From contig NZ_BJCL01000008.1 of NCBI RefSeq assembly GCF_005403045.1, positions 1 through 64,000 on the forward strand: a DNA stretch of 64,000 nt, in the 5' to 3' direction. This DNA comes from Pseudaquabacterium pictum. GTDB lineage: Bacteria; Pseudomonadota; Gammaproteobacteria; Burkholderiales; Burkholderiaceae_C. Shown one piece after another: positions 1 through 64,000 of this stretch. A model generated the notes under the pieces. The model did no database searches, was not told the origin of the DNA, and saw nothing but the letters and a program-made list of their open reading frames with translations. The number at the start of each line of letters is the position of its first letter. The stretch's first letter is position 1. A program made the position numbers and the translations under genes.

Positions 1-1531
1 CATCGATGGCCAGCAGTTCGTCACCGGCCGACAGCCCGGCCGCGACCGCGGCACCGCCGGCCAGCACGCTCTTGACCTGCACGCCGCTGACCGGGCCTTC
101 GGACAGCCGCAGCCCCAGGCTGGCCGCCAGGCCGGCGCGCTCAGGCTGGCTGTGCACCCCGATGGCCGTCAGCAGCTCGGCCACCGGCAGCTCGCCGGTG
201 CCATGCACCCAGGCCTGCAGCTCGGCATCCAGCCGGCGGCCGGCCACGTCGGCCAGCACGTCGGCGATGTCGCCTTCGGTGATCGGGCCGCCGCCGCTGC
301 GCTGCCACAGGCCTTGCAGCACGGCATCGAGGCTGCGGCCACGCTGGCGCAGCGTCAGGTCCAGGCACAGGGCCACCAGGGCGCCCTTCAGGTAGTAGCT
401 GACGGTGGCGTTGGGCGTGTTCTCGTCGGTGCGGTAGTACTTCACCCAGGCGTCGAAGCTGGCGGCAGCCACGCTCTGCACCTGGCGGCCGGGCGTGGCC
501 GCCACCGCATTCACCGTCTTGGCCAGCAGGCGCAGGTAGCGCGGCGCGTCGATCAGGCCGCAGCGCAGCAGCATCAGCTCGTCGTAGTAGGAGGTGAAGC
601 CCTCGAAGAACCACAGCAGTTCGGTGTGGTTCTCGCGCTGCCAGTCCACCCTGGCCAGGTCGGCCGGCATCAGGCGCTTGACGTTCCAGGTGTGGAAATA
701 CTCGTGGCTGATCAGCCCCAGCAGCGTGAGGTAGCCGTCGGGGATGCCGTCCATGCCGCGGCGCGGCAGGTCGCGGCGGGCGGCGATCAAGGCCGTGCTG
801 GCGCGGTGCTCCAGGCCGCCGTAGCCGTCGTCCACCGCATTCAGCAGGAACAGGTAGTGGCCGAACGGCGGCGCGCCGCCGTCCTGCCCATGCCAGAAGG
901 CGATCTGTGCGCTGCAGATGCGCTGGGCATCGGCCAGCAGCCGGTCGCCGTCGAAGCCGGGCAACGCGCCGGCCACCACGATGTGGTGGGGCACGCCGCC
1001 CGCCGTGAAGCTGCCGCGCCAGAAGCTGCCCAGTTCCACCGGGTGGTCGACCAGCTCGTCATAGCTGGCGGCGTCGAAGGCCAGCGGCGTGCCGTCGGCC
1101 GCCGGTGCCATCGCGGTGGCGGCTTCCCAGTCGGCCGGCAGGCGGCCCAGATGCAGCCGGTGCGGTGCGGCCTCCTGCCCCACCACCCGCAGGCACAGGC
1201 TGGTGCCGTTGAAGAAACCGCGGCGGTCGTCCAGGAAGGCGGCCCGCACCGAGGTGTCGAAGGCATAGACCCGGTACTGCACCACCAGCGCCGCGCGGCC
1301 GCTGCAGTCGGCCAGCCAGCGGGTCTTGTCGAGCTGGCGCAGCGGCACGGCGCGGCGGCCCTGGCGGGCTTCCAGCGCCGACAGGTGGCGGCCGAACTCG
1401 CGCACCATGTAGCTGCCGTTGATCCACACCGGCAGCGCCAGCTCCTGCTGCGCCGCGGGCTGCGGCACGGTGAGGGTGACGCGGAAATGGTGGCTGTGCA
1501 GGTCGTCGATGGCGACGTGGTAGTGCGGCAT
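1..1531 (-). CDS. M61 family zinc aminopeptidase with C-terminal PDZ domain (3' end outside window)
   Basis: The protein reads from the ATG at 1531 (MPHYHVAIDDLHSHHF) and is still open at base 1, so only its C-terminus is missing. Around residue 275 it carries HEYFHTWNVKRL, the HExxH zinc motif of M61 glycyl-aminopeptidase-type enzymes, followed by FFEGFTSYYDE. The N-terminal part is the beta-sandwich region usual for the family. The last visible residues (VKSVLAGGAAVAAGLSAGDE) look like the start of a PDZ fold. No signal peptide is evident. It lies 9 bp after the DUF3429 gene and is probably the last gene of a four-gene transcript. The family is known for aminopeptidase activity; the substrate here is unknown. 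Confidence 0.9.
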   Translation of the reverse strand, partial: MPHYHVAIDDLHSHHFRVTLTVPQPAAQQELALPVWINGSYMVREFGRHLSALEARQGRRAVPLRQLDKTRWLADCSGRAALVVQYRVYAFDTSVRAAFLDDRRGFFNGTSLCLRVVGQEAAPHRLHLGRLPADWEAATAMAPAADGTPLAFDAASYDELVDHPVELGSFWRGSFTAGGVPHHIVVAGALPGFDGDRLLADAQRICSAQIAFWHGQDGGAPPFGHYLFLLNAVDDGYGGLEHRASTALIAARRDLPRRGMDGIPDGYLTLLGLISHEYFHTWNVKRLMPADLARVDWQRENHTELLWFFEGFTSYYDELMLLRCGLIDAPRYLRLLAKTVNAVAATPGRQVQSVAAASFDAWVKYYRTDENTPNATVSYYLKGALVALCLDLTLRQRGRSLDAVLQGLWQRSGGGPITEGDIADVLADVAGRRLDAELQAWVHGTGELPVAELLTAIGVHSQPERAGLAASLGLRLSEGPVSGVQVKSVLAGGAAVAAGLSAGDELLAID

Positions 1532-1540
1532 CGGAGGCCC

Positions 1541-1993
1541 TCAGCTGCCGGCGGCCGCCAGGAAACAGCAGAACGCGGCCACCGACGACAGCCGGAAACG
1601 CAGCGTCAGCCAGTGCGCCACGCCCTGCACCGGATAGACGCGGCGGTCGACCAGGTAGCAGGCCACCAGCATCGCGCCGTGCAGCACCAGGCCGGCGCGC
1701 GGCGGCATCAGCACCGCCATCCAGGCCACCAGCGACGGCACCACGCCCCAGAGGAACAGCGAGGCCGGCGGCGCGGTGTGGCGGAAGGCCAGCCCCCAGT
1801 GGATGCCGCCGAGGAACGAGACGATCAGCGCGGCATAGGCCGACATGCCGAAGGTGACGAAGTCATGCAGTTCGGGCGCCAGGCCCACCCAGACCAGCAG
1901 CGCGCCGAAGCCGAAGGGCAGCAGGCCGCCGTGGCCCAGCCAGCGGGCGGCATCGGTGATCGGGGGGTGGTAGGCCGTGGGCGCGTGGTTCAT
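1541..1993 (-). CDS. DUF3429 integral membrane protein
   Basis: This 150-residue protein has about four or five hydrophobic segments (for example LLPFGFGALLVWVGL, AALIVSFLGGIHWGLAF, LFLWGVVPSLVAWMAVL). The FLGGIHWGLA stretch is characteristic of the DUF3429 family, whose function is unknown. It is probably an inner-membrane protein. It lies between dsbC (42 bp upstream, with a hairpin in the gap) and the M61 peptidase gene (9 bp downstream), so it may be transcribed with them. Confidence 0.85.
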   Translation of the reverse strand: MNHAPTAYHPPITDAARWLGHGGLLPFGFGALLVWVGLAPELHDFVTFGMSAYAALIVSFLGGIHWGLAFRHTAPPASLFLWGVVPSLVAWMAVLMPPRAGLVLHGAMLVACYLVDRRVYPVQGVAHWLTLRFRLSSVAAFCCFLAAAGS

Positions 1994-2012
1994 GGCCCGC
2001 GATTGTGGCGTG

Positions 2013-2030
2013 GCGGGGTGGTCACCCCGC
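2013..2030 (-). terminator. hairpin after dsbC, possible terminator or attenuator
   Basis: GCGGGGT and ACCCCGC form a 7-bp GC stem around a 4-base loop in the dsbC-DUF3429 gap. There is no T-run, so termination would be weak or Rho-assisted. Confidence 0.35.
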
Positions 2031-2035
2031 GGGGA

Positions 2036-2779
2036 TCAGCTTTTCTTGGCCGCGGCCATGCGCGCCTCGATCTGCGCGGCGGGGATCGCGCCGGGCGCAC
2101 GGGTGCCGTCCTCGAACACCACGGCCGGCGTGCCCTGCACCCGGTACTTGCGGCCCAGCTCGGCATTGGCCTCCAGCGCGGCGGTGTCGCAGTTGGCCGG
2201 CGCCTTGGAGGCCAGCTTGCCATCGACCATCCAGTCGCGCCAGGCCTTGGCCGGATCCTTGGCGCACCAGATGTCCTTGCTCTTGGCCACCGAATCGGGG
2301 CCCAGGATCGGGTAGATGAAGTTGTAGATCGTCACGTCCTTCAGCGCCACCAGGTCGCGCTCCAGGCGCTTGCAGTAGCCGCAGTTCGGATCGCCGAAGA
2401 CCACCAGCTTGCGCGCCCCGGTGCCCTGCTTGATGACCACCGCGTTCTTCATCGGCAGGCTGGCGAAGTCGATCGCCGTCAGCTTGTTGATGCGCGCCTC
2501 GGTCAGGTCGGTCTTGGTCTTGGTGTCGATGATCGAGCCCTGGATGATGTGCAGGCCGTTCTCGTCGCTGTAGATCAGCTCGCTGCCCAAGCGCACCTCG
2601 TACAGGCCGGGGATCGGCGTCTTGCTCACCTCGTCGATCTTGGGCAGGTTGGGCAGGCGCTCGGCCAGGTTCTTGCGGATGGCGGCCTCGTCGGCCCAGG
2701 CCGAGCCGGCCAGCCCCATCGACAGGGACATGGACAGGCCGAAGGCGGCGGCGGCGCGGTGCAGGGCGGTGGGGGTCAT
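2036..2779 (-). CDS. dsbC: DsbC-type periplasmic thiol:disulfide isomerase
   Basis: The protein is 247 residues from the ATG at 2779. It begins with a signal peptide (charged start, hydrophobic core, likely cut after AWA near residue 29). A DsbC N-terminal dimerisation region follows, then a thioredoxin-fold domain with the active site CGYC at residues 133-136 in VVFGDPNCGYCKRLE. The cis-proline loop is seen as QGTPAVVF. DsbC reshuffles wrong disulfides in periplasmic proteins and is kept reduced by DsbD. An upstream in-frame ATG at 2818 would overlap the preceding gene and put 13 residues ahead of the signal peptide, so I prefer 2779. It follows the ubi-type hydroxylase by 22 bp. Confidence 0.93.
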   Translation of the reverse strand: MTPTALHRAAAAFGLSMSLSMGLAGSAWADEAAIRKNLAERLPNLPKIDEVSKTPIPGLYEVRLGSELIYSDENGLHIIQGSIIDTKTKTDLTEARINKLTAIDFASLPMKNAVVIKQGTGARKLVVFGDPNCGYCKRLERDLVALKDVTIYNFIYPILGPDSVAKSKDIWCAKDPAKAWRDWMVDGKLASKAPANCDTAALEANAELGRKYRVQGTPAVVFEDGTRAPGAIPAAQIEARMAAAKKS

Positions 2780-2801
2780 CAGGCAGGTCCGGTGGAAGGC
2801 G

Positions 2802-3920
2802 TCAGGCGTCGAGCGCACGTTGGGTGAGGAAGCGCTTGAGCGGCGCCAGCAGGTTGAGCAGACCCATGCCGCGGTTACGGAGTTCCCGCGCCAGCGGCTG
2901 CGGGTGGGCGAACAGGTGCAGCAGGCTGTCGGTCACCCAGCCCATGGCCCGGGTGGGGCCGGCACGCTCGCGCACATGGCGGCGCAGCAGGATCTCGTCG
3001 CCCAGTGTGCGCCAGGGCTCGCGCTCGGCGATCACCCGGGCGAGGGACGCGGCATCGGCCAGCCCCAGGTTCAGCCCCTGGCCGGCCAGCGGGTGCACCT
3101 GGTGCGCGGCGTCGCCCACCAGCACCCAGCCCGGGCCGCAGAGGCGGTCGGCCTGGGCGATGGCCAGCGGCCAGGCGGCCACCGGGCTGGCCAGGCGCAG
3201 CGTGCCGGCGGCGCCGCCGGTGGCATCCGCCAGCGCGGCTTCCACCTCGGCGGCCGGCGCGGCCTGCAGCGCGGCCGCCCGCTCGGCCGGCAGCGACCAC
3301 ACCAGGCCGTAGCTGCGGGTGGGTTCGGGCCGGTCGAACGGCAGCAGGGCCAGCACATCGGGCGCGCGGAACCACTGCCGCGCCACGCCGCCGTGCGGCT
3401 GGTCAGCCACCAGGCGCGCGGCCAGCGCGGTGTGGCCGTAGGCCTGGCGCTGGAACTGCACGCCCAGCGCATCGCGGCTGGCCGAGGCCTTGCCTTCGGC
3501 CAGCACGGTGAGGGCGGCGTCGCCGGCGTCGGCTTCAGCCAGCATCGCCAGGTGGGGGGCGAAGCGGGCGGCGGTGTGCAGCGTGGCCTCCAGCGCGGCG
3601 GCATCGACGATCCAGGCCAGCGCCTCGCAGCCCTGCTGCCAGGCCGAGAACTGCAGCTGGCCGCCGGGCGCATCGCCGGCGATCTGCATCTCGTCGACCG
3701 CGGTCACCGCGTCGGCCGGCAGGGCGTGCCACACCCGCAGGTCGGTCAGCAGCCGGCGGGAGGCGGCATTGAGCGCATAGGTGCGCACGTCCGGGGCCGC
3801 CGGCAGCGTGGCCGGCGGCGGGCCGGCCACGCCCACCCGCAGGCCCTGGCGGGCCAGCGCCAGCGCCAGGGTCAGGCCGACGGCGCCGTTGCCGCGGATG
3901 CACACATCGAGGGTTGCCAT
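2802..3920 (-). CDS. UbiH/UbiF/COQ6-family FAD-dependent hydroxylase
   Basis: The protein is 372 residues from the ATG at 3920. The N-terminal FAD motif reads IRGNGAVGLTLALALARQG. The second family motif is VLVGDAAHQVHPLAGQGLN, which binds the FAD ribityl/phosphate and is diagnostic of ubiquinone-ring hydroxylases. These enzymes add a hydroxyl group to the ubiquinone precursor ring using NAD(P)H and oxygen. Which ring position is modified cannot be read from the sequence. Further upstream in-frame starts run into the intergenic repeat and carry no family sequence. It is the first gene of the minus-strand group with dsbC. Confidence 0.88.
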   Translation of the reverse strand: MATLDVCIRGNGAVGLTLALALARQGLRVGVAGPPPATLPAAPDVRTYALNAASRRLLTDLRVWHALPADAVTAVDEMQIAGDAPGGQLQFSAWQQGCEALAWIVDAAALEATLHTAARFAPHLAMLAEADAGDAALTVLAEGKASASRDALGVQFQRQAYGHTALAARLVADQPHGGVARQWFRAPDVLALLPFDRPEPTRSYGLVWSLPAERAAALQAAPAAEVEAALADATGGAAGTLRLASPVAAWPLAIAQADRLCGPGWVLVGDAAHQVHPLAGQGLNLGLADAASLARVIAEREPWRTLGDEILLRRHVRERAGPTRAMGWVTDSLLHLFAHPQPLARELRNRGMGLLNLLAPLKRFLTQRALDA

Positions 3921-3952
3921 GGTCAGTTCCGCCCGGCCGTTCCGAAGGAATT

Positions 3953-4006
3953 GACAGCCCCATCGGGGGGCAGCGAACGAAGGGAGCGTGGGGGCGTCAT
4001 TGCCGA
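3953..4006. repeat. REP-like GC-rich intergenic element
   Basis: The stretch contains GCCCCATCGGGGGGC, the sequence AGCGAACGAAGGGAGCGTGG and a following GGGGGC. Its composition and layout match the GC-rich intergenic repeats I know from Comamonadaceae-type genomes. Only one full copy is visible here. It lies between the divergent ubi-type gene and ychF. Confidence 0.45.
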
Positions 4007-4168
4007 CCATTGTAGAAACCGGGGGTGACAGGCGGTGGGCCGAATAAAATGGCCTGTTCGGCGGTGCCGGGGCCTGGTGGCCCGACGCAAGCGCCCCGCC
4101 CCGTTGCCCCCTGTGGTTTGTGCGTGCGCCAGCCGACGCCAGCCCGTTCGCCCCCCAGAAAGCCACCG

Positions 4169-5263
4169 ATGAGCCTCCAATGCGGCATCGTGGGCCTGCC
4201 CAATGTCGGCAAGTCCACCCTCTTCAATGCCCTCACCAAGGCCGGCATCGCCGCCGAGAACTATCCGTTCTGCACCATCGAGCCCAATGTGGGCGTGGTG
4301 GAGGTGCCCGACCCGCGGCTGGCCGCGCTGACGCAGATCGTCCAGCCCGAGCGGGTGGTGCCGGCCATCGTCGAGTTCGTCGACATCGCCGGCCTGGTGT
4401 CCGGTGCCAGCCAGGGCGAGGGCCTGGGCAACCAGTTCCTCAGCCACATCCGCGAGACCGACGCCATCGTCAACGTGGTGCGCTGCTTCGAGGACGACAA
4501 CGTCATCCACGTGGCCGGCAAGGTCGACCCGATCGCCGACATCGAGGTGATCCAGACCGAGTTGTGCCTGGCCGACCTGGGCACCGTGGAAAAGAGCCTG
4601 CACCGCTATGTGAAGGCCGCCCGCAGCGGCAACGACAAGGAAGCCGCCGCCCTGGTGAAGGTGCTGGAAAAGTGCCAGGCGGCGCTGGACCAGGCGCAGC
4701 CGGTGCGCAGCATCGACTTCAGCAAGGAGGAGCGCGCCATCCTCAAGCCGCTGTGCCTGATCACCGCCAAGCCGGCGATGTTCGTCGGCAACGTGTCGGA
4801 GACCGGCTTCGAGAACAACCCCTTCCTCGACCGGCTGAAGGAGTTTGCGGCCAAGCAGAACGCCCCGGTGGTGGCCATCTGCGCCAAGACCGAGGCCGAG
4901 CTGGCCGAGATGGAGGATGAAGACCGCGCCATGTTCCTGGCCGAGATGGGCCAGGACGAGCCGGGCCTGAACCGGCTGATCCGCGCCGCCTTCAAGCTGC
5001 TGGGGCTGCAGACCTACTTCACCGCCGGGGTGAAGGAAGTGCGCGCCTGGACCATCCACATCGGCGACACCGCGCCGCAGGCCGCCGGCGTGATCCACAC
5101 CGATTTCGAGCGCGGCTTCATCCGCGCCCAGACCATCGCCTTCGACGACTTCATCAAGTTCAAGGGCGAGCAGGGCGCGAAGGACGCCGGCAAGATGCGG
5201 GCCGAGGGCAAGGAGTACGTCGTCAAGGACGGCGACGTGCTCAATTTCCTCTTCAACGTCTGA
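4169..5263 (+). CDS. ychF: redox-regulated ribosome-binding ATPase YchF (Obg family)
   Basis: The protein is 364 residues from the ATG at 4169 ([20 protein letters not shown]), the usual length and exact usual N-terminus. The P-loop GLPNVGKS, the switch region [20 protein letters not shown] and a C-terminal TGS-like domain ending in VLNFLFNV are present. YchF binds ribosomes and prefers ATP over GTP because its G4 motif is altered. Longer upstream in-frame starts show no family similarity. The next GTPase gene begins 2 bp after its stop. Confidence 0.96.
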
Positions 5264-5265
5264 CC

Positions 5266-6267
5266 TTGGGCGCTGACCAGCACGCCGGACCACCCGGCGC
5301 CGGGGCCCGCGGCAGCAGCCTGATCCAGTGGTTTCCGGGCCACATGCACAGCACGCGCAAGGCCATCGCCGAGCGCCTGCCGGAGATCGATGCCGTCATC
5401 GAGCTGCTCGACGCCCGCCTGCCCGGCAGCAGCGCCAACCCGCTGCTGGCCGAGCTGACCGCCGCCAAGCCCAAGCTCAAGATCCTGAACAAGCAGGACC
5501 TGGCCGACCCGGCGCTGACCACGCTGTGGCTGGACCACCTGCGTGCCCAGGCCCAGACCCAGGCGCTGGCGCTGGATGCCGGCGAGGCCGCGCCGGCGCA
5601 GAAGCTGATCGCCGCCTGCCGGGCCCTGGTGCCCGGGCGCGGCGGCATGGTCAAGCCGGTGCGGGTGATGATCTGCGGCATCCCCAACGTGGGCAAGAGC
5701 ACGCTGATCAACAGCCTGCTGGGCAAGCGCAGCGCCAAGACCGGTGACGAGCCGGGCATCACCAAGACCGAACAGCGGCTGGCGCTGGCCAGCGACTTCA
5801 TCCTCTTCGACACGCCCGGCATGCTGTGGCCGCGCCTGGTGGTGCCCGAGGGCGGCGAGCACCTGGCGGCCAGCGGCGGCATCGGCCGCAATGCCTACGA
5901 CGACGTGGAGGTGGCGCTGGCCCTGCTGGCCCGGGTGCGCCCGCGTTATGCCGACCGGCTGGCTGCCCGCTACAAGCTGGCCGACCTGGCCGCCGACAGC
6001 GACGAGGGCCTGCTCAGCGCCGTGGGCCGCCAGCGCGGCGGCCTGCTGCCGGGCGGGCGGGTCAACATGCAGAAGGCCGCCGAGATGGCGATCCACGACT
6101 TCCGCAGCGGCGCCTGGGGCCGCATCACGCTGGAGACGCCGGACGAGTTCGGCCAGTGGCGCGCCGCCGCCGAGGCCGCCGACGCACAGCGCCAGGCCCG
6201 CCGCAAGGCACCGAAGACGCCGCAGCGCCAGCAGGACGCCGCCAAGGGCGACACGCCGGCCGGCTGA
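5266..6267 (+). CDS. YlqF/RbgA-family circularly permuted ribosome-assembly GTPase
   Basis: The 333-residue protein has the conserved opening IQWFPGHMHSTRKA. Its G motifs come in permuted order: NKQD (G4) precedes [12 protein letters not shown] (G1), and FDTPG (G3) follows. That order defines the YlqF/YawG family of large-subunit assembly GTPases. The C-terminal tail is basic and Lys/Arg-rich. The IQWFPGHM block must lie inside the protein, so the first ATG (in GHM) is too late. The TTG at 5266, 2 bp after the ychF stop, is the best available start; it lacks a clear ribosome-binding site and implies coupling to ychF translation. Confidence 0.88.
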   Translation: MGADQHAGPPGAGARGSSLIQWFPGHMHSTRKAIAERLPEIDAVIELLDARLPGSSANPLLAELTAAKPKLKILNKQDLADPALTTLWLDHLRAQAQTQALALDAGEAAPAQKLIAACRALVPGRGGMVKPVRVMICGIPNVGKSTLINSLLGKRSAKTGDEPGITKTEQRLALASDFILFDTPGMLWPRLVVPEGGEHLAASGGIGRNAYDDVEVALALLARVRPRYADRLAARYKLADLAADSDEGLLSAVGRQRGGLLPGGRVNMQKAAEMAIHDFRSGAWGRITLETPDEFGQWRAAAEAADAQRQARRKAPKTPQRQQDAAKGDTPAG

Positions 6268-6381
6268 CGCGCTGCTGGAGAACCCGGCCCCGCGCTTTCA
6301 CCCTCCCCGGGCGGCCCGGGCCGGGACCAGAATCGCCGCAGACCGCCCCACCCGACCGGCGGCCGCCACGAGGAGTCCCGC

Positions 6382-7959
6382 ATGAGCGACATGAGCCACC
6401 TCAGCATCATCGACGGTGCCTTCCTGCACCTGGAAAGCCCCGAGATGCCGATGCACGTCGGCAGCCTGGCCCTGTTCGACCCGCCGGAAGGCGGCGCCAC
6501 CGACTGGTACGAGGCCGTCAAGGCCCATGTGGCCGGCCGCATGCACCTGGCGCCGGTGTTCACCCGCAAGCTGGCGCTGATGCCCTTCGACCTGGCCAAC
6601 CCGGTGTGGATCCCCGACGACGACATCGACCTGGACTACCACGTGCGCTACCTGGTGCTGCCCAAGCCCGGCACCATGGCGCAGATGGAGGCGCTGTGCG
6701 CCCGGCTGCACAGCAGCCTGCTCGACCGCAGCCGCCCGCTGTGGGAGTTCTACGTGATCGAGGGTCTGGCCGACGGCCGGCTGGGCTTCTACAGCAAGGT
6801 GCACCACGCCGCAGTGGACGGCCAGGCCGCCGTGGCCATGGCCAACAGCGTGTTCGACCTGACTCCCGAGCCGCGCCGGGTGAAGCCGCCGCGCGCCCGC
6901 CGCGGCCACCGCTACCAGCTGGGCGTGGCCGAGCTGCTGGGCGCTGCGCTCAGCAACCAGGCGCGCCAGGTGGTCGAGTTTGCCAAGCTGCTGCCGCCGC
7001 TGTTGGGTGCGGCCTCCGGGGCCGCCGTGGACGCCGCCCGACAGGCCCTGGCGCAGCGCCGCGCCGGTGGTGCGGCCACGGCCGGCCCCAAGCTGAAGAT
7101 GGCGCCGCCCACGCCGTTCAACATGCCCATCACCAACCAGCGCGCCTTTGCCGGCGTGGCGCTGCCGCTGGGCGAGGTCAAGGCCATCGGCAAGGGGCTG
7201 GGCGGGTCGATCAACGACATGGTGATGTGGCTGTGCAGCACCGCGCTGCGCGACTACCTGGCCGAAGGCCGCGAGCTGCCGCCCAAGACCCTGGTGGCCG
7301 GCGTGCCGATCTCGCTGCGCGCCGAGGGCGACACCAGCGCCAACAACCAGGTCTCGGGCACGGTGATCGACCTGGCCACCCAGGAGAAGGACCCGGCCAA
7401 ACGCCTGGCGCAGATCATGGCCGGCACCCAGGCGATGAAGGCGACGATGGGCAGCTTCGGCAACCTGATCCCGACCGACTTCCCGTCGCTGGGCTCGCCC
7501 TGGCTGCTGAGCGGGCTGGCCTCGCTGTACGGCCGCAGCCGCCTGGCCAGCCGGCTGCGGGTGGCCAACCTCACCATCAGCAACGTGCCCGGGCCGCAGG
7601 TGCCGCTGTACCTGGCTGGCGCCACGATGACCGGCATGTTCCCGCTGTCGATCGTGGTGCACGGGGTGGCGCTGAACATCACGGTGCAGAGCTACCGCGG
7701 CCAGCTGTGCTTCGGTCTGATCGCCTGCCGCCGCGCGGTGCCTGACGTGGGCGAGCTGGCCCAGGCGCTGGACCGGGCGATGGGCGCGCTGCGCAAGCTG
7801 GCCGGGGCGCAGGCGGCAGCCGCACCCGCCGCCGCGCCGGAGCCGGTGCCCGAACCCGCCCCCCGCAAGCGCGCCCGGCCCAAGCTGGCCGTGGTGGAAG
7901 CCGCCGCGGCGCCGGCAGAAGCGGCCCGCCCGCGCACCGCCCGCCGCCGCGCGGCCTGA
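6382..7959 (+). CDS. wax ester synthase / diacylglycerol acyltransferase (WS/DGAT)
   Basis: The protein is 525 residues, starting at an ATG 8 bases after GAGGAG. The N-terminus (SIIDGAFLHLESPEMPMHVG) and the catalytic HHAAVDG motif (HHxxxDG, about residue 143) define the WS/DGAT family. The later block NLTISNVPGPQVPLYLAGA is the second family signature. These enzymes transfer acyl groups from acyl-CoA to fatty alcohols or diacylglycerol to make storage lipids. Beyond about residue 470 there is a low-complexity tail rich in Ala, Pro, Arg and Lys ending PRTARRRAA, which is not part of the core fold. A short-chain dehydrogenase gene follows after 4 bp. Confidence 0.92.
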   Translation: MSDMSHLSIIDGAFLHLESPEMPMHVGSLALFDPPEGGATDWYEAVKAHVAGRMHLAPVFTRKLALMPFDLANPVWIPDDDIDLDYHVRYLVLPKPGTMAQMEALCARLHSSLLDRSRPLWEFYVIEGLADGRLGFYSKVHHAAVDGQAAVAMANSVFDLTPEPRRVKPPRARRGHRYQLGVAELLGAALSNQARQVVEFAKLLPPLLGAASGAAVDAARQALAQRRAGGAATAGPKLKMAPPTPFNMPITNQRAFAGVALPLGEVKAIGKGLGGSINDMVMWLCSTALRDYLAEGRELPPKTLVAGVPISLRAEGDTSANNQVSGTVIDLATQEKDPAKRLAQIMAGTQAMKATMGSFGNLIPTDFPSLGSPWLLSGLASLYGRSRLASRLRVANLTISNVPGPQVPLYLAGATMTGMFPLSIVVHGVALNITVQSYRGQLCFGLIACRRAVPDVGELAQALDRAMGALRKLAGAQAAAAPAAAPEPVPEPAPRKRARPKLAVVEAAAAPAEAARPRTARRRAA

Positions 7960-7963
7960 GCGC

Positions 7964-8764
7964 ATGGCCACCGCCCGCCGGCCGGTCGCCCTGGTCACCG
8001 GCGCCTCGTCGGGCATCGGCGAGGCCCTGGCCCGGCGCTTCGCCCAGGCCGGGCATGACCTGGTGCTGGTGGCCCGCAGCGCCGACAAGTTGCAGGCCCT
8101 GGCCGACGCCTTGAAGCGCGACCTCGGCGTGCGCGCCTGGGTCCTGCCGGCCGACCTGGCCCAGCCCGGCGCCGCCGCCGACCTGACCGCCCAACTGAAG
8201 CGCGCCCGCCGGACCATCGACGTGCTGGTCAACAACGCCGGCGTGCTGGAACACGGCCCGTTCATCGGCATGCCCGCGGCGCGCCACCAGCAGCTGATCG
8301 ACCTGAACATCAGCGGCCTGACCGCGCTGCTGGCGCAGTTCCTGCCCGGCATGGTGGCGCGTGGCAGCGGCCGGGTGCTGAACGTGGCCTCGATCGCCAG
8401 CTTCCAGCCGGTGCCGTCGCTGGCCACCTATGCCGCCACCAAGGCCTATGTGCTGAGCCTGACCGAATCGCTGTCGGAAGAACTGAAGGGCACCGGCGTG
8501 ACCATCACCGCGCTGTGCCCCGGCATCACCGCCACACACATGTTGGCAGCCGCCAGCGCGTCCAGCGCCGAGCTGCAGCGGCTGCCGGGCTTCCTGGTCG
8601 GCGATGCCGACGACGTGGCCGACCAGGGCGTGGCCGCCTGCCTGGCCGGCACGGTGATCTGCGTGCCCGGCGCCCTCAACCGCGCCACCGTCACCGCCGG
8701 CCGGGCCACGCCCAAGTGGCTGCTGCGGCGCCTCAGCGGCAGCCTGGTGCGGCGGCTGAAATAG
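7964..8764 (+). CDS. short-chain dehydrogenase/reductase (SDR)
   Basis: The 266-residue protein is a classical SDR. It has the cofactor loop TGASSGIG near the N-terminus, the NNAG motif, a catalytic Ser in NVASIASFQ, and Tyr-Lys as YAATK. It is an NAD(P)-dependent oxidoreductase of unknown substrate. Its position 4 bp behind the WS/DGAT gene suggests cotranscription and a lipid-related role, such as reduction of an acyl or alcohol intermediate, but this is inference. Confidence 0.88.
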   Translation: MATARRPVALVTGASSGIGEALARRFAQAGHDLVLVARSADKLQALADALKRDLGVRAWVLPADLAQPGAAADLTAQLKRARRTIDVLVNNAGVLEHGPFIGMPAARHQQLIDLNISGLTALLAQFLPGMVARGSGRVLNVASIASFQPVPSLATYAATKAYVLSLTESLSEELKGTGVTITALCPGITATHMLAAASASSAELQRLPGFLVGDADDVADQGVAACLAGTVICVPGALNRATVTAGRATPKWLLRRLSGSLVRRLK

Positions 8765-8769
8765 CCCTG

Positions 8770-8800
8770 GCTGCCCCCGATGGGCAGGCACCGGGGCAGC
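8770..8800 (+). terminator. hairpin between SDR and acyl-CoA synthetase genes
   Basis: GCTGCCCC and GGGGCAGC form an 8-bp perfect stem after the SDR stop. No T-run follows, so it is at best a weak or Rho-assisted terminator. Confidence 0.35.
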
Positions 8801-8853
8801 AGGCATGATCATCGGCATGGCCTGACCAGGCCACGACCCGGAGACACCTGCCC

Positions 8854-10551
8854 ATGACCACCAACCCCGACCTGGCCGCCTACCGCGCCGCGCGCGACTT
8901 CCTGCTGGCCCACCGCACCGACCTGGACGCCGCCCATGCCGGCTTCCGCTGGCCGCAGCTGACCCACTTCAATTGGGCGCTGGACCATTTCGACGACCTG
9001 GCACGCGACAACCACACCATCGCGCTGTGGATCGTGGCCGACGACGGCAGCGAGCAGAAGGTGACCTATGCCGAGATGGCCGCACGCAGCAACCGCGTGG
9101 CCAACTGGCTGGAAGGCCTGGGCGTGGCCCGCGGCGACCGCGTGCTGCTGATGCTGGGCAACGAGGTGCCGCTGTGGGAGCTGATGCTGGCCTGCATCAA
9201 GATCGGCGCGGTGATGATCCCGGCCACCCAGCTGCTGAGCCGCGACGACCTGATCGACCGCTTCGAGCGCGGCCGCGTGCGGGCGGTGGTCACCACGCCG
9301 GCGCACGCCACCAAGTTCGACGGGCTGGACCCGCACGCGCCCGGGCCGGTGGTGCGCATCGCCATCGGCGAGGCCGCAGGCTGGAACAGTTACGCCGATG
9401 CGGACGAGGCGTCGGCGGTCTACACGCCCAGGTGCAAGACGCGCACCGACGAGCCGCTGCTGCTGTACTTCACCAGCGGCACCACCGCCAAGCCCAAGCT
9501 GGTGGAGCACACCCATGTCAGCTACCCGGTGGGCCACCTCAGCACGCTGTACTGGATCGGCCTGCAGCCGGGTGACGTGCACTGGAACATCTCGTCCCCG
9601 GGCTGGGGCAAGCATGCCTGGAGCTGCTTCTTCGCGCCGTGGATCGCCGGCGCCACCATCTTCATCTTCAACTACCACCGCTTCGACCCCCGCCGCGTGC
9701 TGGACGTGCTGGTGCACAAGCAGGTGACCACGCTGTGCGCGCCGCCCACGGTGTGGCGCATGCTGATCCAGGAGCAGCTGGGCGGCTGGCCGGTGAAGCT
9801 GCGCGAGCTGCTGAGCGCCGGCGAGCCGCTGAACCCCGAGGTGATCGAGCAGGTGCGCAGCGCCTGGGGCGTGACCATCCGCGACGGCTTCGGCCAGACC
9901 GAGACCACTGCCCAGGTGGGCAACCCGCCGGGCCAGAAGATCAAGTTCGGCTCGATGGGCAAGCCCCTGCCCGGCTACCGCGTGGTGCTGCTCGACCCCG
10001 ACGACAAGCCGGCCGACGAGGGCGAGATCAGCCTGGACCTGGGCGATGCCCAGCTCGGCCGCCCCACCGGCCTGATGGTGCGCTATGCCGATTCACCCGA
10101 GAAGACGGCCGAGGTGATGCGCGCCGGCCACTACCACACCGGTGACGTGGCCCAGCGTGATGCCGAGGGCTACATCACCTACGTCGGCCGGGCGGATGAC
10201 GTGTTCAAGGCCAGCGACTACCGCATCAGCCCGTTTGAACTGGAGAGTGTGCTGATCGAGCACCCGGCGGTGGCCGAGGCTGCCGTGGTGCCCTCGCCCG
10301 ACGCGCTGAAGCTGGCCGTGCCCAAGGCCTTCGTCACCCTGGCGGCCGGCCATGCGGCCGACGAGGCCACGGCGCAGGACATCCTGGACTTCTGCCGCGA
10401 GAAGCTGGCGCCGTACAAGCGCATCCGCCGCCTGCAGTTCACCGAGCTGCCCAAGACCATCAGCGGCAAGATCCGCCGGGTGGAACTGCGCCGCGCCGAA
10501 GAGGCCCGCACCATGCCGCCGGTGCCGGGAGACGGCGAGTACTTCGCCTGA
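8854..10551 (+). CDS. AMP-forming acyl-CoA synthetase, ACSM-like
   Basis: The protein is 565 residues, with GGAG placed 12 bases before the ATG. It has the P-loop-like A3 motif YFTSGTTAKPKLVEHTH, the A5 motif DGFGQTETT, the A8 hinge around YHTGDVAQRD, and the C-terminal catalytic lysine in PKTISGKIRR. The N-terminal region (FNWALDHFDDLA) resembles medium-chain acyl-CoA synthetases. It activates a carboxylic acid with ATP and CoA; chain length cannot be read from the sequence. It overlaps the following permease gene by one base (TGATG). Confidence 0.9.
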   Translation: MTTNPDLAAYRAARDFLLAHRTDLDAAHAGFRWPQLTHFNWALDHFDDLARDNHTIALWIVADDGSEQKVTYAEMAARSNRVANWLEGLGVARGDRVLLMLGNEVPLWELMLACIKIGAVMIPATQLLSRDDLIDRFERGRVRAVVTTPAHATKFDGLDPHAPGPVVRIAIGEAAGWNSYADADEASAVYTPRCKTRTDEPLLLYFTSGTTAKPKLVEHTHVSYPVGHLSTLYWIGLQPGDVHWNISSPGWGKHAWSCFFAPWIAGATIFIFNYHRFDPRRVLDVLVHKQVTTLCAPPTVWRMLIQEQLGGWPVKLRELLSAGEPLNPEVIEQVRSAWGVTIRDGFGQTETTAQVGNPPGQKIKFGSMGKPLPGYRVVLLDPDDKPADEGEISLDLGDAQLGRPTGLMVRYADSPEKTAEVMRAGHYHTGDVAQRDAEGYITYVGRADDVFKASDYRISPFELESVLIEHPAVAEAAVVPSPDALKLAVPKAFVTLAAGHAADEATAQDILDFCREKLAPYKRIRRLQFTELPKTISGKIRRVELRRAEEARTMPPVPGDGEYFA

Positions 10552-11309
10552 TGGGCTGGCTGGGCTTCGGTGCAGCCCAGCTGGCGGCCATCGGCGCCAT
10601 CGCGCTGCTGGCCTTCGTGGTGCGCGGGGTGTCGGGCTTCGGCTCGTCGATGGTGGGCATCGGTGGCCTGAGCCTGCTGCTGCCGCCGCAGCAGGTGGTG
10701 CCGGCCTTCCTGGCGCTGGAGCTGCTGACCACCGCCCACCTGCTGCCTGGCGTGTGGCGGCAGATCGACTGGCGCAGCCTGCGCTGGGTGATCGGCGGCT
10801 GCCTGCTGGCCACGCCGCTGGGCCTGACCCTGTTGGCCGGGCTGGATGCCGGCACGATGCGGCTGGGTGTGTCGCTGTGCCTGCTGGTCATCGCCGCGCT
10901 GATGCTCAGCGGCCTGGCCCAGCGCTGGGCGCCCAGGCAGACGCCCGGCCCGCTGGGCGCGCTGGCGGTGGGCGCGGTGTCGGGCGCGCTGAACGGCGCC
11001 GTGGGCATCAGCGGGCCGCCGGCCATCGTCTTCTACTTCGCCACCACCGCGGCGGCCACCAGCCGGGCCACGCTGATCGCCTACTTCCTGTTCACCGATG
11101 TGTGGGCGCTGGCGCTGGCCGGCGGCGCCGGTTTGCTGAAGTCCGCCGCGTTGCCGCTGATCGTGGCGGCGCTGCCGTGGTCGCTGGCCGGCATCTGGCT
11201 GGGATCGCGGCTGTACCTGCGGCTGGACGAGGCGCAGCTGCGCCGGCTGGTGTGGTGGCTGCTGGCGGCGCTGGGCGCGGCCGGCGTGGCCAATGCGTTG
11301 CGCGGCTAA
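10551..11309 (+). CDS. TauE/SafE-family membrane permease
   Basis: The 252-residue protein is hydrophobic, with about eight membrane segments. It has the typical TauE arrangement: FVVRGVSGFGSSMVGIGGL near the start and the repeated block VGAVSGALNGAVGISGPPAI in the second half. Family members export sulfite, sulfoacetate or other organic anions. The start codon overlaps the stop of the acyl-CoA synthetase gene (TGATG), indicating translational coupling. Its 3' end overlaps the convergent iclR-type gene by 4 bases. Confidence 0.88.
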   Translation: MGWLGFGAAQLAAIGAIALLAFVVRGVSGFGSSMVGIGGLSLLLPPQQVVPAFLALELLTTAHLLPGVWRQIDWRSLRWVIGGCLLATPLGLTLLAGLDAGTMRLGVSLCLLVIAALMLSGLAQRWAPRQTPGPLGALAVGAVSGALNGAVGISGPPAIVFYFATTAAATSRATLIAYFLFTDVWALALAGGAGLLKSAALPLIVAALPWSLAGIWLGSRLYLRLDEAQLRRLVWWLLAALGAAGVANALRG

Positions 11310-12118
11310 GCGGACTGCAGGCCACCTGCCGCGGCGCTGAGCCCGGCCAGCATCTGCGCCAGGCGCCGGGTCTGCCGCTGCAGCACCGCCGCCACCTCGC
11401 GCCGGCGGTCGGCGTCCAGGCGTGACGAGATCGCCGCCACGCTGACCGCGGCCACCGGGTTGTCGGCCGGCCAGGCCACGCCCACCGCGGCCGTGCCCGG
11501 CACCACCGCGCTGTCGAGGAAGGCAAAGCCCTGGGCCCGGCCTTCGTCCACCGCGGCCTGCACCCGCGCCGGGTCCAGCGCCGACAGCTTGTCGTAGCGC
11601 CGGGCATTGGCCTCGATGATCTCGGCCGCCTCGTCGGGCGGCAACGCGCTGAGGATGGCCAGGCCGCCGGCGCCCACGCCCAGCGGCCGGCGGATGCCCA
11701 CGTCCAGCGTCAGCGCCTTGATCGGGTAGTCGCCCAGCGCGCGGGCGGTGCACACCGCCTCCAGGCCGCGCCGCTCGCTGAGGTAGACGGTGTCCTTGGT
11801 CACCTCGGCGATCTCGGCCAGCACCGGCTCGCAATGCGCCGCCAGCTGCACCCGCGGCCGTGCCAGCAGGCCCAGCTCATGCAGCAGCGGGCCCAGGAAG
11901 TACTTGCGGGTGACCGGATGGCGCTCGACCAGGCCTTCCACCTCCAGCCGCTGCAGCATGCGCAGGCAGGTGGACGTGGGCAGGCCGCTGGCGGTGGCCA
12001 CATCGCCCAGGCGCATGCCGTTGCGCCCGCGCGAGGCCACCACCCGCAGCATGCCCACCACGCGCTCGATGCTCTGGGTGCCGCGGCGCGCGCCGCCGGC
12101 CGGGCTGGTGGTGCTCAT
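11306..12118 (-). CDS. IclR-family transcriptional regulator
   Basis: The protein is 270 residues from the ATG at 12118. The N-terminal winged helix-turn-helix reads QSIERVVGMLRVVASRG and LGDVATASGLPTSTCLRMLQ. The C-terminal effector domain contains RPLGVGAGGLAILSALP, typical of IclR. The gene is transcribed away from the hydratase/lyase cluster, the usual arrangement for an IclR regulator of a catabolic operon. Two similar palindromes in the divergent gap are candidate operators. The effector is probably a pathway acid, but that is inference. Confidence 0.93.
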   Translation of the reverse strand: MSTTSPAGGARRGTQSIERVVGMLRVVASRGRNGMRLGDVATASGLPTSTCLRMLQRLEVEGLVERHPVTRKYFLGPLLHELGLLARPRVQLAAHCEPVLAEIAEVTKDTVYLSERRGLEAVCTARALGDYPIKALTLDVGIRRPLGVGAGGLAILSALPPDEAAEIIEANARRYDKLSALDPARVQAAVDEGRAQGFAFLDSAVVPGTAAVGVAWPADNPVAAVSVAAISSRLDADRRREVAAVLQRQTRRLAQMLAGLSAAAGGLQSA

Positions 12119-12141
12119 CAGCCGCCCCCGCCCGCAGGCAG

Positions 12142-12158
12142 TTGCCACGATGCGGCAG
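12142..12158. promoter_or_regulatory. candidate IclR operator, copy 1
   Basis: TTGCCAC-GAT-GCGGCAG is an imperfect palindrome starting 24 bp upstream of the iclR start. It shares the left arm TTGCCAC and the 3-base spacer length with the second copy at 12232. Confidence 0.45.
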
Positions 12159-12231
12159 AACTTCGGGTTCGACCTGTGGGTGCGCAATACTGTTTCATCC
12201 TGCAATGCTAGGTGACCGCCACCCGAATGAA

Positions 12232-12248
12232 TTGCCACATCGTGACAA
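12232..12248. promoter_or_regulatory. candidate IclR operator, copy 2
   Basis: TTGCCAC-ATC-GTGACAA is a palindrome with 6 of 7 arm bases matched. It ends 26 bp before the hydratase start. Its centre is 90 bp from that of copy 1 in the same divergent gap. Confidence 0.5.
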
Positions 12249-12274
12249 CTTCTGCCCCACCCCGACCCCAGACC

Positions 12275-13543
12275 ATGACCGAGAAGATCCTCGCCCGTGC
12301 CAGCGGGCGGGCGGCGGTGCAGCCGGGCGACGAGATCGAGGCCCGGCCAGATTTCGTCATCAGCTACGACTTCCCCGGTTACACCGATGTGTTCTTCAAG
12401 GAAGCGCGGGACGAGTTCGGCGTCGACACCGTGGCCACGCCCGAGCGCTATGTGCTGTTCATCGACCACATGATCCCGGCCGCCGCGCCGAAGGAAGAAG
12501 AACTGCACCAGAACACCCGTGCCTGGGGTGCGAAGAACAACGTGCCGGTGCATGAGCGCAAGGGCATCGGCCACCAGGTGTCGGCCGAGCTGGGCTATGC
12601 CACGCCGGGCGCCTTCATCGTGCACTTTGACGGCCATGTCAGCCAGCTCGGCGCCTTCGGTGCCTATGCCTTCGGCGCGCGCAAGGGCGTACTGGAGGCC
12701 TATGTGTCGGAGACGGTGGCGCTGCGGGTGCCGCCCACGGTGAAGATCGTGCTCACCGGCACGCTGCAGCCCGGCGTGATGGCGCGCGACGTGTTCCACC
12801 ACCTGGTGCGGGTGCTGGGGCCGTCATCCTGCGCCTTCAAGGCGGTGGAGCTGAGCGGCCCGGTGATCGACGCGATGAGCGTGGAAGGCCGGCAGACAGT
12901 GTGCGGCCAGGCGATGTTCCTGGGCGCCACCACGATGCTGATCGCGCCCGATGCCAAGACCCTGGCCTGGCTGGACGGCCGCCAGCGCCTGAACGTGCCG
13001 CCGGTGCTTCCCGACCCCGACGCGGTGTACGAGCGCACCGTCTCCATCGATGTGTCGGACCTGGCGCCGATCGTGGTGGTGCCGCCCAGCCCGGCCAACA
13101 CGCGGGACCTGACCGACCACCTGGGCCTGCCGGTGCAATCCGGCTACCTCGGCTCCTGCGCCAGCGGCCGGCTGGAAGACCTGCGCATCGCTGCCCAGGT
13201 GCTGCGCGGCCGCCAGGTGCAGCCCGGCTTCCAGCTGCATGTGGTGCCCACCTCGCAGGCCATCATGGCCCAGGCCGCACGCGAGGGCCTGCTGGCCACG
13301 CTGGTGGAGGCCGGCGCCTTCGTCAGCTCGCCCACCTGTGACTACTGCTACGGCCGCATCGCCACCATGGCCGACGGCCAGCGCGCAGTGTCCACCGGCA
13401 CGCTGAACACGCCTGGGCGCATGGGCAGCGTCGATTCCGAGATCTACATCTGCAATGCCGCGGTGGTGGCGGCGTCGGCGATCGAAGGCTGCATCGCCGA
13501 CCCGCGGCCGTACCTGGTGGGCCAGGCGGAGGTGCCGGCATGA
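12275..13543 (+). CDS. aconitase-family hydratase large subunit, dimethylmaleate hydratase-like
   Basis: The 422-residue protein belongs to the LeuC/aconitase superfamily. The three [4Fe-4S] cysteines are visible: one in GYLGSCASGRLEDLR and two in SSPTCDYCYGRIA. Short LeuC-like proteins of this size act on isopropylmalate, homoaconitate or 2,3-dimethylmalate. The last is favoured because an isocitrate-lyase-family gene follows the small-subunit gene, as in the nicotinate-fermentation DmdA/DmdB/lyase set. A true leucine-pathway role is unlikely since no leuB is present. The start at 12275 is chosen over an upstream ATG at 12212 that would overlap the palindrome. The gene overlaps the small-subunit gene by 4 bases (ATGA). 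Confidence 0.82.
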   Translation: MTEKILARASGRAAVQPGDEIEARPDFVISYDFPGYTDVFFKEARDEFGVDTVATPERYVLFIDHMIPAAAPKEEELHQNTRAWGAKNNVPVHERKGIGHQVSAELGYATPGAFIVHFDGHVSQLGAFGAYAFGARKGVLEAYVSETVALRVPPTVKIVLTGTLQPGVMARDVFHHLVRVLGPSSCAFKAVELSGPVIDAMSVEGRQTVCGQAMFLGATTMLIAPDAKTLAWLDGRQRLNVPPVLPDPDAVYERTVSIDVSDLAPIVVVPPSPANTRDLTDHLGLPVQSGYLGSCASGRLEDLRIAAQVLRGRQVQPGFQLHVVPTSQAIMAQAAREGLLATLVEAGAFVSSPTCDYCYGRIATMADGQRAVSTGTLNTPGRMGSVDSEIYICNAAVVAASAIEGCIADPRPYLVGQAEVPA

Positions 13544-14079
13544 GCCTGACGAACCTGCAAGGCCGTGTCGCCTGGGTGTTCACCGAAGACGACTACGACA
13601 TCGACCGCATCATCGGCGTGCGCAACATCAAGATCACCGATGTGCAGGAGCTGGCCCGCCTGGCGATGAGCGATGTCGAGCCCGGCTTCGCCGCCACGGT
13701 GCAGAAGGGTGACTTGCTGGTGGGCGGCCGCAACTTCGGCTATGGCCACCCGCACTACCCGGCGATGAAGGCGATGCGCCACCTGGGCATCACCGGCGTG
13801 GTGGCCGAATCCTTCTCGCCCGGCTTCTTCCGCGGCGAGATGGCGATGGGCTTTCCGCTGATCACCTGCCCCGGCATCCTGGCGGCTGTGGCGCGTGGCG
13901 ATGCGATCGCCGTCGACTGGGCCGCCGGTTGCGTGCGCCTGCCGGGCCGCGGCCAGCAGCTGCCGTTCGAGCCGCTCGGCAACGCCGAGCGCGGCATGCT
14001 GGAAGCCGGCGGCCTGAATCCCTACCTGAAGGCACGCATGGCCCAGGCCAGCGCCAAGCCTGCCCAACCCACCACCTGA
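13540..14079 (+). CDS. aconitase-family hydratase small subunit (LeuD/DmdB-like swivel domain)
   Basis: The 179-residue protein is the swivelling domain partner of the preceding large subunit. It shows the conserved opening (WVFTEDDYDIDRIIG) and the block GGRNFGYGHPHYPA, corresponding to the substrate-binding GxNFGxGSSRE loop of LeuD but with HPHYPA in place of SSREQA. That difference suggests a substrate other than isopropylmalate. ESFSPGFFR follows as in LeuD. Its ATG overlaps the stop of the large-subunit gene, as expected for obligate subunits. Confidence 0.82.
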   Translation: MSLTNLQGRVAWVFTEDDYDIDRIIGVRNIKITDVQELARLAMSDVEPGFAATVQKGDLLVGGRNFGYGHPHYPAMKAMRHLGITGVVAESFSPGFFRGEMAMGFPLITCPGILAAVARGDAIAVDWAAGCVRLPGRGQQLPFEPLGNAERGMLEAGGLNPYLKARMAQASAKPAQPTT

Positions 14080-14090
14080 GCGACACCACC

Positions 14091-14981
14091 ATGCCCCCAA
14101 CCAACCGCCAGGCGCTGCGCCAGCGCATCCAGTCCGGCCCCACCTTCTGGTTTGCCGGCGCGCAGGACGCGCTGTCGGCCCTGCTGGTCGACCAGAGCGA
14201 CTTCGACGGCGTGTTCTCCACCGGCTTCGGCATCTCGGCCTCGCTGCTGGGCCAGCCGGACATGGAGCTCTACACCCTCAGCGAGAACCTGCAAGTCGTC
14301 GACCACATGGCCGCGGCGGTGAAGAAGCCCATCTTTGCCGACGCCGACACCGGCTACGGCAACGTGCTGAACGTGGCCCGCACGGTGCGCGGCTTCGAGA
14401 AGGCCGGCGTGTGCGCGCTGTCCATCGAAGACCAGATCAGCCCCAAGCGCTGCCCGGCGGCGGCCGTCACATCGCTGGTGGTGCCGCTGGCCGATGCCGT
14501 GGCCCGCATCCGCGCCGCGGTCGATGCCCGGCAGGATCCGGACCTGCTGATCGTGGCCCGCACCGACGTGGCCGATCCCGACGAAGCCATCGACCGCGCC
14601 TGCCGCTTTGCCGAAGCAGGGGCCGACCTGATCCAGCCGATCTCGCGCACCTTCAGCAGCTATGCCGACCTGGTGCGCCTGCGCGAGGCTTGCGGCCGCC
14701 GGCTGAGCCTGCAGCTGATGGAAGGCACCTGGATGGCCCAACTGGACCGGGCGCAGATTGAATCGGTGGCGGCGTTTGCCACCTACCCCATCGTCACGCT
14801 GTTCAGCATCACCCACGCGATGCAGGCCAACCTGGCGGCGCTGGCCGCGCGCCGCGGCCAGCCGATGGGCGACCTCCCAGTGGGTCGGACCAGCATGGCC
14901 GACTTCAAGCAGCTGATCGGCTGGCACACGCTAGAACACCTGCAGAACCACTACGAACTGGGTGCGGCCAAGCCGCATTGA
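14091..14981 (+). CDS. isocitrate lyase/PEP mutase-family C-C lyase, 2,3-dimethylmalate lyase-like
   Basis: The 296-residue protein starts at the ATG at 14091, 11 bp after the small-subunit gene. Family motifs are visible: FADADTGYGN (metal-binding Asp cluster), LSIEDQISPKRC (with the active-site loop), and LLIVARTDV. In methylisocitrate lyase the loop is KRCGH; here it is KRCPA, keeping the cysteine but losing Gly-His. Members cleave 2-hydroxy acids such as methylisocitrate or 2,3-dimethylmalate into an acid and a 2-oxo acid. With the hydratase upstream, a product pair such as propionate and pyruvate is plausible but not shown by the sequence. Confidence 0.8.
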   Translation: MPPTNRQALRQRIQSGPTFWFAGAQDALSALLVDQSDFDGVFSTGFGISASLLGQPDMELYTLSENLQVVDHMAAAVKKPIFADADTGYGNVLNVARTVRGFEKAGVCALSIEDQISPKRCPAAAVTSLVVPLADAVARIRAAVDARQDPDLLIVARTDVADPDEAIDRACRFAEAGADLIQPISRTFSSYADLVRLREACGRRLSLQLMEGTWMAQLDRAQIESVAAFATYPIVTLFSITHAMQANLAALAARRGQPMGDLPVGRTSMADFKQLIGWHTLEHLQNHYELGAAKPH

Positions 14982-15043
14982 GCGCTGCATCCGCGCTGGC
15001 CCGCCGCATCCGATCCCACAAACCACACACCGAGGAGCTCCGC

Positions 15044-16039
15044 ATGCCCATCACCCGCCGCCATGTGCTGGCCACCAGCCTGGCCACCGCCGCCGTGCTG
15101 TCCACCGCCCCCAGCCTGGCGCTGGCCCAGGCCTACCCCAGCAAGCCGATCCGCATCATCGTGCCTTACCCGGCCGGCGGCGCCACCGACGTGGCCACCC
15201 GCCTGCTGGCGCCGCGCCTGCAGGACGAACTGAAGCAGAACGTCATCGTCGAGAACAAGCCCGGCGCCAGCGGCAACCTGGGCATGCAGGACCTGGTGCG
15301 CAGCCAGGCCGATGGCCACACCCTGCTGATGAGCCTGACCGGCATGCTGTCGATCAACCCGGCCACCTTCAGCAAGGCCGGCTTCACCGCCGCCGACGTG
15401 GTGCCGATCGCCCGCGTGTCCCTGGCCCCGCTGATGCTGGTGGTGCCGGCCGATTCACCCTGGAAGACCATGGGCGACCTGGTGGCCGCGGGCAAGGCCG
15501 CCGGCAAGGGCGGCCTGCCCTACGGATCCACCGGCCCGGGCGGGCTGTCGCACCTGGCCTCCGAGCTGATCAACGGCCACGCCAATGGCCACTACACCCA
15601 TGTGCCCTACAAGGGCGGTGCGCCGCTGGCGCAGGCACTGATGACCTCCGAGGTGAAGTGGGGCCTGCTGGGCACCGCCGATGCCCGCGGCTTCATCCAG
15701 GGCGGCAAGCTCAAGGCCATCGGCCAGCTGCGGGCCAGCCGGTCCGAGTTGTGGCCCGATGTGGCCACGCTGACCGAGCAGGGCTACAAGGGCGGTGTCG
15801 ACTTCGATGTCTGGTTCGGCCTGGTGGCCCCGGCCAAGACACCGCCGGCCGTGGTGCAGCTGCTCAACCAGAAGGTGGCGCAGATCGTCACCGAGCCCGA
15901 TTTCCGCAAGCGCCTGAATGAACTGGGCGGCGTGTCGATGACCAGCGGCAACACCGTCGAGGCCTTCAACGAGGTGCTGCAGCGCGAACTGGCCGTGCTG
16001 CCCAAGACTGCCAAGGACCTGGGCCTGCAGCTCGACTGA
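15044..16039 (+). CDS. Bug/TctC-family periplasmic solute-binding protein
   Basis: The 331-residue protein starts 8 bases after GAGGAG. It has a signal peptide (TRRHVLATSLATAAV, cut after ALAQA) and the Bug family opening YPSKPIRIIVPYPAGGATD. Bug proteins bind carboxylic acids in the periplasm for tripartite tricarboxylate (TctAB) carriers. No TctA or TctB membrane gene is in the window, so it would have to use a carrier encoded elsewhere. Its position behind the hydratase/lyase genes suggests it captures the substrate of that pathway. A strong hairpin follows. Confidence 0.9.
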   Translation: MPITRRHVLATSLATAAVLSTAPSLALAQAYPSKPIRIIVPYPAGGATDVATRLLAPRLQDELKQNVIVENKPGASGNLGMQDLVRSQADGHTLLMSLTGMLSINPATFSKAGFTAADVVPIARVSLAPLMLVVPADSPWKTMGDLVAAGKAAGKGGLPYGSTGPGGLSHLASELINGHANGHYTHVPYKGGAPLAQALMTSEVKWGLLGTADARGFIQGGKLKAIGQLRASRSELWPDVATLTEQGYKGGVDFDVWFGLVAPAKTPPAVVQLLNQKVAQIVTEPDFRKRLNELGGVSMTSGNTVEAFNEVLQRELAVLPKTAKDLGLQLD

Positions 16040-16047
16040 CCGCCTGC

Positions 16048-16066
16048 GCGCCGCCGCAGGCGGCGC
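16048..16066 (+). terminator. hairpin after Bug receptor gene
   Basis: GCGCCGCC-GCA-GGCGGCGC is a perfect 8-bp GC stem 8 bp beyond the stop. The lack of a T-run lowers confidence, but it falls exactly at the end of the hydratase/lyase operon. Confidence 0.45.
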
Positions 16067-16083
16067 CTGCAAACCTGCCGGCT

Positions 16084-16099
16084 TGTCCCAGACCGGACA
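16084..16099. promoter_or_regulatory. inverted repeat upstream of gntR-type gene
   Basis: TGTCC-N6-GGACA is a perfect 5-bp inverted repeat about 86 bp before the regulator start. It could be a second regulator site; no known factor is assigned. Confidence 0.3.
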
Positions 16100-16135
16100 C
16101 ACCCACCGCGGGTTAGCGAGGTTCCGGCAATCCGC

Positions 16136-16147
16136 TTGTCGGACTAA
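16136..16147. promoter_or_regulatory. candidate GntR/FadR-type operator
   Basis: TTGTCGGACTAA matches the TNGTNNNACNA pattern recognised by many FCD-type GntR regulators. It lies 37 bp upstream of the regulator start, suggesting autoregulation. Confidence 0.45.
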
Positions 16148-16184
16148 GATCGCGGCCACAACAAGCAGCGATCGGAGACAGCGG

Positions 16185-16931
16185 ATGGAGGCCCAGACCG
16201 GGGCAGAGGTGTTCCAGCGCGTGGTGGTCGAGCCGGCCTACAAGACGGTGTCGGCGGCCATCGAGCGGGCCATCCTCGATGGCGCACTGCGCCCCGGTGC
16301 CGCCCTGCCCACCGAGCAGGAACTGGCCGAGCGCTTCGGCGTGCACCGCAGCACCGTGCGTGAAGCCATCCGCCAGGTCGAGCAGGAGGGCCTGCTTCAG
16401 CGCCGCGAGGGCCGCCGCCTGTTCGTCTGCCTGCCCGGCGTGCACGACCTGGCACCCCGCGCCACCCGCCTGCTGCTGCTGCACCAGACCACCTTCCAGG
16501 AACTGTGGGACGTGGCCCTGACGCTGGAGCCGCTGGCCGCCCGCCTGGCTGCCGCCCAGGCCACCGACGACGACCTGGCCCAGCTGCAGGCCAACATCGA
16601 CGCCAGTGCCACCGAGACCCGCCTGCCCGAGCTGGTGGCGTTGGACATGGAATTCCACGCCCTGGTGGGCCGCGCCAGCCACAACCGCGCACTGATGCTG
16701 GCCCGCGAGCCGGTGGGCCTGCTCTACAACCCCACGCTGCAGCAGATCTTCCAGCGCCTGCCGCAGGCCAGCGCCCGCAACCTGGCCGCCCACCGGCACA
16801 CGCTGGACGCGCTGCGCGCACGCGATGCCGAGGCCGCGGCCGAGTGGACACGCAAGCACATGGTCGATTTTCAACGCGGCTTCGCGATGGCCGGGCTCAG
16901 CATGCGCACGCCCATCGCCCAGCCAACCTAA
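16185..16931 (+). CDS. GntR-family regulator, FadR/FCD subfamily
   Basis: The 248-residue protein starts at the ATG at 16185. It has an N-terminal winged helix (LPTEQELAERFGVHRSTVREAI) and a C-terminal FCD ligand-binding domain. Residues in LDMEFHALVGRASHN and AHRHTLDAL supply the Asp and His residues that bind a metal in many FCD proteins. Such regulators usually sense carboxylic acids or acyl-CoAs. It lies directly before the liv-type ABC operon and is probably its regulator. A TTGTCGGACTAA site in its upstream region fits the subfamily consensus. Confidence 0.92.
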   Translation: MEAQTGAEVFQRVVVEPAYKTVSAAIERAILDGALRPGAALPTEQELAERFGVHRSTVREAIRQVEQEGLLQRREGRRLFVCLPGVHDLAPRATRLLLLHQTTFQELWDVALTLEPLAARLAAAQATDDDLAQLQANIDASATETRLPELVALDMEFHALVGRASHNRALMLAREPVGLLYNPTLQQIFQRLPQASARNLAAHRHTLDALRARDAEAAAEWTRKHMVDFQRGFAMAGLSMRTPIAQPT

Positions 16932-16965
16932 TGCCCATTCCGGGCGACTTCCGAGGAGACATCCG

Positions 16966-18291
16966 ATGACCACTTCCCACGTTACGAAGTCCGCCCGCAG
17001 GGGCATCGGCGCCTTGCGCCTGCTGGCCGCCGCCGCAGCGCTGTGCGCCGCCACCAGCGCCCAGGCGCAGGAGACCTTCAAGGTCGGCATCGTCAGCTTC
17101 CTGTCGGGCCAGGCGGCCGAGAGCTTCGGCATCCCGGCCGTCAACGGCGCCAAGGTGCTGCTGGACGCCTTCAACAAGGGCGCGGCGCCGGCGCCCTACA
17201 ACAAGGTGGGCTTCGGCGGCATGAAGCTGGAGTTCGTCTACGTGGACGAGGCCGGCGGCGCCACCAAGCAGGTGCAGGAGCTGAAGACCCTGTACGACCG
17301 CGAGAAAGTCGACGCGGTGCTGGGCTATGTGTCCTCGGGCGACTGCCTGGCCGTGGCACCGGCGGCCGAGGAGATGAAGAAGTTCCTGATCCTCTATGAC
17401 TGCGGCACGCCGCGCATCTTCGAGGACAACAAGTTCCAGTACGTCTTCCGCACCGCCAGCCACGGCGCCATGGACAACGTGGCCCTGGCGCGCTATCTGA
17501 AGGCCAAGAACATCAAGGCCGACAGCTTCAACATGATCAACCAGGACTACGCCTGGGGCCAGGATTCGAAGAAGGACTTCGCCGGCTCGATGTCCAAGCT
17601 GTTCCCCAACGCCAAGCCGGGCGAGGACCAGTTGCCCAAGTTCGGCGCCGGCCAGTACGGCACCGAGATCTCGGCGCTGATGAGCAAGCCCGCCGACGTG
17701 ACCCACAGCAGCCTGTGGGGCGGCGACCTGCAGGCCTTCATCCTGCAGGCCGGGCCGCGCGGCCTGTTCAAGCGCACCCAGGTGCTGCTGTCAGCCGGCG
17801 ACCATGTGCTGCCCGGCCTGGGCGACAAGATGCCCGACGGCGTGATCCTGGGCGCCCGCGGTGCCTATGGCCACATGTCGCCCAAGAGCGCCCTGAACGA
17901 CTGGTGGTGGGACCTGTACAGCAAGGCCTACAACGTCTACCCGGTGCAGGCCCCGTACCGCATGGTGCAAGGCCTGCTGGGCCTGAAGCTGGCCGCCGAG
18001 AAGGCCATGGCCGCCAACGGTGGCAAGAAGCCCACACCCGAGCAGTTGGCCGCGGCGATGCGCAATTCCGAGTGGGATTCGCCCGCCGGCAAGATCCGCA
18101 TGGCGCTGGGCGGTGGCCACCAGGCCATCCAGGACACCGCCATCGGCCGCACCAAGTACGACGCCGCCAAGAAGATGGTGATGATCGAGGACATCGTGCG
18201 CTTCCCGGCCGAGTGCGTGAACCCGCCGGCCAACATGGACGCCGAGGACTGGATCAAGGCCGGCTTCCCGGGCGCGAAGAACTGCCCCTGA
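16966..18291 (+). CDS. branched-chain amino acid-type ABC transporter substrate-binding protein
   Basis: The 441-residue protein starts 7 bases after GAGGAGA. It has a signal peptide (ARRGIGALRLLAAAAALC, cut after SAQAQ) and the periplasmic-binding fold type I opening ETFKVGIVSFLSGQAAESFG. The family binds branched-chain amino acids, but also aromatic acids, amides and urea. Together with the AMP-forming ligase at the end of the operon, an organic-acid ligand is more likely than an amino acid, but the specificity is not visible. It heads a five-gene transporter operon. Confidence 0.9.
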   Translation: MTTSHVTKSARRGIGALRLLAAAAALCAATSAQAQETFKVGIVSFLSGQAAESFGIPAVNGAKVLLDAFNKGAAPAPYNKVGFGGMKLEFVYVDEAGGATKQVQELKTLYDREKVDAVLGYVSSGDCLAVAPAAEEMKKFLILYDCGTPRIFEDNKFQYVFRTASHGAMDNVALARYLKAKNIKADSFNMINQDYAWGQDSKKDFAGSMSKLFPNAKPGEDQLPKFGAGQYGTEISALMSKPADVTHSSLWGGDLQAFILQAGPRGLFKRTQVLLSAGDHVLPGLGDKMPDGVILGARGAYGHMSPKSALNDWWWDLYSKAYNVYPVQAPYRMVQGLLGLKLAAEKAMAANGGKKPTPEQLAAAMRNSEWDSPAGKIRMALGGGHQAIQDTAIGRTKYDAAKKMVMIEDIVRFPAECVNPPANMDAEDWIKAGFPGAKNCP

Positions 18292-18332
18292 TCCGTCACC
18301 GCTGACCCCCAGGACCTTCGAGGACGCCGCCC

Positions 18333-19229
18333 ATGGCTGAGCTTGTCACCATCCTGATCGACGGCCTGACCTATGCGTCATGGCTGTTCATCGTCGCGCT
18401 CGGGCTCACGCTGGTGTTCGGCGTGCTCAAGATCCTGAACATCGCCCATGGCAGCTTCTATGCGCTGGGTGCGTATGGCGCGGCCACCATGGTGGCCTGG
18501 TTCGCGAGCATGCAGTTCGCGCCCTGGCTGTCCCTGGTGGCCATGCTGCTGGCGGCGGTGGCCATTGCAGCCATCGTCGCGCCGCTGACCGAGCGCGGCC
18601 TGCTGCGCTTCTTCTACGGCCGCGACGAGGTGCTGCTGGTGCTGACCACCAACGCCCTGTTCCTGATCATGGAAGACCTGACCAAGCTGATCTGGGGCGC
18701 CAACCCGTACTTCGTCTCCGAGCCCTATGCGCTGTTCGGCAATGTCGACATCGGCGTTCAGAGCTACGTGGGCTACGACTTCATGCTGGTGGGCCTGGCG
18801 GTCACCGTGGGCCTGGCGGTGTGGTGGGGGCTGAACCGCACCCGCCAGGGCAAGATCGTGCTGGCGGTGATCCACAGCCCCGAGGTGGCCGCCAGCATGG
18901 GCGTGAACGTCTCCCGCGTCTACATGGTGGCGTTCTCGATCGGCATCTTCCTGGCGGCGCTGGGCGGCGCCTTCACCGCGCCGATGATCTCGGTGCAGCC
19001 GGGGGTCTCGGTCGGCGTGATCATCCTGTCGTTCGCGGTGGTGATCATCGGCGGGCTGGGCAGCATCGAGGGCGCAGCCATCGGCGCGCTGATCGTCGGC
19101 ATGGCCCGCTCGGTGGCGGTGCACACCGCGCCGGTGGCCGAGCTGTTCGCCATCTACCTGGTGATGGCGGTGGTGCTGATGTTCCGGCCCGAGGGCCTGT
19201 TCCAGCGCATCCAGGCAAGAAAGATCTAG
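18333..19229 (+). CDS. ABC transporter permease, LivH type
   Basis: The 298-residue inner-membrane protein has about eight hydrophobic segments and the LivH signature ILNIAHGSFYALGAYGA near residue 40. A second motif, VIIGGLGSIEGAAIGALIVG, is the cytoplasmic coupling region. It pairs with the LivM-type permease encoded 3 bp downstream. Confidence 0.92.
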   Translation: MAELVTILIDGLTYASWLFIVALGLTLVFGVLKILNIAHGSFYALGAYGAATMVAWFASMQFAPWLSLVAMLLAAVAIAAIVAPLTERGLLRFFYGRDEVLLVLTTNALFLIMEDLTKLIWGANPYFVSEPYALFGNVDIGVQSYVGYDFMLVGLAVTVGLAVWWGLNRTRQGKIVLAVIHSPEVAASMGVNVSRVYMVAFSIGIFLAALGGAFTAPMISVQPGVSVGVIILSFAVVIIGGLGSIEGAAIGALIVGMARSVAVHTAPVAELFAIYLVMAVVLMFRPEGLFQRIQARKI

Positions 19230-19232
19230 ACG

Positions 19233-20225
19233 ATGGCTGCAACGCTCTCCTCCACCGCCCCGGTGTCCAGCGGCCAGCGTGCCGACACCGTGGGCCACGG
19301 CCGCACCATCCTGCTGGGTGTGGGCTTTTGCGCCGCGCTGTGCGTCGCCGGCCTGTTCGCGCCCAAGTGGCTCACCTTCCTGGTCACCATGGCGGCTGCC
19401 AATGGCCTGGTGTCGCTGGGCATCGTGGGCCTGATGCGCGGCGGCGTGGTGCCGTTCGGCCAGGGCATGATGCTGGCGCTGGGCGGCTATGCCGCCGCGC
19501 TCAGCTTCAACCACCTGGGCATCACCGATGTGCTGCTGCTGACCTTCGGTGGCGGCACGGTGGCCGCGCTGGTGGCCGCACCGTTCGCGCCGCTGCTGTC
19601 GCGCTACCGGGGCATCTTCTTCGCGATGCTGACGCTGGCGCTGTCGATGGTGCTCTACGGCCTGCTGATGAAGCTGACCATCCTGGGCGGCAGCGACGGC
19701 TTCAACGTCGGCCGGCCCACGCTGCTGGGCCAGAAGCTGCCCGACAGCCACAGCGGCTACATCATGTTCGCGGTGGCGGTGGTGCTGGCCACGGTGATGG
19801 CGCTGCTGGCGCGCATCTACTTCGACAGCACCCGCGGCCTGGTGACCCTGGCCGTGCGCGAGAACGAGCTGCGGGTGGAGTACCTCGGCGGCTCGGTGCG
19901 CCAGGCGATGACCATCAACTTCATCCTGGCCGCCTTCTGCGGCGGCATGGGCGGTGCGCTGGCGGTGCTGGCGCTGGGCCACATCGAGCCCAACTTCAGC
20001 TTCTGGACGACCTCCGGTGAGTTCGTCTTCGTCGCCATCCTGGCCGGCTGGCAGAGCGTGGCCGCGGTGTTCGTGGCCAGCACGGTGCTGGAGGTGGTGC
20101 GCAGCTTCTCAAGCGCCTACTTCCCCAACACCTGGCAGCTGGTGCTGGGCCTGTTCCTGCTGTTCGTGATCCGCTTCCTGCCAGGCGGCATCGGTTCGCT
20201 GTGGATGAAGGGCCAGACGAAATGA
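19233..20225 (+). CDS. ABC transporter permease, LivM type
   Basis: The 330-residue protein is the second permease. It has hydrophobic segments throughout and the LivM-type blocks GLMRGGVVPFGQGMMLALGG and LAVRENELRVEYLGG. Its end overlaps the ATPase gene by 4 bases (ATGA), indicating coupled translation. Confidence 0.92.
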   Translation: MAATLSSTAPVSSGQRADTVGHGRTILLGVGFCAALCVAGLFAPKWLTFLVTMAAANGLVSLGIVGLMRGGVVPFGQGMMLALGGYAAALSFNHLGITDVLLLTFGGGTVAALVAAPFAPLLSRYRGIFFAMLTLALSMVLYGLLMKLTILGGSDGFNVGRPTLLGQKLPDSHSGYIMFAVAVVLATVMALLARIYFDSTRGLVTLAVRENELRVEYLGGSVRQAMTINFILAAFCGGMGGALAVLALGHIEPNFSFWTTSGEFVFVAILAGWQSVAAVFVASTVLEVVRSFSSAYFPNTWQLVLGLFLLFVIRFLPGGIGSLWMKGQTK

Positions 20226-20977
20226 CGCTCCTCCTCGACGCCCAGGGCCTGCAGAAGCGCTTTGGCGCGGTGGTCGCCGCCAGCGACGTCAACATCGCGG
20301 TGCAGGCCGGCGAGCGTGTCAGCCTGATCGGCAGCAACGGCGCGGGCAAGACCACCTTCGTCAACATGGTCACCGGCTACCTGAAGCCCGACGAAGGCCG
20401 CATCACGCTGGCCGGGCAGGACATCACCCCGCTGGCGCCGCGGGCCATCACCCACCTGGGCGTGGCGCGCTCGTTCCAGATTCCGCAGCTCTACGGCGCG
20501 CTGAGCGCGTTGGACAACATGCTGGTGGCCAATGCCTGCCACGACCGGCGCCTGAGCTTCTGGCAGCCCGCCCGCCGGCCCGAGGCCATCGCCCGGGCCG
20601 AGCTGCTGCTGCAGCGCTTCGGCCTGATCGACCACCGCGACCGCCGCGTGTCCGAGCTGCCCGGCGGCGTGCGCAAGCTGCTGGACATCGCGATGGCACT
20701 CACTGGGCGGCCCAAGCTGCTGCTGCTGGACGAGCCCACCAGCGGCGTGTCGGCCGAGGAGAAGTTCCCGATGATGGCCACCATCATGGACGCGCTGGGC
20801 CAGGAGGCCGACACCACCGTGCTGTTCGTCGAGCACGACATGGACATCGTCGAACGCCATGCCAGCCGGGTGATCGCGTTTTACGCCGGTCGGGTGATCG
20901 CCGACGACACGCCGGCCGTGGCCCTGGCCGCCGACGATGTGCGGCGCTACGTGACCGGCGAACTGCTGGCCGAATGA
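20222..20977 (+). CDS. ABC transporter ATPase, LivG type
   Basis: The 251-residue protein has Walker A GSNGAGKTT, Walker B LLLLDEPTSGVS and the H-loop FVEHDMD. The signature loop reads LPGGVRK instead of the canonical LSGGQ, a mild departure. The LivG-type insertion around QIPQLYGALSALDNM is present. The ATG at 20222 overlapping the LivM-type stop is preferred over one 21 bases earlier. Confidence 0.92.
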   Translation: MTLLLDAQGLQKRFGAVVAASDVNIAVQAGERVSLIGSNGAGKTTFVNMVTGYLKPDEGRITLAGQDITPLAPRAITHLGVARSFQIPQLYGALSALDNMLVANACHDRRLSFWQPARRPEAIARAELLLQRFGLIDHRDRRVSELPGGVRKLLDIAMALTGRPKLLLLDEPTSGVSAEEKFPMMATIMDALGQEADTTVLFVEHDMDIVERHASRVIAFYAGRVIADDTPAVALAADDVRRYVTGELLAE

Positions 20978-20990
20978 GAAGGCGCAACCC

Positions 20991-21650
20991 ATGTTGAAGA
21001 TCGAAGGCATCCATGTGGCCATCCAGTCGGTGGTGGCCCTGCGCGGGCTGTCGCTGACGGTGGCCGACGGCACCATGGTCGGCCTGATCGGCCGCAACGG
21101 CGCCGGCAAGACCACCACGCTGCGCACGGTGATGGGCCACCTGGCGCCCAGCCAGGGCCGCATCCACTTTGCCGGCCAGGACCTGGCCACCCTGCCCAAG
21201 CATGCCCGCGCCGAGCTGGGCATCGGCTACATGCCCGAAGACCGCGGCCTGGTGCCCGAGCTGACGGTGGAAGAGAACATCCTGGTGCCGGTGTGGGTGA
21301 ACAAGGCGCTGAAGGTCGACCAGCGCCTGGCCCTGGTCTACCGGGTGCTGCCCGAGCTGATGGAGATGAAGGACCGCCGCGCGCTGCTGCTGTCCGGCGG
21401 CCAGCAGAAGCTGGTGGCCCTGGCCCGCGCCCTGGCCGTGGGCACGCGGCTGCTGCTGCTGGACGAGCCCTTCGAGGGCGTGGCCCCGGCGTTGAGCAAG
21501 CGCCTGGGCGAGGTGATCGCCGGGCTCAAGGGCACCGAGATCTCGGTGCTGATCGCGCAGAGCGACCTGAACCACTCGCGCAAGCTGGTGGATGCGGAAT
21601 TCACCATCGAGCGTGGCGCGAACGTCGCCCCCGGCGTGGCAGCCCACTGA
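20991..21650 (+). CDS. ABC transporter ATPase, LivF type
   Basis: The 219-residue protein has Walker A IGRNGAGKTT, the signature LLSGGQQKLVALARAL and Walker B LLLLDEPFEGVAP. The phrase GYMPEDRGLVPELTVEENI is typical of LivF. It forms the second half of the ATPase heterodimer of this importer. At 219 residues it is slightly shorter than the usual 235 or so. Confidence 0.92.
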   Translation: MLKIEGIHVAIQSVVALRGLSLTVADGTMVGLIGRNGAGKTTTLRTVMGHLAPSQGRIHFAGQDLATLPKHARAELGIGYMPEDRGLVPELTVEENILVPVWVNKALKVDQRLALVYRVLPELMEMKDRRALLLSGGQQKLVALARALAVGTRLLLLDEPFEGVAPALSKRLGEVIAGLKGTEISVLIAQSDLNHSRKLVDAEFTIERGANVAPGVAAH

Positions 21651-21661
21651 CCAGCGCGCCC

Positions 21662-23296
21662 ATGCAAGACCACTGGCAAGACTGCCCCGTGCCGCCGATG
21701 CGGCACGAGGCCTGGTTCGGCGACCGCGTGGTGGCTGCCTTCCATCCGCGGCCGGCCAATGTGTGGGCGATGTTCGCCGCAGCCGCCCAGCGCACACCAC
21801 AGGCCGAGGCGGTGGTGTGCGGCGCGGTGCGGCTGTCCTATGCCGACTGCGATGCCGCCGCTGCCCGGCTGTCGGCCGGCCTTGCAGCTCAGGGCATCCG
21901 CCCGGGCGAGCGCGTGCTGCTGTTCATCGACAACCGGCCCGAGTTCGTGCTGGTCTTTCTGGCGCTGCAGCGGCTGGGCGCCATCGCCGTGCCGGTGGGC
22001 GTGCGCGAGCAGCGCCCCGGCCTGGCCTACATCGCCCGGCAATGCGGCGCGGCCGCCATCGTCATCGACGCCGATCTGGCCGACCGCGCGCCGCGCGGCG
22101 ACGAGGCGCCCGATCTGCGCCTGCACATCAGCATCGGCGGTGCGGCGGGCTGCCAGCCACTGGCCCCGCTGCTGGCCTGTGCCGACAAACCGCCGCCGGT
22201 GCACCAACCGGCCGAGCAGGATGTGGCGGTGATCCTCTACACCTCGGGCACCACCGGTCACCCGAAGGGCGCGATGCTGACGCACGCCAACATCGTGCAC
22301 TCGGTGCTGCACTACCAGGCCGGCATGCGGCTGCGCACGGCCGCGCCGGGCACGCCGGGCGAGCGCTCGGCCCTGGTGGTGCCGGCCAGCCATGTCACCG
22401 GCCTGGTGGCGGTGATCCTGACGATGCTGCACCTGGGCGGCTGCGTGGTGGTGGTGCCTGCCTTCAAGGCCGAGCCCACCATCGCCCTGCTGGCCGCCGA
22501 GCGCATCAGCCACGCCATCATGGTGCCGGCGATGTACAACCTGTGCCTGATGCAGCCCGGCTTCGCCACGGCGGATCTGTCGGCCTGGCGCATCGGCGGC
22601 TATGGCGGCGCGCCGATGCCGGTGGCCACCATCGATGCGCTGGCCGCCCGCCTGCCCCAGCTGACGCTGGTGAACGCCTACGGCGCCACCGAGACCACCT
22701 CGCCCACCACGATGATCCCCATGGGACGGACCCGCGGCCATGCCGACACCGTGGGCGTGCCGCTGCCCGCGGCCCGGGTGAAGGTGATGGACGATGCCGG
22801 CTGCGAAGTCCCCGCCGGCGACACCGGCGAGCTGTGGATCGCCGGCCCGATGGTGGTGCCCGGCTACTGGGCCAACCCCGCCGCCACGGCCGCATCCTTC
22901 ACCGCTGGCTACTGGCATTCGGGCGACCTCGGCTCGGTCGACGACCAGGGCTTCGTGCGGGTGTTCGACCGCAAGAAGGACATGCTCAACCGCGGTGGCT
23001 ACAAGATCTACTCGGTCGAGGTCGAGAACGTGCTGATGGCCTGGCCGGGCATGGTCGAGGCCGCCATCGTCGGCCGGCCTTGCCCGGTGCTGGGCGAGCG
23101 GGTGCATGCGGTGGTGCATGCGGCGCAGGGCAGTGCCAGTCGGGGCGACGACGCCGCGCTGCGTGCCTTCTGCGCTGCCCGCCTGGCCGACTACAAGGTG
23201 CCGGAGACCATCGCCTGGCGCGCCGAACCACTGCCGCGCAACGCCAACGGCAAGCTGATGAAGCGGCTGCTGCGCGACGAGCTGACCGGCGGCTGA
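21662..23296 (+). CDS. AMP-forming acid:CoA ligase (class I adenylate-forming)
   Basis: The 544-residue protein starts 11 bp after the LivF-type gene. It has the A3 motif YTSGTTGHPKGAMLTHAN, the A5 motif NAYGATETTSP, the hinge FDRKKDMLNRGGYK and the catalytic lysine in PRNANGKLMKR. It joins a carboxylic acid to CoA through an acyl-AMP. Being last in the importer operon, it probably activates the imported acid, trapping it in the cell. Acid identity cannot be inferred from sequence alone. Confidence 0.9.
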   Translation: MQDHWQDCPVPPMRHEAWFGDRVVAAFHPRPANVWAMFAAAAQRTPQAEAVVCGAVRLSYADCDAAAARLSAGLAAQGIRPGERVLLFIDNRPEFVLVFLALQRLGAIAVPVGVREQRPGLAYIARQCGAAAIVIDADLADRAPRGDEAPDLRLHISIGGAAGCQPLAPLLACADKPPPVHQPAEQDVAVILYTSGTTGHPKGAMLTHANIVHSVLHYQAGMRLRTAAPGTPGERSALVVPASHVTGLVAVILTMLHLGGCVVVVPAFKAEPTIALLAAERISHAIMVPAMYNLCLMQPGFATADLSAWRIGGYGGAPMPVATIDALAARLPQLTLVNAYGATETTSPTTMIPMGRTRGHADTVGVPLPAARVKVMDDAGCEVPAGDTGELWIAGPMVVPGYWANPAATAASFTAGYWHSGDLGSVDDQGFVRVFDRKKDMLNRGGYKIYSVEVENVLMAWPGMVEAAIVGRPCPVLGERVHAVVHAAQGSASRGDDAALRAFCAARLADYKVPETIAWRAEPLPRNANGKLMKRLLRDELTGG

Positions 23297-23387
23297 GCCC
23301 GCCGACCCGCCGCCAGCCATCCGCAACCAATCGCCACCGCGGGTAACCGGGGGTAAGGCCGGCTGCGCCAGTCGCTGCCCTGCGCCT

Positions 23388-23493
23388 ACCATCGGGGCAT
23401 TGGCACACCCGTGCGAAAGCCGGGGTCGCAAAGTTCCCGGTCTAACGCCGCCCTGCCCTGCAGTGCGGCCACGGCAGCGGGGCCGCACTGCAG
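23388..23493 (+). promoter_or_regulatory. candidate cyclic-di-GMP-I (GEMM) riboswitch with hairpin
   Basis: The leader contains, in GEMM order, GGCACACC (23402), a GC-paired hairpin capped by GAAA (23415-23418), GGGGTCGCAAAG (ending 23433), CCCGG and TCTAA (ending 23445). This parallels the known aptamer core GGCAAACC...CGAAAG...GGGACGCAAAG..CCGG.CTAA. A 13-bp perfect hairpin (CTGCAGTGCGGCC and GGCCGCACTGCAG, 23458-23493) follows and may be part of the aptamer or the expression platform. The metalloprotease starts 65 bp later. Confidence 0.72.
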
Positions 23494-23558
23494 ATGCTTC
23501 GTCATCGGCGCTGGGTCCCGACGCTCCGGGTGATCCACCGTACCGCCCGAGGCCCTGC

Positions 23559-25643
23559 ATGACCGCTGTCTCCCGTCTCTCCACCACCTTGTCGGCGCTG
23601 GCCCTGCTGCTGGCCGCCACGCTCGCCACACCTGCCACGGCGGCCGGTCCGGCGGAACCTGCCGCCACGTCCCGGCTGGGCACGGAAGCCCGGGTGCCGC
23701 ACCGCGACAAGGGTGCCTTCCCGCAATTGATGCTGCGCGAGCGCGAGGCGCGCGGCCAGCGTGCGGTCGACCAGCTGGGCGCCCGGCTGCCCGAACTGGC
23801 GGCCTGGTACGGCAAGTCGGCCGACGAGTTCCGCGCCCACCTGCTGAACGACCGCAGCTGGCGGCTGGACCAGCGTGGCCGGGTGTTCATCGTGGAGGAG
23901 ATGGACCGGCCGCTGCCGGCAACAGCGCCCACGGCGGCCGCATCCAGCCTGATCGACGGCACGCTGCTGCCGCTGGACCAGACCTTCCTGCTGCACAGCA
24001 AACCCGGCGCGGCCCGCACCATCTACCTGAACTTCAAGGGCGCCACCCTCAGCGGCACCGCCTGGAACAGCGCCGGCACCACGATCAACGCGTTGCCGTT
24101 CGACCTGGACGGCATCCCCTACAGCTTCTCGACCGCCGAGCTGCAGCGCATCCAGGCCATCTGGCAGCGGGTGGCCGAGGACTACGCGCCGTTCGACGTG
24201 AACGTCACCACCGAGGCGGTGCCGGCCGACCGCATCACCCGCGCCGGCAGCACCGACACGGTGTTCGGCACCACGGTGCTGATCACCAGCAGCACCGGCG
24301 TGTACAGCTGCAGCTGCGGCGGCGTGGCCTACCTGGGCGTGTTCGATGACACCAGCGACTTCTACAAGCCCGCCCTGGTGTTCTACAACCAGCTCGGTGC
24401 CGGCAACGAGAAGTACGTGGCCGAGGCCATCTCGCACGAGGCCGGCCACAACATGGGCCTGGGCCATGACGGCACCGCCACCGTGGGCTACTACACCGGG
24501 CACGGCAGCGGCGCCACCGGCTGGGCGCCGATCATGGGTGTGGGCTACTACCAGGCCCTGGTGCAGTGGAGCAAGGGCGAGTACGGCGGCGCCAACAACA
24601 CCCAGGACGACTTCGCGGTGATGCAGAGCAACGGCCTGCCGTTGCGGGCCGACGACCACGGCAACACCGCCGCCACCGCCACCGTGCTGAGCGGTACCAG
24701 CGCCGGCGGTCTGAGCACGCTGACGGCCCAGGGCGTGATCGAACGTTCCAGTGATGTCGACATGTTCAGCTTTGCCGCCGGCGCCGGCTCGGCCAGCTTC
24801 ACCGTCAGCCCGGCAGCGCGCGCGCCCAACCTCGATGCGCTGGTCACGCTGCGCAACGCCGCCGGCACGGTGCTGGCCACCATCAACCCGGCCGATGCGG
24901 TGGGCGCCAGCTTCAGCGTCACCCTGCCGGCCAGCGGCACCTACACCCTGGCGGTGCAGGGCACCGGCAAGGGCGACCCGCTGGCCACCGGCTACAGCGC
25001 CTATGGCAGCCTGGGCCAGTATGCGGTGGCTGCCACCGTGGCCACACCGGGCAGCCTGGCGCCCACGGCGGTGATCGGCGCCTCGGCCCTGCGCGGCACG
25101 GCACCGCTGACCGTGGCCTTCAACGGCGCCGGCTCCAGCGATGCCGACGGTGCCGTGGTGGCCTGGGACTGGGCCTTCAGTGAAGGCGGCACCGCCGCCG
25201 GCAGCAGCACCAGCCGCACGTACACCGCGCCCGGCAGCTACACCACCACACTGCGGGTGACCGACAACGCCGGCCTGAGCGCCAGCGCCAGCGTCACCGT
25301 GACCGTGGACGCCCCGGTGGTGGTGCGGACCATGCGCGTGGCCGACATCGCGATGGGTCTGGTGCCCGGCAGCAACGGCGCGGCCCAGGCCTCGGCCGCC
25401 GTCAAGGTGCTGGACAGCGACGGCCGACCGGTGGTCGGCGCGGCCGTCAACGGCCAGTGGAGCGGTCTGGTGTCGCGCAAGAGCCTCTCGAACACCGATG
25501 CCAACGGCGTCGCCCGCTTCCTGTCGCCCAGCACCCGGGCCACCGGCAACAGCTTCCGCTTCGCCGTCACCGGTGTCAGCCGCAGCGGCTACACCTATGC
25601 GCCGCTGACCAACACCGAGACCAACGACAGCATCGCCCGCTGA
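23559..25643 (+). CDS. secreted metzincin-type zinc metalloprotease with PKD domain
   Basis: The 694-residue protein starts at the ATG at 23559 with a signal peptide (LSTTLSALALLLAATLAT, cut after ATAA). Residues 293-303 are HEAGHNMGLGH followed by D, a metzincin zinc site (HExxHxxGxxH/D). A pre-peptidase-like beta domain (ERSSDVDMFSF) comes next. A PKD domain lies at about 500-590 (DADGAVVAWDWAFSEGG, YTAPGSYTTTLRVTDNAG). A C-terminal Ig-like region contains VLDSDGRPVVGAAVNGQWSG. It should degrade protein outside the cell. A candidate c-di-GMP riboswitch in its leader suggests control by the motility/biofilm second messenger. Confidence 0.88.
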   Translation: MTAVSRLSTTLSALALLLAATLATPATAAGPAEPAATSRLGTEARVPHRDKGAFPQLMLREREARGQRAVDQLGARLPELAAWYGKSADEFRAHLLNDRSWRLDQRGRVFIVEEMDRPLPATAPTAAASSLIDGTLLPLDQTFLLHSKPGAARTIYLNFKGATLSGTAWNSAGTTINALPFDLDGIPYSFSTAELQRIQAIWQRVAEDYAPFDVNVTTEAVPADRITRAGSTDTVFGTTVLITSSTGVYSCSCGGVAYLGVFDDTSDFYKPALVFYNQLGAGNEKYVAEAISHEAGHNMGLGHDGTATVGYYTGHGSGATGWAPIMGVGYYQALVQWSKGEYGGANNTQDDFAVMQSNGLPLRADDHGNTAATATVLSGTSAGGLSTLTAQGVIERSSDVDMFSFAAGAGSASFTVSPAARAPNLDALVTLRNAAGTVLATINPADAVGASFSVTLPASGTYTLAVQGTGKGDPLATGYSAYGSLGQYAVAATVATPGSLAPTAVIGASALRGTAPLTVAFNGAGSSDADGAVVAWDWAFSEGGTAAGSSTSRTYTAPGSYTTTLRVTDNAGLSASASVTVTVDAPVVVRTMRVADIAMGLVPGSNGAAQASAAVKVLDSDGRPVVGAAVNGQWSGLVSRKSLSNTDANGVARFLSPSTRATGNSFRFAVTGVSRSGYTYAPLTNTETNDSIAR

Positions 25644-25653
25644 TCCGGCCCCA

Positions 25654-25685
25654 CCGCAGCGGCCCGCACCCCCGGGCCGCTGCGG
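25654..25685 (+). terminator. strong hairpin after metalloprotease gene
   Basis: CCGCAGCGGCCCG and CGGGCCGCTGCGG form a perfect 13-bp stem with a 6-base loop, 11 bp past the stop. No T-run follows. Confidence 0.55.
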
Positions 25686-25798
25686 ATGGGCAGACCCCCG
25701 CCCCAGCGGCTACCCTGCAAACGGCGCGTCCAGAGACCGGCATCTCCCGGCACGACGCGCCCGCTGACGCCCCGCGTCAGCCCCCGCAGGAGACGCCC

Positions 25799-27040
25799 AT
25801 GACCCCACGTTCCGCCCCACCCCGCCGCTGGCTGGCCACGCTGGCCGCCGGCGCCCTGGTGCCCCTGGTCAGCCTGGCGCTGGCCGGCAGCGCCTTCGGC
25901 CAGGCCAAGGCCGAGGAAGAGCCCTTCTGGGCCAAGGGCCGGCCCAAGGCCGGCACCGGCGCGCAGCTGGCCCCGGTGCCGGCCTTCCCCATCCCCACCG
26001 CCGCGGCAGACCTGCCGCTGGCCAAGATCAAGCTGCCGCCCGGCTTCAAGGCCGAGGTCTGGGCCAGTGGCATCCTCGATGCCCGCGGCATGCGCCAAGG
26101 CGACAAGGGCACGGTCTTCGTCAGCTCGCTGTTCGTCGCCGGCAAGATCTACGCGGTGACCGACCAGGGCGGCAAGCGCACCGTCAAGACCATCGCCGAG
26201 AAGCTGTTCCTGCCCAACGGCATCGAGTTCCACAAGGGCAGCCTGTACGTGGCCACGCCCAAGGACATCACCCGCTACGACGACATCGAGGCCAAGCTCG
26301 ATGCGCCGCCCAAGCCGGTGATGGTCTACGACAAGCTGGCCGGCGAGATCCCGCACGGCTGGAAGTTCATCAAGATCGGCCCCGACGGCAAGCTCTACGT
26401 GCCCACCGGCGCACCCTGCAACATCTGCGAGGACAAGGAGGGTTTCGCCGTCATCCAGCGCATGAACCTCGACGGCAGCGGGCTGGAGACGGTGGCCAAG
26501 GGTGTGCGCAACACCGTGGGCTTCGACTTCGACCCCAAGGACGGCAGCCTCTGGTTCACCAACAACGGCCGCGACTGGCTGAGCGAAGACCTGCCCAACG
26601 ACACCCTCAACCGGGTCGGCCAGCCCGGCAAGGACCACTTCGGCTACCCGTACTGCCACCAGGGCGACTTTGCCGACCCCGAGTTCGGCTGGGGCAAGGA
26701 CTGCAAGACCTACACCCAGCCCGCCATGCTGACCGGCCCGCACGCCGGCACGCTGGGCATGCGCTTCTACACCGGCAAGATGTTCCCGGCCAAGTACCAG
26801 GGCGCGATCTTCATGGCCCGCCACGGCCCCTGGAACCGCACCCAGAAGTTCGCCGACATCCTGGTGGCCTGGCCGGACGGCAAGGGTGGCATCGCCCGGT
26901 CGGAGCCGTTCATGACCGGCTTCGTCGAGAACAACGCCTACCTCGGCCGGCCGGTCGACGTGCAGGTGCTGAAGGATGGCTCGATGCTGGTCAGCGACGA
27001 CCACAACGGCGCCATCTACCGCGTCAGCTACCAGCCGTGA
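25799..27040 (+). CDS. sorbosone dehydrogenase-like beta-propeller protein (periplasmic)
   Basis: The 413-residue protein starts 6 bases after AGGAGA and has a signal peptide ending near SAFGQA. The mature part has the propeller-type blocks LPPGFKAEVWASGILDARGM, PNGIEFHKGSLYVAT and VRNTVGFDFDPKDGSLWFTN. These match the sorbosone dehydrogenase/PQQ-sugar dehydrogenase-like family. A Cys pair in APCNICED is notable. Such proteins oxidise sugars or aldehydes in the periplasm and pass electrons to cytochrome c; the adjacent cytochrome gene fits. Whether PQQ is bound cannot be told from sequence, and no pqq genes are seen here. Confidence 0.82.
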   Translation: MTPRSAPPRRWLATLAAGALVPLVSLALAGSAFGQAKAEEEPFWAKGRPKAGTGAQLAPVPAFPIPTAAADLPLAKIKLPPGFKAEVWASGILDARGMRQGDKGTVFVSSLFVAGKIYAVTDQGGKRTVKTIAEKLFLPNGIEFHKGSLYVATPKDITRYDDIEAKLDAPPKPVMVYDKLAGEIPHGWKFIKIGPDGKLYVPTGAPCNICEDKEGFAVIQRMNLDGSGLETVAKGVRNTVGFDFDPKDGSLWFTNNGRDWLSEDLPNDTLNRVGQPGKDHFGYPYCHQGDFADPEFGWGKDCKTYTQPAMLTGPHAGTLGMRFYTGKMFPAKYQGAIFMARHGPWNRTQKFADILVAWPDGKGGIARSEPFMTGFVENNAYLGRPVDVQVLKDGSMLVSDDHNGAIYRVSYQP

Positions 27041-27651
27041 GGCGGGCGCTTCGGCGGGCGCTGCTTGCTGCGGCCGGCCTGCTGCCGGCAGCGGCCTGGC
27101 CCCAGGCCACGGTGGCGTCCTATGCCGAGCGCTATGCCGCCCAGTGCGCCGCCTGCCACGGCGCGCAGGGCGTCAGCACGCTGGCGCAGACGCCCTCGCT
27201 GGCCGGCCAGCCCAGCTTCTACGCGATCACCCAGCTGTTCCTGTTCCGCGACGGCCGACGCGACAGCGGCCCGATGACCGCCATCGCCAAGACGATGAGC
27301 GACGACGACCTGCGCGGCTTCGCCGATGCCATCGGCAAGCTGCCGCCGGCGCCGCCCGCGGCCACCAGCCCGCCCGATGCCCAGCGGCTGGCGCGCGGCG
27401 CTGCCGCGGCCCAGCGGCTGCACTGCCTGGGCTGCCACGGCAGCCAGGGCGAGGGCGCGCGCCAAGTGCCACGCGTGGCCGGCCAGCGCGAGGACTACCT
27501 GCTGCTGGCGCTGCGCGGCTTCCGCGCCGGCACCCGGGCGGGCTACCAGCCGGCGATGACCGAGGCCATGGCAGGCGTGGCTGCCGACGAGCTGGATGAT
27601 CTGGCCCACTTTCTCGCCCATCTGCCGGTGCAACCAGGCGCGCGCCCCTGA
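27037..27651 (+). CDS. diheme cytochrome c, c4-like
   Basis: The 204-residue protein has two heme-binding sites, CAACH and CLGCH, in two similar halves, each followed by a helix and a Met-containing loop (SGPMTAIAKTM, QPAMTEAM). An N-terminal signal peptide precedes ATVASYAERY. The start is a GTG at 27037 overlapping the dehydrogenase stop (GTGA), so the pair is translationally coupled. It probably accepts electrons from the dehydrogenase and passes them to the respiratory chain. Confidence 0.88.
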   Translation: MRRALRRALLAAAGLLPAAAWPQATVASYAERYAAQCAACHGAQGVSTLAQTPSLAGQPSFYAITQLFLFRDGRRDSGPMTAIAKTMSDDDLRGFADAIGKLPPAPPAATSPPDAQRLARGAAAAQRLHCLGCHGSQGEGARQVPRVAGQREDYLLLALRGFRAGTRAGYQPAMTEAMAGVAADELDDLAHFLAHLPVQPGARP

Positions 27652-27708
27652 CTGGCGGCCGCAACACCTGCGGGCCACAGGCGGCGCCGGCATGACCCCA
27701 GCCGACGC

Positions 27709-27730
27709 AAAAAAGCCCGCCGAAGCGGGC
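27709..27730 (-). terminator. intrinsic terminator of the PEP-CTERM gene
   Basis: Read on the minus strand, GCCCGC-TTCG-GCGGGC is followed directly by six Ts. This is a classical Rho-independent terminator just beyond the stop of the CHRD gene. Confidence 0.85.
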
Positions 27731-27756
27731 TCTTGACCGACGGAAGACGTGCGGGC

Positions 27757-28380
27757 TCAGCGCGCGCGGCGGCGTGCCAGCAGGCCCAGGGCGGCAACCC
27801 CGGCCAGGAGCATGGCGTAGCTGGACGGTTCGGGAACCGCCGACACCTGGATCAGCTGCCCGCGGACCGCGCCGCCGGGGTTGAGCGTCGTGTGCACGTT
27901 GACGTACGCCAGGCCGCCCTGCAGCATCTGCAGGAAGCTCATCGCCGCGTAACCCTGGTTCACGCTGCTGGCCGGTGTCGACGCGATCGATGGCGCAAGG
28001 ATGTTGCTGCCACCCACCAACAGGGTGCTGCCGGCGTTCAGGGCCGTGAACAGGGGGCCGTCCAGCGACACCCGGACCGGGCCATTTTCCGTGGCGCTTG
28101 CAGCACCGTGGATGTGGAACGCATTCGCCGCCTTGCCGCCCGTGCCGCCGGTCAGCCCGAAGACCGACATCGCGAAATCGTAGGTGTCGTCCAGCAGCGA
28201 CACGGTGCCTTGTGTGTCATAGGCGAGGATGGCGATGCCGGAGCCCGGGCCACCGACCGTGGGCAGCACCTCGTTGGCACCCGAGAGCGACGCATTGAAG
28301 GTGTACACCACGGCGTGGGCGCTGGGGGCAGTGATCGTCAGCGTCGCGAGCGCGGCCAGACTGAGCAACGTCTTTTTCAT
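27757..28380 (-). CDS. CHRD-domain protein with PEP-CTERM sorting signal
   Basis: The 207-residue protein starts at the ATG at 28380 with a signal peptide (KKTLLSLAALATLTITAPSA). The body is a CHRD domain: YTFNASLSGANEVLPTVGGP near the start, AFHIHGAAS, and YVNVHTTLNPGGAVRGQL near the end. The C-terminus is VPEPSSYAMLLAGVAALGLL followed by ARRRAR, a textbook PEP-CTERM signal. It is expected to be cut and anchored by an exosortase, which is not in this window. Upstream in-frame codons are ignored because the signal peptide starts at 28380. Confidence 0.93.
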   Translation of the reverse strand: MKKTLLSLAALATLTITAPSAHAVVYTFNASLSGANEVLPTVGGPGSGIAILAYDTQGTVSLLDDTYDFAMSVFGLTGGTGGKAANAFHIHGAASATENGPVRVSLDGPLFTALNAGSTLLVGGSNILAPSIASTPASSVNQGYAAMSFLQMLQGGLAYVNVHTTLNPGGAVRGQLIQVSAVPEPSSYAMLLAGVAALGLLARRRAR

Positions 28381-28470
28381 GGACGGCAACCTGTTGGGAG
28401 CGTGAAAAATGTCAAACAGGAGCGTAGTGCAAGCCGACGGCGTCTTCAATGACCCTTCCGCCGCCATGCG

Positions 28471-28489
28471 CCCCCCTGAGCAAGGGGGG
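28471..28489. repeat. GC-rich hairpin, REP-like
   Basis: CCCCCCT and AGGGGGG pair around a 5-base loop (GAGCA) between the divergent PEP-CTERM and acyltransferase genes. The surrounding sequence resembles GC-rich intergenic repeats of Burkholderiales. Confidence 0.4.
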
Positions 28490-28547
28490 GCACCTTGTCC
28501 TGGCCGCCCGCCGGGCGCGGCACGGACCACCGGATAGCATCGGGCCC

Positions 28548-29189
28548 ATGACCCGCGCCGACGCCATGGGCTTGCTGCTGGCCTTCATCGCCCGACTGAT
28601 CACCGGGGCGCAGGGCCATTGGAAGGGCTGCCCGCCCAAGGCCGAGCAGCGCATCTACTTCGCCAACCACCAGAGCCACCTCGACTGGGTGCTGATCTGG
28701 GCAGCGTTGCCGCGCGAGCTGCGCGCCAGCACCCGGCCGATCGCCGCACGCGACTACTGGACTGCCGGCCGCTTCAAGCACTGGATCACCCGCGAAGTGT
28801 TCAACGCCGTCTATGTCAGCCGCCAGCGCACCGACGACCAGGATCCGCTGGAGCCCCTGGTCGAGGCGCTGCGCAACGGCGATTCGCTGGTGATCTTTCC
28901 GGAAGGGACACGCAGCAACAAGGGCCTGCCGCAGCCGTTCAAGAGCGGCCTCTACCACCTGGCCCAGCAGTTCCCGCAGGTGCAGCTGATCCCGGCCTGG
29001 ATCGACAACGTGCAGCGCGTCATGCCCAAGGGCGAGGTGGTACCGGTGCCGATCCTGTGCACCGTCACCTTCGGCACGCCGGTCGCGCTGGGCGAGGGCG
29101 AGGACAAGCGCGACTTCCTCGCCCGGGCCCGCGCCGCGGTGGTGGCGCTGCAGCCGGTGGAATCGCAGCTGCAGACCAGCGCCGGATGA
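28548..29189 (+). CDS. PlsC-type 1-acylglycerol-3-phosphate acyltransferase
   Basis: The 213-residue protein has the acyltransferase motifs NHQSHLDW (catalytic HX4D) and FPEGTRSN, with the substrate-binding VYVSRQRT between. It would transfer an acyl chain to lysophosphatidate or a similar acceptor at the inner membrane. The ATG at 28548 is chosen; an earlier in-frame ATG at 28449 would run through the GC-rich hairpin. It overlaps the CdsA-like gene by 4 bases (ATGA), suggesting that the two act together. Confidence 0.88.
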   Translation: MTRADAMGLLLAFIARLITGAQGHWKGCPPKAEQRIYFANHQSHLDWVLIWAALPRELRASTRPIAARDYWTAGRFKHWITREVFNAVYVSRQRTDDQDPLEPLVEALRNGDSLVIFPEGTRSNKGLPQPFKSGLYHLAQQFPQVQLIPAWIDNVQRVMPKGEVVPVPILCTVTFGTPVALGEGEDKRDFLARARAAVVALQPVESQLQTSAG

Positions 29190-30160
29190 ACGCGCTCAAG
29201 TCCTGGAGCGCCGACCAGCAGGTGGCGCTGCTGTTCGTCATCCTGTTCGGCCTGCTGCTGCTGGCCAGCGCGGCGGTGGCGCTGCTGACGCTGCGCGAGC
29301 GCAGCGGCGCCCAGCTCGACCACCATGACCGCCTGCGCCGCGAGCTGCGCGCGGTGTGGGTGGGCGCGGTGCTGTTCTGGGCGGCCTGGGTGTCGGGGCC
29401 GGCCGGCGCCACGGTGCTGTTCGGCGTGGTGTCGTTCCTGGCGCTGCGCGAGTACGTCACCCTGGTCAAGACCCGCCGCGGCGACCACCGCAGCCTGCTG
29501 CTGGCCTTCTTCGGCGTGCTGCCGCTGCAGTACGTGCTGGTGGCCAACCGCAACTTCGACCTGTTCTCGGTGTTCATTCCGGTCTATGTGTTCCTGGCCA
29601 TCCCGGTGGTCAGCGCGCTGGCGGGCGATCCGCAGCGCTTCCTGGAGCGCAACGCCAAGATCCAGTGGGGCATCATGGTCTGCGGCTACGGCCTCAGCCA
29701 TGCGCCAGCGCTGGTGCTGCTGGACTTTCCCGGCCATGCCGGGCGCGGCGCCTTCCTGCTGTTCTTCCTGGTGGTGGTGACCGCCGGCGCCCAGCTGGCG
29801 CAGACGGCCGCCAGCCGCCGCCTGCGCCGCCGGCCGGTGGCCCGCCACATCGACCGCAGCTTCTCGCTGCGCGCCTGGGGCATCGGCATCGCCGCAGGCG
29901 CGGCGCTGGGCGTGGCGCTGTTCTGGATCACGCCGTTCAAGGCCGGCCAGGCGCTGGCCATGGCCGCCATCGCCGCGGCCGCCGGCACGCTGGGCGAACT
30001 GGTGATGAGCGCGCTCAAGCGCGATGCCGGCGTGCGCTACTGGGGCAACACCAGCTCGGTCACCGGCGCGGTGGGCCTGCTCGACCGGGTGGCGCCGCTG
30101 TGCTTTGCGGCGCCGGTGTTCTTCCACTCGGTGCGCTGGTACTTCCAGCTCAAGCCCTGA
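29186..30160 (+). CDS. CdsA-family membrane protein with degenerate signature
   Basis: The 324-residue protein has about eight membrane segments and is homologous to phosphatidate cytidylyltransferase. The signature region reads [14 protein letters not shown] followed by [13 protein letters not shown]. Compared with the CdsA pattern SxxKRxxxxKD...HGGxxDRxD, the Lys-Asp pair is Arg-Tyr, the HGG is lost, and the last Asp is Ala. It may therefore have a changed or lost activity. It is coupled to the acyltransferase gene upstream, and ruvC follows 14 bp later. A housekeeping cdsA is presumably elsewhere. Confidence 0.78.
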
Positions 30161-30174
30161 ATGGCGACAACCTG

Positions 30175-30717
30175 ATGCGCATCCTCGGCATCGACCCTGG
30201 CCTGCAGCGCACCGGCTTCGGCGTCGTCGACATCGACGGCGCGCGCCTGACCTACGTGGCCAGCGGCACCATCAGCACGCTGGAGGTGGCGCGCGGCAAC
30301 CTGCCGGGCCGGCTGAAGGTGATCTACGACGGCGTGGCCGAGGTCAAGCGCCGCTATGCGCCGCAGGCGGCGTCGGTGGAGATCGTGTTCGTCAACGTCA
30401 ATCCGCAGAGCACGCTGCTGCTGGGCCAGGCCCGCGGCGCGGCGCTGGCCGCGCTGGTCAGCGACGACCTGCCGGTGGCCGAGTACACCGCGCTGCAGAT
30501 GAAGAAGGCCATCGTCGGCCATGGCCTGGCCACCAAGCCGCAGATCCAGGAGATGGTCATGCGCCTGCTGCAGCTGCCCGGGCTGCCGGGCAAGGATGCG
30601 GCCGACGCGCTGGGCCTGGCCATCATCCATGCCCATGCGGCGCGCCACTTCGAGGCGCTGGGCGGCGCGAAGCAACGGCGCAGCCAGGGTCAGTACAAGG
30701 CCGGTCGCACCTACTGA
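30175..30717 (+). CDS. ruvC: Holliday junction resolvase RuvC
   Basis: The 180-residue protein begins [16 protein letters not shown]. The four acidic catalytic residues are visible at Asp7, Glu69, Asp141 and Asp144 (the last two in GKDAADALG). It cuts four-way junctions after RuvAB branch migration. ruvA and ruvB are not in this window. Confidence 0.97.
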
Positions 30718-30758
30718 CGGCTTGCGCGACACTCACGCGAACCCGAAGGAGCCTGACC

Positions 30759-31217
30759 ATGCGCGCCACCCTCTGCCTGACCGCCGCCGCCCTGCTGGCC
30801 TGCGCCCTGCCGCTGCAGGCGGCTGACACACCCGCACCCGCCCCCCGTGCCGCCGCGCCGGCAGCCGACCCGCTGGGTGCCGCACGCGCCCGCATCGCCG
30901 CCAACGACTGGCCCGGCGCGCTGAACGCGCTGAGGGCCGTGCGCGACGAGCGCAACGCCGACTGGCACAACCTGATGGGTTTTGCCCTGCGCAGCCAGGC
31001 CACACCCGACTACGCCACCGCCGAGCAGCACTACAACGAAGCCCTGCGCATCAATCCGGCCCATCGCGGCGCGCTGGAGTACGCGGGCGAGTTGTACCTG
31101 AAGACCAACCGCCGCGCCCAGGCCGAGGCTCAGCTGGCCGCGTTGGCCAAGGCCTGCCCGTCGGGCTGCCCCGAGCTGACCGACCTGAAGGACGCACTGG
31201 CCCGCGCCAAGCCCTGA
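30759..31217 (+). CDS. exported TPR-repeat protein
   Basis: The 152-residue protein starts 6 bases after AAGGAG and has a signal peptide (LCLTAAALLACALPLQA, cut before ADTPAPAP). An Ala/Pro-rich linker leads to tetratricopeptide helices: WHNLMGFALRSQATPDYATA, HYNEALRINPAHRGALEYAG and ELYLKTNRRAQAEAQLA. TPRs mediate protein contacts; the partner is unknown. The two cysteines in CPSGCPEL near the C-terminus could form a disulfide. Confidence 0.8.
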   Translation: MRATLCLTAAALLACALPLQAADTPAPAPRAAAPAADPLGAARARIAANDWPGALNALRAVRDERNADWHNLMGFALRSQATPDYATAEQHYNEALRINPAHRGALEYAGELYLKTNRRAQAEAQLAALAKACPSGCPELTDLKDALARAKP

Positions 31218-31239
31218 GCGGCCTGCGGCGCAGCAGCCG

Positions 31240-31449
31240 CTACCAGACCAGGATGATCCCCTGGACCACCTTGGTGAAGATGGCGATGTCGAAGGTGCCC
31301 AGGAACACCACCACCGCCCAGTGGTAGAGGGCCTTGGCCCGGGCCAGGGGCACCGGCTCGCCGGTGCCCAGATGCAGCGCGAAGAAAAAGGCCGCCGGCA
31401 AGGCCGTCAACGCCAGCAGCACACCACCCACCCAAAACAGCACAGTCAT
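31240..31449 (-). CDS. small two-helix membrane protein
   Basis: The 69-residue protein has two hydrophobic stretches, VLFWVGGVLLALTALPAAFF and YHWAVVVFLGTFDIAIFTKV. I do not recognise a family. It lies 10 bp behind another tiny membrane protein gene and downstream of lpxC, so all three may share a transcript. Confidence 0.6.
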   Translation of the reverse strand: MTVLFWVGGVLLALTALPAAFFFALHLGTGEPVPLARAKALYHWAVVVFLGTFDIAIFTKVVQGIILVW

Positions 31450-31459
31450 GCGGCCAAGG

Positions 31460-31645
31460 CTACAGCATCAGAGCGAGCCGCTCGAGGATCAGCACGCCAA
31501 AAAACCCCATGGCCGCCAGCAGGGCCCACTTCAGCAGCAGCATGCCGCGCCGGCGCCACACCACCTGCCCGGTGCCGATGGACATGGCGAAGCACAGCAG
31601 GCTGGCCAGCAACAGCAGGCCGAAGACCAGGCGGAAGATCAGCAT
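31460..31645 (-). CDS. small two-helix membrane protein
   Basis: The 61-residue protein has two hydrophobic helices ([19 protein letters not shown] and LLKWALLAAMGFFGVLILE) separated by a basic turn with RRRG, an arrangement giving a cytoplasmic loop. Function is unknown. It starts 13 bp after the lpxC stop. Confidence 0.6.
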   Translation of the reverse strand: MLIFRLVFGLLLLASLLCFAMSIGTGQVVWRRRGMLLLKWALLAAMGFFGVLILERLALML

Positions 31646-31658
31646 CGCTGGTCCGCCC

Positions 31659-32594
31659 TCACCAGGCAGGCGCCAGCTCGGCGAAGCCGGCCGGCGCGTC
31701 GGCCGCGTTGTCGAAGCTGACCAGTTCCCAGGCCGACGGCCGCGACAGCAGTTCGCGCAGCAGCAGGTTGTTCAGCGCGTGGCCGCTCTTGTAGGCGGTG
31801 TAGTGGGCCAGCATCGGGTGGCCGGCGTTGTACAGGTCGCCGATGGCGTCCAGGATCTTGTGCTTGGCGAACTCGTCGTCGTAGCGCAGGCCGTCGGCAT
31901 TGAGCACGCGGCTGTCGTCGACGACGATGGCGTTGTCCATGCTGCCGCCCAGCGTGAGGCCGCGTGAGCGCATCGCCTCCACATCCTTGGTGAAGCCGAA
32001 GGTGCGGGCGCGGGCGATGTCGCGCTTGTAGCGGCCCGAGCCCATGTCGAAGGTGACGCGCTGGCCGGTGGCGTCGACCGCTGGGTGCCCGAAGTCGATC
32101 TCGAAGCTGAGCTTGAAGCCGTGGTACGGCTCCAGCCGGGCCCACATCAGGCGCTTGCCCTCGCCCTGGCGCACCTCCACCGGCTCCTTCACCCGCAGGA
32201 AGCGCTTGGGCGCATCCTGCAGCGCGATGCCGGCGCTCTGCAGCAGGAAGACGAAGCTGGCGGCCGAGCCGTCGAGGATGGGCACCTCGTCGGCGGTGAT
32301 GTCGACCTGCAGGTTGTCCAGCCCCAGGCCGCAGCAGGCGCTCATGAAGTGCTCGATGGTCTGCACCTTGGGCGCGCCGGGGTCGCCACCGGCCGAGATG
32401 GTGCTGGCCATGCGGGTGTCGCTGACCGCGTCGCAGCGCACCGGGATCTCCACCGGCACGGCCAGGTCGACGCGGCGGAAGACGATGCCGGTGTCCGGCG
32501 GCGCCGGGCGCAGCGTCAGCTCCACCTTCTGGCCGCTGTGCATGCCCACGCCCACGGCGCGGGTGATCGATCGGAGGGTGCGTTGCTGCAGCAT
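31659..32594 (-). CDS. lpxC: UDP-3-O-acyl-N-acetylglucosamine deacetylase LpxC
   Basis: The 311-residue protein begins [20 protein letters not shown], the usual LpxC start. The zinc and catalytic motifs are seen: TIEHFMSA (zinc His), [14 protein letters not shown] (zinc His and Asp) and SGHALNN (general acid His). It catalyses the committed step of lipid A synthesis. In many proteobacteria lpxC follows ftsZ directly; here ftsZ is about 22.5 kb away on the same strand. The nearest upstream gene, 44 bp away, is a Ser/Thr kinase. Confidence 0.97.
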
Positions 32595-32638
32595 GAGGGC
32601 CGGATTGTCCCGCAGATCGGCCGGGCCCGCGGCCGCCG

Positions 32639-34114
32639 TCAGTGGGGCAGGCGGCGCAGTTCGTCGAGCAGGCGGGCGCGTGCGGCCGGGTCGTCCACCG
32701 CTTGGGCCAGCCGCTGGATGAAGGCATCGCGCTGCGGCGCCGCGGCCAGGGCCTTCTTCACCAGCAGCGGCGCGATCGGGCCGACCTGGCGGGCCAGCAG
32801 CCGCTGGGCCGCCTCGACCATGGCCGCGCTGGGCGGCGCCAGGCCGGCGCTGCCGCCGGTGCTGGTGGGCGCCGGCTGGGTGGGGTGGCGCGCGCTGGCG
32901 GTGTGGGTGTTGGTGGGCGCGCCGGTGTTCGTGGGCATGCCCGGCCGGCTGCCGGTGCCGGTGGCCGCGGGCTTGCCGGTGCCGGTGGTCAGCGTGGCCG
33001 ATTCATGGGCGAAGGCCAGGCGGGCGGTCGGGTCGGTCACCTGCTCGGCCAGGCGGGCGTACAGCGTGGGCAGGTCGGGGCAGCCGCGGGCCACCCGCTT
33101 GACCAGCACCGCCGCCATCGGCCCCACATGCCGGCCCAGCCGGGCCGCGGCCAGGGCCAGGTCGTCAGGGCTGAAGCCGGTGGGCAGGCTGGAATTGGTG
33201 GCCAGGTCGCCCGGTGCCACCAGCGGTGGCGGCATCAGCGCGGTGATGGTGGCGTTGGAGATGCTGTCGGGGTGCAGGCGGCCCATCGCTGCTTCCAGCG
33301 CGTCCATGAACTGCACCGCGTTGGCGAAGCGGTCTTCGGCGCGCTTGGCCAGGGCGCGGGTCAGCAGCTCGTCATAGGGCGCCAGTCGGTGCAGGCCGGG
33401 CAGGCGCGAGGGCAGCACCAGCGGCTCGTGCACCGCCTTGTACATGATGGTCTCGGGCGGCCCGCTGAACGGCACCCGGCCGGTCAGCATCTGGTAGAGC
33501 ACCACGCCGGTGGCGTACAGGTCCACCCGCCGGTCCACGGCCAAGCCCTGGAAGCGCTCGGGCGCCATGTAGGCCGGCGTGCCGATCAGGCTGGCGGCCT
33601 GGGTGAGGTCGGCATTCTCGATGCGGGCGATGCCGAAGTCCGACACCTTGACCTTGCCGCTGGGCGTGATGATCAGGTTCGACGGCTTGATGTCGCGGTG
33701 CCACACGCCCTGCTCATGGGCATGGTCCAGCGCCTCGAGCAGCTGGCCGATGATGCTGGCGACATCGTCGTCGTTGATGTCCAGCCGCTCGCTGACGGCC
33801 TGGGTGATGTAGCGGCTCAGGGTGTTGCCGCGCACGTACTCCATCGCGATGTAGTCGACGCCGGCGTCGCGGCCGAAGTCGTACACCGCGACGATGCCGG
33901 GGTGCTGCAGCCGGCCGGCGGCCTGGGCCTCGTTGCGGAAGCGGTCGGCGTACGACACGCCCTGCCCGGCGTCCGCGTCAGCGGCCACCCGCATCGTCTT
34001 GATCGCCACCTCGCGTTGGATGTCGGGGTCGAAGCCCTTGTAGACGATGCCCATGGCGCCCTCGCCCAGCACGCCGGTGACGCGGTACTTGCCGAGACGT
34101 TCAGGGTGGGCCAT
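32639..34114 (-). CDS. Ser/Thr protein kinase with duplicated C-terminal domain
   Basis: The 491-residue protein has a full Hanks-type kinase domain at about 8-270: glycine loop [13 protein letters not shown], catalytic Lys in [20 protein letters not shown] and GTPAYMAPE. The C-terminal half holds two copies of a helical module, one with [19 protein letters not shown] at about 310-370 and one with [20 protein letters not shown] at about 427-490. They are separated by a Thr/Gly/Pro-rich linker with several TGTG units. No membrane segment is seen, so it is cytoplasmic. It lies 34 bp after the heme-sensor gene and 44 bp before lpxC. Targets are unknown. Confidence 0.9.
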
Positions 34115-34148
34115 GGAGGACGTGCGTTGGGCAGGCGCGGCGGACGGC

Positions 34149-35021
34149 TCAGTCGTCCAGCATCTTCATCGCTTGCACCACGCTGGCGCGCATGCGGGCG
34201 AAGCTGGCGGCCAGCACCCCGATCTCGTCGCGGCTGCTGGCGGCGAACTCGGGCGCGGCCAGGTCGCCCTGGCTGACCCGGTCGGCCAGCGCCGACAACT
34301 GGGTGACCGGCTGCACCACCAGCTTCCAGATCATCAGGTTCAGCAGCAGGCCGACCACCACGAACACGCCCACCAGCGAGCCGATGAACAACTTGAAGGA
34401 GCGCTCGGCCCGGGCCAACGGCACGTCCATCGGCACCGACACGATCTGCGCGCCCACCACCTCGTTGAGCTGCCAGCCGAAGCCGTTGGCCGGGCCGTAC
34501 TTCGCCACCATCGTCTTGGGCGCCGCCTCCACGCTGCTGTGGCACTGCAGGCAGGCCGGGTTGGTGATGCGCAACGGCCGCGCCACGTAGAGCGAGCGGC
34601 CGGCCGGCGTGTCGCGCTGGCCGACGAATTCCTTCAGCTCACCGGCATTGCGGAAGTGGCTGACGATGTCGACCTCCCAGCCCACGGCGCGGTCGCGCGG
34701 GTTGGTGGGGTTGAGCGTGGCTTCCTTGTAGGCGTATTCGGGGTACTTGGCGTGCAGCGCGTTCTGCACCTCGGTGGCCGAGTAGCTGGGCACCGCCTGG
34801 GGCAGGAACTCATGCTCCATCTGCGCCTGCAGCAGCTTGGTGATCTGCCCGGCGGTGTAGCCACGCACCGCGGTGGCGCTTTCCATCAGCAGCCGGGCGT
34901 TGTTCTGCACCTCCTCGCGGGCATTGGCCTGCAGCAGGTCGCGGGTGATCCAGCCGCTGATGGCGATGCCCACGGTCACCACGCTCACGAAGATCAGATT
35001 GAATTTGGCCAGCAGCTTCAT
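34149..35021 (-). CDS. membrane heme-c sensor protein with HAMP domain (Tll0287/DUF3365-like)
   Basis: The 290-residue protein has a first membrane helix ([18 protein letters not shown]), a periplasmic domain of about 170 residues with the single c-type heme site CLQCH in [10 protein letters not shown], a second helix ([17 protein letters not shown]) and a HAMP region ([20 protein letters not shown]). The periplasmic fold matches the Tll0287/DUF3365 family. It ends soon after HAMP, with no output domain of its own. The kinase 34 bp downstream is a natural partner. AAGGA lies 6 bases before the ATG at 35021, which is preferred over in-frame ATGs upstream. Confidence 0.85.
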
Positions 35022-35218
35022 CGACATCCTTCCGCGGACCCGCCGGCCCGGTTGCGGCGCCAATTCTCACGCAAGTTGCAGGCCCCGCCGCTGCACCAGC
35101 CTGGCGCAATGTGGCCCGCCAGCCTCCGGGAAAACCGCCGCACACCACCACCGCGCCCCGTGCAAGATGGTTGCCACAACAACCCCGGCGCGGCGCGCCG
35201 ACCCAGCAGGAGACAGCG

Positions 35219-37834
35219 ATGGCCGATTCCAGTGCGACAGCAGGGGGCGCGCGCGCCGCCGATGTGGATGTGGTGGTGGTGGGCGCGGGCTTTGCCGGCC
35301 TGTACCTGCTGCACAAGCTGCGGGGGCTGGGCTTCCGTGTGCAGGTGCTCGAAACCGCCGACGACGTGGGCGGCACCTGGTACTGGAACCGCTACCCCGG
35401 CGCCCGCTGCGACATCCCCACCACGGATTACACCTACAGCTTCGACCCGGCGCTGGAAACCGCCTGGACCTGGTCGGAGAAGTACGCCACCCAGCCCGAG
35501 ATCCTGCGCTACGCCCAGTTCGTGGCCGACCGCTACGACCTGCGGCGCGACATCCAGTTCAACACCAAGGTGGAGGCGGCGCATTGGGATGCTGCGGCCA
35601 ACCGCTGGCGCATCCGCACCAGCACCGATGCCAAACTCAGCGCCCAGCACCTGGTGATGGCCAGCGGCTGCCTGTCGGTGCCCAAGACGCCCGACATCCC
35701 TGGCGCCGGCCGCTTCCAGGGCCCGGTGTATTCCACCGGCCGCTGGCCGCACCAGGGGGTGGATTTCACCGGCCAGCGGGTGGCGGTGATCGGCACCGGC
35801 TCATCGGGCATCCAGTCGATCCCGCTGATCGCCGAGCAGGCGGCGCAACTCACCGTGTTCCAGCGCACGCCCAACTATTCCATCCCCGCCGGCAACGGCC
35901 CGGTGGCGCCAGAGCGCCGCGCGCCGCTGGAAGCCAACCGCGACGCCTACCGGCTGGCGGCCAAGTGGTCGCGCGCCGGCGTGCCCAGCGAGCCCACCCA
36001 GATCTACGGCCGCTACAGCCCGCCCGATGTGCACGCCGAGCGCTTCGAGGCCGCCTGGAAGACCGGCGAGCTGATCCCCATCCTGGGCGTGTTCGCCGAC
36101 CAGATCCTGTTCCCGGACAGCAACGCCATCGTCGCCGGCAAGGTGCGCGAGAAGATCCGCGCGGTGGTCCACAACCCCGAGACGGCCGAGCTGCTGAGCC
36201 CGAAGGACCACCACTTCGGCACCAAGCGTCCCTGCCTGGACACCGGCTACTACCAGACCTACAACCGCCCCAATGTGCGCCTGGTCGACCTGCGCCGGCA
36301 GCCGATCACCAGCATCACCGAGACCGGCATCGACGTGGGCGGCGAATCGATGCGCTTCGACGCCATCGTCTACGCCACCGGCTTCGACGCGATGACCGGC
36401 GCCATCGTCGCGGTCGACATCACCGGCCGCGACGGCGTCACGCTCAAGGGCAAGTGGGCCGCCGGACCGATCACCTACCTGGGCCTGATGTCGGTGGGCT
36501 TCCCCAACTTCTTCATGGTCACCGGGCCGGGCAGCCCGTCGGTGCTGTCGAACATGATGGTGTCGATCGAGCAGCATGTCGACTGGATCAGCGACTGCCT
36601 GGTGCGCCTGCGCAGCGACGGCCTCAGCACCATCGAGCCCACGCCCCAGGCCGAGGCCGGCTGGATGCAGCACAGCCAGGACTGCGCCGCGATCACCCTC
36701 TTCCCCAGCGCCGACAGCTGGTACATGGGCGCCAACGTGCCGGGCAAGCCGCGGGTCTTCCTGCCCTACGTGGGCGGGGTGGACGCCTACCGCAAGGCCT
36801 GCGACGAGGTGGTGGCCCGCGGCGACCTGGGCCTGCGCCGCAGCGGCCCGGCCGGCGAACGCTGCAACGACGGCGTGGTGCGCCAGCTGCAGCCCGACGT
36901 GGGCATGGTGCTGGACATGCTGGCGGCGATGAACCTGCCCACCTTCGATTCCATGCCGCCGGAGGCCGCACGCGCCTTCCTGGCGCAGCTGAACGCCGCC
37001 CGGCCGCCCGGCCCGGCGGTGGGCGAGGTGCTAGACGGCAGCTTTCCCGGCGCGGCCGGCCCGCTCAACTACCGGCTGTACCGCCCCGCCACCCCCGGCC
37101 CGCATCCGGTGGTGCTGTACTACCACGGCGGCGGCTGGGTGCTGGGCAGCGCCGACAGCGACGACCCGCTGCTGCGCGACCTGTGCGTGCGCAGCGGCTG
37201 CCTGATCGTCTCGGTCGACTACCGCCATGCGCCCGAGGCCTGCTTCCCCGCCGCGGTGGACGACGCCATGGCCGCGCTGCGCTGGGTGTCGGCGAACGCC
37301 GAATCGCTGGGCGGCGCGCCCGGCCCGGTGGCCGTGGCCGGCTGGAGCGCTGGCGGCAACCAGGCGGCGGTGGTGTGCCAGCTGGCGCGCGACCAGGGCG
37401 GCCCGGAGAACCCGCAGATTGCCGGCCAGCTGCTGCTGACGCCGGTGACCGACGGCGAGCGCAGCACCGCCAGCTACCGCGAGAACGCCGAAGGCTATGT
37501 GCTGACCGCGTCGCTGATGCAGTGGTTCTTCGACCATTACGCCGACGAAGCCGACCGGCACGATCCGCGCATCGCCCCACTGCGCGCCAAGTCACTGGCC
37601 GGCCTGCCGCCTGCCTGCATCGTCACCGGCCAGTTCGACCCGCTGCGCGACGAAGGCGCCGCCTACGCCCGCGCGCTGGAGGCCGCCGGCAACCGGGTGC
37701 AGCACATCGCCGCGCGCGGCCACACCCACACCTCGCTGACGATGATCGACGTGGTGGTCTCGGGCGAGCCGGTGCGGGCGCAGATGGCTGCAGCCTTGCG
37801 CGGCTTTTTTGCCCGATCCACGGTGGCGGCCTGA
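35219..37834 (+). CDS. fused Baeyer-Villiger-type flavin monooxygenase and alpha/beta-hydrolase
   Basis: The 871-residue protein starts 7 bases after AGGAGA. Residues 1 to about 550 are a class B flavoprotein monooxygenase: FAD motif [10 protein letters not shown], then [20 protein letters not shown] motif [10 protein letters not shown], and the fingerprint region [12 protein letters not shown]. In Baeyer-Villiger enzymes that fingerprint is FxGxxxHxxxWP; here the His is Ser. Residues about 600-871 are an HSL-type esterase: HGGGW at 636-640, nucleophile in GWSAGG (Ser710), Asp in QFDPLRDE and a His-containing ARGHTHTS. The fusion suggests ketone oxygenation to an ester or lactone and its hydrolysis in one protein. 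A CoA-transferase-like pair follows. Confidence 0.9.
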
Positions 37835-37850
37835 GCGCGAGGATGGCGGC

Positions 37851-38702
37851 ATGACACGCACCACCCCCTCCCCCACTGTCGACGACCTCGCCGCCCTGGT
37901 GCCCGATGGCGCCAGCGTCACCGTGCACAAGGGCGACGAGCCCGATGTGCCGATGGCGCTGGGCCTGGCGCTGATCCGCCGCGGCGTGCGCGGCCTGCAC
38001 ATCGTCACCCTGCCCACCGCGGCCTACCCGGCCAGCGGCATGCTGGTGGATCTGCTGATCGGCGCCGGCTGCGTGGCCAGCGTCGAGACCTCGGGCATCT
38101 CGCTGCATGAACTGGGGCCGGCGCCGCGCTTCTCGGCCGCGGTGAAGGCCGGCACGCTGAAGGTGCTGGACGCCACCTGCCCGGCGGTCTACGCCGCGTT
38201 GCAGGCCGGCGCCAAGGGCCAGCCGTTCGCGCCGCTGCGCGGCCTCATCGGCTCCGATCTGCTGCGCCACCGGCCGGACTGGAAGGTCATCGACAACCCG
38301 GTGGCCGCGCCCGGCACCGGCCCTGACCCGATCGTGGTGCTGCCGGCGCTCAACGCCGACGTGGCGATCTTCCATGCCGCGCGCGCCGATGCCGAGGGCA
38401 ATGTGTGGATCGGCCGCGACCGCGACCGCCTGCTGGCGGCCCATGCCGCCGACACCGTGCTGGTGACGGTGGAAGAACGCGTGGCCGGCAACTTCTTCGC
38501 CGACGAGGCCCTGGCCGCCGGCACGATCCCGGCCGCGCTGATCACCGCGCTGGCCGTGGTGCCCGGCGGCTGCTGGCCGATGGCGCTGGACGGCAGCTGC
38601 GACCTGGACGCGGTGCGCCAGTACCAGCAGGCCGCCCGCAGCGACGACGGCTTTGCCGACCACCTGCGCCGCGCGCTGGCGGGCCAGGCGGTGGCCGCAT
38701 GA
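37851..38702 (+). CDS. family I CoA-transferase-like subunit A
   Basis: The 283-residue protein starts at the ATG at 37851. It shows the class I CoA-transferase alpha fold pattern: VPDGASVTVHKGDEPDVPMA near the start, VETSGISLHELGPAPRFSAA in the middle, and ADVAIFHAARADAEGNVWIG near the end. Relatives transfer CoA between acids (glutaconate, 3-oxoacids) or, like IpdAB, hydrolyse ring-opened CoA esters. It overlaps the subunit B gene by 4 bases (ATGA), and both follow the monooxygenase-esterase gene. Confidence 0.8.
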   Translation: MTRTTPSPTVDDLAALVPDGASVTVHKGDEPDVPMALGLALIRRGVRGLHIVTLPTAAYPASGMLVDLLIGAGCVASVETSGISLHELGPAPRFSAAVKAGTLKVLDATCPAVYAALQAGAKGQPFAPLRGLIGSDLLRHRPDWKVIDNPVAAPGTGPDPIVVLPALNADVAIFHAARADAEGNVWIGRDRDRLLAAHAADTVLVTVEERVAGNFFADEALAAGTIPAALITALAVVPGGCWPMALDGSCDLDAVRQYQQAARSDDGFADHLRRALAGQAVAA

Positions 38703-39463
38703 CCGACGGCACGCCCATCCGCCCCGAGGAGCTGTACGCCAGCACCATCGCCGACCTGCTGGCCGGCGTGCGCAACGTGGCGGTGGGCATGCTGTCGCCG
38801 ATCCCCGGTGCCGGTGCGCTGCTGGCCCGCGAGCTCAGCAGCCAGTCCGCCGGGCCGGCCACGCGGGTCACCATCCTCGGCAGCCAGGCCCACAACCGCT
38901 TCACCAACGGTGGCGCCGAGCTGTTCGACCTGGCCGGCCGCGGCCGCATCGACGCGTTCTTCCTCAGCGGCGGGCAGATCGACGGCCAGGCCAACATCAA
39001 CCTGGTGGGCACCGGAGAATACCCGGCCACACCAGTGCGCTGGTCGGGGTCGTTCGGCTCGGCCTACCTGTACTATCTGGTGCCGCGGGTGGTGCTGTTC
39101 CGCTGGGAGCACAGCCGCCGCACGCTGGTGCGGCAGGTCGATTTCATCAGCGCACCAGGCCGGTCGGAGCCCGGCGTGCACCGCCCTGGCGGGCCGGTGG
39201 CGCTGATCACCAACCTGTGCCTGTTCCGCTGGCAGCGCGAACAGGGCCGCTTCCTGCTGCAGAGCGTGCACCCCGGCCACACCGTGGAAGAAGTGCGCGA
39301 CCAGACCGGCTTCGACTTCGACCTGCCAGCCACCGTGCCCACCACCGCCACGCCCGATGCGCACCGCCTGGCGCTGCTGCGCGGGCCGGTGGCGGCGCAG
39401 ATCGCCGAGGTGTACCCGGCGTTCGCGCAGCAGGTCTTCAGGCTTTCGCCAGCCCTGCCTTGA
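38699..39463 (+). CDS. family I CoA-transferase-like subunit B, no obvious catalytic Glu
   Basis: The 254-residue protein is the partner of subunit A. It has FFLSGGQIDGQANINLVGTG, a family block. The catalytic Glu normally found in an ENG- or EGG-type motif is not visible; the corresponding region reads RVTILGSQAHNRFTNGG. IpdB-type subunits also lack it and act as hydrolases, so a CoA-ester ring hydrolase is a fair alternative. The 3' end overlaps the convergent Bug gene by 26 bases. Confidence 0.76.
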   Translation: MTDGTPIRPEELYASTIADLLAGVRNVAVGMLSPIPGAGALLARELSSQSAGPATRVTILGSQAHNRFTNGGAELFDLAGRGRIDAFFLSGGQIDGQANINLVGTGEYPATPVRWSGSFGSAYLYYLVPRVVLFRWEHSRRTLVRQVDFISAPGRSEPGVHRPGGPVALITNLCLFRWQREQGRFLLQSVHPGHTVEEVRDQTGFDFDLPATVPTTATPDAHRLALLRGPVAAQIAEVYPAFAQQVFRLSPALP

Positions 39464-40424
39464 TCAGCAGCGGCTTGACGCTGTTGAAGTAGCCCTCGGC
39501 GAAGGCGCGGTACTCGGTGGGGTTCTTCTTCCACGGCACCTGGATGTAGCGGCTGAGCAGTTCCAGCGTGGCGGGGTCGTTGTTGGCGTCGTTGAAGGCG
39601 TCGTACAGGCTCTGCACGATGGCCGGCGGCAGGTCCTTGGGGCCGACGAGGCCGTAGGGGCTCTGGCCGATGGCGTCGATGCCACGCTCGCGCAGCGTCG
39701 GCACGTTCGGGTACTTGGGCAGGCGGGTCTCGGTCACCATCGCCAGGATGCGGCAGCGGCCGTCGTCGACGAACGGGCCCCACTGCGAGGCATCGGCCAG
39801 GAAGTCGATCTGCCCGGCCAGCAGGGCCTGCATCCACTCGGCGCCGCCCTTGTACGGGATGTGGGTGAATTTCGAGCCGACCTTCTGCTCGATCTCGATC
39901 ATCATCAGGTGGCCCGAGCCGCCGATGCCGCTGGTGCCGTAGGTGTGCTTCTCGGGGCTGGCCTTGCCGGCGGCGAACAGGTCCTCCACCGTCTTCCACG
40001 GCGAATCGGCCTTGACCACCAGCGCGAAGGTGTACGACGACAGGCCAGTGATGAAGCTGAAATCCTTGGTCGGGTGCCAGTTCACCGGCTGGTAGTGCGG
40101 GTAGCGCAGGCTGTTGATGGTGTAGACCGCCAGCGTGTGGCCATCGGGCTTGGCGGTCATCAGCGCCGCCGGGGCCAGGGTGCCGGCCGCGCCGGCGCGG
40201 GCTTCCACCAGCACCTGCTGGCCCAGCACCTTGCCAACCTTCTCGCCCACCAGGCGCATGTGCAGGTCGGTGATGCCGCCCACCGCAAACGGGTTGTAGA
40301 TGGTGATCGGGCGCTCGGGCTTCCAGCGGGGCGCCTGTGCCAGGGCCAGGCCGGGGGCGGCCAGTGCGGCGCCCAGGCCGGCCACCACGGTGCGGCGACG
40401 GGGGTGGGTGGGTTGGTCGGTCAT
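39438..40424 (-). CDS. Bug/TctC-family periplasmic solute-binding protein
   Basis: The 328-residue protein has a signal peptide with a basic N-region (PRRRTVVAGLGAALAAPGLA, cut after ALAQA) and the Bug opening WKPERPITIYNPFAVGGITD. It likely binds a carboxylate. There are no TctAB carrier genes nearby. It is convergent with the CoA-transferase-like pair and divergent from the MoxR-type gene. Confidence 0.88.
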   Translation of the reverse strand: MTDQPTHPRRRTVVAGLGAALAAPGLALAQAPRWKPERPITIYNPFAVGGITDLHMRLVGEKVGKVLGQQVLVEARAGAAGTLAPAALMTAKPDGHTLAVYTINSLRYPHYQPVNWHPTKDFSFITGLSSYTFALVVKADSPWKTVEDLFAAGKASPEKHTYGTSGIGGSGHLMMIEIEQKVGSKFTHIPYKGGAEWMQALLAGQIDFLADASQWGPFVDDGRCRILAMVTETRLPKYPNVPTLRERGIDAIGQSPYGLVGPKDLPPAIVQSLYDAFNDANNDPATLELLSRYIQVPWKKNPTEYRAFAEGYFNSVKPLLIKAGLAKA

Positions 40425-40612
40425 GCCATGCCTCCAGGGTTGAGGCCGTGATCTGACCAGCGCAGCCTGCCTTGCACCATGCGGGATGACGAGCAGGAAC
40501 CCCGCGCTGGCAACGGGAACCGGTGGCCGATGTCGCCTGCGTGACCGGCCGTCCGCATCAACCGGGCCGCTGCTGGACCGGGCCGGCCATCGCCCGTAGC
40601 ATCGGCCGCCTC

Positions 40613-41425
40613 ATGGACGACCACCCACCGAACCTGCCCTGGTACCAGCCGATCGGCGACGAGGTGCAGGTGTTCGAGGCCGCCTGGGCGGCGCGCCTGC
40701 CGGTGCTGCTCAAGGGCCCCACCGGCTGTGGCAAGACCCGCTTCATCGAGCACATGGCCGCCCGGGTGCGCGCGGCCGGCGGCGGCACCGGCGTGCCGCT
40801 GGTCACCGTGTCCTGCCATGAAGACCTGACCGCCAACGACCTGGTCGGCCGCCACCTGCTGCTGCACGACCGCACGGTGTGGACCGACGGCCCGCTGACC
40901 CGCGCGGTGCGCAGCGGCGCCATCTGCTACCTCGACGAGATCGTCGAGGCCCGGCGCGACACCACGGTGGTGCTGCATTCGCTGGCCGACCACCGCCGCG
41001 TGCTGCCGCTGGAGAAGACCGGCGAGCTGCTGCAGGCCGCGCCCGACTTCCTGCTGGTGGTGTCGTACAACCCCGGCTACCAGACGCTGCTGAAGGACCT
41101 GAAGCCCTCCACCCGCCAGCGCTTCGTGAGCCTGGCCTTCGACCATCCGCCGCCGGCCCTGGAAGCCCGCATCGTGGTGCACGAGAGCGGCATCGATGCC
41201 ACGCAGGCCGACCGCCTGACCGACATCGCCCAGCGGCTGCGTGCGCTGCAGGCCCAGGGCGTGGGCGACGGGGTCAGCACCCGGGCGCTGGTCCATGCCG
41301 CCCAGCTGATGCGGCAGGGCATCGCACCCCGCCGCGCCTGCACCGTGGCCCTGGCCGACGCACTGGGCGACGACCCCGCGCTGGCCCAGGCCGCGCGCGA
41401 GCTGATCGACGTGCTGCTGCCGTGA
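40613..41425 (+). CDS. MoxR-family AAA+ ATPase (CbbQ/NirQ/NorQ type)
   Basis: The 270-residue protein has Walker A LKGPTGCGKTRF, the block CHEDLTANDLVGRHLL typical of the CbbQ/NirQ subgroup, and Walker B ICYLDEIVEARRD. LVVSYNPGYQTLLKDLKPST is another subgroup hallmark. These hexamers work with VWA partners to remodel metalloenzymes such as Rubisco or nitric oxide reductase. It overlaps the VWA gene by 4 bases (GTGA). No cbb or nor structural gene is in the window, so the client is unknown. Confidence 0.92.
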   Translation: MDDHPPNLPWYQPIGDEVQVFEAAWAARLPVLLKGPTGCGKTRFIEHMAARVRAAGGGTGVPLVTVSCHEDLTANDLVGRHLLLHDRTVWTDGPLTRAVRSGAICYLDEIVEARRDTTVVLHSLADHRRVLPLEKTGELLQAAPDFLLVVSYNPGYQTLLKDLKPSTRQRFVSLAFDHPPPALEARIVVHESGIDATQADRLTDIAQRLRALQAQGVGDGVSTRALVHAAQLMRQGIAPRRACTVALADALGDDPALAQAARELIDVLLP

Positions 41426-43206
41426 GCCCCGGCACCGGCCCGGCGGAGGCCTGGCGGCTGCTGGCCGCCGCGCTGGATGTGCCCGGCCTGCAACTGCAGC
41501 CGCTGCCCGGTGCCAGCCGCTGGCGTGGCGGCCTGGGCGATGCCGGCGTGCTGGCGCTGGACCCGGCCGCCGCCCCGGCACGGCAACGCCTGCAGGTGCT
41601 GCGCCATGTGCTGGACCGGCAGGCCGACGGCCGCTGGGCGCTGGACGGGCTGGCCGCCGGCCTCGGCCGCCCGGCGCAGGGCCGGCTGCTGCGGCGGCTG
41701 TTCCTGTGGCTGGACGGCCGCCGCGTCGATGCCCGGCTGGCCGCCTGCTTTCCCGGTGCGCAGGCCGATCTGGCGCTGGACCCGGCCCCGCGCCTGCCAG
41801 CCTGGGTGGCCGCCCACCAGCCGCCCGGCCCGCCACCGGCCACGGCGGCCGCCGCGCTGCAGCAGGCGCTGGACTGGCACCAGCAGTTGCTGGCCTTGGG
41901 ACGCCGCCGCGTGCGGCGGGCGGCGCCGGCGTGGCTGCGCATCCAGCCTGCCGTGGGCCCGGCCGACCCGGCAGCGGCCGGGCCGCCAGGCCATGGCAGC
42001 GCGGCCGGCCCGGGCGCCGGCGGCGCGCCAGCGGCTGCCAGCCCGGCACCGCAGGCGCACGGAGCAGGCATGGTCCTGTCGGAGGCTGACCGGGCCGCTG
42101 CCGACCCATCGACGCAGCCGCCAACCGAGGCCATGGGCCAGCCTGCCGCGGGTGGTCGCACCGCGCGGCCACGGCTTGCGCCGGCCGGCCCGGCAGGCGC
42201 CGAGGTCCGCACCACCTTGTACGACGAGTGGGATGCCCAGCTGCAGGCCTACCGCCGCCACTGGGTGGCGGTGCACGAGCGCCCGCTGGTCGGCCACGAT
42301 CTGCAGGCGCTGGCCGATCTGCGCCGGCGGCACGCGCCGCTGGTGCGCCAGATCCGGCAGCGCTTTGCCAGCCCGCTGGCCGGCGCACCGCGGCGCGAAC
42401 GCCGGCTGAGCGATGGCGATGCAGTGGACCTGGATGCCGCGCTCGATGCCCAGGTGGCCCGCCGAACCGCCCGCGCCGCCAGCGACGACCGCGTCTACCA
42501 GGCACGGCCGCTGCACCAGCGCTCGCTCAGCGTGGCGCTGCTGCTGGACTGCAGCAGCAGCACCGGCTTCGCCATCCCCGACCACCAGGCCACGCCGGCC
42601 GAGACGGCAGCCGACGATGTGCTCTGGCATGCATTCGGCAGCCGGCAGAACCAGGCCGCGCTGCAGCCGCCGCGGCGGGTGCTGGACGTCACCAAGGACG
42701 CCGCCGGCCTGCTGTGCGAGGCGCTGCAGGCCATGGGCGACCGGCATGCGGTCTTCGGCTTTTCGGGCGCCGGGCGGCTGCAGGTCGACATCGACCTGGT
42801 GAAGGACTTCGATGCCCCCTGGGCCGCCGCGGCCGGCGCGGCCCTGGCAGCCCTGAAGCCGCAGGGCGGCACCCGCACCGGCGCGGCGGTGCGCCATGCC
42901 ACCCAGCGCCTGCTGGCCGAGCCGTCGCAGCGCCGGGCGCTGATCGTGCTGTCCGACGGCTACCCGCAGGACCGCGACTACGGCCAGGGCACGCAGGCGC
43001 TGCAGCACGGGCTGCAGGACACCGCCCAGGCCTTGCGCGAGGCCCGGCGGGCCGGCGTGGCCAGCTTCCATCTGTCGGTCGACGCCGCGGCGCACGACTA
43101 CATGCGCCGCATCTGCCCGCCGCACCGCTACTGGGTGGTGGAGGCGGTGGACGCGCTGCCGGCGCGCATGCTGGCGCTGGTGCGGCTGCTGGCGCGGCCG
43201 GCCTGA
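41422..43206 (+). CDS. VWA-domain protein, CbbO/NorD type, partner of the MoxR ATPase
   Basis: The 594-residue protein starts with a GTG overlapping the ATPase stop. The N-terminal half is Ala/Arg-rich and includes a low-complexity Pro/Ala/Gly linker at about 180-250. The C-terminal VWA domain has the MIDAS DxSxS as LLDCSSSTGF and later LSDGYPQDRDYG. This architecture fits NorD/CbbO adaptors that hold a metalloprotein client for the MoxR ATPase. The client is not evident from neighbours. Confidence 0.86.
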   Translation: MSPGTGPAEAWRLLAAALDVPGLQLQPLPGASRWRGGLGDAGVLALDPAAAPARQRLQVLRHVLDRQADGRWALDGLAAGLGRPAQGRLLRRLFLWLDGRRVDARLAACFPGAQADLALDPAPRLPAWVAAHQPPGPPPATAAAALQQALDWHQQLLALGRRRVRRAAPAWLRIQPAVGPADPAAAGPPGHGSAAGPGAGGAPAAASPAPQAHGAGMVLSEADRAAADPSTQPPTEAMGQPAAGGRTARPRLAPAGPAGAEVRTTLYDEWDAQLQAYRRHWVAVHERPLVGHDLQALADLRRRHAPLVRQIRQRFASPLAGAPRRERRLSDGDAVDLDAALDAQVARRTARAASDDRVYQARPLHQRSLSVALLLDCSSSTGFAIPDHQATPAETAADDVLWHAFGSRQNQAALQPPRRVLDVTKDAAGLLCEALQAMGDRHAVFGFSGAGRLQVDIDLVKDFDAPWAAAAGAALAALKPQGGTRTGAAVRHATQRLLAEPSQRRALIVLSDGYPQDRDYGQGTQALQHGLQDTAQALREARRAGVASFHLSVDAAAHDYMRRICPPHRYWVVEAVDALPARMLALVRLLARPA

Positions 43207-43239
43207 CGGCGGGCCGGCGCAGCGGCTCGGGTCAGCCGG

Positions 43240-43746
43240 TCAGGCGGCCGGCGGCGGCGCGGCGTCCAGCGCCGCCTCCAGCAGCTGCAGCGCTGCGGCG
43301 GCAAAGGCCAGCATGTTGGCGGCGCGGTCGCCGTGGCCGGTGCGCAGCATGCGGTCCAGGGCCACCGGGCCGTCCACCGCCAGGCAGCTGTGGCCGGCGG
43401 GGTCGCCATAGGTGTTGCCGTCGGGGCCGGCGGCGCCGGTCTCGGCCAGGCCCCAGCTGGCGCGGAAGCGGCTGCGCTGGTGGCGCGCCAGCAGCGCCGC
43501 ATAGGGCGGGCTGGACGAGCGCATGCCCACGGTGTCGTCCGAGGTCAGCGTGGTCAGCAGCCGGCGCGAGCGGCGGGTGTACAGCACCGCGCCGCCAAAG
43601 TAGTAGGCCGAGGCACCGGCCCGCGACAGCAGCGCCGCCGACAGCAGCCCGCCGGCCGAGGATTCGGCCACCGCCAGCGTCTCGCCGCGGGCCACCAGCT
43701 TGTCGCCGACGCGCTGGCCCAGCGCGAACAGGGTGTCGAGGTCCAT
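43240..43746 (-). CDS. CinA C-terminal domain family protein, possible nicotinamide-nucleotide amidase
   Basis: The 168-residue protein starts at the ATG at 43746. The family motif is AVAESSAGGLLSAALLSRAGASAYYFGG, which corresponds to the conserved catalytic TAESCTGG-type region with the Cys replaced by Ala. ASWGLAETGAAGPDGNTYGD matches the usual GIAGPDGGT region. It lacks the CinA N-terminal domain, like PncC. PncC deamidates nicotinamide mononucleotide in pyridine-nucleotide recycling. It follows the dioxygenase gene by 14 bp. Confidence 0.78.
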   Translation of the reverse strand: MDLDTLFALGQRVGDKLVARGETLAVAESSAGGLLSAALLSRAGASAYYFGGAVLYTRRSRRLLTTLTSDDTVGMRSSSPPYAALLARHQRSRFRASWGLAETGAAGPDGNTYGDPAGHSCLAVDGPVALDRMLRTGHGDRAANMLAFAAAALQLLEAALDAAPPPAA

Positions 43747-43760
43747 GGCTGTGTCCGTTC

Positions 43761-44684
43761 TCAGGCTGCCTGGCCCTGGGCCACCGGCGGCACCAGCAGC
43801 TGGGTGCGCAGGTGGCTGTGGTCTTCCAGGTGGTAGTCGTTGCGCTGGAACACCAGGCTCACCAGCAGCCGGGGGTGCACCGACGGCGACTGCGCCTTGT
43901 GCAGACCGAAGGTGTCCTCGGCAAAGCCCAGGCCGGCCGGGCCGTGCAGCTCGCGCATGGCCGGTGCACCGTAGCCCCGGCGCACCTGCTCGTCGGTCCA
44001 GCGCTTCTTCTGGAAGCCTTCCACCGTCAGCTGCTTCCAGCCCGGCCGGTGCGACTGCAGCACGAAGTGGTGCGAGCCATCGCCGGCCTGCACCGGCGTG
44101 ATGTAGAAGAAGAACTTCAGGAAGGCCCAGTCGTCGATGTCGCGGTGGAAGAAGTGCGCCGCCTTCTTGCGCGTCTTCTCGTCGGCATCGGTCGGGAAGG
44201 TCCACCACAGCTGGCGCGACACCAGCTGCGCGCCAGCGCCCAGGTAGGCCTGGGCCACCGCATGCACCTGGGGCGAATCGCAGACCGCCCGCATCGCGGC
44301 GCAGCCCTGCTCGGGGTTGAAGTACACCGCCTTCAGGATCGGACGGCCCAGCGCCGCCTCGGCCTGGGTGCGCTGGTGCGGCAGGAAGCCGTGGGCCGGG
44401 TTCTCGTAGGCGAAACAGGGCGAGCTGTCGGCCCAGCGTTGGATGTCGGCCACCACGTCGGGGCGCAGCCGCAGGTGCGGCGCCAGGCCATCGCGCTCCA
44501 GATCCGCCAGCATCGCCGCGGTGCTGGCGCTGGCCTGCACCGGATCGGCCGCCGCGGTGGGCAGCGGACCGTCGGCCGGCTGGCCCTGCCGCGCCCGGGC
44601 CATCGTGGCCCGCCGCACGCCGCTGAACCGGGCGATGCGCTGCATGAACTCGTAACTGGCGCGGGCAAGCAGGGGGCCGGACAT
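43761..44684 (-). CDS. phytanoyl-CoA dioxygenase-like Fe(II)/2-oxoglutarate oxygenase
   Basis: The 307-residue protein starts at the ATG at 44684. AHFFHRDIDDW contains an HxD pair, with the second His in TFGLHKAQSP, giving a 2-His-1-carboxylate iron site. RLLVSLVF nearby supplies the Arg expected to hold 2-oxoglutarate. The PhyH superfamily hydroxylates lipids, antibiotics and other small molecules. The N-terminal 60 residues are basic and poorly conserved in appearance. The substrate is unknown. Confidence 0.68.
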   Translation of the reverse strand: MSGPLLARASYEFMQRIARFSGVRRATMARARQGQPADGPLPTAAADPVQASASTAAMLADLERDGLAPHLRLRPDVVADIQRWADSSPCFAYENPAHGFLPHQRTQAEAALGRPILKAVYFNPEQGCAAMRAVCDSPQVHAVAQAYLGAGAQLVSRQLWWTFPTDADEKTRKKAAHFFHRDIDDWAFLKFFFYITPVQAGDGSHHFVLQSHRPGWKQLTVEGFQKKRWTDEQVRRGYGAPAMRELHGPAGLGFAEDTFGLHKAQSPSVHPRLLVSLVFQRNDYHLEDHSHLRTQLLVPPVAQGQAA

Positions 44685-44816
44685 GGCAGGTCTTTCGGTG
44701 GACGCCGGATGATACGGGCCGGCTGTCACCGAGGCGGTGCACCCGCGGCGCCGGCTTCGGCACACTGGGTCCATGCCCCGCCACCGCCCGCCCCTGCGCA
44801 CCGCCCGCCGCACCAA

Positions 44817-44840
44817 CCGCCACAACACCCGCCACAACAC
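44817..44840. repeat. tandem 12-base repeat before thioesterase gene
   Basis: CCGCCACAACAC occurs twice head to tail, ending 6 bases before the thioesterase ATG. It occupies the place where a Shine-Dalgarno sequence would be expected. Confidence 0.6.
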
Positions 44841-44846
44841 CCGCCC

Positions 44847-45674
44847 ATGAGCGCCTTCGACGACGACACCCGGGTGTGGCCCGGCGACCGCCCCGGCCGC
44901 TACACCGGCACGGTGCACCCGGCCTGGAACATCGGCGCCAACCCGAACGGCGGCTACCTGCTGGCGCTGGCCGCGCAGGCGCTGCGCCAGGCCACGCCCA
45001 ACCAGCCCGATGCGCTGAGCATCACCGTGCACTACCTGCGCCCCGGGCTGGCCGGCCAGCCCTGCGAGATCGACACCCAGGTGCTGCGCAGCGGCCGCAC
45101 GCTCAGCACCGTGCGGGCCACGCTGGTGCAGGACGGCAGCGCCCGCATGGAGCTGCTGGCGGCCATGGGCGACCTGGGCGCCGCCGGCAGCCAGCCGCCG
45201 CCCGTCATCGCCCTGCCGCGCCCCGTGCTGCCGCCGCCCGAGGCCTGCCCCGGCCGCTCGGCCTCGGCCCAGGGCGTGGGCTTGCCGATCCTCAACCGCC
45301 TGGACATCCGCCTGCACCCCGACCAGGCCGTGCCCGGCGCTGCCGGCGAGGCGCGGGTCAGCGGCTGGATCCGCTTTGCCGACGGCCGCGCACCCGACGC
45401 CCTGGGCTGCCTGCTGATGGCCGATGCCTTCCCGCCCGCGGTGTTCGGCCTGCTGGGCATGGTGGGCTGGGTGCCGACCATTGAACTGACGGTGCACCTG
45501 CGCGGCCGGCCGGCGCCGGGCTGGCTGATGGGCGCCTTCTGGGCGCAGGACCTGCGCGACGGCCGGGTGATCGAGGATGGCGCGCTGTGGGATGCCGATG
45601 GCCAGCTGGTGGCCCAGGCCCGGCAGCTGGCCCTGGTGCGCAGCCCTGACGGCGGTGCCAAGGCCCCCGGGTGA
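44847..45674 (+). CDS. acyl-CoA thioesterase-like double hotdog protein
   Basis: The 275-residue protein resembles the TesB-like thioesterase family: WNIGANPNGGYLLALAAQAL near the start, SITVHYLRPGLAGQPCEI, and a second hotdog half with PTIELTVHLRGRPAPGWLMG. It probably hydrolyses acyl-CoA esters. No purine-rich ribosome-binding site precedes its ATG; a tandem repeat is there instead. It overlaps the EamA-type transporter gene by 4 bases. Confidence 0.78.
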   Translation: MSAFDDDTRVWPGDRPGRYTGTVHPAWNIGANPNGGYLLALAAQALRQATPNQPDALSITVHYLRPGLAGQPCEIDTQVLRSGRTLSTVRATLVQDGSARMELLAAMGDLGAAGSQPPPVIALPRPVLPPPEACPGRSASAQGVGLPILNRLDIRLHPDQAVPGAAGEARVSGWIRFADGRAPDALGCLLMADAFPPAVFGLLGMVGWVPTIELTVHLRGRPAPGWLMGAFWAQDLRDGRVIEDGALWDADGQLVAQARQLALVRSPDGGAKAPG

Positions 45675-46675
45675 GCAGCGCCGGCCCCGCCCCGGCCGAG
45701 ACCGCCCGCCAGGCGCTGCTGGTCGGCACCGCGGGCTACCTGTTCGCTGCGGTGCTGTGGGGCCTGAACCTGCCGCTGTCGGCCGCGCTGCTGAAGCACT
45801 TCGATCCGTTCTGGGTGTCGCCGCTGCGCTATGTGGTGGCCACGGTGCTGCTGGGCGCGATGGTGCTGGTCTCGCAGGGGCCGGCGCAGCTGCGCAGCCC
45901 CATCCCGCTGTGGCGGGTGGCGGTGCTGAGCGGGTGCGTGGCCGGCTTCCTGGTGCTCTACAACCTGGGGCTGTTCCGCACCCATCCGATGACGGTGGCG
46001 GCCATCTCGGCCGGATCGCCGGTGTACGTGGCGGTGGTGTCGCGGCTGATGACCGGCGCACGGCTGGAGCGCGGCTTCTGGGGCGCCACCACGCTGACGC
46101 TGATCGGCGCGGGCATCGCGATTGCCGGCCGCAGCCAGGCCCTGGTGGATGCCGGCGGGCCGGCGGTGGGTGTGGCACTGCAGCCGCGGGGCGGCGAGCT
46201 GCTGGTGGTGCTGGGCATCTGCAGCTGGACGGCCTATTCCATCCTGGCGCAGCGCTGGTTTCCGCCCACCACGCCGCAGCTGCGCCGCACCTGGCTGACG
46301 ACGGTGTGGGCCCTGCCCTGGCTGTTCGGCTTCTGGGCGCTGGCCCGCGCCACCGGCCTGGCCGGCGCACCCAACCTGAGCCCCGCGCCGCTGCCGGTGG
46401 TGCAGCTGCTGATCGCCGCGGTGTTCTGCACCGCGCTGGCCACCGTGGCCTGGAACACCGGCGTCAACCGCCTGGGCATCCAGACCGGCGGCATGTGGCA
46501 GAACACCGTGCCGGTGTTCGCGGTGCTGATCTCGCTGCTGTTCTTCGGCGTGCAGCCGCTGCCCGCGCAGATCCTGGGTGGCGCCATCGTGTTGACCGGC
46601 GTGCTGTACATGCAGTGGCAGCGCAGCCCGGCTCGGCAGAAATCACCAGTTCCCAGCCCCACCGCAAAGGACTAA
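45671..46675 (+). CDS. EamA-family DMT superfamily transporter
   Basis: The 334-residue protein has ten hydrophobic segments in two EamA halves: LFAAVLWGLNLPLSAALLKH and, in the second half, ELLVVLGICSWTAYSILAQR. It is probably a metabolite exporter or importer of the inner membrane. The start is a GTG overlapping the thioesterase stop. The substrate is unknown. Confidence 0.86.
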   Translation: MSSAGPAPAETARQALLVGTAGYLFAAVLWGLNLPLSAALLKHFDPFWVSPLRYVVATVLLGAMVLVSQGPAQLRSPIPLWRVAVLSGCVAGFLVLYNLGLFRTHPMTVAAISAGSPVYVAVVSRLMTGARLERGFWGATTLTLIGAGIAIAGRSQALVDAGGPAVGVALQPRGGELLVVLGICSWTAYSILAQRWFPPTTPQLRRTWLTTVWALPWLFGFWALARATGLAGAPNLSPAPLPVVQLLIAAVFCTALATVAWNTGVNRLGIQTGGMWQNTVPVFAVLISLLFFGVQPLPAQILGGAIVLTGVLYMQWQRSPARQKSPVPSPTAKD

Positions 46676-46684
46676 GCTTTGGCC

Positions 46685-47527
46685 ATGATCGACACACCCG
46701 ACGCCCCCACCGCCGCCGCCACGGTCCCGATGATCGATGGCATCCCCCTCACGCCCAAGCAGGTGACCGTGATCGGCGCCGACCAGATGGCGCCAGCGCC
46801 CACGGTGGCGGCCGAGCGGCTGCGGCGCAAGCAGAAGCTGGCCGGTGCGCTGCGCATCTTCGGCCGCTTCGGCTTCGGCGAGGGCGTGGCCGGCCACATC
46901 ACCGTGCGCGATCCCGAGTTCCCCGACCATTTCTGGGTGAACCCGCTGGGCCTGTCGTTCCGCCATATGAAGGTGTCGGACCTGCTGCTGGTCAACCACC
47001 ATGGTGAAGTCGTCATCGGCAAGCATGCGGTCAACCGCGCCGCCTATGTGCTGCATGCCGCGGTGCACGCGGCCCGGCCCGACGTGGTGGCCGCCGCGCA
47101 TGCGCACTCGGTCTACGGCAAGGCCTTCAGCGCGCTGGGCGTGCCGCTCGATCCGCTGACCCAGGACGCCTGCGTGTTCTACGAGAACAACGTGGTCATC
47201 GCCGAGCATGGCGGCGCCGTGGTGTTCGAGACCTCGGCCGGCGCCGATTTCGCCCGCGCCTTCGGCCAGAACCGCGCGGCCATCCACCAGAACCACGGCC
47301 ACTTCACCGTGGGTGCGTCGGTGGACGAGGCGGTGTTCTGGTATGTCTGCTTCGAGCGCTGCGCCCAGGCCCAGCTGATGGCCATGGCCGCCGGCACGCC
47401 CAAGCTGGTGCCGCATGCCAACGCGGTGTACACCCGCGAGAACGCCGGCAGCGCGGCCGTGGGCTGGACGCACTTCCAGCCGCTGTGGCAGGAGATCTGC
47501 CGCACCGACCCCGAGCTGTTCGACTGA
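46685..47527 (+). CDS. class II aldolase/adducin-family protein
   Basis: The protein is 280 residues from the ATG at 46685. The fold is marked by GRFGFGEGVAGHITVRDPEF, the zinc site AAHAHSVYGKAFS and the later His in QNHGHFTVG. Relatives cleave sugar phosphates or act as epimerases or decarboxylases. A TTG at 46679 lies 7 bases after AAAGGA and could be the real start, adding two residues. The aldo/keto reductase gene follows 19 bp later. Confidence 0.85.
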   Translation: MIDTPDAPTAAATVPMIDGIPLTPKQVTVIGADQMAPAPTVAAERLRRKQKLAGALRIFGRFGFGEGVAGHITVRDPEFPDHFWVNPLGLSFRHMKVSDLLLVNHHGEVVIGKHAVNRAAYVLHAAVHAARPDVVAAAHAHSVYGKAFSALGVPLDPLTQDACVFYENNVVIAEHGGAVVFETSAGADFARAFGQNRAAIHQNHGHFTVGASVDEAVFWYVCFERCAQAQLMAMAAGTPKLVPHANAVYTRENAGSAAVGWTHFQPLWQEICRTDPELFD

Positions 47528-47546
47528 CTTGGCGGCGCCCACCCTG

Positions 47547-48557
47547 ATGCAGTACCGCCGCCTCGGCACCAGCAACCTGCAGGTGTCGGCCCTGTGCCTG
47601 GGCACGATGATGTTCGGCGACCAGACCGATGCGGCCGAGGCCGGCCGCATCGTCGCCCATGCCCACGCCGCCGGCGTGAATTTCATCGACACCGCCGATG
47701 TGTACACCCACGGCGCGTCGGAATCGATGGTGGGCACGCTGATCCGGCCGCACCGGCATGACTGGGTGCTGGCCACCAAGCTGGGCAACGCGATGTCGAA
47801 GCGGCCCAACGAGGGCCATTACTCTCGCATCTGGATGCTGCGCCAGGTGGAAGCCAGCCTGCAGCGGCTGCAGACCGACCACATCGACATCCTCTACCTG
47901 CACCGGGATTTCCCGGGCATGGACCTGGAAGAACCGCTGCGGGCGCTGGACGACCTGGTGCGCGGCGGCAAGATCCGCCACTGGGGCCTGTCCAACTTCC
48001 GCGGCTGGCGCATTGCCGAGCTGGTGCACGGCGCGGCACGGTTGAACATGCCGGGGCCGGTGGTCTGCCAGCCGTACTACAACCTGCTCAACCGCATGCC
48101 CGAGGTCGAGATCCTGCCGGCCTGCGACCACCATGGCATCGGCGTGGTGCCCTACAGCCCGATCGCCCGCGGCGTGCTGACCGGCAAGTACCTGCCCGGT
48201 GCCCAGCCCGAGCCCGGCAGCCGCGCCGGCCGCGGCGACAAGCGCATCGCCGAGACCGAGTTCCGCGCCGAGAGCCTGGCCATCGCCCAGCAGCTGCAAG
48301 GCCATGCCGAGGCCCGGGGCGTCACGCTGGCGCAGTTCGCCACCGCCTGGGTGCTGGCCAACCGCATGGTCAGTTCGGTCATCGCCGGCCCGCGCACGCT
48401 GGCGCAATGGGAGAGCTACCTGCCCGCGCTGGACTGCAGCCTCACCGCCGAGGATGAAGCCCTGATCGACGGCCTGGTGGCCCCCGGCCACCCGTCGACA
48501 CCGGGATTCAACGATCCGGCCTATCCGCTGGTGGGGCGGCGCACCAAGGCCGGCTGA
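47547..48557 (+). CDS. aldo/keto reductase
   Basis: The 336-residue protein is a classical AKR with LGTMMFG near the start, the catalytic Asp-Tyr in FIDTADVYTHG, the Lys in VLATKLG, and YLHRDFPG in place of the usual LHxxD. The NADPH-binding GPRTLAQWE is near the C-terminus. It reduces a carbonyl with NADPH; the substrate is unknown. The Ser in SNFRGW follows the family pattern. Confidence 0.9.
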   Translation: MQYRRLGTSNLQVSALCLGTMMFGDQTDAAEAGRIVAHAHAAGVNFIDTADVYTHGASESMVGTLIRPHRHDWVLATKLGNAMSKRPNEGHYSRIWMLRQVEASLQRLQTDHIDILYLHRDFPGMDLEEPLRALDDLVRGGKIRHWGLSNFRGWRIAELVHGAARLNMPGPVVCQPYYNLLNRMPEVEILPACDHHGIGVVPYSPIARGVLTGKYLPGAQPEPGSRAGRGDKRIAETEFRAESLAIAQQLQGHAEARGVTLAQFATAWVLANRMVSSVIAGPRTLAQWESYLPALDCSLTAEDEALIDGLVAPGHPSTPGFNDPAYPLVGRRTKAG

Positions 48558-48588
48558 GACCCGCTGCCGGGCGGCACCCGGCGCACCG

Positions 48589-50964
48589 ATGCAACAGACA
48601 TTCCCGCCCTACCCTGGCGACGCCAGCGGCCGCGATGAAACCGTGCGCGCCGATGTGACGCTGCGGCCCGACGGCACCCGCCGCTTCACCTTGCAGTCCA
48701 GCCAGGCGCAGCGCGACGGCGCGGCGCAGCAGCGCAGCATCGATGAACTGCCGGACGCGCCCCGCGTGCAATCGCCCAGCGCCCTGTTCGACGCGCTGTT
48801 TGCCATGGCGGTGGACGACGCCCGCCTGAACAGCGTGGACGCGATCCAGGACGCCGCCTACAACGGCGGCCAGCCCATCCCCTGCCGCGGCTTCCAGACC
48901 GGCGAGCGCTGGCACTATGTCTGGACGCGTGACCTGGCCTACGCGGCCCACCTGGGCCTGGCCTGGCTGGACCCGGAGCGCACCGCGACATCGCTGCTGT
49001 TCAAGACCAGCGGCTGGCGCGACGGCATCACCCCGCGGGCCGGCCTGCCGGCCAGCAGCACCCAGATCGTGCAGGACACCGGCTCGGGCGGCAGCTGGCC
49101 GGTGAGCACCGACCGGGTGAGCTGGGCCTGGGCCGCCCAGAGCGTGCTGGACATGCTGGACGGCGATGCGCGGCAGGCGTTTGCCGACCGCGCGCGGGCT
49201 GCCCTGCAAGGCACGGTCGAGGCCGACCGCCTGGCGGCATTCGACCCCGCCTCGGGCCTCTATGGCGGCGAGCAGTCCTTCCTGGACTGGCGGGTGCAGA
49301 GCTGCGCGCCCTGGATCACCGACCAGCTGGCGCGCATGGCCGGCGCGCGTGCGCTGTCGACCAACGTGGCGCACTTCCAGGCCTTGCAGCTGCTGGCGCA
49401 GCTGTCCGACGCCGCGGGCGATGCCGCTGCGGCGGCGCGCCATGCCGGCTGGGCGGCCGATCTGCGCACGGCGATCGACCGGGTGTTCTGGCTCGATGAG
49501 GCGCAGCAGTACGCCAGCCTCACCAGCGACGACGGCCACCCGATCGCGCTGCACAAGTTCGACCTGCTGGGCACGGCGCTGGCCGTGGTCAGCGGCGTGG
49601 CGCCGCCGCAGCGGGCCGCCGAGGCGCTGGCCCGCTATCCGCATGCGCCGTTCGGGGCGCCGGTGCTGGCGCCGCAGCAACCGGGCGTGCCGGTCTACCA
49701 CAACCGGGCGATCTGGCCCTTCGTCACCGCCTACGCACTCCGCGCTGCCGCTCAGGTGGGCAACCCGGCCATCGCCGGCCATGCCTTCGATTCGCTGCTG
49801 CGGGGCGCAGCACTGAACCTGTCGAACATGGAGAACCTGGAGTGGCTGACCGGCCTGCCGCAGTTCGATGATGGCCCGGTCATCAACTCGCGGCGGCAGC
49901 TGTGGTCGGTGGCCGGCTACCTGGGCGCCGTCGCCGAGAGCGTCTTCGGCTGGCGGGTGACCGGCGACGGCCTGCACATCGCCCCGTTCCTGACCACCGC
50001 CGCACGGCGCGCGCTGGGCGACGGCGCGGCCGCCACCCTGTCGGGCCTGCGCTGGCGCGGCCACCGGCTGGAGATTGCGCTGGCCCTGCCACCGATGCCG
50101 GCCGACGCGGCCGGGCCCGCCCACTACCCGGTGCTGCAGGTCACGCTGAATGGCCAGGCGATCAACGGCGTGATCGGGCCGCAGCAGCTGGCTGCCGGCG
50201 ACAACCGGATCACGGTGGCGTTTGGCTCGCCGGTGCCCGGCGACACACGGATCGCGCGGGTCGCGACCGTCGATGCGATGGACCGGGCGGATGCGCGGGT
50301 GTTCGCGCCCGATGTGCCGCAGGTGCTGTCCCTCGACCGCACGCCCGGCGGCACCGTGCTGCAGTTCGCTGCCCCAGCCTACCGCGAGGCGCTGCGCTTC
50401 AACATCTACCGCGATGGACACCCGGTGGCCACCGGCCTGGCCGCCCCCACCTGGACCGACCACCAGGCGCAGCCAGGCGTGGCCCATGTCTATGCGGTGG
50501 AGGCGATGGGCATGGCCTCGGGCCACCGGTCGCACCTCAGCGCACCGGTGCGGCTGGACAATTCGGTGCAGCGGCTGGCCTTGGGCGACTGGTTCGTTCG
50601 CGACCGCGCGGGCCCGGTCGGCCTGGAACTGCTGTACGACAACCATGCGCACGAGACGCAGACCGGGGTGACCAATGCCGTCAAGGTCTTGCGGGTGCGG
50701 GACAGCGCTGGCCAGGCAGTGGCGCAGGGCGTCGTGCAGATGCCCCACATCGAACCCGACGGCGACCGCCATCCGCTGCGGCTGTCGACGATGCTGCGCT
50801 GCCAGTTGCCGGCAGGCCGCTACCGCGCCGAGTTGGCCGACTTCTTCAACATGAGCCACCTGCAGGCCAATGCCAGCTACGGCGGCGCCGGCGGCGCCGG
50901 CGGGCCGCTCAATGCGGCCGACATCGCCGCGCTGCAGGTGGTGACGCTGCCCGACACGCGCTGA
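48589..50964 (+). CDS. six-hairpin glycosidase-like protein
   Basis: The 791-residue protein has the (alpha/alpha)6-barrel blocks GFQTGERWHYVWTRDLAYAA, LPASSTQIVQDTGSGGSWP and VYHNRAIWPFVTAYALRAAA. These fit glycoside hydrolases of the GH15/37/63-like clan. Beta-rich C-terminal regions include RFNIYRDGHPVATGLAAPTW and an Ala/Gly run YGGAGGAGGP. No signal peptide is seen at the N-terminus, unusual for such proteins, so either it is cytoplasmic or its 5' end was lost. Just beyond its 3' end lies the ftsZ remnant. Confidence 0.72.
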   Translation: MQQTFPPYPGDASGRDETVRADVTLRPDGTRRFTLQSSQAQRDGAAQQRSIDELPDAPRVQSPSALFDALFAMAVDDARLNSVDAIQDAAYNGGQPIPCRGFQTGERWHYVWTRDLAYAAHLGLAWLDPERTATSLLFKTSGWRDGITPRAGLPASSTQIVQDTGSGGSWPVSTDRVSWAWAAQSVLDMLDGDARQAFADRARAALQGTVEADRLAAFDPASGLYGGEQSFLDWRVQSCAPWITDQLARMAGARALSTNVAHFQALQLLAQLSDAAGDAAAAARHAGWAADLRTAIDRVFWLDEAQQYASLTSDDGHPIALHKFDLLGTALAVVSGVAPPQRAAEALARYPHAPFGAPVLAPQQPGVPVYHNRAIWPFVTAYALRAAAQVGNPAIAGHAFDSLLRGAALNLSNMENLEWLTGLPQFDDGPVINSRRQLWSVAGYLGAVAESVFGWRVTGDGLHIAPFLTTAARRALGDGAAATLSGLRWRGHRLEIALALPPMPADAAGPAHYPVLQVTLNGQAINGVIGPQQLAAGDNRITVAFGSPVPGDTRIARVATVDAMDRADARVFAPDVPQVLSLDRTPGGTVLQFAAPAYREALRFNIYRDGHPVATGLAAPTWTDHQAQPGVAHVYAVEAMGMASGHRSHLSAPVRLDNSVQRLALGDWFVRDRAGPVGLELLYDNHAHETQTGVTNAVKVLRVRDSAGQAVAQGVVQMPHIEPDGDRHPLRLSTMLRCQLPAGRYRAELADFFNMSHLQANASYGGAGGAGGPLNAADIAALQVVTLPDTR

Positions 50965-50997
50965 GGCACGCCACGCGCGCCCGCCGGCCTCCCGCCG

Positions 50998-51310
50998 CCT
51001 GCTTGCGCGGGAAGGCGGGAATCTCGATCTCGTCCATGCCATTGCGCGACAGCGCTTCCATCTTGGCCGCGGCCTGGTGGCGGTTGGCAGGCAGCACCGA
51101 AGATCACATGCGCGTCGTCGGCCGCATCGCGGCGGATGGTGTTCATCGCTGCACAGCGTTCGCTGTGCTTGACGTTGGCCTTGTTGGCGGCGATTAGCAC
51201 CAGCACACGGCCCGGGAACTGGCTCGCCATGGCGGGCCTGCGCGCGCCGCTCAGGTCGATGCCTTCGGGCAACGGGCAGGTCACGGCCGCCTTGGTGGTG
51301 CGGTCGGGGT
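50998..51310 (-). pseudogene. decayed partial copy of the ftsZ 3' end
   Basis: Read on the minus strand, the region encodes LPEGIDLSGAR, then VLVLIAANKANVKHSERC and AAMNTIRRDAADDAHVIFGA. It then jumps to TNRHQAAAKVEALSSNG-like sequence (here ANRHQAAAKMEALSRNG) and MDEIEIPAFPRKQA. All of these match the intact FtsZ at 55061-56290. About 245 bp of the C-terminal linker are deleted, a roughly 30-bp insertion interrupts GAR/VLV, the frame shifts and the stop codon is lost. The DNA is about 85-88% identical to the intact copy by eye. Confidence 0.9.
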
Positions 51311-51396
51311 TTGCACCCGCCTCCGACCCTCAGCCGATGTACGACCTGATGACGAAGCAGACAGTCAGCCATCAGGCACGGACGCAACCTCAGACG

Positions 51397-52386
51397 TCAG
51401 TCTGCGTAGGACCCTGCCGCCTGGATGACCTTCGCCCACCGCATCACTTCAGCTTCCACAAACTTCTTGTGCGCAGCCGGTTCCACGCGAGCATCCGAAA
51501 CGACGGTGATGCCCAGCGCCTCCTGGCGCTTGATGAGTTCGGGATCCTTCAGCGCTCCGCGCAGCGCCTCGTTCAGCTTCGCAAGCACGGGCGCGGGCGT
51601 GTTCTTGGGCGCGTAGAGGCCGTGCCACACCGTCACGCCGAAGTCCGGCAGGCCAGACTCCGCCAGTGTCGGCAGGGACGCCAGCGAGGGCAGCTTCATG
51701 CGCTCCTTGCTCGTCACCGCGAAGGCGCGCACCTTGTCGCCCTCGATCTGCGGCACGGCGTTCGTCGCCTGCTCGCACATCAGGTCGACCGTGCCCCCCA
51801 TCAGGTCCGTCATCGCCGGTCCCGTGCCCTTGTACGGCACCGTGGTCAATTCCGTCTTCAACGCACTCTGCAGCATCAGCCCGCACAGATGCGAGGCCGA
51901 GCCCACGCCAGCGTGGGCCAAGTTGACCTTGGTCGGGTCGGCCGCGATCCACTTGCGCAAGTCGGCAAAGCTCTTGGCCGGCAGCGTCGTGCGCCCGATC
52001 AGAGTCGACGGCGCTTCGTTGATGAGGCCGAGGTAGGCGAAGTCGTCGATGCCCTTGTAGGGCAGCTTGCGGTACAGGGTGGGTGCCGTCGCGAAACCAA
52101 TGTGGTGCACGAGCAGCGTGTAGCCGTCGGCAGAGGCCGTCGCCACCTTCGCTGCGCCCAACGTGCCGCCGGCACCGCCCACGTTCTCGACGATGACCGT
52201 CTGGTTGAGCTTCTTGCGCAGCGCTTCGGCCAGGTCGCGGGCGATCTTGTCGCTCGGTCCGCCTGCGGCGAAAGGCACCACCAGAGTGACGGGCTTCTCT
52301 GGGAACTCCGCCCGGGCCGCGCCCACGCCGGCCAGAAGAACCGAGGCCACGGCAAGGCCCCACGTACGCCGATGCAATTTGTCCAT
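51397..52386 (-). CDS. Bug/TctC-family solute-binding protein of the tartrate module
   Basis: The 329-residue protein starts at the ATG at 52386, 5 bases after GGAGA. It has a signal peptide (RRTWGLAVASVLLAGVGA, cut after ARA) and the Bug opening EFPEKPVTLVVPFAAGGPSD. Its promoter shares an operator-like sequence with the D-tartrate dehydratase promoter, so it probably binds tartrate or a related acid. There are no TctAB genes nearby. Confidence 0.9.
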   Translation of the reverse strand: MDKLHRRTWGLAVASVLLAGVGAARAEFPEKPVTLVVPFAAGGPSDKIARDLAEALRKKLNQTVIVENVGGAGGTLGAAKVATASADGYTLLVHHIGFATAPTLYRKLPYKGIDDFAYLGLINEAPSTLIGRTTLPAKSFADLRKWIAADPTKVNLAHAGVGSASHLCGLMLQSALKTELTTVPYKGTGPAMTDLMGGTVDLMCEQATNAVPQIEGDKVRAFAVTSKERMKLPSLASLPTLAESGLPDFGVTVWHGLYAPKNTPAPVLAKLNEALRGALKDPELIKRQEALGITVVSDARVEPAAHKKFVEAEVMRWAKVIQAAGSYAD

Positions 52387-52438
52387 GCTTGTCTCCGTTG
52401 TGGAGCGCCTCAAAAGAGCGCCATGGACGAGATGATCG

Positions 52439-52500
52439 GGATCTGCGCCGCCGAGGGCCAATGCCCAATTTCTTGGCTTTGATGCCTTCAAAGCACCGCC
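52439..52500 (-). promoter_or_regulatory. operator and promoter region of the Bug gene (twin of the tarD promoter)
   Basis: Read on the minus strand, GGCGGTGCTTTGAAGGCATC and AAAG (52500-52477) are followed 12 bases later by GCATTGG and 8 bases later by GGCG. CGATCAT follows just downstream (to 52433). The same order and near-identical spacing precede tarD. The operator ends 90 bp before the Bug start. Confidence 0.65.
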
Positions 52501-52515
52501 GTCGGAACCACCGCC

Positions 52516-53436
52516 TCAGTGACCCGACGCGGCTGCGCTGGCCGCCTTCCAGAAGTGTTCGGCAGCCTTGCCGGACTGTCCACGCTGGCGGTACAGGCGC
52601 ACCTGCAGATCGATGCGCCAGTCGTCCGGCGCCGCGACGGCGAGCCGTCCGCTGGTCAGGTCGTCCTCGACCAGCAGCTTCGGAAGCCACGCGAGGCCGC
52701 GCCGGTCCAGCGCCATTGTTCGCAGCACCGATGCCAGGTGCGCCGTGAGTGCCTGGTGCACGTGCAGCCGATCCAGCGCGGGCCCCTTCAACTCCTTGAG
52801 GATGCGCCCGAGCCCGGACTCAGGGCTGTAGCCCAGCCATGGAACTGGAGCACCCTTGCTACTTTCAGGCAGCGCGTGAAGTGGCTCGCCGCCTTCTCCG
52901 GGTGCCGAGACTGGGATCAGCTGGTCCGCCCCGACGACGATGCTCGGAAAGTCTGCCTCGTCCAACGGCCCGCGCACACCCGGGTGCCCGTGAGCCAGCA
53001 TGAAGTGCACCTGGTTCTGCGCCAGCAGCGTCTCGCACTTCTGCTGCACGTCCGACATCAACTGCAGTTGCCCCATCGACGCCTGCGCCTCCAGGGCATG
53101 CAGCCAGCGCGGCATGAAGGTGAACGACAGCGCATGGGTGGCCGCGAAGCGCAACGTCGTCGAACTGGCCTCCGCGATGGCCCGTGCCTCGCCCGGCATG
53201 CCGGCCACGCGCGACTGCAGGTCCTGCGCGACCGTTCGGAACCACTCGCCCACCTCGGTGACCCGCGCCGGCTGCGAGCTGCGGTCGAACAGGTCCGCGC
53301 CGAGCCACTCTTCCAGAGCGCGGATGCGCCGGCTGAAGGCCGGCTGCGTCATGTGCCGCTCGTCGGCCGCACGCGAGAAGTTGCCGGTGGACGCAAGCGC
53401 CATGAAGTCGTCGATCCAAGACAAGTTCATGGTCAT
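52516..53436 (-). CDS. LysR-family transcriptional regulator
   Basis: The 306-residue protein has the LysR helix-turn-helix (FMALASTGNFSRAADERHMTQPAFSRRIR) near the start and a periplasmic-binding-like effector domain. It is divergent from the D-tartrate dehydratase gene, and the Bug gene lies downstream on the same strand. A 24-base sequence just upstream of its start recurs inverted just beyond its end, so that each copy faces one target gene. It probably activates both targets in response to tartrate. The ATG at 53430 is an alternative start. Confidence 0.92.
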   Translation of the reverse strand: MTMNLSWIDDFMALASTGNFSRAADERHMTQPAFSRRIRALEEWLGADLFDRSSQPARVTEVGEWFRTVAQDLQSRVAGMPGEARAIAEASSTTLRFAATHALSFTFMPRWLHALEAQASMGQLQLMSDVQQKCETLLAQNQVHFMLAHGHPGVRGPLDEADFPSIVVGADQLIPVSAPGEGGEPLHALPESSKGAPVPWLGYSPESGLGRILKELKGPALDRLHVHQALTAHLASVLRTMALDRRGLAWLPKLLVEDDLTSGRLAVAAPDDWRIDLQVRLYRQRGQSGKAAEHFWKAASAAASGH

Positions 53437-53505
53437 GGCGGTGCTTTCAAGGCATCAAAGACTAGATAAACAGCATTGGGCAGAACCGGCGCCGCCCACG
53501 ATCAT
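53437..53505 (+). promoter_or_regulatory. LysR operator and promoter of tarD
   Basis: GGCGGTGCTTTCAAGGCATC and AAAG (53437-53460) contain the arms CTTTCA and TCAAAG, a LysR-type T-N11-A box. GCATTGG (53473), GGCG (53488) and CGATCAT (53499) follow as in the Bug gene promoter. It ends 40 bp before the GTG start of tarD. Confidence 0.65.
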
Positions 53506-53545
53506 TTCGACATCGCAACCCCAACCCGACCCGCAGGAGACCACC

Positions 53546-54712
53546 GTGAAGATCGTCGAGATTCGTGAGAAGACCATCCCCATCAGCTCTGCCATCCGCA
53601 ACGCCTACATCGACTTTAGCAAGATGAACCTCAGCCTCGTGGCCGTCGTGACCGACGTGATCCGCGATGGCAAGCCGGTGGTGGGCTACGGCTTCAACTC
53701 CAACGGCCGCTACGGCCAGGGCAGCATGATGCGCGAGCGCTTCATCCCACGCATCCTGGAGACGAAGCCCGATGACCTGATCGACGCCAGCGGCAAGAAC
53801 CTCGACCCGCACAAGATCTGGAACGCCATGTTCCGCAACGAGAAACCGGGCGGCCACGGTGAGCGCTCGGTGGCCATCGGCACGATCGACATGGCCGTGT
53901 GGGACGCGGTCGCCAAGATCGAAGGCAAGCCGCTGTTCCAGCTGCTGTCCGACCGCTACGGCGATGGCAAGCCGAACCGCAAGATCTTCGTCTACGCCGC
54001 CGGCGGCTACTACTACCCGGGCCAGGACTACAAGAAGCTTCAGGACGAGATGAAGAGCTACATCGACCGCGGCTACACGGTGGTGAAGAAGAAGATCGGT
54101 GGCGCCTCGCTCGACGAGGACCTGCGCCGCATCGACGCCATCATGGAAGTGCTGCAGGATGGCCAGAAGCTGTGCGTGGACGCCAATGGCAAATTCGACC
54201 TGGAAACGGCCGTTGCCTACGCCAAGGCGCTGTCGCAGTACAACTTGTTCTGGTACGAGGAGCCGGGCGACCCGCTGGACTACGAGCTGCAGGCCACTTT
54301 GCGCCAGTTCTACAAGAACCCCATGGCCACCGGCGAGGACCTGTTCTCGATGCAGGACGCGCGCAACCTCATCCGCTACGGCGGCATGCGCCCCGACCGC
54401 GACTGGCTGCAGTTCGACTGTGCTCTGAGCTACGGCCTGGTCGAGTACCTGCGCACGATCCAGATGCTGAAGGAACACGGTTGGTCGCCCAGCCGCTGCA
54501 TCCCGCACGGCGGCCACCAGATGTCGCTGAACATCGCGGCAGGTCTGGGCCTGGGTGGCAACGAGAGCTACCCCGACCTGTTCCAGCCCTTCGGCGGCTT
54601 CCCTGATGGTGTGAAAGTCGACAACAGCTACGTCACGCTGCCGGACCTGCCCGGCATCGGCTTCGAAGGCAAGGCCGATCTGTTCCGTGAGATGAAGGCA
54701 CTGGCCGGCTGA
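53546..54712 (+). CDS. tarD: D(-)-tartrate dehydratase, enolase superfamily
   Basis: The 388-residue protein starts with a GTG 5 bases after CAGGAGA. It closely resembles the characterised Bradyrhizobium D-tartrate dehydratase as I remember it: SAIRNAYIDFSKM, GYGFNSNGRYGQG, EKPGGHGERSVA, FVYAAGGYYYPG and CIPHGGHQMSLNIA. The catalytic lysines are in VVKKKIGGA; metal ligands are in CVDANGKF, WYEEPGDP and ATGEDLF; the His is in IPHGGHQ. It dehydrates D-tartrate to oxaloacetate. It is divergent from lysR, and a short frame overlaps its stop. Confidence 0.92.
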   Translation: MKIVEIREKTIPISSAIRNAYIDFSKMNLSLVAVVTDVIRDGKPVVGYGFNSNGRYGQGSMMRERFIPRILETKPDDLIDASGKNLDPHKIWNAMFRNEKPGGHGERSVAIGTIDMAVWDAVAKIEGKPLFQLLSDRYGDGKPNRKIFVYAAGGYYYPGQDYKKLQDEMKSYIDRGYTVVKKKIGGASLDEDLRRIDAIMEVLQDGQKLCVDANGKFDLETAVAYAKALSQYNLFWYEEPGDPLDYELQATLRQFYKNPMATGEDLFSMQDARNLIRYGGMRPDRDWLQFDCALSYGLVEYLRTIQMLKEHGWSPSRCIPHGGHQMSLNIAAGLGLGGNESYPDLFQPFGGFPDGVKVDNSYVTLPDLPGIGFEGKADLFREMKALAG

Positions 54713-54975
54713 TGTCCTACAGGGCCGAGCGCCCTGTCTCCGCCTGCACGCTGCGGGAAGCCAGCCCTTTCGAGGTGACAGTGGACGGCACGCCGTACAG
54801 CCGCCGCCGCCCTACGCATCGCCACTTTCGGACCCATGATGCCGGTAGGCCTCGCCGCTGCGGATCGCGCGTCGCGCGGTTCGAACGTCAGGTGTCTGGC
54901 GCTGCCGGGAGCGACGGCTCCTGGCCGGTTCCCGCCGCCCGGCCCGCCGCCCAAGCCCCGGGCTGGCATGGCTGA
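54712..54975 (+). CDS. short hypothetical reading frame after tarD, possibly a truncated gene
   Basis: The 87-codon frame starts with an ATG overlapping the tarD stop (TGATG). It begins MSYRAERPVSACTLREASPF and becomes Arg-rich and low in complexity after about residue 30. I recognise no family. The coupled start suggests the 5' part of a former operon gene cut off by the recombination that joined the module to the ftsZ end. It may equally be non-coding. Confidence 0.3.
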   Translation: MSYRAERPVSACTLREASPFEVTVDGTPYSRRRPTHRHFRTHDAGRPRRCGSRVARFERQVSGAAGSDGSWPVPAARPAAQAPGWHG

Positions 54976-54993
54976 ACCGACCAGAGGTGAAAC

Positions 54994-55027
54994 AGCCCCC
55001 AGACCCGGCGTCCCAGGTCTGGGGGCT
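54994..55027 (-). terminator. terminator hairpin after ftsZ
   Basis: AGCCCCCAGACC and GGTCTGGGGGCT form a perfect 12-bp stem with a 10-base loop, 33 bp beyond the ftsZ stop. On the minus strand it is followed by GTTTC, a weak T-run. Confidence 0.75.
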
Positions 55028-55060
55028 TGCTTGCAAAGGCCCCCGCTGCGGGCCGCAGCC

Positions 55061-56290
55061 TCAGTCCGCCTGCTTGCGCAGGAAGGCCGGGATCTCGATC
55101 TCGTCCATGCCGTTGGATGACAGCGCTTCCACCTTGGCCGCCGCCTGGTGGCGGTTGGTGCGCCACACGCTGGGCGTGCTGAGGTTGCCGTAGTCGGGCT
55201 GCTGGACCTGGCCCGTGCCACCGGGCTGCGGCGTGGCCAGCACCTGGTTCAGGATGGGCAGGTTGTCGGTGCCGGTGCGCAGCGCGGGCTGGGCGGTGGG
55301 CTGCACCACCGTCAGCGGCGGGGTCTGCTGGCGGGCGCCGCGGCTCAGGCCGGTGGCGATCACGGTGACGCGCAGTTGGTCGCCCAGGCTGTCGTCGTAG
55401 GCGGCGCCGAAGATCACATGCGCATCGTCGGCAGCGTAACGGCGGATGGTGTTCATCGCCGCACGGCTTTCGCTGAGCTTGAAGTTGGCCTTGTTGGCGG
55501 CGATCAGCACCAGCACGCCGCGCGCGCCGCTGAGGTCGATGCCTTCGAGCAGCGGGCAGGCCACGGCGGCTTCAGCAGCTTTGGTGGCGCGGTCGGGGCC
55601 GCCGGCCTGGGCCGTGCCCATCATGGCCTTGCCGGGCTCGCTCATCACCGTCTTCACGTCCTCGAAGTCGACGTTGACCAGACCGTGCATGTGGATGATG
55701 TCGCTGATGCCGCCCACGGCGTTCTTCAGCACGTCATTCGCGTGGGCGAAGGCCTGGTCCTGGGTCACGTCGTCGCCCAGCACGTCCAGCAGCTTTTCAT
55801 TCAGCACGACGATCAGGCTGTCGACATTGGCTTCCAGCTCGCTGGTGCCGGCGTCGGCCTGCTTCATGCGGCGCGGGCCTTCGAAGTCGAACGGCTTGGT
55901 GACCACGCCCACCGTCAGGATGCCCATCTCCTTGGCCACCTTGGCCACGATGGGCGCGGCGCCGGTGCCGGTGCCACCGCCCATGCCGGCGGTGATGAAC
56001 ACCATGTTGGCGCCTTCCAGGCTGGCGCGCACGCGGGCCTCGGCCTCTTCGGCCGCGGCCTTGCCCTTCTCGGGCTTGCCGCCGGCACCCAGGCCGTTGT
56101 CGCCCAGCTGGATCAGCTGGTGCGCGCTGCTGCGGTTGAGCGCCTGCGCATCGGTGTTGGCGCAGACGAACTCCACGCCCTGCACGCCCTGCGTGATCAT
56201 GTGCTCGACGGCATTGCCGCCACCCCCGCCCACGCCCACCACCTTGATGCGGGTCCCCTGGTCGAATTCTTCGATCATCTCGATAGGCAT
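55061..56290 (-). CDS. ftsZ: cell division GTPase FtsZ
   Basis: The 409-residue protein has the tubulin signature GGGTGTG in ITAGMGGGTGTGAAP, the N-terminal IKVVGVGGGGGNAVEHM, and the C-terminal peptide EIEIPAFLRKQAD that binds FtsA and ZipA. It forms the division ring. AGGAGAG lies 6-7 bases before the ATG at 56290. It is the last gene of the dcw cluster, and a strong hairpin follows instead of the frequently adjacent lpxC. A degenerate copy of its 3' third lies about 4 kb further on. Confidence 0.98.
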   Translation of the reverse strand: MPIEMIEEFDQGTRIKVVGVGGGGGNAVEHMITQGVQGVEFVCANTDAQALNRSSAHQLIQLGDNGLGAGGKPEKGKAAAEEAEARVRASLEGANMVFITAGMGGGTGTGAAPIVAKVAKEMGILTVGVVTKPFDFEGPRRMKQADAGTSELEANVDSLIVVLNEKLLDVLGDDVTQDQAFAHANDVLKNAVGGISDIIHMHGLVNVDFEDVKTVMSEPGKAMMGTAQAGGPDRATKAAEAAVACPLLEGIDLSGARGVLVLIAANKANFKLSESRAAMNTIRRYAADDAHVIFGAAYDDSLGDQLRVTVIATGLSRGARQQTPPLTVVQPTAQPALRTGTDNLPILNQVLATPQPGGTGQVQQPDYGNLSTPSVWRTNRHQAAAKVEALSSNGMDEIEIPAFLRKQAD

Positions 56291-56416
56291 GTGAATCTCT
56301 CCTGTGTCGTCGTCAAGCAGTTGCCAAAATTCTGAAGGTCAAGCCAAAGAGCGCGGGGTTGTTTGAACCCCTGTTGTGTCTGGCCCGGTGGTCGCTGTGC
56401 CGCCGGGTCGTTGTGG
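56291..56416 (-). promoter_or_regulatory. ftsA-ftsZ gap, probable ftsZ promoter/leader
   Basis: This 126-bp gap is the largest in the dcw block here and is less GC-rich than its surroundings. On the minus strand it contains a 6-bp hairpin (GGGGTT/AACCCC) and CTTGACCTTCAGAATTTTGG, which could hold promoter elements. No exact -35/-10 pair is assigned. Confidence 0.4.
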
Positions 56417-57649
56417 TCAGAAATTGCCGAGAAACCAATCCTTCGCGCGGCCCACCAGGGTCTTGACCGACCCCGCCTGTGCCGCCACCTTGTGCCCGCG
56501 GGCCCGGGCCATGCGGGCCTCTTCCAGCAGGCCCATCACCGTGGCGCTGCGCGGGTTGGCCACCATGTCGAACAAGGGCCCGTGGTAGGTGGGCAGGCCC
56601 TTGCGCACGGGCTTCAGGAAGATGTCCTCACCCAGCTCCACCATGCCCGGCATCACTGCGCTGCCGCCGGTGATGACGATGCCGCTGGACAGCAGCTCTT
56701 CATAGCCGCTCTCGCGGATGACCTGGTGCACCAGGCTGTAGATCTCTTCCACCCGCGGCTCGATCACGCCGGCCAGGGCCTGGCGGCTGAGCATGCGCGG
56801 CGCGCGGTCGCCCAGGCCGGGCACTTCCAGGTTCTCGCTCGGGTCGGCCAGCAGCTGCTTGGCCACGCCGTACTCCACCTTGATCTCTTCCGCATCCTTG
56901 GTGGGCGTGCGCAGCGCCATCGCGATGTCGCTGGTGATCAGGTCGCCGGCGATCGGGATCACCGCCGTGTGGCGGATCGAGCCTTCGGTGTAGATGCTGA
57001 CATCGGTGGTGCCGGCGCCGATGTCGACCAGGGCCACGCCCAGCATCTTCTCGTCCTCGGTCAGCACGGCGGCGGCGCTGGCGCTGGGGTTCAGCACCAG
57101 GCGTTCCACCTCCAGGCCGCAGCGGCGCACGCACTTCAGGATGTTCTCGGCCGCACTCTGCGCCCCGGTCACGATGTGCACCTTCACCTCGAGCCGGCTG
57201 CCGCTCATGCCCACGGGCTCTTTCACCTCGTGGCCGTCGATGACGAATTCCTGCGGTTCCACCAGCAGCAGGCGCTGGTCGTTCGGGATGTTGATGGCCT
57301 TGGCGGTTTCGACCACGCGGTGCACGTCCACCGGCGTCACCTCGCGGTTGTCGCGCACGATGACCATGCCCGTGCTGTTCTGCCCACGGATGTGGCTGCC
57401 GGTGATGCCGGTGTAGACCCGCTCGATCTTGCAGGCGGCCATCATCTCGGCCTCCTTCAGCGCCTGCTGGATGCTCTGCACCGTGGCGTCGATGTTGACC
57501 ACCACGCCGCGCTTCAGGCCATGGCTGCTGGCCACGCCCAGGCCAGCCAGCCGCAGCTCGCCGCTGGGCAGCACCTCGGCGGCCACCGCCATCACCTTGG
57601 CGGTGCCGATGTCCAGTCCGACGATGAGATCCTTGTATTCCTTGGCCAT
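56417..57649 (-). CDS. ftsA: cell division actin-like ATPase FtsA
   Basis: The 410-residue protein begins MAKEYKDLIVGLDIGTAKVM, the actin-fold phosphate-1 motif. VALVDIGAGTTDVSIY is the second phosphate motif, and SGIVITGGSAVMPGM the adenosine motif. The C-terminal amphipathic peptide (GRAKDWFLGNF) anchors it in the membrane. It tethers FtsZ. It lies 55 bp after ftsQ. Confidence 0.97.
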   Translation of the reverse strand: MAKEYKDLIVGLDIGTAKVMAVAAEVLPSGELRLAGLGVASSHGLKRGVVVNIDATVQSIQQALKEAEMMAACKIERVYTGITGSHIRGQNSTGMVIVRDNREVTPVDVHRVVETAKAINIPNDQRLLLVEPQEFVIDGHEVKEPVGMSGSRLEVKVHIVTGAQSAAENILKCVRRCGLEVERLVLNPSASAAAVLTEDEKMLGVALVDIGAGTTDVSIYTEGSIRHTAVIPIAGDLITSDIAMALRTPTKDAEEIKVEYGVAKQLLADPSENLEVPGLGDRAPRMLSRQALAGVIEPRVEEIYSLVHQVIRESGYEELLSSGIVITGGSAVMPGMVELGEDIFLKPVRKGLPTYHGPLFDMVANPRSATVMGLLEEARMARARGHKVAAQAGSVKTLVGRAKDWFLGNF

Positions 57650-57704
57650 GTTGGCGGTGCCCTCGGGTGTTTTGTGTGGCCGTCTGCGCAGCGTCTTGCC
57701 GTGT

Positions 57705-58550
57705 CTATTTCTTGCGGGCCGGCGGCACCGGCTCGCTGGTGCTCACGCCCTTCAGGCGCACCGCAAATCCATCCAGGTGCCGCAGGTCGGCCGATTCCAG
57801 CGGGCGCTGGTAGCGCGCCTCCACCCGCGGCAGCGTCTGCACGAAGCGCTGGGTGCGGGCGATCACCTCGTCTTCGGTGCCGCGTCCCAGCTCGATCACG
57901 GCGCCCTTGTCCAGCGTGGCGCGCCAGGAGCCGCGGTCGGACAGCTCCAGCTGCGCCAGGTCGCCATCGCGCAGGTTGCGCTGTTGCGCACTGAACACCG
58001 GTGCCAGCCGCTGGAGCATCGCCAGCATGGCCGGGGCGCTGCCTTCGGGCCCCTGCAGCCGCGGCAGGCTGTCGTCTTCCACATCGCCGATGTTGGCCTC
58101 GAACACCTCGCCATGGCTGTTGACCAGTCGGTCGTTGCCATCGGTGCCCAGCCACAGTGCGGCCGGCCGGTGTTCTTCCAGCCGCACCGCCAGCCGGCCG
58201 GGCCACACCCGCTGCACCACCGCATGGCGCACCCAGGGCACGGCCTCGAAGGCCGCGCGGGCCTGCTGCAGGTCCAGCGTGAGGAAGCTGCCGGCCAGCC
58301 GCGGCGCGGCGTTGGCGCGGATGGTGCTCTCGCTGTTGCGGGCGACATCGCCCTCGATGCGGATGGCGCGGATGTCGAACAGCGGGGCGCGCGCCAGCCG
58401 CTGCAGGCCAGCCGCCAGCAGGCCCACCACCACCAGGGCGAGCACGGTGTTGGCGGTGGCCTGCATCAGCCGCACATCCGCCGGCAAGGCCACGCCTGCC
58501 GCTGCAGCCTGGCGGCTGAACGGGGTGGCGAGGGTGGCGGCGCGGACCAT
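57705..58550 (-). CDS. ftsQ: cell division protein FtsQ
   Basis: The 281-residue protein has one N-terminal membrane helix (TANTVLALVVVGLLAAGL), a POTRA domain starting at APLFDIRAIRIEGDV, and the FtsQ beta domain with PWVRHAVVQRVWPGRLAVRL and EEHRPAALW. It links FtsB/FtsL to the divisome in the periplasm. The first helix is preceded by about 30 residues in the cytoplasm. It starts 4 bp after ddlB. Confidence 0.95.
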   Translation of the reverse strand: MVRAATLATPFSRQAAAAGVALPADVRLMQATANTVLALVVVGLLAAGLQRLARAPLFDIRAIRIEGDVARNSESTIRANAAPRLAGSFLTLDLQQARAAFEAVPWVRHAVVQRVWPGRLAVRLEEHRPAALWLGTDGNDRLVNSHGEVFEANIGDVEDDSLPRLQGPEGSAPAMLAMLQRLAPVFSAQQRNLRDGDLAQLELSDRGSWRATLDKGAVIELGRGTEDEVIARTQRFVQTLPRVEARYQRPLESADLRHLDGFAVRLKGVSTSEPVPPARKK

Positions 58551-58554
58551 GGGC

Positions 58555-59541
58555 TCAGGCCTGGCCGTCCAGCGCGGCGGTGGACAGCAGGTACAGGCAC
58601 AGCTGCTGGTAGGAGATGCCGGCGGCGCGGGCCGACATCGGCACCAGCGAGTGCCCGGTCATGCCGGGCGAGGTGTTCATCTCCAGCAGGTAGGGCTGGC
58701 GGTCGCTGGCGCGGATCATCAGGTCGGCGCGGCCCCAGCCGCGGCAGCCCAGTGCCCGGTAGGCGGCGACGACGAGGCGCTGGATTTCACGCTCTTCGTC
58801 GGGGGGCAGGCCGCTGGGACACAGGTACGAAGTGTCGTCGGTGAAGTACTTGTTCTGGTAGTCGTACTTGCCCTCGGGGGCGACGATGCGTACCACAGGC
58901 AGGGCCCGCGCCGTGGCCCCATGGCCGATGACCGGGCAGGTGACTTCGTCGCCATCGATGAACTGCTCGCACAGCACGTCGGCATCGTGGCCGGTGGCCA
59001 GCTGCACCGCTTCGGCCATGTTGCTGTAGCCCATGACCTTGGTGATGCCGATGGACGAGCCCTCGCGCGGCGGCTTGACGATCAGCGGCAGGCCCAGTTC
59101 ATCCGGCACGGTGCGCAGCCGCTCGCGCGACTGGTCCTGCGCCGACAGCCACACCCAGCGGGGCGTGGGCAGCTGCTCGGCCAGCCACACCCGCTTGGTC
59201 ATGGTCTTGTCCATGGCGATGGCGCTGGCCATCACGCCCGAGCCGGTGTAGGGCAGGCCCATCAGCTCCAGCGCGCCCTGCACCGTGCCGTCTTCGCCAT
59301 GGCGGCCATGCAGCGCGATGAAGACGCGGGCGAAGCCCTCGCGCTTCAGGTCCGACAGGTCACGCTGCGCCGGGTCGAAGGCCTGGGCGTCCACGCCCTC
59401 GGCCTGCAAGGCGGCCAGCACGCCGTTGCCGCTCATCAGCGAGATCTCGCGCTCGGCGCTGCGGCCGCCCATCAGCACCGCCGTCTTGCCCAGGGCGCGG
59501 GCGTCGATGGCGGGCAGCTGGAAGGTGGTCGGGTTGCTCAT
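58555..59541 (-). CDS. ddlB: D-alanine--D-alanine ligase
   Basis: The 328-residue protein starts at the ATG at 59541, overlapping the murC stop by 4 bases. It has the ATP-grasp ligase motifs [52 protein letters not shown] and [17 protein letters not shown]. It joins two D-alanines for the peptidoglycan precursor. Sequence upstream of 59541 in this frame belongs to murC. Confidence 0.96.
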
Positions 59542-60950
59542 GCCATCTCCCCCAGGAACTTCTCCACCACCTTGGCCGGCACTGCGCCGATGGTGCCGGC
59601 GCCCATGGCGATCACCACATCGCCGGCACGGCTGTGCGCGACGATGGCGTCCGGCAGGTCGGCCACGTTGTCGACGAACACCGGATCGACCTTGCCGGCC
59701 ACCCGCAGCGCGCGGCTCAGCGCCCGGCCATCGGCGGCGACGATCGGTGCCTCGCCGGCGGCATACACCTCGGTCAGCAGCACCGCGTCGGCGCGGCCCA
59801 TCACCTTGACGAAATCCTCGAAGCAGTCCCGCGTGCGGGTGTAGCGGTGCGGCTGGAAGGCCAGCACCAGGCGCCGGCCGGGGAAGGCGCCGCGCGCCGC
59901 GGCGATGACCGCGGCCATCTCCACCGGGTGGTGGCCGTAGTCGTCGATCAGCGTGAACTCGCCACCGTCGCTGCTGGGCAGCTCGCCATAGCGCTGGAAG
60001 CGCCGGCCCACGCCGGTGAACTCGGCCAGCGCCTTGACGATGGGCGCGTCGGGCAGCTCCAGCTCGGTGGCCACGGCGATGGCCGCCAGCGCATTGCACA
60101 CGTTGTGCTCGCCGGGCAGGTTCAGCGTGATCTGCAGATCGGGCAGCACCACGCCGTTGCGGCGCTGGCAGGTGAAGCGCATCTGCCCGCCGGGCAGGGC
60201 TTCCACGTTGACGGCGCGCACCTGCACGTCGTCACCCAGGCCGTAGGTGACGATGGGGCGCGAGACCATCGGCAGGATGCTGCGCACGCCGGGGTCGTCG
60301 CCGCAGACGATTGCCGCGCCGTAGAACGGCATGCGGTGCAGGAAGTCGACGAAGGCCGCCTTCAGCCGGGCGAAGTCATGCCCGTAGGTGTCCATGTGGT
60401 CGGCGTCGATGTTGGTGACCACCGCCATGATCGGCAGCAGGTTCAGGAACGACGCATCGCTCTCGTCGGCCTCGACCACGATGTAGTCGCCCGAGCCCAG
60501 GCGGGAATTGGCACCGGCCGAGTTGAGCTTGCCGCCGATGACGAAGGTGGGATCCACGCCCGCCTCGGCCAGCACGCTGGTGACCAGGCTGGTGGTGGTG
60601 GTCTTGCCGTGGGTGCCGGCGATGGCGATGCCGCTCTTCAGCCGCATCAGCTCGGCCAGCATCACCGCGCGCGGCACCACCGGGATGCGCTTGTTGCGGG
60701 CGGCGATCACCTCGGGGTTGTCGCCCTTCACCGCGGTGCTGGTGACGATGGCCTCGGCACCGGCGATGTGCGCGGCATCGTGGCCCACGAAGACACGGAT
60801 ACCGAGCTCGGCCAGCCGGCGCGCAGTGGCGCTGTCGCTCTGGTCGCTGCCCGAGACGGTGTAGCCCAGGTTGTGCAGGATCTCGGCGATGCCGCTCATG
60901 CCGGCGCCACCGACGCCCACGAAGTGGATGTGCTTGACGGCGTGTTTCAT
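59538..60950 (-). CDS. murC: UDP-N-acetylmuramate--L-alanine ligase MurC
   Basis: The 470-residue protein starts at the ATG at 60950, overlapping the murG stop by 3 bases or so (GATGA). It has the Mur motifs [18 protein letters not shown], the ATP site [22 protein letters not shown] and FQPHRYTRT. It adds the first amino acid to UDP-MurNAc. Neighbour order murG-murC-ddlB-ftsQ is the usual one. Confidence 0.97.
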
Positions 60951-62023
60951 CGCTTGTTCACCAACTTGTCGAGTTCGTCGGCCACGCGGGCGGCCGCCTG
61001 TGGCCGCGCCAGCGCGCGGGCCTGCTCGGCCATGGCCAGCAGGGCAGGACGCGTCAGCGCTTGCAATTGGGAGGCCAGGCTGGCCGGCGTCAGCGTGGCC
61101 TGGTCGATGTGCAGCGCGGCACCGTGGCCGGCCATGTGGCGGGCGTTGTCGCGCTGGTGGGCGGTGGTGCTGACCACCAGCGGCACCAGCAGGCTGGGAA
61201 CGCCGGCGGCGCACAGCTCGCTGACCGTCACCGCGCCGGCACGGCACACGATCACATCGCAATCGGCCAGCTGCTGCGCCATGTCGTCGATGAACGGCCG
61301 CACATCAGCGGCGATGCCGGCGGCGGCATAGGCGCTGCGCACCGCATCCAGCTGGGCCTTGCCGGTCTGGTGCAGCACCTGCGGACGGGCCTCGGCCGGC
61401 ATCAGCGCCAGCGCGGCCGGCAGGGTCTGGTTCAGCACCTGGGCACCCAGGCTGCCGCCCACCACCAGCAGGCGCAGCGGGCCGCTGCGGCCGGCGTAGC
61501 GCGCCGCCGGTGCCGGCAGGGCCTCGATCTCGGCGCGCACCGGGTTGCCGGTGACCAGGCCGTTCTTCACCCGGGCCGCCGGGCCGTCGAAGCCGAAGGC
61601 CACGCGGTCGGCCACCGGCAGCAAGGCCTTGTTGCTCAGCAGCAGGCCGGCATCGGCATTGACCAGCATCAGCGGCTTGCCCAGCAGGCTGGCCATCATG
61701 CCGCCGGGAAAGCAGACATAGCCGCCCATGCCCAGCACCGCGCTGGCGCTGCGCCGGCGCAGGATGCGCGCCGCATCCCAGAAGGCCTTGAGCAGGCGCA
61801 GCCCGCCGGTGGCCGTGTGCAGCAGGCCCTTGCCGCGCAGGCCGGAGAACGCCAGCACGTCCAGCGGGATCTGCGTGGGCGGCACCAGGGTGTTCTCCAT
61901 GCCGGTGGCGGTGCCCAGCCAGCTGACCGTCCAGCCACGCTTCTGCACCTCGCGGGCCACCGCGATGCCGGGGATGATGTGGCCACCGGTGCCGGCCGCC
62001 ATGATGACGAGATGGGGCATCAC
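60947..62023 (-). CDS. murG: UDP-N-acetylglucosamine--N-acetylmuramyl transferase MurG
   Basis: The 358-residue protein begins [20 protein letters not shown] with the first Gly-rich loop. [16 protein letters not shown] is the second, and [20 protein letters not shown] is the donor-sugar site. It makes lipid II at the inner face of the membrane. Its start overlaps the ftsW stop by 4 bases. Confidence 0.97.
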
Positions 62024-63282
62024 TCCCTGCCCCCCCGCATCAAGCTGCGGTTCTCGATGTCCACCCGCACCACGATGGCCAGTGCCACCAGGTTCATCAG
62101 GATGGCCGAGCCGCCGTAGCTCAGCAGCGGCAGGGTCAGGCCCTTGGTGGGCAGCGCGCCCAGGTTCACGCCCATGTTGATCAGCGTCTGGCCGCCGATC
62201 CAGATGCCGATGCCCTGCACCATCAGGCCGGCGAACACGCGGTCGAGCACCACCGCCTGGCGGCCGATGACGAAGATGCGGCGGGTCAGCCAGAAGAAGG
62301 CCAGGATCACGCAGGCGACGCCGATGAAGCCCAGCTCCTCACCGATGACCGCCAGCAGGAAGTCGGTGTGGGCCTCGGGAAGGTAGTGCAGCTTCTCGAC
62401 GCTGCCACCCAGGCCCTGGCCGGTCAGCTCGCCACGGCCGAATGCGATCAGCGAATGGCTGAGCTGGTAACCCTTGCCGGCCGAGTACTGCGGATCGAAC
62501 GGGTCGGTGAAGGCCAGTGCCCGCTGCAGCCGCCACGGGTTGGTGACGATCATCATCACCATCGCGCCCAGCAGCATGGCCACGCTGACGGCGAACATGC
62601 GGCCGTTCACCCCGCCCAGGAACAGGATGCCCAGCGCCACCGCGGCGATCACCACGAAAGCGCCCATGTCGGGCTCGGCCAGCAGCAGCACGCCGATCAC
62701 CGCCAGCGCCACCGCCATCGGCCACACCGCCTTCAGGAAGCGTTCCTTCACTTCCATCTTGCGCACCATGTAGCTGGCGGCATACATGGCCATGGCCAGC
62801 TTGGCCAGCTCGCTGGGCTGGAAGTTCATCACCCCCAGCGGCAGCCAGCGGCGCGCGCCGTTCACGCCCTTGCCCAGGCCGGGGATCAGCACCAGCACCA
62901 GCAGCACCAGGCTGGCGACGAACAGCCAGGGCGCCGCCCGCTCCCACAGCTTGATCGGCAGCTGCACCACCACCAGCGCGGCGACGAAGGCGATCGCCAG
63001 CGACAGCGCATGCCGGCTGAGGAAGAAGGTGGGGCTGTAGAGCTTGTACTTGGGGCTGTCGGGCAGGGCCACGCTGGCCGAATAGACCATCACCAGGCCC
63101 AGCGACAGCAGGGCCACGATGCACCACACCAGCGCGCTGTCGAAGCCCAAGATGCGCGGCGCCTGGCTGCCGCCGGCGGGGCCGGTCCAGTCGCGGATCG
63201 GCAGGTCCTCGCCGTCGGCGGCGCCGCGCTTCAGGCGCTTGAGCCAGGCCAGCGGCTGCAGGCGTTGCACCAGGCTGCTCAT
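62020..63282 (-). CDS. ftsW: peptidoglycan polymerase FtsW
   Basis: The 420-residue protein has about ten membrane helices of the SEDS family. [39 protein letters not shown] and [15 protein letters not shown] are SEDS hallmarks. A cytoplasmic N-terminal tail of about 45 residues precedes the first helix. It polymerises septal glycan with its cognate class B PBP. It overlaps murD by 4 bases. Confidence 0.96.
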
Positions 63283-64000
63283 GCCAGCGCCTCCCCACGG
63301 TCGGCCGCGATGCCCTGCACCGCAGCCACGAAGACGTCGGCCCGGTGGCCGTAGTTGCGGAACATGTCCAGGCTGGCGCAGGCCGGGCTCAGCAGCACCG
63401 CATCACCCACCCGGGCTTGCTGGAAGCACCAGGCCACAGCCGCCTCCAGGCTGTCATGGCGCTGCTGCGGCACCGCGGCGGCGCCGGCATCGGCGGCCAG
63501 CGCGGCGGCGATGGCATCGGCATCGCGGCCGATCAGCGCCACCGCACGGGCATGGCGGGCCACCGGTGCGGCCAACGGGCTGAAATCCTGGCCCTTGCCG
63601 TCGCCACCCAGGATGACCACCAGCCTGGCCGGCGCCTTGTCGGCACCCAGGCCGATCAGCGCGGCCACGGTGGCACCGACATTCGTGCCCTTGCTGTCGT
63701 CGAAGGCCTCGATGCCGCCGATGGTGGCGATGTACTCCACCCGGTGCGGCTCGCCGGCGTAGTCACGCAGGCCGTGCAGCAGCTGGGCCAGCGGGCAGCC
63801 GATGGCGGTGGCCAGGGCCAGCGCGGCCAAGGCATTGGCGGCGTTGTGGCGGCCGCGCACCCGCAGCGCGTCGGCCGGCATCAGGCGCTGCAGGTGGATC
63901 TCTTCGTCCTCGTCCTTGCGGCGCTTCAGAGTTTCATCGACCTCGCGGGCGCGCACCAACCAGGCCATGCCGTTCTCGACCACCAGGCCGAAGTCGCCCG
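63279..64000 (-). CDS. murD: UDP-N-acetylmuramoylalanine--D-glutamate ligase MurD (C-terminal part)
   Basis: The reading frame enters from the right window edge ([15 protein letters not shown]) and ends at 63279, so only the C-terminal roughly 240 residues are visible. Mur-ligase C-terminal features are seen: [59 protein letters not shown] and [18 protein letters not shown]. It adds D-glutamate to UDP-MurNAc-L-Ala. Confidence 0.96.

Follow-up and report, generated by a model that had tools for sequence, protein, structure and literature searches.

A decayed second ftsZ 3' end beside an accessory-gene insert in Pseudaquabacterium pictum, and ftsZ-linked insertions in its relatives

In the stretch of DNA analysed here (the window, 64,000 nucleotides of Pseudaquabacterium pictum), the division gene ftsZ is intact, and a damaged second piece of its 3' end lies several genes further on. 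The locus raises the question of where this second end came from and how the genes between the two copies entered. The answer that we consider probable, with considerable room for doubt, is that the remnant is the displaced former ftsZ 3' end, left by one event of a kind that recurs in relatives within the Sphaerotilaceae.

RESULTS

A second ftsZ 3' end and the insert around it

The features of the locus are as follows (positions in the window).

32639-34114, protein kinase gene, between the Tll0287-like/HAMP gene and lpxC
34149-35021, minus strand, Tll0287-like/HAMP gene, adjoining ftsZ in genome G020
35022-55060, no strand, whole stretch flanked by the native neighbours; G020 and G016 lack it here
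35264-50964, older block of host-like composition with 13 predicted genes
50995-51310, minus strand, decayed remnant of the ftsZ 3' end, covering codons ~231-298 and ~378-409
51397-52386, minus strand, Bug/TctC-type solute receptor (Pfam)
52516-53436, minus strand, LysR regulator (Pfam)
53549-54712, plus strand, enolase-superfamily dehydratase
54712-54975, plus strand, 87-codon frame matching neither Pfam nor NCBIfam
55061-56290, minus strand, intact ftsZ (409 aa)

The second ftsZ 3' piece is confirmed. It is oriented as the intact gene, lies 3.75 kb past the intact stop and consists of two blocks, corresponding to ftsZ nucleotides 692-892 and 1132-1225, with 239 bases gone between them and, in the first block, 30 bases inserted and 9 missing. 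A search of the whole genome recovered the two blocks with E-values of 2.5e-42 and 2.2e-29, the next match being at 2.3e-5. Aligned with the local ftsZ, 255 of 286 bases are identical (89.2%), and the identity to the ftsZ of G020 is 89.1%. The differences from the local gene are weakly biased to third codon positions (10, 5 and 16 at positions 1, 2 and 3). In the tree, the remnant is sister to the local ftsZ (support 95/83), on a long branch whose placement was flagged as unsure. An earlier note, made from the letters of the window, had described a decayed copy of the last third of ftsZ in the same orientation, 85-88% identical by eye; decay and orientation stand and the identity was nearly right, slightly too low, while the piece is not a clean last third, instead representing the last ~44% with a gap.

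Between the two copies, the module listed by that note is present, including what it called a cut-off frame. The closest solved relative of the dehydratase is Bll6730 (2dw7, 1tzz; E-value 2.6e-198), which we take to be a D-tartrate dehydratase; judged by this match, the gene product is a relative of D-tartrate dehydratase, and no NCBIfam model reaches its cut-off. The Bug receptor and the LysR gene look foreign by composition. Their GC3 is 0.867 and 0.853, respectively, against 0.934 (sd 0.023) in 40 flanking genes, and the codon-usage distance of the LysR gene is 0.44 against 0.201 (sd 0.052). The comparison of GC3 and codon use proposed earlier thus separates these two genes from the flanks, but the dehydratase gene is near-normal. 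No close homologue of the dehydratase was found in G010, G002 or G020 (assemblies 70, 86 and 96% complete).

The insert exceeds the interval between ftsZ and the remnant, which the earlier note had taken for its far border; it continues to ~35.02 kb, beside the Tll0287-like/HAMP gene, the kinase gene and lpxC. The older block, whose GC3 and codon usage are host-like in contrast with the Bug receptor and LysR genes near ftsZ, encodes an FMO/hydrolase, CoA transferases, a Bug protein, CbbQ, a VWA protein, CinA, a thioesterase, EamA, a class II aldolase, an aldo-keto reductase (AKR) and an MGH1-like protein, among others. The gene at 43761-44684 has no Pfam match of any kind. As the note had stated, no integrase is present, and by Pfam there is neither an integrase nor a transposase among all 16 predicted genes of 35.0-55.06 kb.

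A short similarity to ftsZ at 46348-46406 on the opposite strand (48.2 bits) was considered as a further relic and set aside as probably due to chance, being short and in the GC-rich linker part, although it scores above the six other window genes that match the same ftsZ region (30.1-41.0 bits).

The same locus in close relatives

Both G020 and G016 lack the window segment of ~35.02-55.05 kb between ftsZ and the Tll0287-like/HAMP gene, and G012 has, at the same place, a different insert of 21.7 kb, in which another two ftsZ 3' copies and a piece of 199 bp are found. An ftsZ-linked insertion at the window site is therefore supported. Parts of the older block adjoin lpxC in G010 and are also found on contigs of G002 and G006. 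On contig C157 of G010, the aldolase-AKR pair (91% identity to window 46979-48530) is followed by two other genes, different from those of the window, and by an undecayed ftsZ 3' end with its stop. Given its grouping with the local ftsZ, and given this undecayed end near the corresponding aldolase and AKR genes, the remnant is best read as the lineage's own former ftsZ 3' end, displaced by DNA that brought a new one. The G010 contig stops 148 bases into ftsZ, so this end, too, may be a copy that was displaced. In G005 (C10), an apparent ftsZ fragment near an aldolase proved to be no relic but part of a VWA-domain protein of 786 aa, whose FtsZ-like tail is internal.

Extra ftsZ 3' copies recur in relatives and share a breakpoint

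Extra ftsZ 3' copies are seen in 2 of 21 genomes of the same genus. For G002 and G010, also of this genus, the evidence is suggestive only. Among 81 Rubrivivax-like genomes, 20 gave multiple matches, and reading of the loci confirmed nine cases (G438, G439, G448, G457, G489, G490, G503, G504 and G506; in G503 and G506 the intact ftsZ was not found whole). Those left out of the count are pieces at contig ends or another, distinct ftsZ gene (G494, G501, G502, G510, G518), long frames putatively of the VWA kind (G455, G511, G514), or a single gene split at the linker (G456, G473, G496). Within a family sample of 399 genomes, 23 of the 26 other multi-match genomes among the matches listed were re-searched (all except G278, G345 and G404), and no further case was confirmed in them; G079, G098 and G356, split at contig ends, are at most candidates. 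Among 37 plasmid and 3 phage records with ftsZ matches, all were at 60-80% identity and none covered 80% of the query, and viral contigs yielded no ftsZ 3' end.

Across eight genomes, nine of the extra copies have their first codon at ~158-161, immediately after a hairpin of ~47 bases, here called E, whereas the window copy begins at codon ~231. In the intact window gene the recurrent breakpoint corresponds to positions near 55807-55819. Direct repeats of ftsZ are found in G012, L086, L088 and G489. The differences between copies and intact genes at codon positions 1, 2 and 3 are 1/0/10 and 0/0/10 for the two G012 copies, 3/1/16 in L086, 0/0/1 in L088, 2/0/10 in G489, 9/4/49 in G457 and 2/5/17 in G448. 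Since the differences fall mostly at third positions, the well-preserved copies are probably former working alleles and not neutral duplicates. Some pieces fit a common unit poorly, namely the decayed G490 copy (3/5/7), the G448 pieces, which lack E and begin at codons ~246 and ~261, and the 199-bp piece of G012. As to mobile-element genes, those cargo genes of relatives that were scanned included none recognisable as an integrase; the only such genes encode transposases, namely one of DUF772 in the G012 cargo, one of IS66 at the G448 copy, whose start it overlaps, and one of IS110 past the G506 copy. Exchange of mosaic ftsZ genes between genera was also considered and rejected, since by a coarse test the mean identity in codon bins was similar in control groups.

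Hairpin E

The exact E pattern occurs in 6 of the 81 genomes, once in each and always at an extra ftsZ copy, with 0 occurrences of the reversed-pattern control. E is discrete: most hosts differ in what lies upstream of it. Over seven E sequences, 98.7% of the hairpin cells are paired, and the covariation score was reached by 2 of 500 shuffles, although 166 of 500 shuffles had at least as many covarying pairs (2 of 11). In two E's the 5' arm of the fold carries two bulged bases, and a G012 variant has a longer hairpin. A model built from E (R1) has its best match in the window at an E-value of 3.5, so that no E is found there; since E and codons 158-230 are missing from the window copy, we infer, rather than observe, that it belongs to the recurrent class of relatives.

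By its bulged-hairpin core (L''/L' with extrahelical bases), present in relatives and absent from the window, E resembles integron attC sites, without their R boxes: strict forms of R' (GTTRRRY) and R'' (RYYYAAC) occur at 0 of 9 E sites. In 28 viral loci preselected by an E-like pattern, R1 gave 64 matches at an E-value of ≤1, and these form same-strand series of attC-like sites. Upstream AAC is present at 28 of 29 such viral sites versus 0 of 9 E sites, and GTT at all 29, with strict R' at 5 and strict R'' at 3. The viral pattern with the E tail CGCTTCGCC gave 0 matches, plasmids gave no match to E at an E-value of ≤1, and in Rfam no family exceeded its gathering score for E, with one sub-threshold match elsewhere.

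DISCUSSION

How the former ftsZ end may have been displaced

In the mechanism we propose, incoming DNA consisting of a replacement ftsZ 3' end followed by the dehydratase, LysR and Bug genes would have entered inside ftsZ, rebuilding it from the host 5' part and the 3' part that came in. The old 3' end would have ended up 3.75 kb further downstream and decayed there. The recurrent unit would run from ftsZ codon ~158 to the stop, through the cargo to hairpin E; it would enter at codon ~158, and units would accrete in tandem, ftsZ being left intact each time. For the window, this implies that its event used the codon ~158 point as well and that the intact 3' half of its ftsZ arrived with the module. 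The unit may move as a circle, with insertion driven by a recombinase in trans (or RecA). Points that weigh against this reading are the missing E, the codon ~231 start and the weak third-position bias of the window copy, its nearly equal identity to the G020 and local genes, the truncated G010 contig with its differing genes, the near-normal composition of the dehydratase gene, the lack of any sign that ftsZ 3' halves were exchanged between genera, the scanned cargo with no recognised integrase, and the poorly fitting pieces of G490, G448 and G012. Insertion at ftsZ displacing the old 3' end, with a partly foreign module, had been suggested in the earlier note and is supported; by composition, the module is partly foreign.

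A more specific version is an integron-like system in which ftsZ is the platform, the cassette is a functional ftsZ 3' end with cargo and an attC-like hairpin, and an integron integrase acts in trans; the end of each cassette would become the working one, the former being pushed down the growing array, of which the window would be a worn-out relic. We regard this version as unlikely.

A purely RecA-driven process is possible, if less than probable. Direct repeats of the ftsZ 3' end would loop cargo out as circles that reinsert at ftsZ (Campbell type), E would be left over from a single ancestral junction, and copies would inherit their start at codon 158 without a new cut. This would suit the scanned cargo, with no recognised integrase, as well as G457, which has two versions of a 4.85-kb segment (ftsZ 3' end-YgjP-HsdR), 90.3% identical, as though the homologous locus of a relative had come in; similarly, the DUF3800-E-copy arrangement common to G489 and G504 (84.5%) may reflect common descent. 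However, E is discrete amid differing upstream sequences, its pairing is nearly complete with a covariation score that shuffles rarely reach (the pair number being reached more often), and it resembles attC sites.

The earlier note had also offered an older tandem duplication. By this account, the ftsZ 3' end was duplicated in the window lineage and genes were inserted later, unlinked to the events in relatives. The sister position of the remnant and the absence of E and of a codon-158 edge would agree with it. Against it stand the same type of arrangement at the same locus in G012, the shared breakpoint and E in relatives, the third-position differences of their preserved copies, unlike those of neutral duplicates, and the unhostlike Bug and LysR genes; we consider it improbable, less so for the window copy taken alone. 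The note's other suggestion, that foreign DNA of a relative brought the remnant in, is very unlikely: the Bug and LysR genes look foreign and the remnant is nearly as close to the G020 gene as to the local one, but the tree groups it with the local ftsZ on a long branch, and in G010 an ftsZ 3' end free of decay lies near the corresponding genes.

Relation to known systems

Tn7-like elements insert downstream of glmS, with their own transposition genes and without a long repeat of the target gene. As at ftsZ, the essential neighbour gene stays intact; neither the transposition genes nor the missing repeat fits the ftsZ case. Integron gene cassettes and attC/attG sites are reportedly the subject of work by Loot et al. 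(2024). As far as the available part of one source on integron cassettes goes (PMC12901181), E is like their sites in being a bulged-hairpin core at the cargo end, and the ftsZ unit, like cassettes, carries no recognised integrase; unlike cassettes, its cargo reaches up to 6 kb and its body would begin with an ftsZ 3' end. A study of integron integrases includes Rubrivivax gelatinosus among its listed species, in the portion available (PMC3108266).

According to the accessible portion of a source on CIMEs and on ICE/IME accretion at the 3' ends of housekeeping genes (PMC5704250), the gene is kept unbroken and a flanking repeat carries its end. The direct repeat including the gene end that keeps the gene intact is found here too, with ftsZ intact in the window and repeats in relatives, and tandem accretion, integrase-less elements and decayed copies are common to both. 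By the same partial source, the ftsZ case differs in that its target point lies ~750 bp before the stop, and so the repeat is ~750-930 bp, and in that the units have no recognised integrase or conjugation gene and end on the right in an attC-like hairpin. Among the literature matches listed (titles and abstract beginnings, outside subscription papers), ftsZ 3' copies were not found described as an insertion site.

Significance

If the proposed displacement is true, an additional piece of ftsZ in a genome of this kind can be a displaced relic, which calls for caution, and attC-like sites acting outside integrons would have a testable case. Displaced ends would be a readable record of successive insertions, and part of the variable gap between ftsZ and lpxC in these bacteria would be explained. 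Accessory DNA, such as genes for restriction, transport and catabolism, would then have a reusable docking point within a core division gene's coding sequence, with the gene unbroken and no resident integrase needed.

An insert between ftsZ and lpxC

A second ftsZ 3′ piece, oriented as the intact gene, had been described in the earlier note from the sequence and was borne out by a search of the whole assembly (G000; 6.14 Mb, 64 contigs, the window being positions 1-64000 of contig C8), in which its two blocks reached E-values of 2.5e-42 and 2.2e-29 vs 2.3e-5 for the next match. The main features are:

31659-32594, lpxC, 22 kb from ftsZ
50995-51310, minus strand, second ftsZ 3′ piece (the remnant)
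between remnant and intact ftsZ, genes for a Bug/TctC receptor, a LysR regulator and an enolase-superfamily dehydratase (closest solved relatives Bll6730 chains 2dw7 and 1tzz)
55061-56290, minus strand, intact ftsZ, preceded by ftsA

The remnant aligns with ftsZ nucleotides 692-892 and 1132-1225, with 239 bases absent between the blocks and 30 inserted within the first, and is identical to the local gene at 255 of 286 aligned bases.

In two relatives, the counterpart of window 31658-35023 is joined to ftsZ, with ~0.2 kb (G020) or ~1.1 kb (G016) between. Based on the G020 junction, window ~35.02-55.05 kb is an insert relative to that genome, which has homologues of some insert genes elsewhere. 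The congeneric G012 carries a different insert of 21.7 kb at the same point, adjoining the same Tll0287/HAMP-kinase-lpxC row, and in other relatives the ftsZ-lpxC distance is 65-220 bases in many and kilobases in others. The absence of an integrase noted earlier held, since a Pfam scan of all 16 predicted insert genes returned neither integrase nor transposase.

The stretch 51311-54975 had also been proposed as an inserted, possibly foreign module, which its composition supports in part. GC3 is 0.934 (sd 0.023) in 40 flank genes and 0.933 in the older block (35-51 kb), compared with 0.867 for Bug, 0.853 for LysR and 0.907 for the dehydratase; codon-usage distances are 0.388, 0.44 and 0.205, respectively (reference 0.201, sd 0.052). 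On these measures Bug and LysR have a foreign look, which the dehydratase shares to a lesser degree and the older block does not. The dehydratase matched 0 NCBIfam models at cut-off; G015 (same genus, other genomic place) and G031 (different genus) have homologues with 89% amino-acid identity, and G010, G002 and G020 (assemblies rated 70, 86 and 96% complete) yielded none as similar. Between the remnant and the AKR gene lies a 791-aa MGH1-like glycoside hydrolase (48589-50964); the matching G010 pieces are on other contigs (C97 and C530), so this gene is also variable here.

Recurrent ftsZ 3′ copies behind a hairpin

Within the genus, extra ftsZ 3′ copies were found in two of 21 genomes searched (G000 and G012). 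In the genus of Rubrivivax sp. A210 (G439), 81 genomes were searched, 74 gave a match, and reading the loci confirmed an extra copy in nine. In G012, two copies and a 199-bp piece come after the intact ftsZ, separated by differing genes; the repeat spans ~860-930 bp at 94-96% identity.

Nine copies in eight genomes (G438, G439, G489, G490, G503, G504, G506 and, twice, G012) start at codons ~158-161, directly behind a ~47-base hairpin, E, of which both G012 examples are a longer variant. The G457 copy runs into a contig end at codon ~161, which hides its true start. Other starts are seen in G448 (~261 and ~246, an IS66 transposase frame overlapping the first), in the G012 199-bp piece, and in the window, where the copy starts at codon ~231, without E and codons 158-230. 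Without mismatches, the E pattern occurred in 2 of 11 and in 6 of 81 genomes, once each and always at the copy; the reversed pattern gave 0 matches. A covariance model trained on seven E's, with short calibration and hence rough E-values, recovered these and one of the two G012 junctions, which was outside the training set (E-value 0.0017); the second had no match at E-values up to 5, and the best window site had 3.5. In the seven E's, 98.7% of hairpin cells are paired and two of 11 pairs are altered on both sides; the covariation score was attained in 2 of 500 shuffles, the covarying-pair count in 166 of 500.

Genes accompanying the copies
G489, ftsZ to E: DUF5131, DUF3800, frame without Pfam match
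G504, ftsZ to E: DUF3800 homologue, type ISP and PLD-type pieces
G438 (L086), ftsZ to E: LysR, CoA-transferase, HMGL-like, glyoxalase-like, Bug, 2-hydroxyacid dehydrogenase
G503, ftsZ to E: BCCT and MarC transporters
G490, ftsZ to E: MCP
G439 (L088), ftsZ to E: single fn3 protein
G012, ftsZ to E: LysR, FMN oxidoreductase, pirin, isochorismatase-type genes, DUF772 transposase
G457: HsdR and YgjP adjoin the copies

No integrase was recognised among the cargo genes scanned; besides the G012 DUF772 gene, mobile-element genes were the G448 IS66 frame and, past the copy in G506, an IS110 transposase. In G457, a 4.85-kb segment ftsZ 3′ end-YgjP-HsdR is present twice (L163:3891-8712 and L164:1086-5920, 90.3% identity). 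Separately, G061:C1:3288981-3291076 holds two neighbouring ftsZ genes with long open frames, whose identities to the query are 72% and 63%.

Likeness of E to attC sites

With boxes and extrahelical bases as defined in PMC12901181, E matches the core of integron attC sites, but both strict boxes and the upstream AAC are absent (0 of 9 E sites). Among 29 sites on 28 viral contigs, chosen by an E-like pattern, GTT lies just downstream in 29 and AAC just upstream in 28, as in attC sites, yet strict boxes occur in only 5 and 3 of 29. The E model picks up further, unselected viral sites, e.g., four on one strand of L247, spaced 0.44-0.54 kb. All 28 viral contigs (L220-L247) hold attC-like sites, some as same-strand series, which suggests cassette-like arrays on phages.

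FtsZ-tail-like segments in other proteins

Inside a VWA-domain protein of G005 (L063:5621-7981) lies a segment of ~40 residues that nearly duplicates the FtsZ C-terminal tail (LSTPSVWR...EIEIPAFLRKQAD) and might bind partners of that tail. Short tail matches also lie within long frames of G013, G386, G395, G231, G305, G070, G455, G514 and G511; the VWA assignment comes from the G005 protein alone.

Origin of the copies

Differences from the intact ftsZ, tallied at codon positions 1/2/3, are 1/0/10 and 0/0/10 for G012 copies a and b (1/0/8 between them), 3/1/16 for L086, 0/0/1 for L088, 2/0/10 for G489, 9/4/49 for G457, 2/5/17 for G448 and 3/5/7 for G490; the two G503 pieces differ by 0/1/3. 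Because an unselected copy would not stay limited to third-position changes, the well-preserved copies look like recently displaced working ftsZ ends rather than neutral duplicates. The window remnant shows a mixture (10/5/16), which would fit an old displaced end but an old duplicate as well. In a 24-row tree it is sister to the window ftsZ (95/83); its branch is long, and the program flagged the placement as unsure.

In G010, contig C157 carries aldolase and AKR genes that match window 46979-48530 at 91% identity. Two other genes follow, then an undecayed ftsZ 3′ end that includes the stop and of which the contig takes in 148 bases before breaking off; it belongs either to the gene proper or to a displaced copy. 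G010 C273 matches window 31237-38137 at 90.8%. A near relative thus has an undecayed ftsZ 3′ end bordering the older block on the remnant's side. G002 C66 breaks off within ftsZ near codon 204, which fits an assembler meeting a repeat from codon ~158 and is only suggestive.

The closest described process is one in which elements lacking an integrase (CIMEs) accrete at the 3′ ends of genes (PMC5704250), and the acting agent would be either a site-specific recombinase or RecA. From its place, its orientation and the comparison with G012 and G010, we infer that the window copy is a member of this recurrent kind. Since the ftsZ 3′ halves bear no sign of exchange between genera, the movement of these proposed units, each an ftsZ end from codon ~158 with cargo and E, seems to take place among close kin.
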